From assembly GCA_946411205.1 (NCBI GenBank), contig CAMKDG010000016.1, positions 1 to 40,138 on the forward strand: a stretch of DNA of 40,138 nucleotides, given 5' to 3'. This document shows, in pieces, positions 1-40,138 of this stretch. Within the stretch, counting starts at the first letter, position 1. Every line of letters begins with the position of its first letter. A program made the position numbers and the translations under genes. The notes beneath the pieces were generated by a model. That model was not told where the DNA came from and searched no databases. It worked only from the letters and a program-made list of their open reading frames with translations. Source of the DNA: an uncultured Desulfotomaculum sp. Its GTDB lineage: Bacteria; Bacillota; Desulfotomaculia; Desulfotomaculales; Desulfotomaculaceae.

Positions 1-46
1 CTTGCCAAGGCGAGGGTCGCGAGTTCGAATCTCGTCTTCCGCTCCA
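1..46 (+). tRNA. tRNA-Gly (GCC), 5' part cut by the window edge
   Basis: The 46 bases are identical to the 3' part of the complete tRNA-Gly at 1372-1446, from the anticodon loop (anticodon GCC at 4-6) through the T arm, acceptor strand and encoded CCA. The 5' half lies outside the window, so this is truncated by the window and not a broken gene. Confidence 0.9.
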
Positions 47-89
47 TTTGTATTCCCCGAATGGTATAGTCTAGAGTCGATGGATATTT

Positions 90-136
90 AAGGCGAGGGT
101 CGTCGAGCTCGAAGCCCCTCCCCGTCTTCCACTTCA
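90..136 (+). pseudogene. decayed 3' half of a tRNA-Gly copy
   Basis: This stretch aligns to the 3' half of the tRNA-Gly just upstream. It shares the run around 90-102, a damaged T arm at 103-115, the CGTCTTCC run at 123-130, an ACTTCA end in place of GCTCCA, and the same downstream TTTGTATT that follows the intact copy at 47. The D arm and 5' acceptor strand are absent and the T loop is mutated, so it cannot fold as a tRNA. It looks like the relic of a tandem duplication with part of the trailer included. Confidence 0.65.
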
Positions 137-155
137 TTTGTATTTCCAACGTTTT

Positions 156-230
156 GGCGGCATAGCCAAGTGGTAAGGCAGAGGACTGCAAATCCTCCAT
201 TCCCCAGTTCAAATCTGGGTGCCGCCTCCA
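156..230 (+). tRNA. tRNA-Cys (GCA)
   Basis: A 75-nt cloverleaf. The acceptor GGCGGCA pairs with TGCCGCC, the anticodon GCA sits in a seven-base loop, a normal T arm follows and CCA is encoded at 228-230. A terminator begins 15 nt downstream, so this is the last gene of the upstream tRNA transcript. Confidence 0.95.
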
Positions 231-244
231 ACTACTAAGTAATT

Positions 245-273
245 AACCACCTGCGAAGGTGGTTTTTGTTTTT
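245..273 (+). terminator. intrinsic terminator after tRNA-Cys
   Basis: The 8-bp stem 245-252/257-264 has a GCGA loop and runs into a T-rich tail (263-273). It closes the tRNA-Gly/tRNA-Cys transcript. Confidence 0.85.
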
Positions 274-300
274 CCTGAAAGAGAGTAGTATTATTGCGTT

Positions 301-335
301 AAAGAAACTCGGTGAGGTCGTCACCGAGTTTCTTT
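301..335 (-). terminator. terminator of the minus-strand gene ending at 334, probably bidirectional
   Basis: A perfect 15-bp inverted repeat, 301-315/321-335, with a 5-nt loop. The distal arm is A/T-rich on both strands, which can act as the U-tract in either direction. It overlaps the stop codon of the minus-strand gene. Confidence 0.75.
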
Positions 336-969
336 AACGCTTTTTTTTCTTAGTAGGTTTATTCTTTTGGCTGATAATTCTTGGTTGATTAAAAACCTCT
401 TCTGAATAGGTGGGTGCAGCGGCCAGCACAGACTCGTTAAGTTCTTCTAAGACCTTCGTTACAAGCTTTTTACGCTCAGAATTTTCTATCATATCGATGG
501 TGGAATGAATAACCGGTAAAGATGTTGTAGTTTTTTGCTTACGTATATCTTGCACCGGAGCAATATTTTGTTGTGTTTCTTGCACTAGGGTCTCCTCCTG
601 ATCAGCGGAGAACGTGTTTTTACTAATGGTAGAGTAATTGGCTAGGGTAAGGGAGGCAATTTGTGCATTTAGCAAAGAGGCCTGCGCCAGAGTATCTTCC
701 AGGGCTAGAACTTCCTCGGGAGTTCCTTCCACTCCAAGAGCCTTAATGGCATCTTCTTTCATTAACTTAACCCACTCAGCCACCACATCTAGACCTTCTT
801 GCAGTTCCTTAAAACTAGAGCGGATTTGGTCACCAAGTATTTTTTCAATTTCTTCTTGCCGAATGGAAAGGTTTAAAACCTCATTGCGTTCAAATTTTGT
901 CAATGATGATAAGGGCTTGTCTAGGCGGTTTATCCTGAGAACAATATCACGATATTCTTTAAACAGCAT
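334..969 (-). CDS. unknown cytoplasmic protein, predicted coiled/helical
   Basis: A 211-residue protein I do not recognise. It has no signal peptide or membrane segment. The N-terminal ~95 residues are rich in charged heptad-like stretches (roughly 30-70 and 75-95) suggesting helix or coiled coil. The middle (about 115-145) is Gln/Thr-rich and probably disordered, a short helical stretch follows (about 155-185), and the tail is very basic, ending in a run of Lys and Arg. The basic tail could contact nucleic acid or membrane, but that is only inference. It is a single gene between tRNA clusters, transcribed against them and ending in a strong hairpin. No cysteine is present. Confidence 0.7.
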   Translation of the reverse strand: MLFKEYRDIVLRINRLDKPLSSLTKFERNEVLNLSIRQEEIEKILGDQIRSSFKELQEGLDVVAEWVKLMKEDAIKALGVEGTPEEVLALEDTLAQASLLNAQIASLTLANYSTISKNTFSADQEETLVQETQQNIAPVQDIRKQKTTTSLPVIHSTIDMIENSERKKLVTKVLEELNESVLAAAPTYSEEVFNQPRIISQKNKPTKKKKR

Positions 970-1154
970 GAAATAGATACCCCCTATGTTGTTTTAAAGA
1001 AATATTCGCCAACCAACAGGAAAATCCTTCCAATTAACAAAAATAAGTAAATATTTTCCATATAAAAGTTATTTTCTTTATAGCTCATCCTTTTATACTG
1101 CTTAAAGACATGGTATACTCCAATCATCAAAGATTAGTACAATTAGGAAAGGGA

Positions 1155-1286
1155 GTGGTCACTCTGGAAGCCATGTTACAATTCTACAGCAGTCTTTCCC
1201 AATCAGAAATGTTCTTACTGTTTCTTGGTGTAACAATCGCCTTGGCTTTAATGATTATTGGTTTTAAGCGGAAATACAGTGACTAA
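1155..1286 (+). CDS. 43-residue single-pass membrane peptide
   Basis: An open frame of 44 codons from GTG at 1155. An AGGA at 1145-1148 lies 6 nt ahead; an in-frame ATG at 1173 is the alternative start. The peptide has an amphipathic N-terminus, one hydrophobic segment at about residues 20-36 (rich in Leu, Phe, Ile, Ala) and a positively charged end with Lys, Arg, Lys just after the segment, giving a typical inside-positive topology. It lies directly upstream of the tRNA-Gly promoter. I do not recognise a family. A TATACT at 1114-1119 could be its -10 box, without a good -35. Confidence 0.5.
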   Translation: MVTLEAMLQFYSSLSQSEMFLLFLGVTIALALMIIGFKRKYSD

Positions 1287-1316
1287 ATTATTGATCCAAT
1301 AACTACAACTTGGATG

Positions 1317-1346
1317 TTGACTTGTCCAGTCAAATTATGCTATATT
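1317..1346 (+). promoter_or_regulatory. promoter of the tRNA-Gly/tRNA-Asp transcript
   Basis: TTGACT at 1317-1322, an 18-bp spacer and TATATT at 1341-1346 form a near-consensus housekeeping promoter. The predicted start is about 20 nt before tRNA-Gly. Confidence 0.85.
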
Positions 1347-1371
1347 AATACTCGTCGGTGCGAAATGATAT

Positions 1372-1446
1372 GCGGAAGTGGCTCAGTGGTAGAGCATCGC
1401 CTTGCCAAGGCGAGGGTCGCGAGTTCGAATCTCGTCTTCCGCTCCA
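1372..1446 (+). tRNA. tRNA-Gly (GCC)
   Basis: A 75-nt cloverleaf with acceptor GCGGAAG/CTTCCGC, anticodon GCC at 1404-1406 and encoded CCA at 1444-1446. It is the same isoacceptor as the partial copy at the left edge, so the locus carries at least two intact-looking copies and one relic. Confidence 0.96.
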
Positions 1447-1467
1447 ATTTCTTTTTAGTTAATTTTT

Positions 1468-1544
1468 GGAGCTGTGGTGTAGTGGCCTAACATGCCTGCC
1501 TGTCACGCAGGAGAACGCGGGTTCGACTCCCGTCAGCTCCGCCA
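1468..1544 (+). tRNA. tRNA-Asp (GTC)
   Basis: A 77-nt cloverleaf with acceptor GGAGCTG/CAGCTCC, anticodon GTC at 1502-1504 and encoded CCA. It follows tRNA-Gly by 21 nt and is probably cotranscribed with it. Confidence 0.96.
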
Positions 1545-1564
1545 TTTAGTAAACTATTTGATAG

Positions 1565-1594
1565 TTGACAAGAATGGCAGAAGGTTGTTATACT
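1565..1594 (+). promoter_or_regulatory. promoter of tRNA-Leu
   Basis: A perfect TTGACA at 1565-1570, an 18-bp spacer and TATACT at 1589-1594, 22 nt before the tRNA. tRNA-Leu therefore has its own strong promoter besides possible readthrough from tRNA-Asp. Confidence 0.85.
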
Positions 1595-1616
1595 AAACAA
1601 GCTAAATATGTCATAC

Positions 1617-1703
1617 GCCCGGGTGGCGGAATAGGCAGACGCACAGGACTTAAAATCCTGCGGTTTCACGACCGTGCCGGTTCGACCCCGGCTCCGGGCA
1701 CCA
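1617..1703 (+). tRNA. tRNA-Leu (TAA)
   Basis: An 87-nt class II tRNA with a long variable arm, anticodon TAA at 1651-1653 within a seven-base loop flanked by CAGGA/TCCTG, and encoded CCA at 1701-1703. The acceptor closes with one G-U pair. Confidence 0.96.
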
Positions 1704-1707
1704 AAAT

Positions 1708-1745
1708 AAAGGCTTTCAGAGTAACCCTCTGGAAGCCTTTTAAAT
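1708..1745 (+). terminator. terminator of tRNA-Leu
   Basis: The 14-bp stem 1708-1721/1727-1740, with one G-U pair and a 5-nt loop, is followed by TAAATTAGTTT. Confidence 0.8.
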
Positions 1746-1912
1746 TAGTTTGACACTGACCAGCTTCGAAGGAAGGGGTCTATTTTTTTGACTACAGTAG
1801 CATGGAGATGTCTTGAATTGTGAAATCGTTTTTACCTCGACTCTGGGCAGTACGAATTTCAAGGGTTGATTTTATCTATCACCCTCAAGAAATGTCAAGA
1901 TAAGATACTCTG

Positions 1913-1956
1913 AAGCACAAGCAAGGCGCTTTGATAGTGACTTTGCTTGTGCTTTT
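1913..1956 (+). terminator. terminator-like hairpin with no recognised gene before it
   Basis: The perfect 12-bp stem 1913-1924/1943-1954 ends in a T run. The surrounding gene-free stretch 1746-2192 holds only a 27-codon frame (GTG 1820 to stop 1903) without a ribosome binding site, this hairpin and the stem-loop at 2095. I cannot say which transcript it ends. Confidence 0.6.
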
Positions 1957-2094
1957 ACCTTTATAAAATTCTTCCTTCTCCGAAAAAAGCGTAGTTATTT
2001 GAAACAGACGGCATCGTGCTTATTAGTGGAGTTGATCGCAAAACTGAGAAATCATTAATGGCTTTTCAAATCCAATAGCTTTGTGCCTGTATCG

Positions 2095-2118
2095 TCCGCA
2101 CGGCTGAAACCGTGCGGA
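2095..2118 (+). repeat. perfect 9-bp stem-loop upstream of the ferritin-like gene
   Basis: TCCGCACGG at 2095-2103 pairs with CCGTGCGGA at 2110-2118 over a 6-nt loop, and no T-tract follows. It is about 75 nt before the ferritin-like start and more GC-rich than the surroundings. It could be a leader structure or a protein-binding palindrome. Confidence 0.5.
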
Positions 2119-2192
2119 ATGGTGGTTCTGTCATAATATCCTGTCTTCACCAATAAACTTACAATATGGGTATCACGGAAAGGAGAATGCGC

Positions 2193-2708
2193 ATGAATGA
2201 TAAGCAAACTATGGGGTGTAACTACAAGGTAGATGCGCCATACCCGCCGGTGCGAGTGGCGGGTCTAAATCCCGTTTATGCCTGTGAGATGCTTAGTAAC
2301 ATGGCTGAAGTTGTTTCCGAAATGAGTGATGTCACTCGGTATTTTTACATCGCCGTTGTGACGAAGCCGCAATATAGTTGGATTTCAACATGTTTCCACC
2401 ATATTAGCATCGTTGAAATGCACCACCTCAATATATTTGCCGAGCTGGCACTGCTGCTTGGAGCGGATCCGCGGCTTTGGAGTTGCCAAGAGTGCACACC
2501 CTGGTGGTCACCCTCGTTTATCGGTTATCCACGCGAGTTACGCGCACTAATCGCCGAATCAATTAAAGCGGAGGAGGCGGCCATCAGCAAGTATTCCAGG
2601 CAGGCGAATACCATTTGCGATATGAACATCGTGGCAATCTTACATCGCATCATACGCGACGAGGAACGCCACCTGCAGATTTTCAACGAGATATATCAGC
2701 AGATATAA
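2193..2708 (+). CDS. ferritin-like diiron-fold protein
   Basis: A 171-residue protein of the ferritin-like four-helix-bundle type, close to small rubrerythrin/bacterioferritin-like proteins of Clostridia. The conserved carboxylate and histidine positions are visible: Glu43 in helix 1, Glu75 with His77-His78 (EMHH) in helix 2, Glu127/Glu128 in helix 3 and a DEERH at 156-160 in helix 4. It lacks a rubredoxin domain. A role in iron binding or peroxide/oxygen scavenging is inferred from the fold. Start: an in-frame ATG exists at 2166, but AGGAG at 2181-2185 is 7 nt before the ATG at 2193, so 2193 is preferred. It has three extra cysteines (98, 101 and 142) of unknown meaning. Confidence 0.8.
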   Translation: MNDKQTMGCNYKVDAPYPPVRVAGLNPVYACEMLSNMAEVVSEMSDVTRYFYIAVVTKPQYSWISTCFHHISIVEMHHLNIFAELALLLGADPRLWSCQECTPWWSPSFIGYPRELRALIAESIKAEEAAISKYSRQANTICDMNIVAILHRIIRDEERHLQIFNEIYQQI

Positions 2709-2775
2709 GGGGTTTTAAAAGAAGCAGGACCGTGCTTTGTTAATTGCGCCTTTCATCTTACTAAATGCGTAACTG

Positions 2776-3483
2776 TCAGAGGTTTGGGTTGTATTTTTCT
2801 TCTTTATAAAAACGGATACTTTGTAACGCAATAATACAGGCTACCAACCATACTCCACCTGCTGCATATCCTGCCAAAACATCACTTGGGTAATGAACAC
2901 CTAAATAGATACGACTGAGACCTACTGCAAGAATCAGAAAAACAGATAGAACGGGTACATACCAGGATGATTTACCTTGTTCTCTAAAATTTAACCATAC
3001 TAAATAACCAATCATGCCGTAGAAGGTTGTTGATACCATAGCATGTCCACTGGGAAAACTATAACCGCTAACCTCTACCAGATGGTTTATATCTGGTCGT
3101 ACTCGACAGAAGACACTCTTAAGTAGATAATTTAGACAGCTTCCTCCAGCCAAACTGATGACCAGGATTACGGTTTCCCAGAAGTGCTTTAAACGAAATA
3201 GTAAATACCAGCCCAAGATCAGGAGCAAGGCAATTTCAAAATAGGCCGAACCAATTTGGGTTACCCCAATAAAAAAACTGGTTAACTTGACACTAGCAAA
3301 ACTTTGAATAAAGGAAGTAATGGACGTATCAAATAAAATAAGTTCATCCTTAAGTAGTTTTGAGGTCAACTTCCCGAACAGGGTCAATAAAATAGCCCCT
3401 GCAGCGAGGCCCCAAATGATGTGCAGAGAAAATTTACTGAGAGGAGAACGTAAAACCGAATTTATGATTCTCATTAGCTTCAC
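2776..3483 (-). CDS. PAP2-family membrane phosphatase
   Basis: A 235-residue polytopic protein of the type 2 phosphatidic acid phosphatase superfamily, which hydrolyses lipid phosphates such as undecaprenyl pyrophosphate or phosphatidylglycerophosphate at the membrane. All three signature blocks are present: K122 to R129-P130, S145-G146-H147 (inside FPSGH) and S190-R191 to H197 and D201. About six hydrophobic segments are visible (roughly 22-38, 66-90, 104-120, 148-165, 176-190, 203-220). The GTG start at 3483 has AGGTGG nearby; an ATG three codons downstream (3474) with AGGTGA ahead is an equal alternative. It is monocistronic, convergent with the ferritin-like gene. The substrate cannot be told from sequence. 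Confidence 0.88.
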   Translation of the reverse strand: MKLMRIINSVLRSPLSKFSLHIIWGLAAGAILLTLFGKLTSKLLKDELILFDTSITSFIQSFASVKLTSFFIGVTQIGSAYFEIALLLILGWYLLFRLKHFWETVILVISLAGGSCLNYLLKSVFCRVRPDINHLVEVSGYSFPSGHAMVSTTFYGMIGYLVWLNFREQGKSSWYVPVLSVFLILAVGLSRIYLGVHYPSDVLAGYAAGGVWLVACIIALQSIRFYKEEKYNPNL

Positions 3484-3820
3484 CTAACCACCTTTAAGAA
3501 TAAATGTTACAGACTTAACGTCTGAATAGCGTCTAGCTATTTTTTTGATATCTTTTATGACAGTAGTATGTTACAAATCCAATCATCAGAACGCTGACAA
3601 CAATATTACAAAATTATAAAGGCCAAAGATTTAGATATTCTTAGAAAAAGATTAAAATTAGTAAAAAATTTTGTTACACACCTTTTATGGAATAATGAAG
3701 ATGATTTTTATTAGGACAGGGACAAACTAAAGTTTGGGAGGTGATAAAGTAAGGTCGCATGGAGGTACTGCTGGTAGAGTAAAAGGAAGTCTTGAATGAT
3801 CAAACATTTTCAATAAAAAG

Positions 3821-3850
3821 GCAGCAAACCTCCATTGGGCTGCTGCTTTT
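3821..3850 (+). terminator. plus-strand hairpin with short T tail
   Basis: GCAGC(A) at 3821-3826 pairs with (T)GCTGC at 3841-3846, followed by TTTT. It lies in the gene-free stretch 3484-3923, and no plus-strand gene precedes it. That stretch also holds a ribosome-binding-site-like GGAGGTG near 3737 with no start codon at suitable spacing, and otherwise nothing I can name. Confidence 0.45.
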
Positions 3851-3923
3851 AGAGTTTCGGTCAATCAACTGAAAGGTGGTCTTTTTTCATAAAGAAAGAT
3901 GCCTTAACTATCTTAATGAATGT

Positions 3924-4379
3924 TTAAAGGAGGGATTTGAAAGAATGCCGGATCACATCGCCACGGCTGATGATACCAACTAGTACCCCATTACGCTCAA
4001 CCGGTAGTTTTTTAATTTGTTTTTTTCCTAAAATAGCAGCAATATCTTCAATCTCTTCATCCCAGAAAACTTTAAAGACCTTGCCATCGACGATTTCCAT
4101 GACATTTAAATTCAAGAGCCTTTGTGCTCTTTCCTCAAACTCTTCATTGTCCCCTTTGACCACAGTAATATAAAAGATGGAATCAATGACTAGATTTTTA
4201 TGTTTTCCGATATAGCGCATAATATCCCCGTCACTTACATAGGCGACGATTTCGTTTTTTTCATTGACCACAGGAACGCCGCTGATGCGATGCTGAATAA
4301 ATTTTTCAATGACAGACCGTACAGTGTCACTTTCCTTAACTTTATAAACTTCGTTAATCATGATTTCATGAGCCTGCAT
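3924..4379 (-). CDS. tandem CBS-domain protein
   Basis: A 151-residue soluble protein made of two CBS motifs, about residues 3-55 and 98-150, joined by a longer than usual linker. Each ends in the typical S-D/R-G-D pattern (SDGDI near 50 and SRGDV near 140). CBS pairs (Bateman modules) bind adenosyl ligands such as AMP, ATP or SAM and act as energy sensors, either free-standing as here or fused to enzymes. The longest open frame starts at 4397, but GGAG ahead of the ATG at 4379 with 8-nt spacing points to 4379. No partner enzyme is adjacent, so the regulated target is unknown. Confidence 0.85.
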   Translation of the reverse strand: MQAHEIMINEVYKVKESDTVRSVIEKFIQHRISGVPVVNEKNEIVAYVSDGDIMRYIGKHKNLVIDSIFYITVVKGDNEEFEERAQRLLNLNVMEIVDGKVFKVFWDEEIEDIAAILGKKQIKKLPVERNGVLVGIISRGDVIRHSFKSLL

Positions 4380-4580
4380 GCATATCTCTCCTCTCATATC
4401 GGGTTTAAGCTAAAGAATCAGTTAGATAAAAATAATTTTCTATTTGTATCTTTTCCCAATATAGTTACAAAGCATATTATTGTATTGTACAATTACTTAC
4501 CCGTAATGTCTACATATTGCCCCGTTTAATAAAGTAGTTCTGATTTTAGATTAATTATAACCGATAACAGAAATGAATGT

Positions 4581-4603
4581 AAAAGCCGATCCAGAGGATC
4601 GGC
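4581..4603 (-). terminator. terminator of the small gene at 4607-4786
   Basis: GCCGATCC at 4585-4592 pairs with GGATCGGC at 4596-4603 over a 3-nt loop. Read on the minus strand it runs into TTTT. Confidence 0.8.
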
Positions 4604-4606
4604 GAA

Positions 4607-4786
4607 TTACTGGAGGGTTTTCTTTTCTTTGCGTGAAGTCACACCCAGATCTTCTTCTAGTTTTACGAGCCTTGGGCTAACATCACCAGAAGCATCATCG
4701 GCAAATTGATCAAGTCTGGCTGGTTTGCTGGCGGGACGGTCTGGATATCTGGTGTTTGGGCTGTTGCTGGTTCCTCGACCTGACAT
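4607..4786 (-). CDS. 59-residue polar protein of unknown function
   Basis: A small hydrophilic protein starting at ATG 4786, with GGAGG at 4796-4800 ahead. A GTG at 4795 is open too but sits on the ribosome binding site. The N-terminal half is rich in Ser, Asn, Pro and Arg and looks disordered; the second half (about 28-50) is an acidic helix-like stretch, and the C-terminus is basic. It has no cysteine and no hydrophobic segment. It is followed closely by a good terminator, so it is a single-gene unit, divergent from the small Cys protein at 4857. I do not recognise the family. Confidence 0.7.
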   Translation of the reverse strand: MSGRGTSNSPNTRYPDRPASKPARLDQFADDASGDVSPRLVKLEEDLGVTSRKEKKTLQ

Positions 4787-4856
4787 AATAATCACCTCCA
4801 GCCTTATTATGCCCTTAAAGTGGTTGTCTAATTTGTTTGCGAGAGGAATATCCTAA

Positions 4857-5036
4857 ATGACCAATCAAAAACCGCTGTGCCCGAAGTGTAAGCACTTTTA
4901 TATTACCTGGGACAAGCAGTTTCCCAAGGGTTGCAGAGCATACCGTATAAAATCAAAATATCCACCATCCCTGGAGGTATTGAGAGCAACAGGAAAGGGC
5001 TGTTTAGTTTTTATTAGGAAGAGTCAGCTTAAATAA
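4857..5036 (+). CDS. 59-residue four-cysteine protein, putative metal-binding
   Basis: A short gene with GAGAGGA at 4841-4847, 9 nt before ATG 4857. The product starts with a CPKCKHF motif (Cys8 and Cys11), then a YITWD stretch, an FPKGC (Cys26) and a late KGC (Cys49). I recall this pattern (CxxC, then ITWD, FPxGC, and a final Cys) from short conserved bacterial proteins that are often left unnamed or mislabelled. The four cysteines may bind zinc or an Fe-S cluster, which is inference. The next gene, an MBL hydrolase, starts 96 nt downstream and may be cotranscribed. Confidence 0.75.
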   Translation: MTNQKPLCPKCKHFYITWDKQFPKGCRAYRIKSKYPPSLEVLRATGKGCLVFIRKSQLK

Positions 5037-5132
5037 TTTTGACTGGCAAAATAGATTCCATTTTCAATTTAGAGGAATCCTTGAGAGAAAGAGCCAATAG
5101 TAGAAGGAGAATAAAACGGGAGGCTTAGCCCA

Positions 5133-5924
5133 TTGAGATTTTGCACTCTTTCTTCGTGCAGTTATGCTAACAGTGTTGTTGTTCAAAATCATAATACCTG
5201 TATTTTGGTTGATTGTGGTTTAAGGAAACGAGATATCAAGCCCTTTCTAGATAAGGTAGGATTAACACCAAGCGATATTGATGCGGTTCTCGTGACTCAC
5301 TGCCATGTAGATCACTCGTACGGTCTAAATTACCTGCTGGCAGAAAAAGATATCCCCGTATATTCCACTACCGGTGTTTTAAAAGAACTATCTAGCGGGT
5401 ATACCTTTAAAAAGGCACCAAGCCTGATGCCTCTACATCAGGAGCGGGCAGAAACCATCAATACCATGAAGGTAACCCCCTTCAAACTTTCGCATGATGT
5501 TGAAACCATTGGATTTCTCCTAAGTGATGGCAGGGAAACCCTTGGTTATCTGACAGATACCGGCTTTGTTCCGGAAAGGTGCTTGGCAGCTTTTCAATCA
5601 GTTAACTATTTATACATAGAATCAAATCACGATGTGCAAATGTATCAAAGTTCTCGTAAACCCTATTTTGTCAAAAAACGGAACCTCGGGCCCCAGGGCC
5701 ATTTGTCTAACGATCAATGTCGTGAGGCGTTACATTTATTGGGGTTAAAAGAATGCGAACTGGTAGTATTGGCTCATCTAAGTGAAGAGGATAATCAACC
5801 AGACCTTGCTCTAGCTACCGCCAGGACAGGTTTAAGGGCAGATACCAAACTAGTGACTGCGCCCTCCCGTTCACCCGGTGAGTGGAGTAATGTAATACTA
5901 CAAAGAAGTAAAACCAATACGTAA
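5133..5924 (+). CDS. MBL-fold metallohydrolase (YycJ/WalJ-like)
   Basis: A 263-residue metallo-beta-lactamase-fold enzyme. The metal-binding motif appears as HCHVDH at about 56-61, followed by the later His (SHDVE near 120), the Asp of a TDTG motif near 140 and a C-terminal His (AHLSE near 216). This pattern matches the YycJ/WalJ group of dinuclear-metal hydrolases, some of which act on nucleic acids. Start: TTG at 5133 with GGGAGG at 5118-5123 and 9-nt spacing; there is no upstream ATG. The segment after about residue 230 is polar and not part of the fold. The gene is not next to walRK, so the name is only by similarity. Confidence 0.82.
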   Translation: MRFCTLSSCSYANSVVVQNHNTCILVDCGLRKRDIKPFLDKVGLTPSDIDAVLVTHCHVDHSYGLNYLLAEKDIPVYSTTGVLKELSSGYTFKKAPSLMPLHQERAETINTMKVTPFKLSHDVETIGFLLSDGRETLGYLTDTGFVPERCLAAFQSVNYLYIESNHDVQMYQSSRKPYFVKKRNLGPQGHLSNDQCREALHLLGLKECELVVLAHLSEEDNQPDLALATARTGLRADTKLVTAPSRSPGEWSNVILQRSKTNT

Positions 5925-5945
5925 GATGCCAATTCAATCAGCAAC

Positions 5946-5984
5946 AAAAAATCTAGCGGATGAAAAATATCCGCTAGATTTTTT
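5946..5984. terminator. bidirectional terminator between MBL gene and rubrerythrin
   Basis: A perfect 16-bp inverted repeat, 5946-5961/5969-5984, begins with an A run and ends with a T run. It serves both convergent genes. Confidence 0.9.
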
Positions 5985-6011
5985 GATTGAAGTAAGCTCA
6001 GCTGATTAATT

Positions 6012-6716
6012 TTATTTAAAGTAACGGTCCAACAAACCTTTAAATACTTTACCGTGTCTGGCTTCATCTTTGCACATTTCATGGACCGTATCATGAATGG
6101 CATCATAATTTAATTGCTTTGCTTTGGTGGCAATGTCTTTTTTCCCCTGACAGGCACCAAACTCGGCAGCCACCCTTAATTCAAGATTCTTTTTGGTATC
6201 TGCATGGACAACTTCACCCAGTAACTCGGCAAATTTGGCTGCGTGCTCTGCTTCTTCAAAGGCAATTCTTTTGTAAGCTTCAGCAATTTCAGGAAAACCT
6301 TCCCGATCTGCCTGGCGGCTCATGGCTAGATACATCCCCACTTCGGTGCATTCTCCAACAAAATTGGCTTTTAGACCTTCAATAATTTCAGAATCAATAC
6401 CTTGGGCAACACCAATTTTGTGTTCGTCGGCCCATTGCAGGGCACCTTCTTGTTTTTCATTAAATTTATCTGTAGGAGCATGGCAGAGGGGACAGCTTTC
6501 TGGTGCTTCATTACCTTCATACATATAGCCACAAACGGAGCAAACAAATTTCTTCATAGTAAGCGTTCCTTCTTTCATTTTGGTTTTATTTTTTTTAGCA
6601 CTCTTGGGGAGAATCTCTTCAAAGACCGAGTTGTCCAAAGCACATAAGGGGCAGACTGGGGGCAGGGCTTCACCTCTATGGACATAGCCACAGGCTTTAC
6701 ATCTCCATTTTGTCAT
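6012..6716 (-). CDS. reverse rubrerythrin with an additional N-terminal rubredoxin-like domain
   Basis: 234 residues with three domains. A first rubredoxin-like knuckle pair is at Cys6/Cys9 and Cys22/Cys25, a basic linker at 37-50, a second rubredoxin-like domain at Cys59/Cys62 and Cys75/Cys78, and a ferritin-like diiron domain at about 95-234 with ECTE, EEAEH and DEARH carboxylate/His motifs. Rubredoxin before the diiron domain is the 'reverse rubrerythrin' order known from clostridia, where such proteins reduce peroxide and oxygen with NADH-derived electrons. The usual form has one rubredoxin domain; this one has two. An internal in-frame ATG at 6557 (residue 54) has its own AAGGA 10 nt upstream and would yield the classic 181-residue protein, so two products are possible. 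Confidence 0.9.
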
Positions 6717-6882
6717 CCTACGTCACCTCTTGTGAATGGATTGGAAACCAATTCGGTTATTGAAACTCATAATAACAGGACAATCTTGCAAAACCCTTAC
6801 GAAAAAGTTGACTAATTATTGAAATGTGATCACTACACTAAATCGGTAGCCTTACTCGTTTTAGGGTTTCGTTAGAGTAATC

Positions 6883-6897
6883 TTACAATAATCTTAA
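6883..6897. promoter_or_regulatory. possible PerR-like operator
   Basis: A 15-mer matches the PerR box TTATAATNATTATAA at 11 of 14 fixed positions. It lies in the divergent region between the reverse rubrerythrin and the mini-rubredoxin, genes of a kind that PerR controls in clostridia. No strong promoter was found touching it, so the call is tentative. Confidence 0.3.
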
Positions 6898-6983
6898 TTT
6901 GCTAGGAGCAGGATACTATTTGAGTGGTAATTATGTTTAAATAGTGTCAGCTAAAAAAATTTAGGAAAGAGGTGCAGCAATAT

Positions 6984-7103
6984 ATGAAAAAGTGGAAGTG
7001 TAAAGGCTGTGGTGCTCTACGGCCAGGAGATACAGCTCCAGAAGTTTGTCCAATCTGTGGGGGATCAAATTTTGTAGAGGTAGAAGAGAAACCCAGTAAA
7101 TAA
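6984..7103 (+). CDS. 39-residue stand-alone rubredoxin-like protein
   Basis: A tiny gene with a GAAAGAGGTG purine-rich binding site ahead of ATG 6984. Its product has cysteines at 6, 9, 22 and 25, exactly the spacing of the extra N-terminal domain in the divergent reverse rubrerythrin, with the same K-W-x-C start. It resembles the short rubredoxin-like module of rubrerythrins, which binds one iron and carries electrons. A role as a diffusible donor to the neighbouring diiron protein is inferred from similarity and position. It is followed 9 nt later by a strong terminator, so it is a complete single-gene unit. Confidence 0.85.
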   Translation: MKKWKCKGCGALRPGDTAPEVCPICGGSNFVEVEEKPSK

Positions 7104-7111
7104 GTAAATCT

Positions 7112-7157
7112 AGTAAAAGCCGTCGGATGTTAGTTTACAATACCGACGGCTTTTACT
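7112..7157 (+). terminator. terminator of the mini-rubredoxin gene
   Basis: The perfect 15-bp stem 7112-7126/7143-7157 has a 16-nt loop, with a TTTTACT arm acting as the U tract. Confidence 0.85.
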
Positions 7158-7338
7158 GGCTTGTGATATATTTTTGGCAGTATTATGGCGGCTGCTCTAT
7201 TTTCGAACAAGGGGCGTTCTGTTTTGGGACTAGTTTAAGTGCCTACTAGGATTACTATCAGTATTTTGAATAGTCTGTTTATGGGAATGATTATTGCATA
7301 ATTGCTAGTTATAAAACCACGAAAGGGGTGGGCCAGCA

Positions 7339-7611
7339 ATGCCCAAGTATGTAATTGAAAGAGAAATTCCCGGTGCCGGTAATCTAACAACTGACCAATT
7401 GCAAGCAATTTCGCAAAAGTCCTGCGGTGTTTTAAACCAATTGGGACCCGAAATTCAATGGGTACAAAGTTATGTTACCGATAATAAGATTTATTGCGTA
7501 TACATTGCCCCGAATGAAGAAATGGTTAGGGAACATGCCACAAAGGGTGGGTTTCCGGCCAATTCTGTGGCTGAAGTTAAAAGAGTAATTGATCCCACAA
7601 CAGCGGAATAA
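7339..7611 (+). CDS. DUF4242 family protein (SCO4226-like)
   Basis: A 90-residue soluble protein that fits the DUF4242 family of small ferredoxin-like alpha/beta proteins; the structurally studied member SCO4226 of Streptomyces binds nickel. Features seen: an N-terminal strand with the YVIEREIPGAG pattern typical of the family, a central WVQSYVTDNKIYCVYIAP strand pair, and a C-terminal AT-x-GGFPAN helix cap. The start ATG 7339 follows GAAAGGGGTGGG. It is monocistronic with its own terminator. Function in this organism is unknown; metal binding is only suggested by the family. Confidence 0.8.
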   Translation: MPKYVIEREIPGAGNLTTDQLQAISQKSCGVLNQLGPEIQWVQSYVTDNKIYCVYIAPNEEMVREHATKGGFPANSVAEVKRVIDPTTAE

Positions 7612-7626
7612 CTTAATTAAAGTAAT

Positions 7627-7676
7627 AAAAACTGTCTCGCCAAAGGGAATTAACACCGGTGGGGCAGTTTTTATTT
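7627..7676 (+). terminator. terminator of the DUF4242 gene
   Basis: The 15-bp stem 7627-7641/7658-7672, with several G-U pairs, starts with an A run and ends in TTTTTATTTT. Confidence 0.8.
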
Positions 7677-7756
7677 TGCTGGACAACAGTCCGTTTTAGA
7701 TTTTAGATATGGTAAAATAGATAGAAGTCTTAAAAGACCAACCCCAAGGAGGTCAA

Positions 7757-8371
7757 ATGGATACAAAGAGATTTCATTTACTGTTAGTCACTAGTTACTT
7801 AGCTGTATTTCTTTGGTCAATGATAAATCCCCACGATTATTTTACCTGGTTCCTAGAAGTACTGCCGGCTGTTATCGGGTTAATCATTTTATTTATTATT
7901 TACCCTAGGTTTAGGTTCACCAATTTGGTTTATGTCCTGATTTTCTTTCATGCCATCATTTTAACCATCGGTGGTCATTATACGTACGCGGAAGTACCCC
8001 TTTTTAACTGGTTACAAGAGATCTTTAATTTAGATAGGAACTATTATGACCGGCTTGGCCACTTTGCTCAGGGTTTTGTGCCGGCCATGGTTGCCAGGGA
8101 GATATTGGTCAGAAAAAACATCATCAAAAACAACCGCTGGTTATTTTTTATGACTGTCTGTATTTGCCTAGCCATTAGTGCACTGTATGAACTCATTGAA
8201 TTTGCCGTGGCGCTGTTAACCGGAGCAAGTGCCGAAGCATTCCTGGGGACCCAGGGGGATGTCTGGGATACCCAGTGGGATATGTTATTTGCTTTACTGG
8301 GAGCGATTTCTTCGCTGCTGTTATTACAGCGGCAGCAGGATAAAGCGTTAAAGCCTACGCTTCTGGAATAG
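7757..8371 (+). CDS. YjdF/DUF2238-type inner membrane protein
   Basis: A 204-residue protein with about six membrane segments (roughly 8-22, 32-50, 55-72, 105-120, 128-150, 172-190). Conserved family marks are a YDRLGHFAQGF stretch after the third segment, a YELIEF near 145 and a GTQGDVWDTQWDM near 165-178, which match DUF2238 (YjdF of E. coli). The family function is unknown. AAGGAGG lies 5 nt before ATG 7757. It stands alone between two terminators. Confidence 0.85.
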   Translation: MDTKRFHLLLVTSYLAVFLWSMINPHDYFTWFLEVLPAVIGLIILFIIYPRFRFTNLVYVLIFFHAIILTIGGHYTYAEVPLFNWLQEIFNLDRNYYDRLGHFAQGFVPAMVAREILVRKNIIKNNRWLFFMTVCICLAISALYELIEFAVALLTGASAEAFLGTQGDVWDTQWDMLFALLGAISSLLLLQRQQDKALKPTLLE

Positions 8372-8405
8372 CCGGTTTACCTCTAAATCGACAAGTTTTT
8401 CAACG

Positions 8406-8440
8406 AAAGCCTCGACCTCCGGGTAGAGGCTTTGTTAATT
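8406..8440 (+). terminator. terminator of the YjdF-type gene
   Basis: AAAGCCTC at 8406-8413 pairs with GAGGCTTT at 8426-8433, with further pairing in the loop and a T-rich run after. Confidence 0.75.
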
Positions 8441-8552
8441 TGGGAAGTTACAGGTAAACTTTAAGAAAGTCTTAAGTATTATGTTGGCTGGTTATTAAGA
8501 ATTAGACTTTATAATGTGGTTAGTCTAGTATTGAAACGAGGGGTTGTGAAAA

Positions 8553-9245
8553 ATGGATAACTATTTTGTATTAGTAGTAGATGACGAAAAAGAGATCCGA
8601 GATGCTATTGAGATCTATCTAAAAAATGAGGGGATTACGGTTATTAAAGCTAAAGACGGTATTGAGGCGATCGAAAAATTGCATGAGCATACCGTTCATC
8701 TCATTATTTTAGATATCATGATGCCTCGACTGGATGGGATAGCCACGACCTTTAAAATTCGTGAGGAACAAAACATCCCGATTATTATCCTAAGTGCTAA
8801 AAGTGAGGATATGGATAAAATTCTTGGCTTGCAGGTGGGGGCGGATGATTATGTGACCAAGCCCTTTAACCCACTGGAGCTGATCGCCCGGGTTAAATCT
8901 CAGCTAAGAAGATATGTTACGCTGGGTACTTATGAAGGAAGTAATAAGGTAATTAACCTGAAAGGTCTTACCCTAGACCAAGCTGCTAAAGAAGTTACCG
9001 TCCATGGTGAAGTGGTGAAATTAACCCCCACTGAATACAAAATTGTTGAATTATTGATGACCAACGCCGGTCGGGTGTTTTCAATTGATGAAATTTATGA
9101 GCGAGCTTGGAAAGAGCCTGGTTATAACCCGGAAAATACGGTGGCGGTACATATTCGTAAAATTCGCGAGAAGATTGAGATCGATCCAAAAAATCCAAGA
9201 TATTTAAAGGTGGTGTGGGGTATTGGTTATAAAATGGAAAAATAA
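8553..9245 (+). CDS. OmpR-family response regulator
   Basis: 230 residues with a receiver domain (about 4-118) and a winged-helix DNA-binding domain (about 133-228). Receiver residues are Asp10-Asp11, phospho-acceptor Asp54 (in ILDIMMP), the Ser/Thr position near Ser81 and Lys103 in TKPF. The effector part carries the usual LTPTEYKIVELL and the VHIRKIREKIE recognition region. It overlaps the histidine kinase gene by 23 nt, so translation is coupled and the kinase is its partner. The upstream region has repeated TTAAG motifs (8461, 8472, 8494) ahead of TATAAT at 8510-8515, which could be an autoregulatory site; this is inference. Confidence 0.93.
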   Translation: MDNYFVLVVDDEKEIRDAIEIYLKNEGITVIKAKDGIEAIEKLHEHTVHLIILDIMMPRLDGIATTFKIREEQNIPIIILSAKSEDMDKILGLQVGADDYVTKPFNPLELIARVKSQLRRYVTLGTYEGSNKVINLKGLTLDQAAKEVTVHGEVVKLTPTEYKIVELLMTNAGRVFSIDEIYERAWKEPGYNPENTVAVHIRKIREKIEIDPKNPRYLKVVWGIGYKMEK

Positions 9246-11448
9246 AGCCTCATTGGTGGCGTGGTTATTATTATTTACCTTTGGGTTAAGCGGTAGTTTA
9301 TCTGCCCTCTCTCAGGGAAGTGAATATTTGAAGCGGGATTATTTCCAAACTGAACAATTTTCCTACCAGTTAAAGGAATTTACCAATTTCCTAAGTATGT
9401 TTGAACTAAACTATCTGCCCCCGGAAGAAGTGAAAAAGGGGATTACCGTTACCGCAGAAGAAATTAATGAACATCGTCACCGTTATGGAGATTTGGCGAT
9501 GCAAATCAACGATATTAAGGGTCAGTATGAAGAGAATATTCGGCAGGCAATACAAACCCAAAACCAAGTGCTAGTGGATTTTTATACAGCTGAAAGAGAT
9601 AAAAAAATAGAGGACATCACCAATAATTTTAAAAGTGACGAATACGTCCAGGTAAAGGTAATCAAAGAAAAAGAACAGAAAATTGACACCTATTACCGTG
9701 ACCTGGAAAATTACCGTAGCCAATACGCCAATTTAAAAACAGGATTTGTCTACTATTTAAAAGATACCAGCACCGGGGACACCTATACGAATATAGCTGC
9801 AGCCAACGAAGCTGAGGCAAACAGACTCATCAATAGTAACAATATGTTGTTTATTCGTAGTTTCCCAACGGCAAAGGATGGCTATTTCTCCCGTGAGAGG
9901 ACTTATTATAACCTGGAAAATTCGGATATCGTAGAGACCATTCTGGGGAAAAACGCGAAAGTATTTGAAGGTAAAATTGCGGTGCCTAAAGCAACATCCG
10001 CTACGAGCTTGGTTTTGAGTAATTATCAGGACTATCAAGAGAAACAAAGACTTTTTATCATCTATACGCTGTGTGCCCTGGGGGCGTTGCTGCTGAGCAT
10101 TTATATCTATAAAAAGACGGACCTTGTAGAAATAAACATCTTAGAGAAGTGGCAAAGCTACTATAATCGTATTCCCATTGATGCAAGTGTCGTAACCTTT
10201 GCCTTTTTTAGTCTTATTACCCTAATCCTGTTATCCAGCAATGATAACCTGCACTTGTATAAATATCCCTATGTCTTACTTAAAGAAATCATTTTTGAGG
10301 TATTTTTTACTGCTTTTTTCGTGGTAGTCACCTTTTTACAGGGGAGACTGCTGTTCGCGAGGGTCAAGGATTGGCCTAGCCTTCAGGCAGAATGGCCCAA
10401 AAGTATCCTAGCTAGAGTCAATGGAGGGATAAGGGCAGCCTTTCTGAATCGAAGAATGGGTACGCAAGTATTGCTTCTTCTGCTGGTGGTATTTGGCTTT
10501 GGTGTTGGGGCGGCTATCGTAGGGATAGAACCGGAGTTTATTCTGCTTTACGCACCGGCCTTCTTGGTCATAGGCATACCAATTCTCCTGGTAATTACTA
10601 AACGTTTAGGGTATTTTAACCAAATTGTTCACAACACCGGTGAATTAGCCCTGGGCAATCTGGAACCGGATCTACCGGTAGTGGGGAAATCAACCTTAGC
10701 GACTCTGGCCGGCAATATAAATACCCTAAAGTATGGTGTTAAAACCTCTCGCAAGGAGCAGGCCAAAAGTGAACGTTTAAAAACAGAACTTATTACCAAT
10801 GTAAGTCACGATCTGCGAACCCCCTTAACCTCGATTATTACCTATACAGAATTGTTGAAGAAAGAGGACTTGTCCGAGGAAGACCGGCAATCCTATGTGC
10901 AAATCATCGATCGGAAATCAAAACGCTTAAAGGTACTTATTGATGACCTATTTGAAGCTTCTAAAATGGCCAGTGGCAATATTGAGTTGGCCAAAGAAAG
11001 GGTGGACCTGGTTCAGCTTTTGCAGCAAACACTGGCAGAACACAACGAGGCTATCACTGAATCTACTCTGCAATTTCGGGTAAGCAACCCAGACAAGCCC
11101 GTTTATGCTATTGTCGATGGACAAAAGTTATGGCGCGTGTTTGATAATCTCATTGGTAATATCCTGAAATACTCGCTAGAGGGTACCAGGGTATATATCT
11201 CTCTGAAATCTTTACCTGGCCAAGCAGTTATTGTATTTAAAAATGTAACGAAATATGAATTGGGTGAAGATATCGGGGAACTGTTCGAACGCTTTAAACG
11301 GGGCGATACCTCCCGTCATACAGAAGGCTCGGGGCTTGGGCTGGCTATTGCTAAATCCATTGTTGATCTTCACGACGGGGATTTAGATATTGAAGTAGAC
11401 GGTGATTTGTTTAAAATAACGATAACACTTCCCGCCGCGAAGAGCTAA
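9223..11448 (+). CDS. large multi-pass sensor histidine kinase
   Basis: 741 residues. TM1 at about 9-28 is followed by a roughly 245-residue outside domain that is strongly helical and charged (30-275). A cluster of five more membrane segments follows (about 277-296, 322-338, 350-374, 414-434, 438-459), then a linker and the kinase core. The HisKA domain has phospho-acceptor His529 in the NVSHDLRTPL box. The ATPase domain shows the N box (DNLIGNILKYS), a short D/F region and the EGSGLGLAI G2 box near residue 700. Start: TTG 9223 inside the regulator gene, needed to keep TM1 whole. The size of the outside domain plus the second membrane bundle is unusual for an OmpR-class kinase. The signal is unknown. 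Confidence 0.9.
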   Translation: MVIKWKNKASLVAWLLLFTFGLSGSLSALSQGSEYLKRDYFQTEQFSYQLKEFTNFLSMFELNYLPPEEVKKGITVTAEEINEHRHRYGDLAMQINDIKGQYEENIRQAIQTQNQVLVDFYTAERDKKIEDITNNFKSDEYVQVKVIKEKEQKIDTYYRDLENYRSQYANLKTGFVYYLKDTSTGDTYTNIAAANEAEANRLINSNNMLFIRSFPTAKDGYFSRERTYYNLENSDIVETILGKNAKVFEGKIAVPKATSATSLVLSNYQDYQEKQRLFIIYTLCALGALLLSIYIYKKTDLVEINILEKWQSYYNRIPIDASVVTFAFFSLITLILLSSNDNLHLYKYPYVLLKEIIFEVFFTAFFVVVTFLQGRLLFARVKDWPSLQAEWPKSILARVNGGIRAAFLNRRMGTQVLLLLLVVFGFGVGAAIVGIEPEFILLYAPAFLVIGIPILLVITKRLGYFNQIVHNTGELALGNLEPDLPVVGKSTLATLAGNINTLKYGVKTSRKEQAKSERLKTELITNVSHDLRTPLTSIITYTELLKKEDLSEEDRQSYVQIIDRKSKRLKVLIDDLFEASKMASGNIELAKERVDLVQLLQQTLAEHNEAITESTLQFRVSNPDKPVYAIVDGQKLWRVFDNLIGNILKYSLEGTRVYISLKSLPGQAVIVFKNVTKYELGEDIGELFERFKRGDTSRHTEGSGLGLAIAKSIVDLHDGDLDIEVDGDLFKITITLPAAKS

Positions 11449-11494
11449 AGCTTTATTTGCAAAGATAAACAAGCCAAGTAAGTTTTCTAATGAA

Positions 11495-11734
11495 TTAAAA
11501 TCTAAAAGTATCTTTTTTAAGACTGGAATGGTTCATTAGCCAGTAAATGAACATACCACCAACTGGCAAAATAAGGGATATTGAAAACCAAAGGAAGGGT
11601 GAAATACCCAAAGCGGGCTGCGAAAGTGTTTTGGCATCTTGAAATACAATTAGCGATAATGCAAAATGGGCTGCAAAAGCTACGAGTAACCAAGTCCAGT
11701 AGATAACAATTAAAAAACTGGCAGAATCCATCAT
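11495..11734 (-). CDS. 79-residue two-pass membrane protein
   Basis: Two hydrophobic segments (about 6-31 and 45-66) are separated by a short polar loop, and the end is basic. The second segment with a L-P-V-G-G pattern resembles the short N-terminal membrane module seen in PLDc_N-type proteins, but the match is weak. The gene begins with two ATG codons in a row after a GGGGGG purine run; 11731 fits the spacing better than 11734. It is convergent with the kinase gene, 46 nt from its end. Confidence 0.6.
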   Translation of the reverse strand: MMDSASFLIVIYWTWLLVAFAAHFALSLIVFQDAKTLSQPALGISPFLWFSISLILPVGGMFIYWLMNHSSLKKDTFRF

Positions 11735-11812
11735 AAACCCCCCATGTTAAAACGTATAAAACTATAGATACTCTAAGAAAGCCCCAAATACCTTTTAATT
11801 TGCCACGGAAAT

Positions 11813-11856
11813 AAGACCCCTGCAGAGCTTAACCTATGCTTTGCAGGGGTCTTTTC
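11813..11856. terminator. strong hairpin in the gap between two small membrane protein genes
   Basis: The 16-bp stem 11813-11828/11838-11853, with one G-U pair, is followed by TTTT on the plus side. It lies beyond the end of the minus gene at 11938 and upstream of the one at 11734, so it most likely ends the 11938-12225 transcript, though its T tail is better on the plus strand. Confidence 0.65.
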
Positions 11857-11937
11857 ATCCAAAGGATTTTTTAAGTTCATCAGCACTATCAGACATATCC
11901 TACGCGGTCGGCAAGGTTTTGAGCTGGTTTTCTAGAT

Positions 11938-12225
11938 CTAAGAAGTTTTCTTAAACCAATTAAGCGGATTTAAAAGTTTCTTATACTTTTTGATGACATC
12001 CTTACCGAGAATAAAACCACCTACCCAAAAAGATACCTCTCCGAGGAAGACGAGGGCAGATGTAACCAAGGCCTTTACCCCGAAACTGAAAGGCATGGCT
12101 GGTACTAGGAGTATCCCCCCGTATAGAATAAATGAAAGAATAACCAGTCCAAGCCCCACTTTTTTTGTGGCAAAGGATGATTTATTACAAGGATTGGGTG
12201 ATTCAATTTCATTAGTTTGTTTCAA
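11938..12225 (-). CDS. 95-residue membrane protein, resembles the 'transporter suffix' family
   Basis: A polar N-terminus of about 20 residues is followed by two hydrophobic segments (about 24-45 and 50-74) and a basic tail with KKYKK and a LNPLNWFKK end. This arrangement (a KKVGLGL start, two helices with a PFSFGVKAL loop, then the FILGK-x-x-x-KKYKK tail) is, as far as I recall, that of proteins annotated as transporter suffix domain proteins, found alone or at the end of transporters. No transporter is adjacent here. No function can be given. Confidence 0.65.
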   Translation of the reverse strand: MKQTNEIESPNPCNKSSFATKKVGLGLVILSFILYGGILLVPAMPFSFGVKALVTSALVFLGEVSFWVGGFILGKDVIKKYKKLLNPLNWFKKTS

Positions 12226-12337
12226 TGGCAGCTACCTCACAATTCAAGATTGTTAGTTTGCTATATTCAATAGAATGGTATAATGTCCTGTAGGGTATTC
12301 TTTAATTCCATCAACAACTGTCAAAGGAACTGCACCT

Positions 12338-12817
12338 TTGGCAGCAGACTTTGGGAGTGACGTAATTAAAATGAATAAAAAGCTGGCAATGGAAAGCATG
12401 TATATTTCCGAAAAAGAAATTCAAATCTTATATGCGGATACCGATATGATGGGTGTCATTTATCATGCGAACTATCTCAAATGGTTTGAGTTAGGAAGGA
12501 CCCAATTGATTATTGATATCGGCTATAATTATTTGGATATGGAAAGGCTAGGTTATTATGCACCGGTTTATAAAGTTGAAATAACCTATAAGAGAGCCAT
12601 TCGTTATGGGGAAAAGGCTGTGGTCAGAACCTGGGTTGATGAAAATAATGGTCTACGGACAGTCTACGGTTATCATATTTTAAATGGAGAGGGAGAGGTA
12701 TGTGTGGAGGGCACCTCCACACATATTGTTGTTAGAAAAGAGGATTTTAAACCAGTCCAATTTAAAAAGGTTTTCCCGGAGTGGTTTCAAAAATATGAAG
12801 AAATCAAGAAAAAATAA
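12338..12817 (+). CDS. YbgC-type acyl-CoA thioesterase
   Basis: A 159-residue hot-dog-fold protein. The catalytic Asp lies in the ILYADTDMMGVIYHANYL signature (Y-x-D-T-D-x-x-G-x-x-Y-H-x-x-Y) at about 30-47, which defines the YbgC/4-hydroxybenzoyl-CoA thioesterase family acting on acyl-CoA. The ORF starts at TTG 12338, with AAGGA at 12324-12328 and 9-nt spacing. An ATG at 12371 lacks a site at the right distance but cannot be excluded, and would shorten the protein by 11 residues. The end is 10 nt from the convergent DegV gene, with no terminator between them. Confidence 0.85.
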   Translation: MAADFGSDVIKMNKKLAMESMYISEKEIQILYADTDMMGVIYHANYLKWFELGRTQLIIDIGYNYLDMERLGYYAPVYKVEITYKRAIRYGEKAVVRTWVDENNGLRTVYGYHILNGEGEVCVEGTSTHIVVRKEDFKPVQFKKVFPEWFQKYEEIKKK

Positions 12818-12827
12818 TTATTTAAAT

Positions 12828-13694
12828 TTAAATTTCATTGGGGAGAAAAACAGCCAGTGCGCCTGGCCCACCATAGGCTCCCACCACAGGTCCGATAATT
12901 CCCAACTGAATAGCCCGTACTTTCACTTCCTTCAATAATTCCGCTTTTAATAGCAGTGCGTCTTCAAGGCAATTCCCATGTGAGATGGCAATAGTCTGTT
13001 CCTTTGGGTTGATAATATTCTTTTTAACTGACTGAACTAAATGCTGGATGGCTCTTTTTCTTCCCCGGACCTTGTCCAGGATGCCTACTTTACCCTCTTG
13101 GTCCAAACAAAGCATGGTGTTTATTTTTAACAGTGAACCAAGTGCATATTGCAAAGTATTAATTCGCCCACCTTTTCTGAGATAGTCTAAATCATTAACA
13201 GTCATAAAGGTTTTAAAGGCTTTAATGCTTTTCTTCAGACTAGTCTTTATATCTTGAATCGATTTCCCTTGCTGTTGCATTTCCAGAGCTTTTAACACCA
13301 ACAGCCCTTCACCCATAGAGCCTGTTAAAGAATTGAGAAGGGTAATCTTAGCAGTGGGATATTGATCCAGGATCATTTTTTTGGCTAAATTGGCACTATT
13401 ATAGGTACCGCTTAACCCCGAGGAAACACCAATATAGAGAATTTCTATGCCTTTTTGGACAAAGCCTAGGAATAAATTATAAAATTCCTGCGGTATGGCC
13501 TGAGATGTTTTTACTACATGTCCTTCTTTCATCGCTTGATAGAAATCAGTGTGGCCAAGGGATTGGCCAAAATCATCGGGATATTCTTTACCCGTCAGTT
13601 GAAAAGTAAGAGTCGCATAGCCAATATTCCTATTGATAATGGTACTTTGTGGAAGATCGCAGCAAGAATCTGTTAAGATCACAAAGTTGTCCAA
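12828..13694 (-). CDS. DegV family fatty-acid-binding protein
   Basis: 288 residues spanning both DegV domains. The N-terminal part has the ILTDSCCDLP motif and a TSQAIPQEF element, then SSGLSGTYNSA and a LLNSLTGSMGEG stretch; the C-terminal part has the DYLRKGGRI motif and the IGPVVGAYGGPGALAV end, all typical of DegV. These proteins bind a fatty acid and in Firmicutes can act as the FakB subunit, presenting the fatty acid to the kinase FakA. No fakA is next to it. It starts at TTG 13694 after a GAGGGGG purine run. Confidence 0.9.
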   Translation of the reverse strand: MDNFVILTDSCCDLPQSTIINRNIGYATLTFQLTGKEYPDDFGQSLGHTDFYQAMKEGHVVKTSQAIPQEFYNLFLGFVQKGIEILYIGVSSGLSGTYNSANLAKKMILDQYPTAKITLLNSLTGSMGEGLLVLKALEMQQQGKSIQDIKTSLKKSIKAFKTFMTVNDLDYLRKGGRINTLQYALGSLLKINTMLCLDQEGKVGILDKVRGRKRAIQHLVQSVKKNIINPKEQTIAISHGNCLEDALLLKAELLKEVKVRAIQLGIIGPVVGAYGGPGALAVFLPNEI

Positions 13695-13861
13695 AACAAT
13701 CCCCCTCGTAATAAAGTTGAATCCCTAGCGATTAAAACACTTTTTCTAGTAAAAAAGACAAATATCTACTGTTAGCAACATAATAATCGTTTTTTCGAGC
13801 TAGTGCTATTGTATCATTTAGACTGATCAAGGTAAATTGCCAATGAATGTGAATATTCTAA

Positions 13862-14569
13862 ATGCCTGGTGGGGGAACGATTACCCTAGATCAAATGTTT
13901 GAACAAGGTTTTGATGCAATCTTTATCGGTACAGGCACTGCCTTGGCCAAGGATCTGCAGGGCATTGTTCAGGCAACCTACTTTCTACGTATTGCAACAC
14001 TATATAATGAAGGAAAAATTGATCGTAAGGAAGTGCCTGTTAACCGAGGGGATGAGGTACTGCTGGTTGGTGCCGGCAATGTGGCCATGGATGCAGCCCG
14101 GACAGCTTTACGCCTGGGAGCCAGCAAGGTAACCGTTGTCTATCGCCGGTTAGAAAGTGAAATTACAGCCTTACGAGCGGAGTATGAAGGTGCTGTTGCG
14201 GAAGGGGTAACATTTTGCTGGCAGACATCACCTACCCGCTTTGTCGGTAAAAATGGTGTAATTACCGGCCTCGAGGTGACAACCACCGAAGGCAAAACCA
14301 TCTTAGCTGCCAATAAAATTCTCCTGGCTAAAGGTTTTCGTCCGGCAGCTCGGATTGTTTCAACCACCACAGGCATTGAAGTAAATCCTGCTGGTTATGT
14401 CCTTACCAAAGATCGTCCTTACGGCATGACCACTCGTAAGGGGGTTTTTGCCGGAGGGGATGTGGTCCATCAGCCTGCTACGGTGGTCTTGGCCATGAAG
14501 GAAGCAAAACTGGTAGCCAAAGGCATTGAAGCCTATGTGGAAGCCAAGAAGCTGTTGGATGAATGCTAA
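13862..14569 (+). pseudogene. 5'-truncated GltD/NfnB-like NAD(P)H flavoprotein remnant
   Basis: The frame codes for the C-terminal half of a glutamate-synthase-small-chain-type oxidoreductase: the FDAIFIGTG block at 17-25, the NAD(P)-binding VGAGNVAMDAAR at about 69-80 and the final FAGGDVVHQPATVV FAD contact near 198. About 220 N-terminal residues of the family, with the Fe-S binding part and the first FAD motif, are missing. A stop codon sits directly before the ATG and there is no ribosome binding site. The usual IPGE-containing loop after GTG also looks deleted. No sequence of the missing half appears in the 160 bases upstream. Decay after deletion is the likely explanation. Confidence 0.75.
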
Positions 14570-14584
14570 ATAAAATAGAAAAGA

Positions 14585-14625
14585 GAGCGCTGCAAAAACT
14601 ACTTTTTTGCGGCGCCCCCTTTTTT
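14585..14625. terminator. shared hairpin between the flavoprotein remnant and hcp
   Basis: AGCGCTGCAAAAA near 14585-14598 pairs, with G-U pairs, with TTTTTTGCGGCGCC at 14602-14616, followed by a T run. On the minus strand T-rich sequence follows as well, so it can end hcp too. Confidence 0.7.
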
Positions 14626-14680
14626 AGGCTGTCAGCCATCGTTGATTAGTTTCAATAATCCCCCTTCTATACTCTATAGG

Positions 14681-16051
14681 TTATTTATTGCCACCCAACA
14701 TGCGAGCCAGGTCAGCCTGGGGATCACCACTGATGAGGTTTAGATTAAAGTTCTGCTGCAGTACCTCTACTACGCTGGGATGCATGAATTCCGGCAGCTT
14801 TGGACCAATGGTAATATTTTTGACCCCCAGACTTAAAAGACCCAGCAGTATGGCCACAGCTTTTTGCTCGAACCAGGACAATACAATGCTTAAAGGTAGG
14901 TCATTGACGGTTACTCCAAAGGCTTCAGCCAAAGCCTGAGCAATGTGAACCGAGGATACCGAGTTGTTACATTGTCCCAGATCAATATACCGGGGGATGT
15001 CCGTGCCCTCGATGTTGCCATATTCCACATCATTAAATCTAAATTTTCCACAAGAAGTAGTAATGATGATGCAGTCTTTAGGAATGGAGGTTACCAGTTC
15101 CCTAAAGTAATCTCTGCCTTTGGTGGGAGCATCGCAGCCCGCCACCACAAAGAAGCGTCTAATTTTACCGGCCTTCACGGCATCTACAATGAGGGGGGCC
15201 AGCGGTAAGACATTCTGGTGATGAAAGCCAGTAAGCAGGGTTTCACCGGAGTCAATAGTGGCCTTGGGTAAGGAGAGAGCCTTATCAATAAGAGGCTTGA
15301 AATCTTTGCTCTTCAGCTTGGTAGCTCCTTCTACACCGGCTACTAGATAGGTAAACATCCGGTCACCATATGTCTTATTGCGTATGGGCATAACACAGTT
15401 GGTGGTGACCAGGATGGCACCGGGAAATTTCTCGAAGATTTCCCGCTGATCGTACCAGGCTTTGCCAATATTACCCTTTAAATGAGGGAATTTATGCAAC
15501 TCGGGATAACCGTGGGCAGGCAGCATTTCTGAGTGGGTATAGATATTAATACCCTGGCCTTCCGTTTGTTTTAGCAGTTCCTTCAGAGCCAACAAATCGT
15601 GGCCGGTAACCAGGATGCAATGACCCTCTATTTTGTTATTGGAAACGCGAACCGGCTTGGGGATACCCAGCTCCGAGGTGTGAGCTTGATCCAACAGATC
15701 CATGACCTTAACACAAGCGGTACCCACCCTCAGGCACATCTCAATATGATCTTGCAGATGGAAGTTCGAGTTGGTCAACGTTAAAAACAACGCTTCGTGA
15801 GTAATGGCATTTACTTCGGGGCTATCGTGTCCCAATTCCCGAGCATGTACGGCATAAGCAGAGACACCCTTTAAACCAAGAATAATGGTATCTTGCAAAC
15901 TGGCAAGGGTGGGATCTTTACCACATACCCCAATTTGAGTACAACCACCAGGTGGTGCGTATTCGCACTGATGGCAGTGCATTTTAGCTGTTTTTTCAAC
16001 TTCAGGCTTACTTTCCGGCTTTTCCCGGCCAAATATCTTTTCAAACACCAC
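14681..16051 (-). CDS. hcp: hybrid cluster protein (short form), hydroxylamine/NO reductase
   Basis: A 456-residue hybrid cluster (prismane) protein. The N-terminal cubane ligands are Cys26-x2-Cys29-x7-Cys37-x5-Cys43. The hybrid-cluster ligands are recognisable in family blocks: YTHSEMLPAHGYP (His, Glu), TTNCVMP, VAGCDAPT (the persulfide Cys position), TTSCGKFRFN, GQCNNS and WFEQKAVAILLG (Glu). At 456 residues it is about 100 shorter than the classic Desulfovibrio protein and matches the short class lacking one helical bundle. HCPs reduce NO or hydroxylamine and have S-nitrosylase activity. Start GTG 16051 with AAGGGG 6 nt ahead. A promoter TTGGTA-17-ATAAAT is seen at 16109-16081. Confidence 0.93.
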   Translation of the reverse strand: MVFEKIFGREKPESKPEVEKTAKMHCHQCEYAPPGGCTQIGVCGKDPTLASLQDTIILGLKGVSAYAVHARELGHDSPEVNAITHEALFLTLTNSNFHLQDHIEMCLRVGTACVKVMDLLDQAHTSELGIPKPVRVSNNKIEGHCILVTGHDLLALKELLKQTEGQGINIYTHSEMLPAHGYPELHKFPHLKGNIGKAWYDQREIFEKFPGAILVTTNCVMPIRNKTYGDRMFTYLVAGVEGATKLKSKDFKPLIDKALSLPKATIDSGETLLTGFHHQNVLPLAPLIVDAVKAGKIRRFFVVAGCDAPTKGRDYFRELVTSIPKDCIIITTSCGKFRFNDVEYGNIEGTDIPRYIDLGQCNNSVSSVHIAQALAEAFGVTVNDLPLSIVLSWFEQKAVAILLGLLSLGVKNITIGPKLPEFMHPSVVEVLQQNFNLNLISGDPQADLARMLGGNK

Positions 16052-16080
16052 ATAACACCCCTTGTATCGTTTTCATTAGT

Positions 16081-16122
16081 ATTTATGCGTAGCGAAATAT
16101 CCATACCAACTTTTTGCGTTAC
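16081..16122 (-). promoter_or_regulatory. hcp promoter with imperfect palindrome at the -35
   Basis: On the minus strand TTGGTA (16109-16104), a 17-bp spacer and ATAAAT (16086-16081) form a plausible promoter. The imperfect repeat GTAAC-N7-GTT at 16122-16108 overlaps the -35 box and could bind a regulator; this is tentative. Confidence 0.4.
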
Positions 16123-16127
16123 TTTTT

Positions 16128-16163
16128 AAAAAGAAAACAGTCGCATCTTTGTTAGATGCGACC
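16128..16163 (-). terminator. terminator of asrABC
   Basis: The 9-bp stem 16140-16148/16154-16162 has a 5-nt loop, followed on the minus strand by TGTTTTCTTTTT. It separates the asr operon from hcp. Confidence 0.85.
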
Positions 16164-16204
16164 GCTTTGCAAAATTCCATAGCCATACCCTGCCAGATAT
16201 TTTC

Positions 16205-17191
16205 TTATTCTAGATGGATATTTCGATCGTACATGTAGCCGCCGAAATCGATAAAGTGAGCTACTTTTGTCTTAGGGAGCAAGGTAACGTCCCTTAAAAC
16301 TTCTTCTTTAAAAATACTAAATCCGGTTCGATCCACAATATATCCCACGTGTTCCTTGGCCAAGGATCGGTCAATATGTTTATCAATATAGGTATAAAGG
16401 TTACTGCAGACCTTTAAGACGGTAGCCCGATCAGCCCATTCCAAGAAACTGCGGGCGATGCGGGGGTTTTTCTTACCGGTGCGACCCATGATAATCACCC
16501 GGAAATATTGACCTCCCCGGGTCCAAGCTGTTGTGGGACATTTCAGGACACACTCACCGCAGCCAATGCAACGCTTAGGATCTCGTTTTACTCGATGGTT
16601 TTCAAAGGTAAGGGCGCCGGTAGAGACCTTTTGGCAATTCTTCACACAAGCTTGGCAACCAATACAACGAGAGGCTTGGTACAAAGGTTCCACCTGTCCG
16701 ATAATGCCGATGTCTTGCAGGTGGGCTTTGATACAGTCGTTGGGGCAGCCGGTAATGGCAACTTTTACATGCGGGTCGTTAGGATAGATGATTTTTTCCA
16801 CGTCCCACGCCAGCGTGGTTGTATCAAAGACGGCATTGGGACACACCCGGTTGCCAATACAAGCAGCAACATTACGGGTACCTGCGGCAGGATAGCCCTT
16901 GGTGGGATCATCAATGGGGACACCTCTGTTAATTTCCAGCTCCTGAAGCAGGGGAACTAACAAATGATTAATTTCTGTCATCTTGGCAAAGGAAATACCG
17001 GGCACCTCAAAACCCTGACGAGTGGTGAGATGAACAGTGCCGTTACCATACCGTTCGGCAATTTCTTGTACCAAAGGCAAGAACTTTACCGGCAGGTGGC
17101 CTCCGGGCACCCGAATACGCAGACAAGTAAGGTCTCGGTGCTTGGTAATACGCCAGGCATTTTTCATTACTTTCTTGGTATGAATAGACAT
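16205..17191 (-). CDS. asrC: anaerobic sulfite reductase subunit C (siroheme subunit)
   Basis: 328 residues. The siroheme/[4Fe-4S] ligands are Cys111-x5-Cys117 and Cys149-x3-Cys153. Two further [4Fe-4S] ferredoxin motifs follow at Cys176/179/182/186 and Cys208/211/214/218. The N-terminal sulfite reductase half-domain has a TTRQGFE motif. AsrC is the catalytic subunit that reduces sulfite to sulfide by six electrons in the cytoplasm. The longest frame starts at 17272, but the ATG at 17191 is preceded by GGGGGTG and gives the family start, so it is chosen. It is the last gene of asrABC, 13 nt after asrB. Confidence 0.93.
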   Translation of the reverse strand: MSIHTKKVMKNAWRITKHRDLTCLRIRVPGGHLPVKFLPLVQEIAERYGNGTVHLTTRQGFEVPGISFAKMTEINHLLVPLLQELEINRGVPIDDPTKGYPAAGTRNVAACIGNRVCPNAVFDTTTLAWDVEKIIYPNDPHVKVAITGCPNDCIKAHLQDIGIIGQVEPLYQASRCIGCQACVKNCQKVSTGALTFENHRVKRDPKRCIGCGECVLKCPTTAWTRGGQYFRVIIMGRTGKKNPRIARSFLEWADRATVLKVCSNLYTYIDKHIDRSLAKEHVGYIVDRTGFSIFKEEVLRDVTLLPKTKVAHFIDFGGYMYDRNIHLE

Positions 17192-17204
17192 GTTAGCACC
17201 CCCG

Positions 17205-18008
17205 TTAATCCAATAGGTTCTTAGCCCGAGTATAGGTAAACACCGGACCTTCCAGACAAACATACGTATCATCTATTTTGCAATGGCCGCACTTACCAAT
17301 GCCACAGCACATCTTCCGCTCAAAGGAAACCCAAATGTGTTCCTCCGTGATGCCTCGTTTTAAAAACTCCTGAGCAGTGTATTTCATCATTACTGGCGGT
17401 CCGACGATAATCACCCGCAGGTCATCTAGATTAATCAGGGGAATTTCCGGGACCCATTGGGTAATCAAGCCCTCTCGACAGGGAAGGGAACTAGCACAGC
17501 CAGACATTTTATCGACCGTTATTATGACATTAAATTGCTTAGACCATGAGGTCAGCTCTTCTTTAAAGAGGACATCATGGGGACTCTTAAAACCGGCCAG
17601 TACATCTAGTCGACGTAGCAGCTCCGGCTGTCGATAAAAGTGGTTAATGATACTTTTTACCGGGGCTAATCCTGTACCTCCGGCAGCAATGACTACGTGC
17701 TTACCGGCCAGATCTGAAACCGGAAACCCGTGACCATAGGGTCCACGCAGGAACAGGTGATCCGCTTCGTCCAAGAGATGGATTACATTGGTTACTTTAC
17801 CCACCCGGCGGATGGTCATTTCGATATAGCCTTCACCAAAATCACTAATAGAAATGGGGCACTCACCAATGCCGGGAAGAGAGACTTCCACAAATTGTCC
17901 CCACTGCGGCTTGAGCTCACAGGCCAGCCGGTAGGTCCAGTCAATGTCTGTTTGTTTCACTACACTGAGTATTTTTGCTTTAAAAGGAAGATATGGGTTG
18001 TTAGACAT
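17205..18008 (-). CDS. asrB: anaerobic sulfite reductase subunit B (FAD/NAD subunit)
   Basis: 267 residues of the ferredoxin-NADP reductase type. An N-terminal FAD-binding barrel (about 1-95, with a RGPYGHGF motif) is followed by an NAD-binding domain starting AAGGTGLAP near 106, and a C-terminal cysteine cluster near 234-250 (CCGIGKCGHC and a later Cys) for a [2Fe-2S] centre as in dihydroorotate dehydrogenase electron-transfer subunits. It passes electrons from NAD(P)H to AsrA/AsrC. Start ATG 18008 has a strong AGGAGGTG ahead and overlaps the asrA stop by 8 nt, so translation is coupled. Confidence 0.93.
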   Translation of the reverse strand: MSNNPYLPFKAKILSVVKQTDIDWTYRLACELKPQWGQFVEVSLPGIGECPISISDFGEGYIEMTIRRVGKVTNVIHLLDEADHLFLRGPYGHGFPVSDLAGKHVVIAAGGTGLAPVKSIINHFYRQPELLRRLDVLAGFKSPHDVLFKEELTSWSKQFNVIITVDKMSGCASSLPCREGLITQWVPEIPLINLDDLRVIIVGPPVMMKYTAQEFLKRGITEEHIWVSFERKMCCGIGKCGHCKIDDTYVCLEGPVFTYTRAKNLLD

Positions 18009-19023
18009 GTTGTTGCACCTCCTGCAAGGCATCACTCAGTTTGTTTACACAGCTAGCAAAGGAAATATATTCCGGACAGACATCGTCGCAGCGGCCACAG
18101 CCCACACACATGGGCAATCCAAAGCGCTTTTTAAAATCATAAACCTTATGCAGTACCTTAAAACGCATTCGTTGCCCCTTGTCCTGACGGAAACTGTGCC
18201 CACCGGCCATGTCCGTAAAACCATCAATTTGGCAACTGGCCCAGACCCGACGTCTTTCACCACACTGAGGATTATCTTCATAGAATAAATCCTGCATGGT
18301 AAAGCAGCTACAGGTGGGACAAGAAGTGTTACAGCGTCCGCAGGCAATGCAGCGGGTTTTGTATTCATCCCAGAGTTTATGGGAAGTGAGAGAGGAAAGG
18401 AGATTTTCCGGTATTTCCGGGAGGGAAACCCGTTGGTTGTTTTGCTGCACAAATTGGGGGGTAACCTGCAGCGGCTTTCCCAGGGAAGCAAAGAGGTTGG
18501 CAAAGTCTTCCTTTACGTCGCATAGATAGGCCCCGTTGTCCGGACGGAGAGAGAAAGAATAATTCTCTGTCCGCTGAGTGCCCATGGATACACAAAAGCA
18601 ATTATCAAAGCTGGTAGGGCAGTCTAACAGGGCAAGCTTCAGTTTACTTCGTAGCTTGAAGTAATAAGAATCCGGATGAGGTCCGTTTTCCAGCATAATT
18701 TTATCCAAGCGGGTTACTGCATGGATATCACAGGAGCGCAGCAAGACGATCATGTCCTTAGAGTCTATTTGGGGTTCCCGGTATTCATCTTCGGTAAAAT
18801 AAAATAAAGTTTGCGTAATGGGGAAAAAGACTTCTTTCGGGGAGAAATAGGACTTTTGATCAAAGACTACATCTTCGATACAATTAATTTCGCCATAGCC
18901 AATTAGATCTGTATTAGAGAAGCGACCCTGACCGGGCAAAAGTACCGGTGCGTAGATTTTATAATCTTTCTTTAGCGCCAATAGAAGCTGGTTCATGTTA
19001 GCACGTGAAAGCTGATAACCCAT
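18001..19023 (-). CDS. asrA: anaerobic sulfite reductase subunit A (Fe-S subunit)
   Basis: 340 residues. The N-terminal ~220 residues are the HyfB/Hyc-like 4Fe-4S dicluster accessory region with a RSCDIHAV motif near 93. Two ferredoxin clusters sit at the C-terminal side, around CIACGRCNTSC (about 228-238) and CVGCGRCDDVCP (about 306-317). AsrA carries electrons between AsrB and the siroheme subunit. It is the first gene of asrABC, starting ATG 19023 after GAGAGGG. A CRP/FNR-type palindrome at 19087-19100 lies where a class II activator would sit. Confidence 0.92.
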   Translation of the reverse strand: MGYQLSRANMNQLLLALKKDYKIYAPVLLPGQGRFSNTDLIGYGEINCIEDVVFDQKSYFSPKEVFFPITQTLFYFTEDEYREPQIDSKDMIVLLRSCDIHAVTRLDKIMLENGPHPDSYYFKLRSKLKLALLDCPTSFDNCFCVSMGTQRTENYSFSLRPDNGAYLCDVKEDFANLFASLGKPLQVTPQFVQQNNQRVSLPEIPENLLSSLTSHKLWDEYKTRCIACGRCNTSCPTCSCFTMQDLFYEDNPQCGERRRVWASCQIDGFTDMAGGHSFRQDKGQRMRFKVLHKVYDFKKRFGLPMCVGCGRCDDVCPEYISFASCVNKLSDALQEVQQHV

Positions 19024-19058
19024 CTATATCCCTCTCTTTCATGCAATTATTAACTAAA

Positions 19059-19100
19059 AATATAGCACAGGGAGGTGGGGCGGAGAGTGATTTATCTCAC
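19059..19100 (-). promoter_or_regulatory. asrABC promoter with CRP/FNR-type site at about -41.5
   Basis: A TATATT -10 box is at 19064-19059 on the minus strand. The -35 position reads CTCTCC, a poor match. The palindrome GTGA-N6-TCAC at 19087-19100 is centred at 19093.5, about 41.5 bp upstream of a start near 19052, the classic class II position of CRP/FNR-family activators that compensate for a weak -35. The protein is not identified in this window. Confidence 0.6.
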
Positions 19101-19126
19101 GACTAAGGTAGGCAGGAAGAAAAATG

Positions 19127-19171
19127 CAATAAAAATGGGCTTGTCTGTACCAAGAGTATGAGACAAGCCCA
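19127..19171 (-). terminator. terminator of the universal stress protein gene
   Basis: The 11-bp stem 19136-19146/19161-19171 is followed on the minus strand by TTTTTATTGC and another T run. Confidence 0.85.
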
Positions 19172-19175
19172 AATA

Positions 19176-19607
19176 CTATTTTACCAGTGTCACCGGGCAA
19201 TGTGCTTGGTGCAGAACCCGATGACTTACACTTCCCAGAACAAGACCCTGTAAATCTGTTAACCCCCGTGAGCCTAACACAATATGAGTAAAATCATTCA
19301 GCTTGGCAAACTCCGTTATTTTATCGCCGGGATGGCCGTTAATAAGTTGCTTCTTGATAGTGACCCCTACCGTATCAAAAGCAACCGTTTGCTCATTAAG
19401 AACTTGCCAGCCTTGGGCGATAACTTCCTTTTCGATCTCTGGAATTTCCGTGGAAGAATTAGCCATCTTATGGAGCTCTTTTTTGAAATTTACTACGTGA
19501 ACCACCGTAATATCTAGATCCTGCCATATCCTGGCAAGGTTGGCTAGATACTGAGCAGCTCGTGCAGCATTTTTCGATTCATCTACAGCAAGCAGGTATT
19601 TAAACAT
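19176..19607 (-). CDS. universal stress protein, UspA family
   Basis: 143 residues with the Rossmann-like Usp fold: an N-terminal LLAVDES strand (Asp at residue 8), and near the end the ATP-binding pattern G-x2-G-x9-G-S (GSRGL...LGSVS at about 116-130), so it belongs to the ATP-binding Usp type. Its role is in general stress or energy limitation. A longer frame from 19637 exists, but the ATG at 19607 has GAGAGGGAG 6 nt ahead and gives the standard family N-terminus. It is monocistronic. Confidence 0.9.
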   Translation of the reverse strand: MFKYLLAVDESKNAARAAQYLANLARIWQDLDITVVHVVNFKKELHKMANSSTEIPEIEKEVIAQGWQVLNEQTVAFDTVGVTIKKQLINGHPGDKITEFAKLNDFTHIVLGSRGLTDLQGLVLGSVSHRVLHQAHCPVTLVK

Positions 19608-19724
19608 GGTTTTCTCCCTCTCAAGGTATTGGAACACACTATAGCATTATCTAGCCTCAAAAGCTGTGATTTATGTCTATAAAAACTCGTTTCCACCAAG
19701 TTTTTATACTTTCTGATTTGCATA

Positions 19725-19751
19725 AGAAAAACCAGGTTTTAGAACCTGGTT
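19725..19751 (-). terminator. terminator of the RarD-type gene
   Basis: The 9-bp stem 19730-19738/19743-19751 has a 4-nt loop; minus-strand TTTTTCTT follows. Confidence 0.85.
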
Positions 19752-19754
19752 ATG

Positions 19755-20717
19755 CTAAAAGTTTTTATGCGGTTCTTTGGTTTTCCAAAATGCTTTTTTA
19801 AACAGCAAAGCTTCCAATTGCAGTAAGGGCTTGGTCTTAGCCAGAGAGAAAAGAAGCAAGGCAGACCAGATAAAGCTAAAGGAAACCAAATGTACAGAAG
19901 TAAAAGATTCTTTATAAAGGGAAACACCTAAGATTAAAGCAATCGTTGGAGCAATATATTGCAGCAATCCCACAATGGTTAAGGGAAGCCGCTGAGCACC
20001 GCTGGCAAACAAGATCAGAGGAACTGCTGTTACAATACCGGCACCCATTAAAAGAAGAGGTATAGAAGATACAGAAAAATCAAAGAAGCCAATCCCTTGA
20101 GTATGCAACATACCAAGATAAAGGAAGGCAATGGGACAGACGAGGAGAGTTTCTGTCGTAATACCCGTAACGGATCCCAGCTTAACAGTTTTCTTAACCA
20201 AGCCGTATAGACCAAAACTAATTGCCAGGGACAAGGCTATCCAGGGGACTGTCCCGAAATGAAGGGTTATATTTAAAACACCGAGTAGAGCTAGGAAAAT
20301 GCCCATATATTGCCAAAAAGTTAACCTTTCTTTTAAAACGACAATTCCCAGTAAAACACTCACTAACGGGTTAATATAGTAGCCGAGACTAGTTTCAATG
20401 ATGTGATTATGGTTAACTGCCCAAATATAAGTACACCAGTTAACACTTATTAAAATAGAAGCTAGTACCATGCTGATAAGCTTTTTACGATCTTGGATAA
20501 TTTCTTTTAGCTCCGTCAAATAGCTTTTAATTTTTCCCGTGACTAATAGCAAAGCTATCATAAAGACAAAGGCCCACAGGATACGGTGAGCCAAGATCTC
20601 AAAGGCGGGTACTTTCTCAACTAGTTTCCAATAGGCGGGAAGCAATCCCCATAAGATGTAAGCAATAGTGGCGGCAATTATACCCATACCTTGTTTGTTC
20701 GATGTGTCTAGTTTCAT
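19755..20717 (-). CDS. rarD: RarD-type EamA transporter
   Basis: 320 residues with about ten membrane helices in two EamA repeats. The N-terminal GIIAATIAYILWGLLPAYWK and the NWCTYIWAVNHNHIIETSLGYYINPL region are characteristic of RarD (the chloramphenicol-sensitive-protein family). The C-terminal ~25 residues are cytoplasmic and basic. EamA proteins export small metabolites; the substrate of RarD is not known. It starts ATG 20717 and is monocistronic with its own terminator 4 nt after the stop. Confidence 0.9.
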   Translation of the reverse strand: MKLDTSNKQGMGIIAATIAYILWGLLPAYWKLVEKVPAFEILAHRILWAFVFMIALLLVTGKIKSYLTELKEIIQDRKKLISMVLASILISVNWCTYIWAVNHNHIIETSLGYYINPLVSVLLGIVVLKERLTFWQYMGIFLALLGVLNITLHFGTVPWIALSLAISFGLYGLVKKTVKLGSVTGITTETLLVCPIAFLYLGMLHTQGIGFFDFSVSSIPLLLMGAGIVTAVPLILFASGAQRLPLTIVGLLQYIAPTIALILGVSLYKESFTSVHLVSFSFIWSALLLFSLAKTKPLLQLEALLFKKAFWKTKEPHKNF

Positions 20718-20845
20718 TTTTTATCTCCACATATATATTTATTCTACAAATTTAATTGTAGTGATAGTGAGTTTAAAATGCAACCTCAATTACAAGACAA
20801 TAAAATCCCCCGCAGGTGTGTGAAAAATTTTCCTACACTTTATGA

Positions 20846-20851
20846 TATAAT
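20846..20851 (+). promoter_or_regulatory. -10 box of the lipoprotein gene
   Basis: A perfect TATAAT at 20846-20851, 29 nt before the start codon. The -35 region (TTTTCC) is a weak match. Confidence 0.45.
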
Positions 20852-20879
20852 TTAGAAAAAAACAATAGGAGGATACCCC

Positions 20880-21281
20880 TTGAAAAGACTATTCATGTTT
20901 GCGCTACTTTTTTCCATAATTATTACAGGTTGCAGTTCTCAGAACGGCCCTGCAGCAGATAAAAAAGTTACCGAGCAAGAGGTACGCCAGGCGGTGACCG
21001 AACTAGTAAACGCTATCAATAGTGGCAATGTGGAAGTGGTTCAAAAATACGTGGGCAAGGCTGGCCCTGTTGCTAAACAATTAGTGGATAAGCTTAAAAA
21101 TAACATTACGTTATCCAATGTAAGGGATATCTCTATTGAAGGCACCACAGCCCAAGCCACTGTTACCCTGGAAGTGATTCCCCTAGACATAAAAAAAGAT
21201 GTTACTCTAACCTTCGATATTACGGATGTTTTGGTTCTTAATAACCCACTGGGACTGTTATCCATTTTACTCTCTAAATGA
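20880..21281 (+). CDS. small lipoprotein of unknown function
   Basis: 133 residues. The N-terminus is a lipoprotein signal with hydrophobic residues 4-15 and the lipobox ITGC, so Cys18 would be lipidated and the protein anchored outside on the membrane. The mature part has a helical region (about 30-75) and a strand-rich region (about 80-122), the helix-then-sheet pattern of small NTF2-like or DUF4878-type lipoproteins. That is a fold guess only. Start: TTG 20880 with AGGAGG and 7-nt spacing; no ATG is possible upstream. A terminator follows 20 nt after the stop. Confidence 0.75.
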   Translation: MKRLFMFALLFSIIITGCSSQNGPAADKKVTEQEVRQAVTELVNAINSGNVEVVQKYVGKAGPVAKQLVDKLKNNITLSNVRDISIEGTTAQATVTLEVIPLDIKKDVTLTFDITDVLVLNNPLGLLSILLSK

Positions 21282-21301
21282 GGACTGTAGTTTAGGAGAT
21301 T

Positions 21302-21329
21302 AGCCTGGGCAACCAAGGCTTTTTCTTTT
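21302..21329 (+). terminator. terminator of the lipoprotein gene
   Basis: AGCCTGG at 21302-21308 pairs with CCAAGGCT at 21313-21320 with a single bulge, followed by TTTTCTTTT. Confidence 0.8.
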
Positions 21330-21456
21330 ATCAAAAAGTGTATAGAAACAATAAATGATAAAATTCCGTTTTTTGTATGTTATATTATTGAATATATCTT
21401 TCCCATTCGAGAAAATAATGTAAAAATAGCTATTTATATAGAAGGGAATAAAAAAG

Positions 21457-22125
21457 ATGAGCAGAAGGGTTTTTGGGACATTCCTGGTTATTATAATAGT
21501 CATGCTTGCCACAAGTTCATTAACCATCTCTAAATTATTTAATATGAATTCAAATGCTAAGGAAATTGCCCAAACATGGGTGCCCAGTATCCAACTAATG
21601 GGTTGGATGAATGGAGCGGTATCAGATGTCCCGAGACTCGTGCTGCAAATAACTCTAGAAACTGAGACTGAGGAAATGGCTGAACTGGAGAATGAGGAAC
21701 TTAGGCCCTTATTAAAGCAAATTCAGGAAAAGCTTGTCATCTATGAAAAAAAATATATTAGTAATAATGAAGAAGCAATTTTATATGAGCACTTTAAAGA
21801 GAAATGGGTTCTTTATTTAAACCATCTCCCGTCCATTGTTGCGGCGGGTAAAGAAAATAAATTTGATGTTGCTAACCGGATGATTAAAGAAACGTACCCA
21901 ATTTGGCAGGACGCCAATAATACCATTAACCAAATAATAGATATGAAAAACAAGGAGGCTCAAAGGGCTTCCCAAAGTTCTTTTACCTTATTTGAATCGA
22001 GTATTTTATTAATTCTTTTTCTGAATCTTATTGCCTTTATATTGATTGCAACAATTGTCCTTTGGATGTCATCTAAAGAATTCAAGGAATTGATTTACTT
22101 GCTTACAAAATCTCAAGAAAAATAG
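21457..22125 (+). CDS. orphan four-helix-bundle (4HB_MCP-type) sensor protein
   Basis: 222 residues. TM1 is at about 6-27, an outside helical region at 28-178 looks like the four-helix-bundle ligand domain of chemoreceptors and kinases (including a VPSIQLMGWMNGAVSD stretch), TM2 is at about 180-205, and a short cytoplasmic tail of about 16 residues follows. Normal relatives continue into HAMP and a signalling domain; this one stops. The 220 bases after the stop show no frame for a lost output domain, and a terminator hairpin follows, so it is a natural end or an old truncation. AGAAGGGA precedes ATG 21457. It may pair with another protein through its membrane helices. Confidence 0.75.
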   Translation: MSRRVFGTFLVIIIVMLATSSLTISKLFNMNSNAKEIAQTWVPSIQLMGWMNGAVSDVPRLVLQITLETETEEMAELENEELRPLLKQIQEKLVIYEKKYISNNEEAILYEHFKEKWVLYLNHLPSIVAAGKENKFDVANRMIKETYPIWQDANNTINQIIDMKNKEAQRASQSSFTLFESSILLILFLNLIAFILIATIVLWMSSKEFKELIYLLTKSQEK

Positions 22126-22155
22126 CGAACGATTGTTGTTCACACCTGTAATGAA

Positions 22156-22207
22156 AAACTAAGGCTTTTGCCGATGTTTTAAAAACAGGGCGCTGGCCTT
22201 AGCTTTT
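22156..22207 (+). terminator. terminator after the orphan sensor gene
   Basis: CTAAGGC at 22159-22165 pairs with GCCTTAG at 22196-22202 with a large loop, followed by CTTTTC. It is weaker than the others in this window. Confidence 0.55.
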
Positions 22208-22252
22208 CTAATAACACTGTATAGGAAAAAAGTCCTGAAACAAATCAACTTT

Positions 22253-22305
22253 AGTGGATAAAATTGTGCATAACCCTGTGGATAAGCTACAATATGTGTG
22301 GATAA
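22253..22305 (+). promoter_or_regulatory. cluster of four DnaA-box-like 9-mers
   Basis: All four lie in the same orientation and resemble TGTGGATAA (complement of TTATCCACA): AGTGGATAA 22253-22261, TGTGCATAA 22265-22273, TGTGGATAA 22277-22285 and TGTGGATAA 22297-22305. The last two are perfect and the first two have one mismatch each. The first three start exactly 12 bp apart. The region is AT-rich and between genes, 43 nt beyond the end of the PilZ gene. There is no dnaA or dnaN here, so it is more likely a DnaA-binding/titration cluster than the chromosomal origin. Confidence 0.6.
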
Positions 22306-22347
22306 TTGCGGCTATAAGTGTTAATTTTCCATAAATTGTAAAAATAA

Positions 22348-22953
22348 TTACTTATTAAGTCTGACTGACAGAAGTGTTAAGGAGCCCTGCAAACGGGAAC
22401 TCAGATTGATAAACTGAAAACCTGCAAAGGGGATATTATCGTAATGCTTCCGCCAGGCCAATTTTACATCCAGCTCAAAGGGGAAATCGTCAATTTGCAT
22501 CTGCGCCTTAATGGGTTGTTTAGAATGGAGTATTTCTTCCAGTTTGGGAACCAGATACACCATCATACCTCCGGCGGAGAAATTTACCAGAGCACTTTGT
22601 GTTTGTAAGGCTCCAGACCAAAAGAGTATGTTAGTAGAATGATGGGCGCGGAGAAACCTTCTTTCTTGGGAATCCAATAAAATTTCTGGCATGTGCAGGC
22701 CATAAAATGTATCGGTTTGTGTTCCTAGTATGCCTACCATTGTTTCTGCCTGATAGAATCCTTGGGGTAAAGAAACACCTACTTTAACCCGTTGGTTTTT
22801 TTGTAAGACCAGCACTTGGTTCCCCTCTTTAGGCAGGTTAACCCAAAAGTAATCTGGTTCCACTTTAGTTACCATGGCATTAAATGGTGGCTGAATATCG
22901 GCTTGGAGTATGATTTTTTGTTTGGGAGTGATTATCTCCTTTCCCTTGGACAT
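22348..22953 (-). CDS. PilZ-domain c-di-GMP-binding protein (YcgR-like)
   Basis: 201 residues: an N-terminal YcgR/PilZN-like beta domain (about 10-92) and a C-terminal PilZ domain (about 95-198). The c-di-GMP contacts are present: R98-x3-R102 (in ERRFLRA) and N124-x-S126-x2-G129. YcgR-like proteins slow the flagellar motor or change motility in response to c-di-GMP. No flagellar gene is adjacent, but an HD-GYP protein lies elsewhere in the window. Start ATG 22953; the purine signal is weak (GGCGGTG region). Confidence 0.85.
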   Translation of the reverse strand: MSKGKEIITPKQKIILQADIQPPFNAMVTKVEPDYFWVNLPKEGNQVLVLQKNQRVKVGVSLPQGFYQAETMVGILGTQTDTFYGLHMPEILLDSQERRFLRAHHSTNILFWSGALQTQSALVNFSAGGMMVYLVPKLEEILHSKQPIKAQMQIDDFPFELDVKLAWRKHYDNIPFAGFQFINLSSRLQGSLTLLSVRLNK

Positions 22954-23155
22954 AGCTTTTCACCGCCCTCTATACATAATTAAAAACAGATTTAAAATGA
23001 TTAAAGTAAATAGTTTCTCTAGTCATGGTAAAAACCCTGTTGAGTAAACCATTTTTTAAAAGAAAAAACCCTTAAATTGCAAGAGTTAGCAGGAGTTTAA
23101 AGGGAAATGTCAAAGTTACTTAGTTATCGAATTCAAAAAAATTTGGGGGGTAGTC

Positions 23156-23857
23156 ATGGTAAACGGAACGATTTTAATTGCAGATGATGATCGGCGTATC
23201 GTTAAAATCATCACCCATAGTTTAGAACAGGAAGGTTACAAAGTAATGGCTGCCCAAGATGGCGAGGAAGCCGTGAGATTGGCAACAACCTTGCACCCAG
23301 ATCTAGTGATTATGGATATTATGATGCCTAAACTGGATGGTTTAGAGGCATCCCAAAAGATAAAAGCCAAAGTTGACGTACCTATTATTATCCTGTCAGC
23401 AAAGGATGATGTAGTGGATAAAATTGTCGGATTTAAGATGGGTATTGACGATTATCAAACCAAGCCCTTTAGTCCGGCAGAGTTAGCTCTAAGGGTAAAA
23501 GCAGTATTGCGTCGAAGTAAAGGTAATCAAGAGCAAAAGAGAAATAAAGAAATATTAGAATACCCCCATGTTTACATTGAATACGCAACTCGCTTGGTTC
23601 GTATCTGGGGACAAGAAATCAGCCTGACCGCTAAAGAATTTGATATGCTTTGGCTGATGGCTTCTCATCCTTCTCAAATTTTCTCCCGCTTACAGCTATT
23701 AGAAAAAATTTGGGAAAGTCATTATGAAGGTGATGAAGACACCGTTACAGTACATGTTAGAAGGTTACGACGGAAAATTGAACAGGATGCCGCCAATCCA
23801 GATCTTATAAAAACCGTTTGGGGTGTGGGCTATAAATTTGAGGCTCCCAAACAGTAA
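23156..23857 (+). CDS. orphan OmpR-family response regulator
   Basis: 233 residues with a receiver domain (Asp10-Asp11-Asp12, phospho-acceptor Asp54 in MDIMMP, Lys103 in TKPF) and a winged-helix domain (about 135-230) with VTVHVRRLRRKIE as recognition helix. It is very similar in layout to the regulator at 8553 but has no kinase gene next to it; both neighbours on the right read the other way and end in a shared terminator. Start ATG 23156 after GGGGGG. Its kinase must be encoded elsewhere. Confidence 0.92.
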   Translation: MVNGTILIADDDRRIVKIITHSLEQEGYKVMAAQDGEEAVRLATTLHPDLVIMDIMMPKLDGLEASQKIKAKVDVPIIILSAKDDVVDKIVGFKMGIDDYQTKPFSPAELALRVKAVLRRSKGNQEQKRNKEILEYPHVYIEYATRLVRIWGQEISLTAKEFDMLWLMASHPSQIFSRLQLLEKIWESHYEGDEDTVTVHVRRLRRKIEQDAANPDLIKTVWGVGYKFEAPKQ

Positions 23858-23890
23858 AAAATAGCCTTTGGTCACAACCAAGGGCAAAAT

Positions 23891-23943
23891 TAATACAAAA
23901 AGAGACTTCGCGATTTTTTGCCGAAGTCTCTTTTTTTGTATTA
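23891..23943. terminator. bidirectional terminator between the regulator and ylbF-like gene
   Basis: A long inverted repeat, 23891-23910 with 23922-23943 (about 20 bp with a 2-nt asymmetry), holds A-rich and T-rich outer arms. It serves the two convergent genes. Confidence 0.85.
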
Positions 23944-23950
23944 ATTTACT

Positions 23951-24331
23951 TTACTCAGCAGTTTCCTCTTCATCAACAGGGAGCGTTTCCTCAGAGGCTC
24001 GAATGCCTGCCCGAATCTTAGTGCTGATTAAGGACATAACTCCTTGAAACTTCCCATGGGCTTCGAAAGAAGCCTTAACGACGGGATTTTCAATAGCTTT
24101 AGCCTCGGCTTCCTGCATATTTTTTTTATCTACATCAGATAAAGGAATACCAGCTAACTTTTTCTTTTGAATGTCCATCTGCAGTTGTTGAAGTCCTTCT
24201 ACCAGTTGGCGGGCATTTTCATCATGCAGAAGAGCAGCTTCAGCATTTTTCATGTTTTGGTATTCTTCTGTTTCGGAGAGAATTTTACCCAGTTGAATAC
24301 AGAGATCTAATGCTTCATCAATTTTTGCCAA
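23951..24331 (-). CDS. YlbF/YmcA family protein
   Basis: A 126-residue all-helical protein of the Com_YlbF family, matching by the N-terminal ALDLCIQLGKILSET helix, a long charged coiled helix (about 40-75) and the NPVVKASFEAHGKFQ motif. In Bacillus subtilis YlbF, YmcA and YaaT form a complex that affects RNase Y, biofilm formation, competence and sporulation. Start: TTG 24331, with GGAGGTG 7 nt ahead. The acidic tail after residue 112 is probably disordered. It is transcribed after the YkgJ-type gene, 66 nt apart, possibly as one unit. Confidence 0.85.
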   Translation of the reverse strand: MAKIDEALDLCIQLGKILSETEEYQNMKNAEAALLHDENARQLVEGLQQLQMDIQKKKLAGIPLSDVDKKNMQEAEAKAIENPVVKASFEAHGKFQGVMSLISTKIRAGIRASEETLPVDEEETAE

Positions 24332-24397
24332 CAGTTTTCACCTCCTATTCCATATCTTCTCCAAAATATAACAAAATCCTTCAACTTAGAAAAACCC

Positions 24398-25132
24398 TTA
24401 AAACTGGAAAAGGGTGGCCTTTTCTATAAAGCCATTTAACAGTTCCTTTTCTCCGCTATCAGTAAATTGCTTCATCACCTTAATTTTTCGGGCTCTAGCA
24501 CCGTTGCCCAACACTGTATTACACAAGTGGATGGGATAGGGTAGCAGGGTGCCTTCCTGATCTACTAGTTCTTGGGAGAAAAAGTTATAGTCTAGTGTGC
24601 CGATTTGAACCGCCAGCCCAGCCATTGAGGATTTGTCTTGGTAGCCTTCCGGGAAAATCACTTTATCGCACCAAGCTAAATCATAATTTACAATTTCCTC
24701 AGGAATTGTAATGTCGTATTCTTCTTTAAATTTTTTGGCTAAGTGTTTTAAACCACGATCGCCAATTTCAAAATCTTCTTTGGATAGTAATCCATAGGCC
24801 CGACAGGAGAAGGGGCGCACTTGGTAAATGGAGCATTTGTTGTCTTGTCCTAAGAAGGGACAGGTTTGCTCGGTATCCACCAGTTCCAGATAAAAGTACT
24901 CAGTGGATTTCTTTAGAAGTTCCTGCCAACGATCTTTCATATTGTCACGAATGTATTTATACATATTTAAATACTCAATAAAGAAAGCCGGGGGACTACC
25001 CCATTTGCAACATGCTGCACAACTGGCACAGGTGCTCTCGGGTAACATAGCGTAAGCCTTGTTAAGTTTGGCAAAAAGCTCGTTCTGTTCAGCCTTTCCC
25101 AGGGCAGAATAAAGTTCGACTTGTTGCAACAT
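24398..25132 (-). CDS. YkgJ family cysteine-cluster protein
   Basis: 244 residues. The N-terminal half holds the Zn/Fe-chelating YkgJ pattern: CASCAACC at about 35-42, a TCPFL near 90, KCSIY near 99 and a VRPFSCRAYG near 105-114. Such proteins bind a metal or Fe-S cluster through eight conserved Cys; function is not settled. The C-terminal ~100 residues have further Cys and His. AAGGAGATG precedes ATG 25132. It is divergent from the hdrCB-sat block with a 567-nt region between them. Confidence 0.82.
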   Translation of the reverse strand: MLQQVELYSALGKAEQNELFAKLNKAYAMLPESTCASCAACCKWGSPPAFFIEYLNMYKYIRDNMKDRWQELLKKSTEYFYLELVDTEQTCPFLGQDNKCSIYQVRPFSCRAYGLLSKEDFEIGDRGLKHLAKKFKEEYDITIPEEIVNYDLAWCDKVIFPEGYQDKSSMAGLAVQIGTLDYNFFSQELVDQEGTLLPYPIHLCNTVLGNGARARKIKVMKQFTDSGEKELLNGFIEKATLFQF

Positions 25133-25409
25133 TTAAGCTCATCTCCTTCAAGTTAACTATCAGCTAGTACCAATTATAACAAATATCCAGTTGGCTGGCG
25201 ACAGATTCGGAAACAAAAAAATAACGGCATAATAAAGAGGGGAACTGTATAAAGTAATAATAGGAGTTTGTCATTATAAAAAATAAATATTTCAGTGTAA
25301 CGGTGCAGGATTATAGGACAAGATAGCGAATAAAGTTACAACAAGCACAAGCGATTGTCGAAGTAACCAGCTTGATTAGTTTCCTAATGTGAAAAACGAA
25401 GCATTTTTG

Positions 25410-25466
25410 GTGAAAAATGTCAACTTAACGATACTACTTGTCAATTAAAAATAGTAATGATATATT
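25410..25466 (+). promoter_or_regulatory. hdrCB distal promoter with near-match CRP/FNR site
   Basis: TTGTCA (25438-25443), a 17-bp spacer and TATATT (25461-25466) form a good promoter. GTGA-N6-TCAA at 25410-25423, one base off the palindrome found at asrA and sat, is centred about 56 bp upstream of the predicted start. The surrounding 25133-25699 gap has no gene. Confidence 0.5.
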
Positions 25467-25519
25467 TAGTATTATAATTTGTCAGGTAGTTGACTAAAAA
25501 ACCTTTACTAATTCATTTT

Positions 25520-25549
25520 TTGAATTTATAAGACTTTATAAAATATAAC
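25520..25549 (+). promoter_or_regulatory. hdrCB proximal promoter
   Basis: TTGAAT (25520-25525), an 18-bp spacer and TATAAC (25544-25549), giving a leader of about 143 nt before ATG 25700. It may work together with the distal promoter. Confidence 0.5.
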
Positions 25550-25699
25550 TTTACACCTAAACATAAGGGGGTGTCGGGGGAATCTTGCGTTAGTTCGTGT
25601 GCGGATATTCACAAGCCGTTTGGTTAGTGAGTATCGGTTTGACGGTTTGGGAGTTGCCAGACTGTATGGAAGAATGCCCGAAGGGAAGTGAGAGAGTAA

Positions 25700-26302
25700 A
25701 TGTCTGAAGCTGTGGCAAAGGAAAAGGCAACAGTAACATACGATTCGGAGTTTACTAAAAAGGTTTATGGGATGGAGAACGGCAAATGGGTAAAAATGTG
25801 CATGCAGTGTGGGATTTGTCCTACTACCTGTGCACTTAAGGAGAAAATGGATCTTTCACCCAGACGCATTATTCAGCTCATCCGGGCCGGTCGTAAGGAT
25901 GAAGTCCTAAAGGCCAACACTATGTGGTTATGTACTTCGTGCTATACCTGTGCCTGTCGATGTCCCCGTGGGGTTCCAATGATGGATGTAATGCATGACC
26001 TCCGTCACTTGGCTGTGGAGAATGGAATCAAACATAACTCCCAGTCTATGGCCGAAGTTTATGAGAAAGATGTTACTAAGCGTGGACGTATTTGGGAAGG
26101 TGGACTTACCTTAAATTACGGTTTGAAAATAGGATTAGGGAATGCCATTAAAATGGCACTGGATATGCAAGACGTAGGTAAGGGTTTAATGCTCCACCGC
26201 CGCTTACCATTATTGCCGCCCAAGGGTGTTAAAGACCCTGCTAAATTGCGTGAGGTTTTAAAACGAGCTGCTGAAATTGCTCAGAAGGAGGGTGGTCACT
26301 AG
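25700..26302 (+). CDS. hdrC: HdrC-like Fe-S subunit of the APS-reductase electron pathway
   Basis: 200 residues with two [4Fe-4S] motifs, CMQCGICPTTC (about 34-44) and CTSCYTCACRCP (about 78-89), the HdrC pattern. In methanogens HdrC passes electrons to HdrB; in Gram-positive sulfate reducers hdrC and hdrB stand near qmoAB and are thought to replace the membrane subunit QmoC. This one precedes sat by two genes. No membrane segment is seen, so it is cytoplasmic. The hdrB ATG (26304) directly follows the hdrC stop, and a GGAGG at 26287-26291 inside hdrC serves it. Exact partners are inferred from gene order. Confidence 0.88.
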   Translation: MSEAVAKEKATVTYDSEFTKKVYGMENGKWVKMCMQCGICPTTCALKEKMDLSPRRIIQLIRAGRKDEVLKANTMWLCTSCYTCACRCPRGVPMMDVMHDLRHLAVENGIKHNSQSMAEVYEKDVTKRGRIWEGGLTLNYGLKIGLGNAIKMALDMQDVGKGLMLHRRLPLLPPKGVKDPAKLREVLKRAAEIAQKEGGH

Positions 26303-26303
26303 T

Positions 26304-27173
26304 ATGAAATACTCAATTTATCCCGGCTGTTCAAGTGAAGGAACCGCTGTTAGTTACCATCACTCTGCAATGGAAGTGGCTAAGGTATTGGGACTAGAGC
26401 TTAAAGAGATAGAAGATTGGAACTGTTGTGGCTCCACCGTTTTATCCAGTGTCACCGGCCAGTTTGCTGCCGATGTATTAGCTTCTAGAAACCTGGCGTT
26501 GGCTGAAAAGATGGGCCAAGAGGATGTAGTTACCACCTGTAGTTCCTGCTATGCCATTTTGGGCAACGTCAATAAAAAATTTGCCGATAATAAGTTTAAA
26601 TATAACGCTAATGATGCACTTAGTAAGGATAGCCTTAGTTACGATGGTAAACTAAAGGTTCGTATGTTACTGGATGTTATGGTTTCCGATTTGGGGTTAG
26701 AAAAAATTGCTTCCAAAGTAGTCAAGCCTTTAAAGGGACTTAAGGTAGCCGGTTATGTAGGTTGCCAAACTGTCAGAGCACTCAGGGAATTCGACAACTG
26801 TGAAAACCCGACGTTTCTTGACAATGTAATTGAATGTCTGGGCGCAGAGCCGGTTGATTTTTCTCATAAACTCAAATGCTGTACCGGCATCATGGCAATG
26901 ACTTCACCCGAAGTAACTATTTCGGCCTTATACCCGATTTTAAAGAGTGCCTACGAAGCAGGGGCAGATTTAATCGTTACCCCCTGTCCTCTGTGTCAGA
27001 TGAACTTGGATGCTTTTCAAATTAAGGTCAACAAAGCCTATGGCACCAAGTATAATATACCTGTACTTTTCTTTACTCAACTAATGGCCCTTGCCTATGG
27101 TCTAGACCGCAAGGCCGCCGGACTGGATTATTGTATTGTATCTCCCAATAACGCTCTGAAGCAGTGGGTTTAG
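26304..27173 (+). CDS. hdrB: HdrB-like subunit with two CCG domains
   Basis: 289 residues. Two cysteine-rich CCG domains are present: Cys9 with NCCGST near 42 and TCSSCYA near 80, then GC(QT) near 153 with LKCCTGI near 192 and TPCPLCQMN near 231. In heterodisulfide reductase these domains bind noncubane [4Fe-4S] clusters and reduce a disulfide. Here it should exchange electrons with a thiol/disulfide or quinone pool on behalf of QmoAB. The start at ATG 26304 fits the family N-terminus (KYSIYPGCS); the longer frame from 26277 overlaps hdrC without reason. Confidence 0.88.
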   Translation: MKYSIYPGCSSEGTAVSYHHSAMEVAKVLGLELKEIEDWNCCGSTVLSSVTGQFAADVLASRNLALAEKMGQEDVVTTCSSCYAILGNVNKKFADNKFKYNANDALSKDSLSYDGKLKVRMLLDVMVSDLGLEKIASKVVKPLKGLKVAGYVGCQTVRALREFDNCENPTFLDNVIECLGAEPVDFSHKLKCCTGIMAMTSPEVTISALYPILKSAYEAGADLIVTPCPLCQMNLDAFQIKVNKAYGTKYNIPVLFFTQLMALAYGLDRKAAGLDYCIVSPNNALKQWV

Positions 27174-27368
27174 AAAAGGTAGCAAAAAGCAACTATTATT
27201 GCAAATACTTTTTTGCACAAATTCTAATAAATTTATAAAAGGTAGCAGGAAAACCAAAAACTAGCGAGAATATGTAGTATTAATCACAAGTAACGGAGCC
27301 TTGCAATACCAACTGGCACCTGCTTAGATAGAGAGAGCGGGGGTGCCTGTTAACATCAGATAATTCAA

Positions 27369-27427
27369 GTGAATATGATCACGTATAGTTTTTAAAATGT
27401 GACACGCTTGAATTGGTTTCATAAAAT
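27369..27427 (+). promoter_or_regulatory. sat promoter with CRP/FNR-type palindrome
   Basis: GTGACA (27399-27404), a 17-bp spacer and TAAAAT (27422-27427) form the best promoter upstream of sat. The palindrome GTGA-N6-TCAC at 27369-27382 is centred about 59 bp upstream of the predicted start near 27434, close to the class I position (-61.5) of CRP/FNR activators. The 398-nt gap holds no gene. Confidence 0.55.
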
Positions 27428-27571
27428 AAAACCCTGGCAGGGGTTGGTTATGGCTAATTAACAATCTGATGTAAACAGTGTACCAGCTAAGTGGTATAAA
27501 ACTATAAGTGTTTGTATTCACAAATCAGGACATGGTCCAATTTTAAAAAAAACAAGGAGGCATGTTGCACT

Positions 27572-28747
27572 ATGGCATTAGTTCAACCGCATGGTGGAAA
27601 ATTAACCCCTGTATTGGCCCCGAAAGAACAATGGGCCGAACTGAAAGCCAAAGCTGAATCCCTACCGGTTATCCGTATGAGCTCCCGTGAAACTTCCGAC
27701 TGCTTAATGCTCGGTATGGGTGCTTTCTCCCCTCTGACAGGTTTTATGTCTCAAGCTGACTATGAAGGCGTTATTGCTGACATGCACTTGGCAAACGGTT
27801 TAGCTTGGCCCCTGCCTGTAACTCTGGCAGTTACCGCAGAACAAGCCGAAGGCATCGCTGCTGGTCAAGAACTGGCTCTGGTTGACGACGAGTCTGGCGA
27901 GTATGTTGCTATCATCACCGTTGCTGATAAGTATGGTTATGACAAAGTAAAAGAATGCAAATCCGCTTTCTTTACCGACGATGCTGACCATCCTGGCGTA
28001 CAAAAAGTGATGGCTCAGGGCGAAATTTATGTTGGCGGCGACATCGTAACTTTCACCGAATTAGGTTACGACGAGAAATATGCCGGCTACTATGCTCACC
28101 CTGCCGAAACTCGCGCTCTGTTTGAGTCCAAAGGCTGGAGCACCGTTTGTGCTTTCCAAACCCGTAACCCTCTGCACCGCTCCCACGAGTTCCTGTGCAA
28201 GATTGGTAACGAAGTTTGTGATGGTTTGTTCCTGCACCCCATCGTTGGTAAACTGAAGAAGGGTGATATCCCTGCTGAAGTTCGTTTCGAAGCTTACAAA
28301 GCTCACATGAAATATTACTTCAACGAAAAAACCATCGAAATGCGTGTATATCCTATGGAAATGCGTTATGCTGGTCCTAAGGAAGCTATCCTGCACGCTG
28401 TATTCCGTCAAAACTTTGGTTGCTCCCACATCCTCGTTGGTCGTGACCACGCTGGTGTAGGCAGCTACTATACTTCTTACCAAGCTCAGGAAATCTTTGA
28501 TGCCTTTAAGCCCGGCGAACTCCTTTGCCAGCCCATCAAAGTTACCTCTGCTTACTATTGCACCAAGTGCCAAGGTATGGCTACCGAAAAATCTTGCCCT
28601 CACGGTCCAGAAGATCGTATCGCCATCAGCGGCACCAAGGTTCGTGAAATGTTTGGTAGAGGCGAATTGCCCCCGCTCGAATTCGGACGTAAAGAAGTTC
28701 TGGAAATTCTCACCAAGTACTACCAAGGCTTGGATAGCGGCAAGTAA
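27572..28747 (+). CDS. sat: ATP sulfurylase (sulfate adenylyltransferase)
   Basis: 391 residues. It activates sulfate with ATP to APS and pyrophosphate, the first step of dissimilatory sulfate reduction. The PUA-like N-terminal domain (about 1-165) is followed by the catalytic domain with the ATP-binding QTRNPLHRSHE near 195-205 and GRDHAGVG near 290. A Cys pair cluster near 329-341 (CTKC ... C) fits the zinc site seen in bacterial/archaeal Sat. Start: ATG 27572 with AAGGAGG at 27554-27560; the longer frame from 27512 crosses the ribosome binding site. Codon use is strongly biased as in very highly expressed genes. Confidence 0.96.
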   Translation: MALVQPHGGKLTPVLAPKEQWAELKAKAESLPVIRMSSRETSDCLMLGMGAFSPLTGFMSQADYEGVIADMHLANGLAWPLPVTLAVTAEQAEGIAAGQELALVDDESGEYVAIITVADKYGYDKVKECKSAFFTDDADHPGVQKVMAQGEIYVGGDIVTFTELGYDEKYAGYYAHPAETRALFESKGWSTVCAFQTRNPLHRSHEFLCKIGNEVCDGLFLHPIVGKLKKGDIPAEVRFEAYKAHMKYYFNEKTIEMRVYPMEMRYAGPKEAILHAVFRQNFGCSHILVGRDHAGVGSYYTSYQAQEIFDAFKPGELLCQPIKVTSAYYCTKCQGMATEKSCPHGPEDRIAISGTKVREMFGRGELPPLEFGRKEVLEILTKYYQGLDSGK

Positions 28748-28768
28748 TTGTTCTTGACCCCTGCTAGC

Positions 28769-28820
28769 TTGTAGAATGTTTTAAAATTAAATAAAGAACA
28801 GTATTTTCGCCATTCTACAA
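28769..28820 (+). repeat. 10-bp inverted repeat after sat
   Basis: TTGTAGAATG at 28769-28778 pairs with CATTCTACAA at 28811-28820 across an AT-rich 32-nt loop. No T-tract follows, so it may stabilise the 3' end of sat mRNA or be a partial terminator. It lies in the 439-nt sat-aprB gap. Confidence 0.5.
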
Positions 28821-28889
28821 TACTCGACAAAAAATTTCTGTCTGCCAGTTGACAATATGATCTTGGCATAGCAAAAACAGGTAAAACTT

Positions 28890-28930
28890 CGTTGATACAG
28901 TGTGGTTATCAAACCGACACTGTATCAACG
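28890..28930 (+). repeat. 14-bp hairpin between sat and aprB
   Basis: The perfect arms 28890-28903 and 28917-28930 extend inward by GGTT/AACC around an ATCA loop with one bulged G. There is no T-tract. The strong stem 250 nt before aprB could be an mRNA processing or stabilising element in a differentially expressed operon. The remaining part of the gap holds a GGAGG at 28973-28977 without a start codon at proper spacing and no other gene. Confidence 0.55.
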
Positions 28931-29186
28931 GGATACTCCCCCCGACTGCTGGCTACTGATAACCAGATCAGAGGAGGTGGTTAGGTCCATAAGTTATCTA
29001 TCTGAGGCTTATCCTAAGGTTATGTCAATAAAACCCATTCGGAGTCTTCCGAAGTAAATACCAGGAATTAATTTGCCGGTAGCGGGGAGACAAGTTCTGT
29101 TACAAAGACATCATACTTTATTCTTACTTCATTATTATGGCTTAAAGACGATAGTCTTTAAAAATTAGCAATAGGGAGGTAAAAAA

Positions 29187-29630
29187 ATGCCTAGTTTTGT
29201 AATTGCTGAAAAGTGCGATGGTTGCAAGGGTCAGGACAAAACCGCTTGCATGTACATCTGCCCCAACGACCTGATGGTTCTGGACAGAGAAATAATGAAA
29301 GCCACCAACCGTGACGTTTCCCAGTGCTGGGAATGCTACTGCTGCGTTAAGATTTGCCCTCAACAGGCTATCGACGTTCGTGGTTATGCTGACTTTGTTC
29401 CCATGGGCGCTAGCTGCGTACCTCTCAGAAGCTCCGACAGCATTATGTGGACCGTTAAGTTCCGTAATGGCATGCTGAAGCGTTTCAAATTCCCCATCCG
29501 TACCACTGCTGAAGGCGCTGCAGAACCCGCTGGCGGTTACACTGTAGACCAAGAAGATCTGAACAATCAACTTCTGTTCACCGAGCCCTACTCTGTAGGT
29601 ACTCCTGAACTGCCTGCCTTAAAGAAGTAA
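29187..29630 (+). CDS. aprB: APS reductase beta subunit
   Basis: 147 residues, a ferredoxin-type subunit. Two [4Fe-4S] motifs are seen: CDGC ... CMYICP (about 10-28) and CWECYCCVKICP (about 47-58). The C-terminal tail (about 80-147), rich in Pro and acidic residues, wraps the alpha subunit in known structures. It feeds electrons to the FAD of AprA in the cytoplasm. AGGGAGG lies 8 nt before ATG 29187. aprA follows after 36 nt with its own GGAGGAGG, so the two are cotranscribed. Codon use is strongly biased, as in sat. Confidence 0.96.
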   Translation: MPSFVIAEKCDGCKGQDKTACMYICPNDLMVLDREIMKATNRDVSQCWECYCCVKICPQQAIDVRGYADFVPMGASCVPLRSSDSIMWTVKFRNGMLKRFKFPIRTTAEGAAEPAGGYTVDQEDLNNQLLFTEPYSVGTPELPALKK

Positions 29631-29666
29631 TTTCAGTTAATCAACTATCGGAGGAGGTTTAATATA

Positions 29667-31541
29667 ATGCCGAATTTTGAAACTGTTGTAGTGAGTACCG
29701 ACATTCTAATCCTCGGTGGTGGTATGGCAGCTTGCGGCGCAGCCGTTGAAGCAGCTTACTGGGCCAAGAAACAAGGTTTACAAGTTACTCTGGTTGACAA
29801 AGCTGCTATGGACCGTTCCGGTGCTGTTGCTATGGGTCTGTCCGCTATCAACCAATACCTCGGTATCGCTAAAGGTGACAACACCGTTGAAGATTATGTA
29901 AAATACGTTAAGAACGACTTAATGGGCATCGCTCGTGATGACCAAGTCGCTGACATTGCCCGTCACGTTGACTCTTCCGTTCATTTGTTTGAAAAATGGG
30001 GTCTCCCCATCTGGACTAACGAAGAAGGCAACTATGTACGTGGTGGCCGCTGGCAGATCATGTTAAACGGTGAATCCTACAAGGTTATCGTTGCTGAAGC
30101 TGCTAAGAACGCTCTGGGTACCGATAACATTTACGAGCGTATCTTCATTACTGAACCCATCATGGATGGCGACAAAATCGTTGGTGCTATTGGTTTCAGC
30201 ACCCGTGAAGAAAAAGTATATGTATTCAAGGCTAAAGCTGTTCTGGCTGCTATGGGCGGCGCAGTAGGCGTATTCAAGCCTCGTTCCACCGGTGAAGGCT
30301 TAGGCCGTTCCTGGTATCCTCCTTTTAGCTCCGGTTCCTCTGCTTACTTTACCATGGCTGCTGGCGCTGAAATGACTTGCCAAGAAGTTCGCTTTATCCC
30401 TGTACGTTTTAAAGATGCTTACGGTCCTGTAGGCGCTTGGTTCCTACTCTTCAAATCCCGTGCTACCAACGGTTTTGGCGAAGAGTACATGGTTACCCGT
30501 CGCGAAGAGTTAGCTAACTGGGGTCCCTATGGCGCTGTTAAGCCTATCCCTGCTAACCTGCGTAACTACCTTGGTATGTTAGACGTAAGCGATGGCAAAG
30601 GCCCCCTGTATATGCAGACTGCTGAAGCTATTGCTAACTTAGCTAAGAAATACGAAGACGATCCCAAAGCCTTCAAGAAGAAAATGAAGGAATTAGAAAG
30701 CGAAGCTTGGGAAGACTTCCTCGATATGACTGTATCTCAGGCTATCCTATGGGCAGCTTGTGACATCGCTCCTGAAGAAAAAGCTTCCGAAATCGCTGCT
30801 GCTGAACCTTACTTCATCGGTTCTCACTCCGGTGCTTCCGGCGCTTGGGTTTCCGGTCCTGCTGACTTAGCTCCTGCTGAATACCAGTGGGGTTACACCA
30901 ACATGACCACCGTTAAAGGCTTGTTCGCTGCTGGCGACGCTTCCGGTGCTTCCAGCCACAAGTTCTCCTCCGGCTCCCACGCTGAAGGTCGTATTGCTGG
31001 TAAATCTATGGTTCGTTTCGTATTAGAAAACAACCAAGAGCCCGCTCTCGACGATGCTAAGGTTGCTGAATTAACTGCTAAAGTTCTCAAGCCTATGGCT
31101 GTTTGGGAAGAGTTCTCCGGCTTCACCACCGATGCCGATGTGAACCCCAACTACATTCTGCCCAAAATGTACATGTTCCGTCTGCAGAAGATGATGGACG
31201 AGTACGCCGGCGGTGTTGTAGCTAACTTCACTACCAGCAAGGCTCTGTTGGAAAAAGGTCTTGAGTACCTGATGATGCTGAAAGAAGACGGCCAGAAACT
31301 GGCTGCTCGTAACCTGCATGAACTGATGAGAGCATGGGAAAACATCCACAGAACCCTACAGGCAGAATCCCACATTCGCACTGTACTGTTCCGTGAAGAA
31401 ACCCGTTTCCCCGGCTACTACTTCCGTGCTGATATGCCCGCTATCAATCCTGAGTGGGAAGTATTCTGCAACTGCAAATACGATGCTGCTAGCGGCGAAT
31501 GGGAAATGATCAAACGTCCCATCATCCGTCTGGTTGACTAA
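29667..31541 (+). CDS. aprA: APS reductase alpha subunit
   Basis: A 624-residue flavoprotein of the succinate dehydrogenase/fumarate reductase type that reduces APS to sulfite and AMP. The N-terminal FAD motif is ILGGGMAACGAAVEAA (about 16-31), with a DRSGAVAMGLSAIN substrate/FAD loop near 49-62. The FAD-contacting end motif SSHKFSSGSHAEGRIAGK lies near 430-447. Length and order match the family, including the C-terminal extension. Two hairpins after the stop (31580-31607 and 31646-31669) end the unit. Codon bias is very strong, fitting one of the most abundant proteins of a sulfate reducer. Confidence 0.97.
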   Translation: MPNFETVVVSTDILILGGGMAACGAAVEAAYWAKKQGLQVTLVDKAAMDRSGAVAMGLSAINQYLGIAKGDNTVEDYVKYVKNDLMGIARDDQVADIARHVDSSVHLFEKWGLPIWTNEEGNYVRGGRWQIMLNGESYKVIVAEAAKNALGTDNIYERIFITEPIMDGDKIVGAIGFSTREEKVYVFKAKAVLAAMGGAVGVFKPRSTGEGLGRSWYPPFSSGSSAYFTMAAGAEMTCQEVRFIPVRFKDAYGPVGAWFLLFKSRATNGFGEEYMVTRREELANWGPYGAVKPIPANLRNYLGMLDVSDGKGPLYMQTAEAIANLAKKYEDDPKAFKKKMKELESEAWEDFLDMTVSQAILWAACDIAPEEKASEIAAAEPYFIGSHSGASGAWVSGPADLAPAEYQWGYTNMTTVKGLFAAGDASGASSHKFSSGSHAEGRIAGKSMVRFVLENNQEPALDDAKVAELTAKVLKPMAVWEEFSGFTTDADVNPNYILPKMYMFRLQKMMDEYAGGVVANFTTSKALLEKGLEYLMMLKEDGQKLAARNLHELMRAWENIHRTLQAESHIRTVLFREETRFPGYYFRADMPAINPEWEVFCNCKYDAASGEWEMIKRPIIRLVD

Positions 31542-31579
31542 TTACAATCTAGACAATATAAAGTGCTGATGTAACAGCG

Positions 31580-31616
31580 GGCCCGTGGCCAACTACGGCC
31601 ACGGGCCTCTCATTTA
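31580..31616 (+). terminator. GC-rich hairpin after aprA
   Basis: The perfect 11-bp stem 31580-31590/31597-31607 has a 6-nt loop. The tail TCTCATTT is only partly U-rich, so it may reduce rather than stop transcription into qmoA. Confidence 0.65.
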
Positions 31617-31645
31617 GATGTAAAGGCCTTTTAGGGCCCATTAGA

Positions 31646-31680
31646 CCAGGTGGCCTGAAAGGCGCCTGGCTTTTACTTTT
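31646..31680 (+). terminator. second terminator after aprA
   Basis: CCAGG(TG)GCCT at 31646-31656 pairs with AGGCGCCTGG at 31660-31669 with one mismatch/bulge, then TTTTACTTTTT. Together with the first hairpin it forms a double barrier between apr and qmo. Confidence 0.7.
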
Positions 31681-31704
31681 TATGCCTGGCAGGGAACAAC
31701 ATTT

Positions 31705-31734
31705 TTTACATTTTTAGTAATCATAGAATATTAT
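31705..31734 (+). promoter_or_regulatory. promoter of qmoAB
   Basis: TTTACA (31705-31710), an 18-bp spacer and TATTAT (31729-31734). It lies after two terminators, so qmoAB can be transcribed apart from aprBA. A short repeat, CAGTT-N7-AACTG at 31783-31799, lies in the leader. Confidence 0.55.
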
Positions 31735-31816
31735 TAACGAAGCTTTTCTAATTAATTTTGTTAGACACCTATCCAAAGGCTACAGTTCACCCACAACTGG
31801 ACTAGGGAGTGAGAAA

Positions 31817-33064
31817 ATGGCAAATAAAAGCATATTAGTGGTTGGTGGCGGTATTAGTGGTATTACCGCTGCTGTGGAAGCCGCCGAAGTGGGTTATGAA
31901 GTATTCTTAGTAGAAAAGAATGCCTACCTGGGCGGTAAAGTTTCTCAAATCAATGAGTATTTTCCCAAGCTTTGCCCGCCAAACTGCGGCTTAGAAATTA
32001 ACTTCCAAAGAATTAGAAAGAACTCCAAAATCAGAGTACTGACTTTGGCTGAAGTAGAAGGCATTTCCGGTCAGGAAGGTAACTTTGATGTTACTGTTAA
32101 ACTGAATCCCCGTTATACTACCGATGGTTGCACAGGTTGTGGCAAGTGTGCCGAAGTTTGTCCGGTTGAAAGAGCAGATGCATTTAACTTTGGTTTAAAC
32201 AAAACCAAGGCGGCATACTTGCCTCAACCCTTTGCCTTCCCCATGAAGTATGTCATTGATAATACCGCCTGTACCGGCGCTTCCTGTGGTAAGTGCGTAG
32301 AGGCTTGCGAAGTTAAGGCTGTGGATCTTGGTATGACTGCTAAAACCATGAACTTGAATGTTGGTGCTGTTATCTGGGCCACTGGCTGGGATTCCTACCC
32401 AGTGGAAAAATTGGCCAACTATGGTAGCGGTACTGTTACCAACGCCATTTCTAATATTATGATGGAGAGATTAGCGTCTCTTACTGGTCCTACCAGTGGT
32501 AAAATTATTCGTCCTTCCGACAATAAAGAGCCCAAGAACATTGCTTTCGTACAATGTGCTGGTTCAAGGGACGAAAACCATCAAAAGGCTTGCTCCTCTG
32601 TTTGCTGTATGGCTACTTTAAAGCACATTAGCTATGTGAAGAAGCAATACCCCGATGCCAAAGTTACCATCTACTATATGGATATCCGCGCTATGGGTAA
32701 ACACGAAGACTTCTATAATAAGATCAAAGAATATGATATCACCATGATTAAAGGTAAGCCTTCTGAAATCAAAGAAGATGCTGAAACCAAGGATGTTATC
32801 GTATTGGCTGAAAACCAGATTACCCAGGAAATTACCGAACTGAAATATGACCTAGTAGTTCTGGCTACTGGTATGGCTCCTGCTACAGCAGCAGCACAAG
32901 TTCCTGCTGCCGTTGGTTATGATGTAGACGGCTTTGTATTGAGTGGCTCTGTGCCCGGTATTTACGCTGCAGGTTGTGTTGCCAAGCCTGGCGATGTTGC
33001 TTCCTCCGTACAGGGTGCAACTGCTGCAGTGATTAAAGCCATTCAATCTACAGTGAGGGGGTAA
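31817..33064 (+). CDS. qmoA: QmoA, HdrA-like flavoprotein
   Basis: 415 residues. The N-terminal FAD motif is VVGGGISGITAAVEAA (about 8-23), followed by the HdrA-type GGKVSQINEYFPKLCPPNC stretch. Two cysteine groups sit around CTGCGKCAEVCP (about 105-116) and CTGASCGKCVEAC (about 154-166), and the C-terminal flavin contact is IYAAGCVA near 383. QmoA belongs to the Qmo complex that links APS reductase with the menaquinone pool. It is 4 nt before qmoB, with a GAGGGGG inside its end serving the qmoB start. Confidence 0.93.
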   Translation: MANKSILVVGGGISGITAAVEAAEVGYEVFLVEKNAYLGGKVSQINEYFPKLCPPNCGLEINFQRIRKNSKIRVLTLAEVEGISGQEGNFDVTVKLNPRYTTDGCTGCGKCAEVCPVERADAFNFGLNKTKAAYLPQPFAFPMKYVIDNTACTGASCGKCVEACEVKAVDLGMTAKTMNLNVGAVIWATGWDSYPVEKLANYGSGTVTNAISNIMMERLASLTGPTSGKIIRPSDNKEPKNIAFVQCAGSRDENHQKACSSVCCMATLKHISYVKKQYPDAKVTIYYMDIRAMGKHEDFYNKIKEYDITMIKGKPSEIKEDAETKDVIVLAENQITQEITELKYDLVVLATGMAPATAAAQVPAAVGYDVDGFVLSGSVPGIYAAGCVAKPGDVASSVQGATAAVIKAIQSTVRG

Positions 33065-33068
33065 GACA

Positions 33069-35255
33069 ATGGCTAAAAAACTTGGATTTTTCCTTTGCAC
33101 AGGTTGCGGCATTGGCGAAGCCCTCGATGCAGCGGCTTTAACGAAAGTGGCAGCCAAAGAATATAAAGTACCTGTTTGCAAGGAACACGGCTACCTCTGC
33201 TCTGCAGAAGGTGTAGATTTAATTAAAACCGAAATTGAAGCTCAGGGTGTTGACGGTTTTGTCATCGCCGCTTGCTCCAACCGTGTAAACGGTGATGTTT
33301 TCAAATTCCCTGGCGTTTTTATGGATCGGGTAAATCTGCGTGAACAAGTAATTTGGGTACACGAAGCCGACGATGAAGATACTCAAATGTTGGCCGAAGA
33401 TCAGATCCGTATGGGTTTAGAAAAGATTAAAGCTGGCGAAGCTCCTGCACCTTACCTGGGTGAAAACCTGTCCAAGACGGTTCTCGTCGTGGGCGGCGGC
33501 CTAGCTGGTATGACAGCAGCTTTAGAAGCAGCCAAAGCTGGCTACCCTGCAGTTCTGGTAGAAAAAGAAGCTGCTCTAGGTGGTTGGCTGAACAAAGTTT
33601 ACAAAACTACGCCCATGGCTGCTCCTTTTGCAGTTCCGGAAGATCCTAATGTTGCTGGTCGCATCGCTGAAATTGAAGCTAATTCCAACATTAAAGTATT
33701 CACTGGTGCAATCATTGAAAAGATTGCCGGTGGTCCTGGCATGTTTGATGCGGAAATTAACCAGGGTGGTAACATTGTAGCGGAAAGAGTGGGGGCCATT
33801 ATCCTGGCCACTGGCTCTAAGCCCAATGAAGCAAAGTTGGATTACCTGGGTTATGGTAAATATCCTAACGTTATTACCCACGCTGAATTTGAAGCAATGG
33901 CTAAGGCCGGTCAAATAGGTGCCCAGAAGGTTGCCTTTATTCAATGCGCTGGCTCCCGGGATGCCGAACGACTAGCTTATTGTTCCGCCGCTTGCTGCAT
34001 TGAGACCTTGAAGCAAACCATTATCTTAAAGGAACTGGCTCCCGAAGCTATGTCCTACGTTTTCTATAAAGACATCCGTAGCTCTGGCCAATATGAACAC
34101 TTCTATAAAGCTGCTCAGGAAACTGGTGCTGTCTTTATTAAGGGTGATATTACGGGTATTTCCGAAGCGGGTGGCAAGTTAGTTGTCGAATCCGAAGATA
34201 TTTTACTGGGCGGTAACGCCAAGGTGGAAGATATCGATTTAGTGGTGCTGGCCAACGGTATGATTCCCACCAACAAGGCTACCGAAGCCATTGTAGCCGC
34301 TGCTGGTGAAGGAGACGCTGCTAGTGAAGCTGCAGCTACTCAAGAAGCTGCCGAGAGGATTCTGAATCTGCAATACAGACAGGGTCCTGAACTACCTAAC
34401 CTGAAGTATGGTTTCCCGGATTCCCACTTTATCTGCTTCCCCTATGAAACACGCCGGACGGGTATCTATGCCTGCGGTAGTGTAAGAGCTCCTATGGATA
34501 TGGCGAAGGCGGTGGGTGATGCTACAGGTGCTGCTTTAAAGGCAATTCAGTGTGTGGAAGTCACTGATGGCGGTGCTGCTGTACATCCCAGAAGTGGCGA
34601 CCTGTCCTATCCCGAATTTGCTTTACAACGCTGCACCCAGTGCAAGAGATGTACCGAAGAGTGCCCCTTTGGTGCCATTAACGAAGATGCCAAAGGCAAC
34701 CCGCTACCCAACCCCACTCGTTGCAGAAGATGCGGAACCTGTATGGGTGCTTGTCCTGAGCGTATTATCTCCTTCAAGAACTACTCTGTGGCCATGATCG
34801 GTAACATGATTAAAGGCGTAGAGGTTCCCGAAGAAGATGAAGAAAAGCCAAGAATTCTCATTCTGGCCTGCGAAAACGATGCTATGCCTGCCCTGGATAT
34901 GGCCGGTATTAACCGTCTGAAGTACAATTCCTGGGTACGTATCCTGCCGGTAAGATGCCTAGGCTCCTTGAACCTGGTATGGGTTGCTGATTCTATGTCC
35001 AAAGGCTTTGATGGCGTGTTGCTGTTGGGCTGCAAACATGGTGATGATTACCAGTGCCACTTCATGAAGGGCTCCGAACTGGCCGAGATCCGTCTGTCCA
35101 AGGTTTCTGAAACTCTGGACCGCTTAGGTCTGGAATCTGATCGTGTTCGCATGATGCAGATTAATATTATGGATTATGCTGAACTGCCCAAGATCATCGA
35201 CAAGTTTGCCGAAGACCTTGAAGAATACGGCCCCAACCCGATGAAGGGCTTCTAA
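33069..35255 (+). CDS. qmoB: QmoB, HdrA-like flavoprotein with MvhD-like domain
   Basis: 728 residues in three parts: an N-terminal section with a CTGCGIGEALD motif, the FAD domain with VVGGGLAGMTAALEAA near 140-155 and a CAGSRDAERLAYCSAACC region near 295-312, then two ferredoxin motifs CTQCKRCTEECP (about 523-534) and CRRCGTCMGACP (about 556-567), and an MvhD-like C-terminus (about 595-715, with RCLGS and GCKHGDDYQCHF). The MvhD part is the electron-entry subunit in methanogen Hdr-hydrogenase complexes. With QmoA and presumably HdrCB it forms the electron line to AprBA. A strong terminator ends the operon; no qmoC follows. Confidence 0.93.
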   Translation: MAKKLGFFLCTGCGIGEALDAAALTKVAAKEYKVPVCKEHGYLCSAEGVDLIKTEIEAQGVDGFVIAACSNRVNGDVFKFPGVFMDRVNLREQVIWVHEADDEDTQMLAEDQIRMGLEKIKAGEAPAPYLGENLSKTVLVVGGGLAGMTAALEAAKAGYPAVLVEKEAALGGWLNKVYKTTPMAAPFAVPEDPNVAGRIAEIEANSNIKVFTGAIIEKIAGGPGMFDAEINQGGNIVAERVGAIILATGSKPNEAKLDYLGYGKYPNVITHAEFEAMAKAGQIGAQKVAFIQCAGSRDAERLAYCSAACCIETLKQTIILKELAPEAMSYVFYKDIRSSGQYEHFYKAAQETGAVFIKGDITGISEAGGKLVVESEDILLGGNAKVEDIDLVVLANGMIPTNKATEAIVAAAGEGDAASEAAATQEAAERILNLQYRQGPELPNLKYGFPDSHFICFPYETRRTGIYACGSVRAPMDMAKAVGDATGAALKAIQCVEVTDGGAAVHPRSGDLSYPEFALQRCTQCKRCTEECPFGAINEDAKGNPLPNPTRCRRCGTCMGACPERIISFKNYSVAMIGNMIKGVEVPEEDEEKPRILILACENDAMPALDMAGINRLKYNSWVRILPVRCLGSLNLVWVADSMSKGFDGVLLLGCKHGDDYQCHFMKGSELAEIRLSKVSETLDRLGLESDRVRMMQINIMDYAELPKIIDKFAEDLEEYGPNPMKGF

Positions 35256-35274
35256 ATTGAAATAAGATGAATCA

Positions 35275-35310
35275 AGAAGGAACCCCCCGCCAATGCGGGG
35301 GGTTCCTTCT
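35275..35310 (+). terminator. terminator of qmoAB
   Basis: A perfect 16-bp stem, 35275-35290/35295-35310, with a CAAT loop and very GC-rich core. The T tract is part of the outer arm. Confidence 0.88.
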
Positions 35311-35391
35311 ATAATAAAACTAACTTTTCCTTAGACCTCAGAGTAATTCCACGAAGCCCAGCTAGGACCTAAAAGTATATTATCTATAAGC

Positions 35392-35532
35392 CTAGTTACT
35401 TTCTTCTTCGCGACCTATGGCAAAAAACTTTTTCATGATTTCTACAATCATTTTACTAGTTTCAATTTCATTGTGAACATTACATTTATCCATTTCCTCC
35501 TGAGCCCAGGCAGCAAAATCATTCATAGTCAT
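35392..35532 (-). CDS. 46-residue acidic/helical small protein
   Basis: A small gene starting at ATG 35532 with GGAGGG 6 nt ahead; a second ATG two codons on is possible. The product looks like a single helix hairpin: an N-terminal helix with FAAWAQEEMDKC (about 6-17), then NEIETSKMIVEIMKKFFAI (about 21-39) and a charged tail REEESN. It has one cysteine (Cys17), no signal and no membrane segment. It lies next to the qmoAB end, on the opposite strand. I do not recognise it. Confidence 0.65.
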   Translation of the reverse strand: MTMNDFAAWAQEEMDKCNVHNEIETSKMIVEIMKKFFAIGREEESN

Positions 35533-35700
35533 ACAAATCCCTCCATGATTATTGTAGTTTCGGGGCATCTAAAATGGGATAAATCTAGGCAATTACACTT
35601 AGTGATGAATTATACCCAGGTCTGGTGACAAAACATAAAAGATCTTTCACCGAGTAGGGCAACACCTCCTAAATTTATTGAAAAAATACGCTGGAACCCC

Positions 35701-35729
35701 TTGCGAATGTGCCCCGTTAGTGCTACAAT
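35701..35729 (+). promoter_or_regulatory. strong promoter without a recognised gene
   Basis: TTGCGA (35701-35706), a 17-bp spacer and TACAAT (35724-35729). The predicted start is near 35736. It faces a gene-free stretch that ends in the terminator at 36045-36087. Confidence 0.5.
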
Positions 35730-35742
35730 AACCATGAAGGTA

Positions 35743-35764
35743 GTGACAACTATGTGGTTGTCAC
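35743..35764. promoter_or_regulatory. operator-like palindrome just downstream of the orphan promoter
   Basis: GTGACAAC at 35743-35750 and GTTGTCAC at 35757-35764 form a perfect 8-bp inverted repeat with a 6-bp centre, at about +7 to +28 of the predicted transcript. That is a common place for a repressor operator; it could also be a short RNA hairpin. Confidence 0.45.
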
Positions 35765-36044
35765 AAGTGCTATTGCTACACTATATATTTTTATTTACCG
35801 AGGCATTTTTGTCTTGGTTATATCTGTTTTAGTAAGGATTTGTCATGATACTAGCACAAACTGTTAATTACTTCAATCACAATTAGCAAAGAATTTTATG
35901 GCAAAGCGTTCAATTTTTTAGGGGAACGCCAAGGTTTTAGAGGTTGGTGAAAAATTAGTTTGTCATTAGATATAACGGAAGCTTTATATTTGCCGATATA
36001 TCAAAAAGATCATGTACATTATAATAAAAATGGTAAAAAATACA

Positions 36045-36087
36045 CAAAACCCCCTCATTTTTTATAAGATAAAATGAGGGGGTTTTG
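36045..36087. terminator. bidirectional terminator
   Basis: The perfect 17-bp stem 36045-36061/36071-36087 has a 9-nt loop and A/T-rich outer arms. It ends the polysaccharide deacetylase gene on the minus strand and the putative plus transcript from 35736. Confidence 0.88.
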
Positions 36088-36112
36088 CGTGCTAAAACAG
36101 ATACATTATAAC

Positions 36113-36847
36113 TTAGGATATATCGTCGTAATTGGTGTTTGGCATAGATAATAAATCGGAGAGCGACACCACTCGAAAACCTCGATCCTGGAGCCCTTTT
36201 AATAAAAGTGGAAGAGCCTGAACGGTTTTACTGCGGTTTAGTCTGCCGTCATGCAGTAAGATAATATTGCCAGGTTGAATCTTTTCCAGAATTCTGTTAG
36301 CCATTTTTTCAGGAGTGGGAGCATTACGGTTTTCGATTGTCAGCGTCCAAAGTATTTCCTGTAAGCCTAGGGTGGAAGCGCTGGTTTTAGCGTAATCTGT
36401 GCTTTGGCCTTTGGGGGAACGATAATATATCGGAAATTGACCAATGGTTTGCTCAACAATTTGCTGGCAATCGGAAATCTCCTGATCTGTTTCCCGTGCT
36501 TTGAGATCTGGCATCTCCGGGTGGGTCATGGTATGATTACCAATTTCATGACCTTCTGAAATTATTTTTTTTGCAATTTCGGGATATGCTTCTACATTTT
36601 TACCGACTACAAAGAAGCAGGCCCGAGCGTTATATTGCTTTAAAGTATCCAAAATAGGTAGGGTATAACGAGGGTCTGGACCGTCGTCAAAGGTTAGGGC
36701 AACCACCTTATCTGTTACATCAACCCGATAAATGGCTTTGTGTCCTAAGGCAGTTTTTAATCCAGAAGGACTCACTATGGTAAACCAGATAAGAACAGTT
36801 ACAAAAACTATCATCGGGGCAATTTGGCGTAACTTTTGCACGTTCAT
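36113..36847 (-). CDS. polysaccharide deacetylase, NodB domain
   Basis: 244 residues. An N-terminal signal anchor (about 10-27) puts the enzyme outside the membrane. The NodB homology domain carries the metal and catalytic residues: TFDDGPDP (Asp54 catalytic base, Asp55 metal), NHTMTH (His105 and His109, metal) and LLHDG near 205 (catalytic His). The third motif is RSPKG rather than the common R-x-P-Y-G. Such enzymes remove acetyl groups from peptidoglycan or other GlcNAc polymers; in spore-formers several copies act in cell wall or cortex change. ATG 36847 with GAGGAGTG ahead. Monocistronic. Confidence 0.9.
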   Translation of the reverse strand: MNVQKLRQIAPMIVFVTVLIWFTIVSPSGLKTALGHKAIYRVDVTDKVVALTFDDGPDPRYTLPILDTLKQYNARACFFVVGKNVEAYPEIAKKIISEGHEIGNHTMTHPEMPDLKARETDQEISDCQQIVEQTIGQFPIYYRSPKGQSTDYAKTSASTLGLQEILWTLTIENRNAPTPEKMANRILEKIQPGNIILLHDGRLNRSKTVQALPLLLKGLQDRGFRVVSLSDLLSMPNTNYDDIS

Positions 36848-37030
36848 AAGGGATCACTCCTCTCATACTTATTATATAATAACTAATTCGCTAAAGTTAT
36901 GAAAAGATATTGCAGCTTTTGCAATAATTTATAATGATTTGACGAAAGTTTACTGGAAACATTCTTATTGGCAGGAATTTTACGGTAACAGTAGAATATT
37001 TATAATTCGAATATTTCTCTGGAGGTTATC

Positions 37031-38152
37031 ATGCGGCGGGTTTCCATCGATAACTTAAAGCCCGGTATGAAAGTCGGGCGTGCCATTCAAAACAGTAATG
37101 GACACACGCTCTTACATGCTGGAGTAATCCTGAATGATAAATACATAGCTCGCCTGAGACTGATAGGAATTCCATCGTTATATATTGATGATGGCTTCTT
37201 ACCAGATCTGTTTGTTGAGGATGTTATATCAGATCAAGTCAGGATTAAAGCAGTTAAACAAGTTAGAAATATATTACAAAAACATTCTCATTCTATGGGT
37301 GAAAGCCTTGCGGAAACGGAGAATCTATATGGCACTATCAGTGAAATGATTGATCAGTTATTAAATGACCCCAAGCTTATTGTTGAATTAACGGATATTC
37401 GTTCTATGGATGATTACGTGTTTGCACATTCAGTAAATGTTTGTGTTTTGGCCTTAATGACGGGAATTTCCCTAGGTTATGAGCGCCCTAAGCTACATCA
37501 TCTGGGCATGGGAGCATTATTGCATGACATTGGCAAAATATTAATTCCTAAGGAGATCTTAAACAAACCTGGCCCCCTCACACAGGAAGAGTATGAAATT
37601 GTCAAGAAACATCCGGAATTTGGGCAACAAATATTAAACAAAAATCCACAGGTTAGCAATTTATCGAAGCTAGTCGTGTATCAACACCATGAACGTTATT
37701 CCGGAGAAGGCTATCCACGGGGTTTAAAGGATAACGAAATACATGAGTTTGCTCAAATTACGGGTATGGTGGATATGTATGATGCCCTTACAGCTGACCG
37801 GGTTTATCGGAAGGCTTTTTTACCTCACGAAGCCTATGAGATGATATCAGGGGCAGGAGATTATTTATTTTCTTACCATTTAATTGAACCTTTTCTTTCG
37901 AATATTGCCGCCTATCCAGCTGGTACGCCGGTTGAATTAAGCAGCGGTGATATAGCGGTGGTAATAAGCACCAGAAAGGGGTTCTCCTTATATCCGCGTG
38001 TGAGGTTGTTATACGATAAAAAGAGGTGTCCAGTTACCACAGTAACTGAAATTGATCTTTTAGATCACCGGAGTATAGTTATCTCTCGGGTCTTATACGA
38101 ACTGGATGGATTGATTGGGAACCAGGAGGCCTTAAACAACACTGAAAGATAA
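37031..38152 (+). CDS. HD-GYP domain protein, c-di-GMP phosphodiesterase type
   Basis: 373 residues. The N-terminal ~60 residues (with the L-K-P-G-M-K-V-G start) are the usual short domain before clostridial HD-GYP units; the HD-GYP domain lies at about 125-290. Metal ligands: His133, His165-Asp166 with Lys169 (HDIGK), His194 (HPE), His219-His220 (HHERY) and Asp252 or so (VDMYDALTADR). The GYP motif is at 227-229; the usual Asp of HHExxDGxGYP is Ser here (S224), a known tolerated change. A C-terminal part (about 300-373) may be a small beta domain. It degrades c-di-GMP; the PilZ protein at 22348 is a possible downstream reader in the same cell. Confidence 0.9.
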   Translation: MRRVSIDNLKPGMKVGRAIQNSNGHTLLHAGVILNDKYIARLRLIGIPSLYIDDGFLPDLFVEDVISDQVRIKAVKQVRNILQKHSHSMGESLAETENLYGTISEMIDQLLNDPKLIVELTDIRSMDDYVFAHSVNVCVLALMTGISLGYERPKLHHLGMGALLHDIGKILIPKEILNKPGPLTQEEYEIVKKHPEFGQQILNKNPQVSNLSKLVVYQHHERYSGEGYPRGLKDNEIHEFAQITGMVDMYDALTADRVYRKAFLPHEAYEMISGAGDYLFSYHLIEPFLSNIAAYPAGTPVELSSGDIAVVISTRKGFSLYPRVRLLYDKKRCPVTTVTEIDLLDHRSIVISRVLYELDGLIGNQEALNNTER

Positions 38153-38182
38153 AACATCCTGGTTAACCAGGGTGTTTTTTTA
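38152..38182 (+). terminator. terminator of the HD-GYP gene
   Basis: AAACATCCTGGTT pairs with AACCAGGGTGTTT, one G-U pair, with a tight central loop and a TTTTTTT run. Confidence 0.85.
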
Positions 38183-38289
38183 GCACTTTCAGAAAGTGTA
38201 AAATTTCTATAACCATTAGCTTTGGCAGAAGATCATGAGTTTTTCAAGAATAAACTAAGGTAATACTAGTAGATACGGAGGATGATAGA

Positions 38290-39435
38290 ATGAAAAGGTG
38301 GCATAAGCTTGGTCGTTTGATGGTAATTTTAACATTTTTTTCAGCAGTTATGTTGGCAACAGGCTGTTCACTGATCAAAGATATTGAACCACAGCAAAAG
38401 AGTACCGGGCAACAACAAAGCGGGGGTGCAAATGCTAATTTACCGGGTGTTGGTCCTGATAGCATTGCCAATATTGTAGAACAGGCCAGCCCAGCTGTAG
38501 TCAAAATTACTACTGTAGTAGAAGTTGGTGGGTTTCAGAACAACCCCTATTTTAATGATCCACTATTTCGTCAGTTTTTTGGTATGAGAGCGGAACCCCA
38601 ATATGAAAATGGTTTAGGCTCTGGATTTTTAGTATCAAAGGACGGCTATATTCTAACAAATTCACACGTAGTTGAGGGGGCCCAGCAGGTTAGCGTTCTA
38701 ATCAAGAATCACAAAAAGCCTTACGTGGCAAAAGTGATAGGAGCAGATCCCTCTTTAGACCTGGCCGTGTTAAAAATTGAAGGGAAGGATTTCCCTACTT
38801 TGCTTTTAGGGGACTCTAATAAAATTCGGGTAGGTAATTGGGTAATTGCCATCGGTAGTCCCTTTGGCTTAGAAGATACGGTAACCATTGGCGTTATTAG
38901 TGCCAAAGAACGTCCCCTGGAGATTAATGGCCGAACCTTTGAACATTTGCTGCAGACCGATGCTTCTATTAACCCTGGCAATAGCGGAGGCCCCTTACTA
39001 AATCTGAATGGTGAGGTAATCGGTATTAATACAGCTATTAATGCTCAGGCCCAGGGGATTGGTTTTGCTATCCCCACCAGCACAGTAAAACAAGTGATGG
39101 ATGAACTTATCCAAAAGGGCAAAGTAGCACGTCCATGGATCGGTGTACAAGTTCAACCTGTAACTTCAGATATTGCTAACTTCCTCGGTTACGAAGGTTC
39201 TGAAGGAGCTGTAATTTACGGAGTAGTACCCGGTGGTCCAGCGGAAAAGGCGGGTATGAAAGAAGGGGATATTGTTTTAGCAATCGATGACAGTAAGGTG
39301 GCATCACCGGATGATCTAATTGCCATCTTACAGAAAAAGAAAATAGGAGTGGGTATAGGAGTTGAGGTATTTCGGCAGGGAAAAACCATCAAGTTAGAAG
39401 TAAAGACAGCCGAGAGACCCAGTGAGATAAAGTAA
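38290..39435 (+). CDS. HtrA/DegP-type serine protease, lipoprotein-like
   Basis: 381 residues. The N-terminus has a hydrophobic stretch (10-24) ending in LATGC, a lipobox with Cys26, so this copy seems lipid-anchored outside instead of membrane-spanning. The trypsin-like domain (about 65-285) has catalytic His126 (NSHVVE), Asp157 (SLDLAVLK) and Ser232 (GNSGGPL). One PDZ domain follows (about 295-372, with GGPAEKAGMKEGD). It is a quality-control protease for misfolded exported proteins. ATG 38290, with a ribosome site of the type ACGGAGGATG ahead. Own terminator downstream. Confidence 0.92.
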   Translation: MKRWHKLGRLMVILTFFSAVMLATGCSLIKDIEPQQKSTGQQQSGGANANLPGVGPDSIANIVEQASPAVVKITTVVEVGGFQNNPYFNDPLFRQFFGMRAEPQYENGLGSGFLVSKDGYILTNSHVVEGAQQVSVLIKNHKKPYVAKVIGADPSLDLAVLKIEGKDFPTLLLGDSNKIRVGNWVIAIGSPFGLEDTVTIGVISAKERPLEINGRTFEHLLQTDASINPGNSGGPLLNLNGEVIGINTAINAQAQGIGFAIPTSTVKQVMDELIQKGKVARPWIGVQVQPVTSDIANFLGYEGSEGAVIYGVVPGGPAEKAGMKEGDIVLAIDDSKVASPDDLIAILQKKKIGVGIGVEVFRQGKTIKLEVKTAERPSEIK

Positions 39436-39440
39436 GCTAA

Positions 39441-39471
39441 AGCAGGACATTGAGTCCTGCTCATTTTTTTT
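39441..39471 (+). terminator. terminator of the HtrA gene
   Basis: The 8-bp stem 39441-39448/39454-39461 is followed by CATTTTTTTT. Confidence 0.88.
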
Positions 39472-39538
39472 GCCCAGCCAAAGATAGAATAGTACAAATA
39501 AAAGAAAACTCGGGACAAACTAAAGCTGGAGGTGTAGC

Positions 39539-40138
39539 ATGCAATTCTTCATTCCCTATGGCAAAGGACAAATACTTATTAACCTTAAAAGAGAAAATGT
39601 TGCAGGCTATCTTAATCCCACAATAAGTTCAGCTGTCCACTCAAAAGAAGTCATAGCAAGGTCCCTACGTAACCCTATCAAAAGCTTGACCCTGCAAGAG
39701 CTAGTTCAGCAAAAAAGGGAAGGGCCGGTGATCATCTTAGTGACGGATGTTTCCCGTCCCATTCCCTACCAAGAATTACTGCCACCCATTATCCGAGAAC
39801 TGAAAAAGGCTGGGATTTCCGGTAAGGAATTAAAATTTATCATCGCCACCGGTGCCCACCGTCCGAATACAGCAGCGGAAAATCGGGAAGTATTTGGTTC
39901 GCTGGTAGATCAATACTGTTTTAAAAATCACAACTGTGATACCAATCTCAAGGGTTTGGGAAATGTAACCGGAGGAGTAGAACTGCAGATCAATGCAGAT
40001 GTAGCTGCTGCAGGTCTCTTGATCATTACCAGTTGCATCATGCCCCATAACCTAGCTGGTTTCTCCGGCGGCCCTAAAATGATTCTACCTGGAATAGCTG
40101 GTAGAAAAACCATCGAAGAAAACCACAGTCTCATGAAG
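39539..40138 (+). CDS. LarA-family (nickel-dependent lactate racemase-like) protein, cut by the window edge
   Basis: The first 200 codons run open to the last base. GGAGGTG lies 4 nt before ATG 39539. The family marks are the VTDVSRPIPY stretch near 68-77, ATGAHRP at 103-109 and SGGPKMILPGIAG at 177-189. His107, His170 and Lys180 line up with His108, His174 and Lys184 of Lactobacillus LarA, which hold the nickel pincer cofactor, so it is a real cofactor-binding member. Substrate may be lactate or another 2-hydroxyacid. The C-terminal half is outside the window, so completeness is unknown. Confidence 0.88.
   Translation, partial: MQFFIPYGKGQILINLKRENVAGYLNPTISSAVHSKEVIARSLRNPIKSLTLQELVQQKREGPVIILVTDVSRPIPYQELLPPIIRELKKAGISGKELKFIIATGAHRPNTAAENREVFGSLVDQYCFKNHNCDTNLKGLGNVTGGVELQINADVAAAGLLIITSCIMPHNLAGFSGGPKMILPGIAGRKTIEENHSLMK

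Follow-up and report, generated by a model that had tools for sequence, protein, structure and literature searches.

A probable class II CRP-family operator upstream of asrABC in an uncultured Desulfotomaculum sp., and a separate palindrome upstream of sat

Two palindromes of the form GTGA-N6-TCAC precede sulfur genes in a 40,138-base stretch of DNA (the window) from an uncultured Desulfotomaculum sp., a Gram-positive sulfate reducer, and an earlier note on the sequence proposed that a single CRP/FNR-type regulator activates both asrABC and sat from them. Is this one regulon, or do the two sites have different roles? A search of either strand of the whole window confirmed that GTGATTTATCTCAC upstream of asrA and GTGAATATGATCAC upstream of sat are the sole exact matches, with no further exact site seen at aprBA within the window. 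Two matches per 40 kb are only mildly unusual in themselves, since 100 dinucleotide shuffles of the window gave a mean of 0.35 matches and seven of them held at least two. Across the genome the bare palindrome shows no enrichment (32 occurrences versus 46 for a reversed control pattern), and counting it was dropped in favor of position-aware tests. When paired with TANNNT at the class II distance, the palindrome is enriched among 10 genomes of the family, with 31 matches versus 9 for the control. Conservation and position thus carry the weight rather than the count in the window. Table 1 presents the features of both loci.

Table 1. Features of the asrABC-hcp and sat loci, in window coordinates.
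Feature	Coordinates	Strand	Basis or remark
hcp, hydroxylamine reductase / hybrid cluster protein	14681..16051	-	TIGR01703 and NF003658 over cut-off
Terminator-like hairpin between asrC and hcp	16134..16168	-	15-pair stem, then CTTTTTAAAA
asrC	16205..17191	-	TIGR02912, 450 bits, over cut-off; start ATG checked
asrB	17205..18008	-	TIGR02911, 372 bits, over cut-off
asrA, anaerobic sulfite reductase subunit A	18001..19023	-	TIGR02910, 504 bits, over cut-off
Extended -10 TGC-TATATT, asrA promoter	19059..19067	-	predicted start near 19052
CRP/FNR-type operator GTGAGATAAATCAC upstream of asrA	19087..19100	-	exact in 4/4 close genus orthologues, own included
Terminator-like hairpin of the gene upstream of asrA	19136..19171	-	read directly from the sequence
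Sigma-H-like promoter AGGA-N17-GAAT, sat leader	27247..27271	+	predicted start near 27278
Leader hairpin GGCACC...GGTGCC	27315..27347	+	between promoter and palindrome
Second palindrome GTGAATATGATCAC upstream of sat	27369..27382	+	exact in 4/9 same-genus genomes, weak motif score
Conserved GTGTTTGTATTCAC adjoining sat	27508..27521	+	one mismatch from the palindrome; alignment of 9
sat, sulfate adenylyltransferase	27572..28747	+	NF003166 and TIGR00339 over cut-off

The asr genes were assigned by profile scans, that of asrC having been run with one additional residue in front, and a plasmid search with asrA gave no match. A terminator-like hairpin lies between asrC and hcp and has a counterpart, by eye, at the equivalent position in the relatives G001 and G003; it argues against simple co-transcription and weakens the idea of a single asrABC-hcp transcript. 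The hcp gene of the window has no operator with zero or one mismatch within 420 bp upstream. On the other side of asrA, a second such hairpin sets apart a gene that resembles a universal stress protein by eye; a hairpin scan with a loop limit of 8 reported none there.

At asrA, 29 nt separate the center of the palindrome (19093.5) from the initial T of TATATT on the minus strand (19064-19059), which on recomputation is the -41.5 position that had been claimed. The -35 is poor or absent while the -10 is usable, as is typical of class II promoters, and a promoter scan returned no sigma-70-like promoter in 18950-19250, weak evidence as shuffles average 0.8. The distance of 29 nt to the predicted -10 recurs in all four asrA promoters of the genus, with TGC-TATATT in G001 and in the genome of the window (G000), TGT-TAATAT in G003 and TGT-TACTCT in G005. 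Very likely, then, the asrA palindrome is the docking site of a CRP-family activator, a reading of binding and activation to which conserved position, fixed spacing and covariation with the recognition helix all point. The expectation that the palindromes would be conserved in relatives was borne out in full at asrA and only in part at sat.

The matching operator is found again at the asr genes of many other anaerobes. Among named asrA loci, 32 of 79 carry the exact operator within 300 bp, where 200 shuffled sets gave a mean of 0.135 and a maximum of 2, and TANNNT stands at 29 nt for 30 of 33 sites. These 79 loci leave aside L212, in which AsrA begins off the contig. CRP genes linked to asr were sought within the fetched DNA by phmmer with three queries among frames of at least 90 residues. 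When the linked CRP has an RE recognition helix, the exact operator is present at 37 of 38 loci, 35 of them with TANNNT at 29 nt, although the search extended back as far as the CRP gene and covered more than 300 bp for some (26/38 within 300 bp). The operator is absent from both loci with another helix and present at 6 of the 39 without a linked CRP, a class that includes cut-off loci, since for some only a short stretch precedes asrA. At L167 and L171 an RE-helix CRP gene lies 2.9 kb downstream of where asrA begins, and neither locus carries an exact site. At some loci a transporter-like gene separates the linked CRP gene from asrABC. For Salmonella, a 2026 paper calls for more work on asr regulation and proposes YeiE as an activator (PMC12880088). 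No account of a CRP-type asrABC regulator was found in an open-access collection from which the bulk of the subscription literature is missing. The pairing of a linked CRP gene with an operator at a fixed position offers a direct regulator candidate in culturable anaerobes.

Turning to the regulator, a CRP/FNR-type model presupposes a suitable gene, and the genome encodes five over the Pfam cut-off. Only one, on the separate contig C191 and not linked to asr, has an RE recognition helix (SRETVNR), the other four being without RE. The C191 protein is present in all nine same-genus genomes, at 78-100% identity in eight (own included) and as two adjoining pieces in G002; in G004 it is the sole CRP over the cut-off, and both hcp units of that genome carry the site. 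The helix of C191-type proteins reads S(S/T)RET(V/I)NR, and RE is retained in all 24 relatives of the order for which the helix is shown. The R180/E181 rule (PMC1274295) speaks for the RE-helix CRP. By eye, the gene lies between methyltransferase-like and cooS-like genes, with cooS downstream in six of nine genomes. It does not adjoin hcp, whereas hcpR genes frequently, though not universally, do so (PMC545781 and PMC1274295). Autoregulation was rejected, as no site with zero or one mismatch lies within 350 bp upstream of the gene at nine loci.

In a CRP tree, the C191 protein and the asr-linked CRPs belong to different clades; the tree omits five loci with CRP hits (L163, L207, L208, L213 and L216), and its 41 'asr' rows include L167, L171 and L186, which are not within 1.9 kb of asrA, and L205_425, a second, distant CRP outside the asr clade. 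Because of this separation, the evidence from asr-linked loci supports the operator and not the C191 protein. A search of solved structures with the C191 protein gave best chains of 115-116 bits, which we take to be actinobacterial, and 48 bits for 2gau, presumably an HcpR. The Arg-Ser pair of the cAMP pocket is seemingly missing by eye, which makes cAMP an unlikely effector.

The hcp genes provide a further link. An exact site lies within 420 bp of all nine free-standing short-form hcp genes and of seven of eight long-form genes, the eighth having one at about 520 bp, while none of four window-type hcp genes carries the site. TANNNT follows at 29 nt in 9/9 short-form units, eight of them via another site that has one mismatch, and in 6/7 of the long-form units shown. 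Control of hcp genes, as in an HcpR regulon, is suggested by these positions. In other genera, with 300 bases searched, an hcp site with at most one mismatch accompanies a C191-type CRP in 13 of 18 cases versus 1 of 7 without it (p 0.021), and an exact site in 8/18 versus 0/7 (p 0.057), statistics that ignore ancestry and are confounded with hcp form, since five of the seven 'without' cases are long-form (L292-L296) and all 18 'with' cases short-form. The likely regulator at asrA here is the C191 protein, on account of its helix, its presence in all nine same-genus genomes and the case of G004.

At sat, the quoted geometry is right: with GTGACA-N17-TAAAAT (27399-27427) setting the start, the center at 27375.5 falls at -58.5. 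In the same-genus alignment, this class I promoter is kept in G001 only, and no class I or class II -10 is conserved across the genus. The palindrome is conserved in some members of the genus; it has a mismatch in G002, G003 and G008 and is not found at the corresponding position in G005 and G007, which rules out an essential role. Placing sat under the asrA regulator in activating geometry, as the earlier note did, is not supported, being weakened by motif score and distribution: the site scores 6.6 bits in G000 versus 16.2 bits at asrA, in a model trained on 15 sites, none from G000, although the G001 asrA site is nearly identical to its own; none of 24 sat loci from other genera carries the exact palindrome; and the class I promoter is confined as described. 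Motif score alone does not discriminate, as an intragenic match (L033) reaches 19.0 bits. The conserved GTGTTTGTATTCAC also scores poorly, at -1.8 bits in G000. The sat palindrome is probably a separate, lineage-restricted element, and the earlier interpretation as a whole is partly supported.

What the sat palindrome does may be read in several ways. One tentative proposal, to which we assign somewhat less than even odds, makes it a road-block or leader element; situated about 97 nt downstream from a sigma-H start, it would act as a repressor site or as an RNA hairpin. The sigma-H-like elements AGCAGGA and GAATA are invariant in 9/9 same-genus genomes, and AGGA-N17/18-GAAT recurs at 8 of 24 other sat loci (plain-shuffle mean 0.6, maximum 3); a conserved promoter further upstream would place the palindrome in the leader, where any bound factor would therefore lower sat expression. 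One long hairpin, smaller in G005 and absent from G008, separates promoter from palindrome in 7/9 genomes, and by eye the palindrome is lengthened by flanking C and G into a stem of 5 bp in G004 and G006. Against this stand the patchy occurrence of the palindrome within the genus and a sat start that is only predicted; Rfam returned one match in the leader, far under the gathering score. The alternative of one HcpR-like regulator for both genes, an activator at asrA with a role at sat like that proposed for HcpR in Desulfovibrio, draws on the TGTGA-N6-TCACA motif predicted there at hcp, sat and apsAB (PMC545781 and PMC1274295), on the recurrence of the exact sat palindrome in three of eight genomes (G001 left out) where 0/2000 shuffle sets had at least three, and on a one-mismatch sat site of 15.3 bits in G008. 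It is unlikely nonetheless, given that the G000 score resembles several intragenic matches, that the exact site is missing from all 24 sat loci of other genera, that no class I or class II -10 is conserved across the genus and that the C191 protein is at most a candidate HcpR.

Two other explanations bear on both sites and are far less probable. The operator of the NADH-responsive repressor Rex, TTGTGAA-N4-TTCACAA, contains GTGA-N6-TCAC, and the genome encodes a protein matching the N-terminal domain family of Rex (PF06971). A Rex site is predicted at asrABC of Thermoanaerobacterium saccharolyticum, albeit of a different sequence (PMC5886521). Rex operators are nevertheless very improbable here: the hcp and asr sites do not read GTGAA...TTCAC at their inner bases, inner and outer bases at asrA and sat differ from the operator, and the fixed -41.5 spacing and linked CRP genes favor a CRP-family activator. 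Chance could account for the number of palindromes in the window, as the shuffles and the unenriched genome suggest, but as an origin of both it is hardly credible, being opposed by conservation and fixed spacing at asrA and by the 2000 shuffle sets at sat, which treat related genomes as independent.

The reading we prefer, at a probability of roughly 0.72, is a class II operator at asrA, the RE-helix CRP of contig C191 as its likely activator and that of hcp, and a sat palindrome that is a separate leader element. Judged from sequence, a dimeric CRP/FNR-family activator would bind the asrA operator where a good -35 is absent and recruit RNA polymerase to the extended -10 promoter of asrABC. 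The C191 protein, as likely regulator, would also activate free-standing hcp genes, with stress by nitrite, NO or hydroxylamine as the plausible signal, or possibly sulfite. At sat, the palindrome would not be a class I site for this activator but would lie in the predicted transcribed leader. Both asrABC and hcp are higher under nitrate than sulfate in Acididesulfobacillus (PMC10949509). Because of that response and the operator type shared by asr and hcp here, the 'assimilatory-type' label for asrABC may be wrong, and asrABC in a sulfate reducer could be recast as a partner of hcp. A bolder and rather doubtful extension is that the asr operator was kept while its regulator was swapped, an adjoining RE-helix CRP reading it in clostridia and some spirochaetes and a cooS-side RE-helix CRP of another clade in Desulforamulus, tying asrABC to the nitrosative-stress set of hcp; in part of the genus, the same protein would block sat through the palindrome in the sigma-H leader, a nitrite-versus-sulfate switch of separate evolutionary origin from Desulfovibrio HcpR.

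Comparison with known systems brings out what is shared. Class II promoters of Escherichia coli CRP, with TGTGA-N6-TCACA centered at -41.5 and an RE...R recognition helix, have the same motif, position and helix as this case; the C191 protein differs in the seeming loss of the cAMP-pocket pair. Thermoanaerobacter tengcongensis, like the present organism a Gram-positive anaerobe, has a crp2-hcp pair and a CRP-like site at hcp (PMC1274295), but its regulator adjoins hcp. The Desulfovibrio HcpR regulon (wTGTGAnnnnnnTCACAw) resembles this case in its half-site TGTGA, in having hcp for its main target and a putative sulfite/nitrite reductase operon as another, and in its sites near sat (PMC545781 and PMC1274295). 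It differs in that the candidate regulator here is next to a cooS-like gene, that the sat site is weak and not common to the order, and that Desulfovibrio sat and apsAB sites overlap the -10 box while the sat palindrome here does not. The asr-linked CRP/FNR regulators of Clostridium and other anaerobes share operator, spacing and RE recognition helix with this case, while their genes lie beside asrABC and their clade is different from that of the Desulforamulus candidate.

Close asrA orthologues (E < 1e-170) occur in four of the nine same-genus genomes, and all four carry an exact GTGA-N6-TCAC palindrome at -77, -77, -73 and -75 relative to the start codon. In every one, 29 nt separate the palindrome centre from an extended -10 (TGC-TATATT in two genomes, TGT-TAATAT and TGT-TACTCT in one each), although the asrA region of G000, the window's own genome, is nearly identical to that of G001 and the independent cases therefore number at most three. 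The CRP/FNR-type class II site that the earlier note placed at asrA, centred at -41.5, is thus conserved at the orthologous promoters. The asrA, asrB, asrC, hcp and sat genes of the window are all named by NCBIfam above cut-off, and asrA of D. aeronauticus DSM 10349 is 94% identical to that of the window. That D. aeronauticus gene occupies positions 70047-71066 of its contig, exactly as asrA does in G001, which is accordingly the probable genome of this species and would make the genus Desulforamulus.

A scan of the window agrees with the earlier note that there are exactly two exact palindromes, and re-measurement reproduces the class II geometry described at asrA and the near-class I position described at sat. 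Taken alone, the pair is weak evidence, since window shuffles average 0.35 palindromes and 7 of 100 reach two. The genome-wide scan proposed earlier does not favor the bare pattern, with 32 matches in G000 (3.62 Mb, 210 contigs, 94.7% complete) versus 46 for the reversed control. Across G000 and nine other family genomes, eight of them of the same genus, the class II pattern GTGA-N6-TCAC-N22-TANNNT gives 31 matches versus 9 for its reversed control. The 30 matches whose loci were read lie upstream of hcp (8), asrA (4) and, with names assigned by eye, arsenite-permease-like (3), nuoA-like (2) and ferredoxin-like (1) genes; the rest are inside or adjoining other genes. The nuoA-like cases are L140 and L136 (G000 and G005), and G001 has a similar match. 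The ferredoxin-like gene (L154 of G007) is small, begins 137 bases from its palindrome, and recalls frdX, an HcpR target. A further G000 locus, L031, holds two exact palindromes at 1997 and 2237, with CoA-transferase-like and TauE/SafE-like exporter genes (by eye) on either side.

Beyond the genus, named asrA loci were taken from the best 80 of 192 relatives (79 used); being mostly Clostridium, they yield counts over non-independent loci. An exact palindrome lies within 300 bp upstream of asrA in 32 of 79 (200 shuffle sets: mean 0.135, maximum 2), and TANNNT is exactly 29 nt from the centre at 30 of 33 sites. In many loci a CRP/FNR protein is encoded directly 5' of asrA. Where a CRP gene within 1.9 kb encodes a recognition helix with Arg-Glu (RE), 37 of 38 loci have the exact site, 35 with TANNNT at 29 nt, and the sole exception (L169) carries a one-mismatch site. 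The site is absent from both loci whose linked CRP has another helix and present in six of the 39 that lack a linked CRP. At 11 loci with a linked RE-helix CRP, the exact class II operator lies more than 300 bp from asrA and follows directly on the CRP gene. At ten of them (L164, L177, L179, L195, L197, L198, L199, L209, L210, L214) it precedes an intervening transporter-like gene, of FNT type by eye and possibly a sulfite or nitrite channel; at L216 no transporter-like frame was found between the CRP gene and asrA. CRP and site also occur together in Tissierella, Romboutsia, Anaerocolumna, Alkalithermobacter, Treponema and Brachyspira, among others. Counter-cases are L167 and L171, where an RE-helix CRP is encoded 2.9 kb downstream and no site is present. 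At L208 and L213 the asr-linked CRP has a helix of RSALTR type and a GTGA operator is absent; these two proteins may read some other sequence.

Most hcp genes of the genus carry the same type of site. Free-standing short-form hcp has an exact site 97-134 bases 5' of the predicted start in 9/9 and a second, one-mismatch site 23 bp nearer the gene in 8/9; the gene-proximal site is 29 nt from TATGAT, TAAGAT or TATTAT in all nine. Seven of eight long-form genes have an exact site within 420 bp upstream and the eighth (G008) has one at ~520 bp; TANNNT stands at 29 nt in six of the seven long-form units examined for it. None of the four window-type hcp genes has a site within 420 bp; three of them follow asrC and the fourth is at another place in G007. 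Within G000, sites therefore mark the short form on contig C159 and the long form on C72, and the window's own hcp has none. Reading asrABC and this hcp as a single transcript is tempting but unsupported, given the terminator-like hairpin between them; by eye, a hairpin also occupies the equivalent place in G001 and G003.

Coordinates of features in the window
Feature	Position	Remarks
Terminator-like hairpin	16134-16168	asrC/hcp gap; 15-pair stem and T-rich tail
asrA palindrome	19087-19100	exact GTGA-N6-TCAC
CAAATACTTTTTTGCACAAATT	27202-27223	directly 3' of gene preceding sat, 5' of sigma-H-like promoter
Sigma-H-like promoter	27247-27271	AGGA-N17-GAAT; core bases invariant in 9/9 same-genus genomes
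sat leader hairpin	27315-27347	folds in 7/9 same-genus genomes
sat palindrome	27369-27382	exact GTGA-N6-TCAC
GTGTTTGTATTCAC	27508-27521	conserved
GGAC-ATG-GTCC small hairpin	27528-27538	follows GTGTTTGTATTCAC; directly 5' of sat ribosome-binding site

That one regulator is shared by asrA and sat, as the earlier note proposed, appears doubtful. Among the nine same-genus genomes the sat palindrome is exact in G000, G001, G004 and G006, has one mismatch near the place in G003, G008 and G002, and is absent there in G005 and G007. With G001 left out, three exact cases in eight genomes exceed all 2000 shuffle sets. Against a shared regulator, the G000 sat site scores 6.6 bits versus 16.2 for asrA (training sites, 16.2-26.2), a score that is only a guide because a within-gene match in L033 reaches 19.0, and the exact palindrome is found in 0/24 sat loci of other genera. 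The outer bases of the palindrome differ, and the class I promoter is retained in G001 alone. The sat palindrome is best considered on its own, apart from the asrA operator. Invariant upstream of sat in all nine genomes are AGCAGGA and GAATA and, further upstream within the CAAATACTTTTTTGCACAAATT stretch, CAAA, TTTT and CACAAATT. AGGA-N17-GAAT is spaced like a sigma-H promoter, and AGGA-N17/18-GAAT lies 5' of 8/24 other-genus sat genes (plain shuffles: mean 0.6, maximum 3). If this promoter is real, the palindrome would lie ~97 nt inside the sat transcript, past the leader hairpin, and dissimilatory sulfate activation driven by a transition-phase sigma factor would be notable. The leader hairpin matches no Rfam family; judged by eye, its stem bases appear to covary.

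The family presupposed by the proposal of an HcpR-like regulator is present, with five CRP/FNR genes above the Pfam cut-off in G000. Only the protein encoded on contig C191, unlinked to asrA, has the RE helix; it contains no cysteines. Since R180 pairs with G3 and E181 with A6 in the published residue-base rule (PMC1274295), this CRP should read TGTGA. Close relatives occur in 9/9 same-genus genomes (the G002 copy as two adjoining pieces), with a cooS-like gene (by eye) 3' in six, and in G004, where both hcp units carry sites, it is the only CRP/FNR protein above cut-off. In a tree that carries a long-branch warning, the C191 type forms its own clade (99/96), and 40 of the 41 asr-locus CRPs group apart from it (100/99). 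Outside the genus, 25 hcp loci (one per genome, 300 bp searched) include eight with an exact site and 14 with at most one mismatch. The latter occur in 13/18 genomes with a C191-type CRP versus 1/7 without (Fisher p 0.021; exact sites alone, p 0.057), and a site with TANNNT at 29 in 9/18 versus 0/7 (p 0.027); these values ignore kinship and are confounded by hcp form, five of the seven genomes without the CRP having long-form hcp.

At asrA, operator, spacing, conservation and covariation with the recognition helix are all observed. A CRP dimer bound at -41.5 would substitute for the absent -35 contact and turn on asrABC, and the free-standing hcp genes would be turned on with it, probably under nitrosative (or sulfite) stress. 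The literature searched, mostly open-access, gave no account of CRP-type regulation of asrABC; it took in work on HcpR (PMC1274295, PMC545781) and related work (PMC2940859, PMC12090745, PMC5886521, PMC12915319, PMC12880088). In Acididesulfobacillus, asrABC is up 29-fold and hcp 30-fold during growth on nitrate versus sulfate (PMC10949509).
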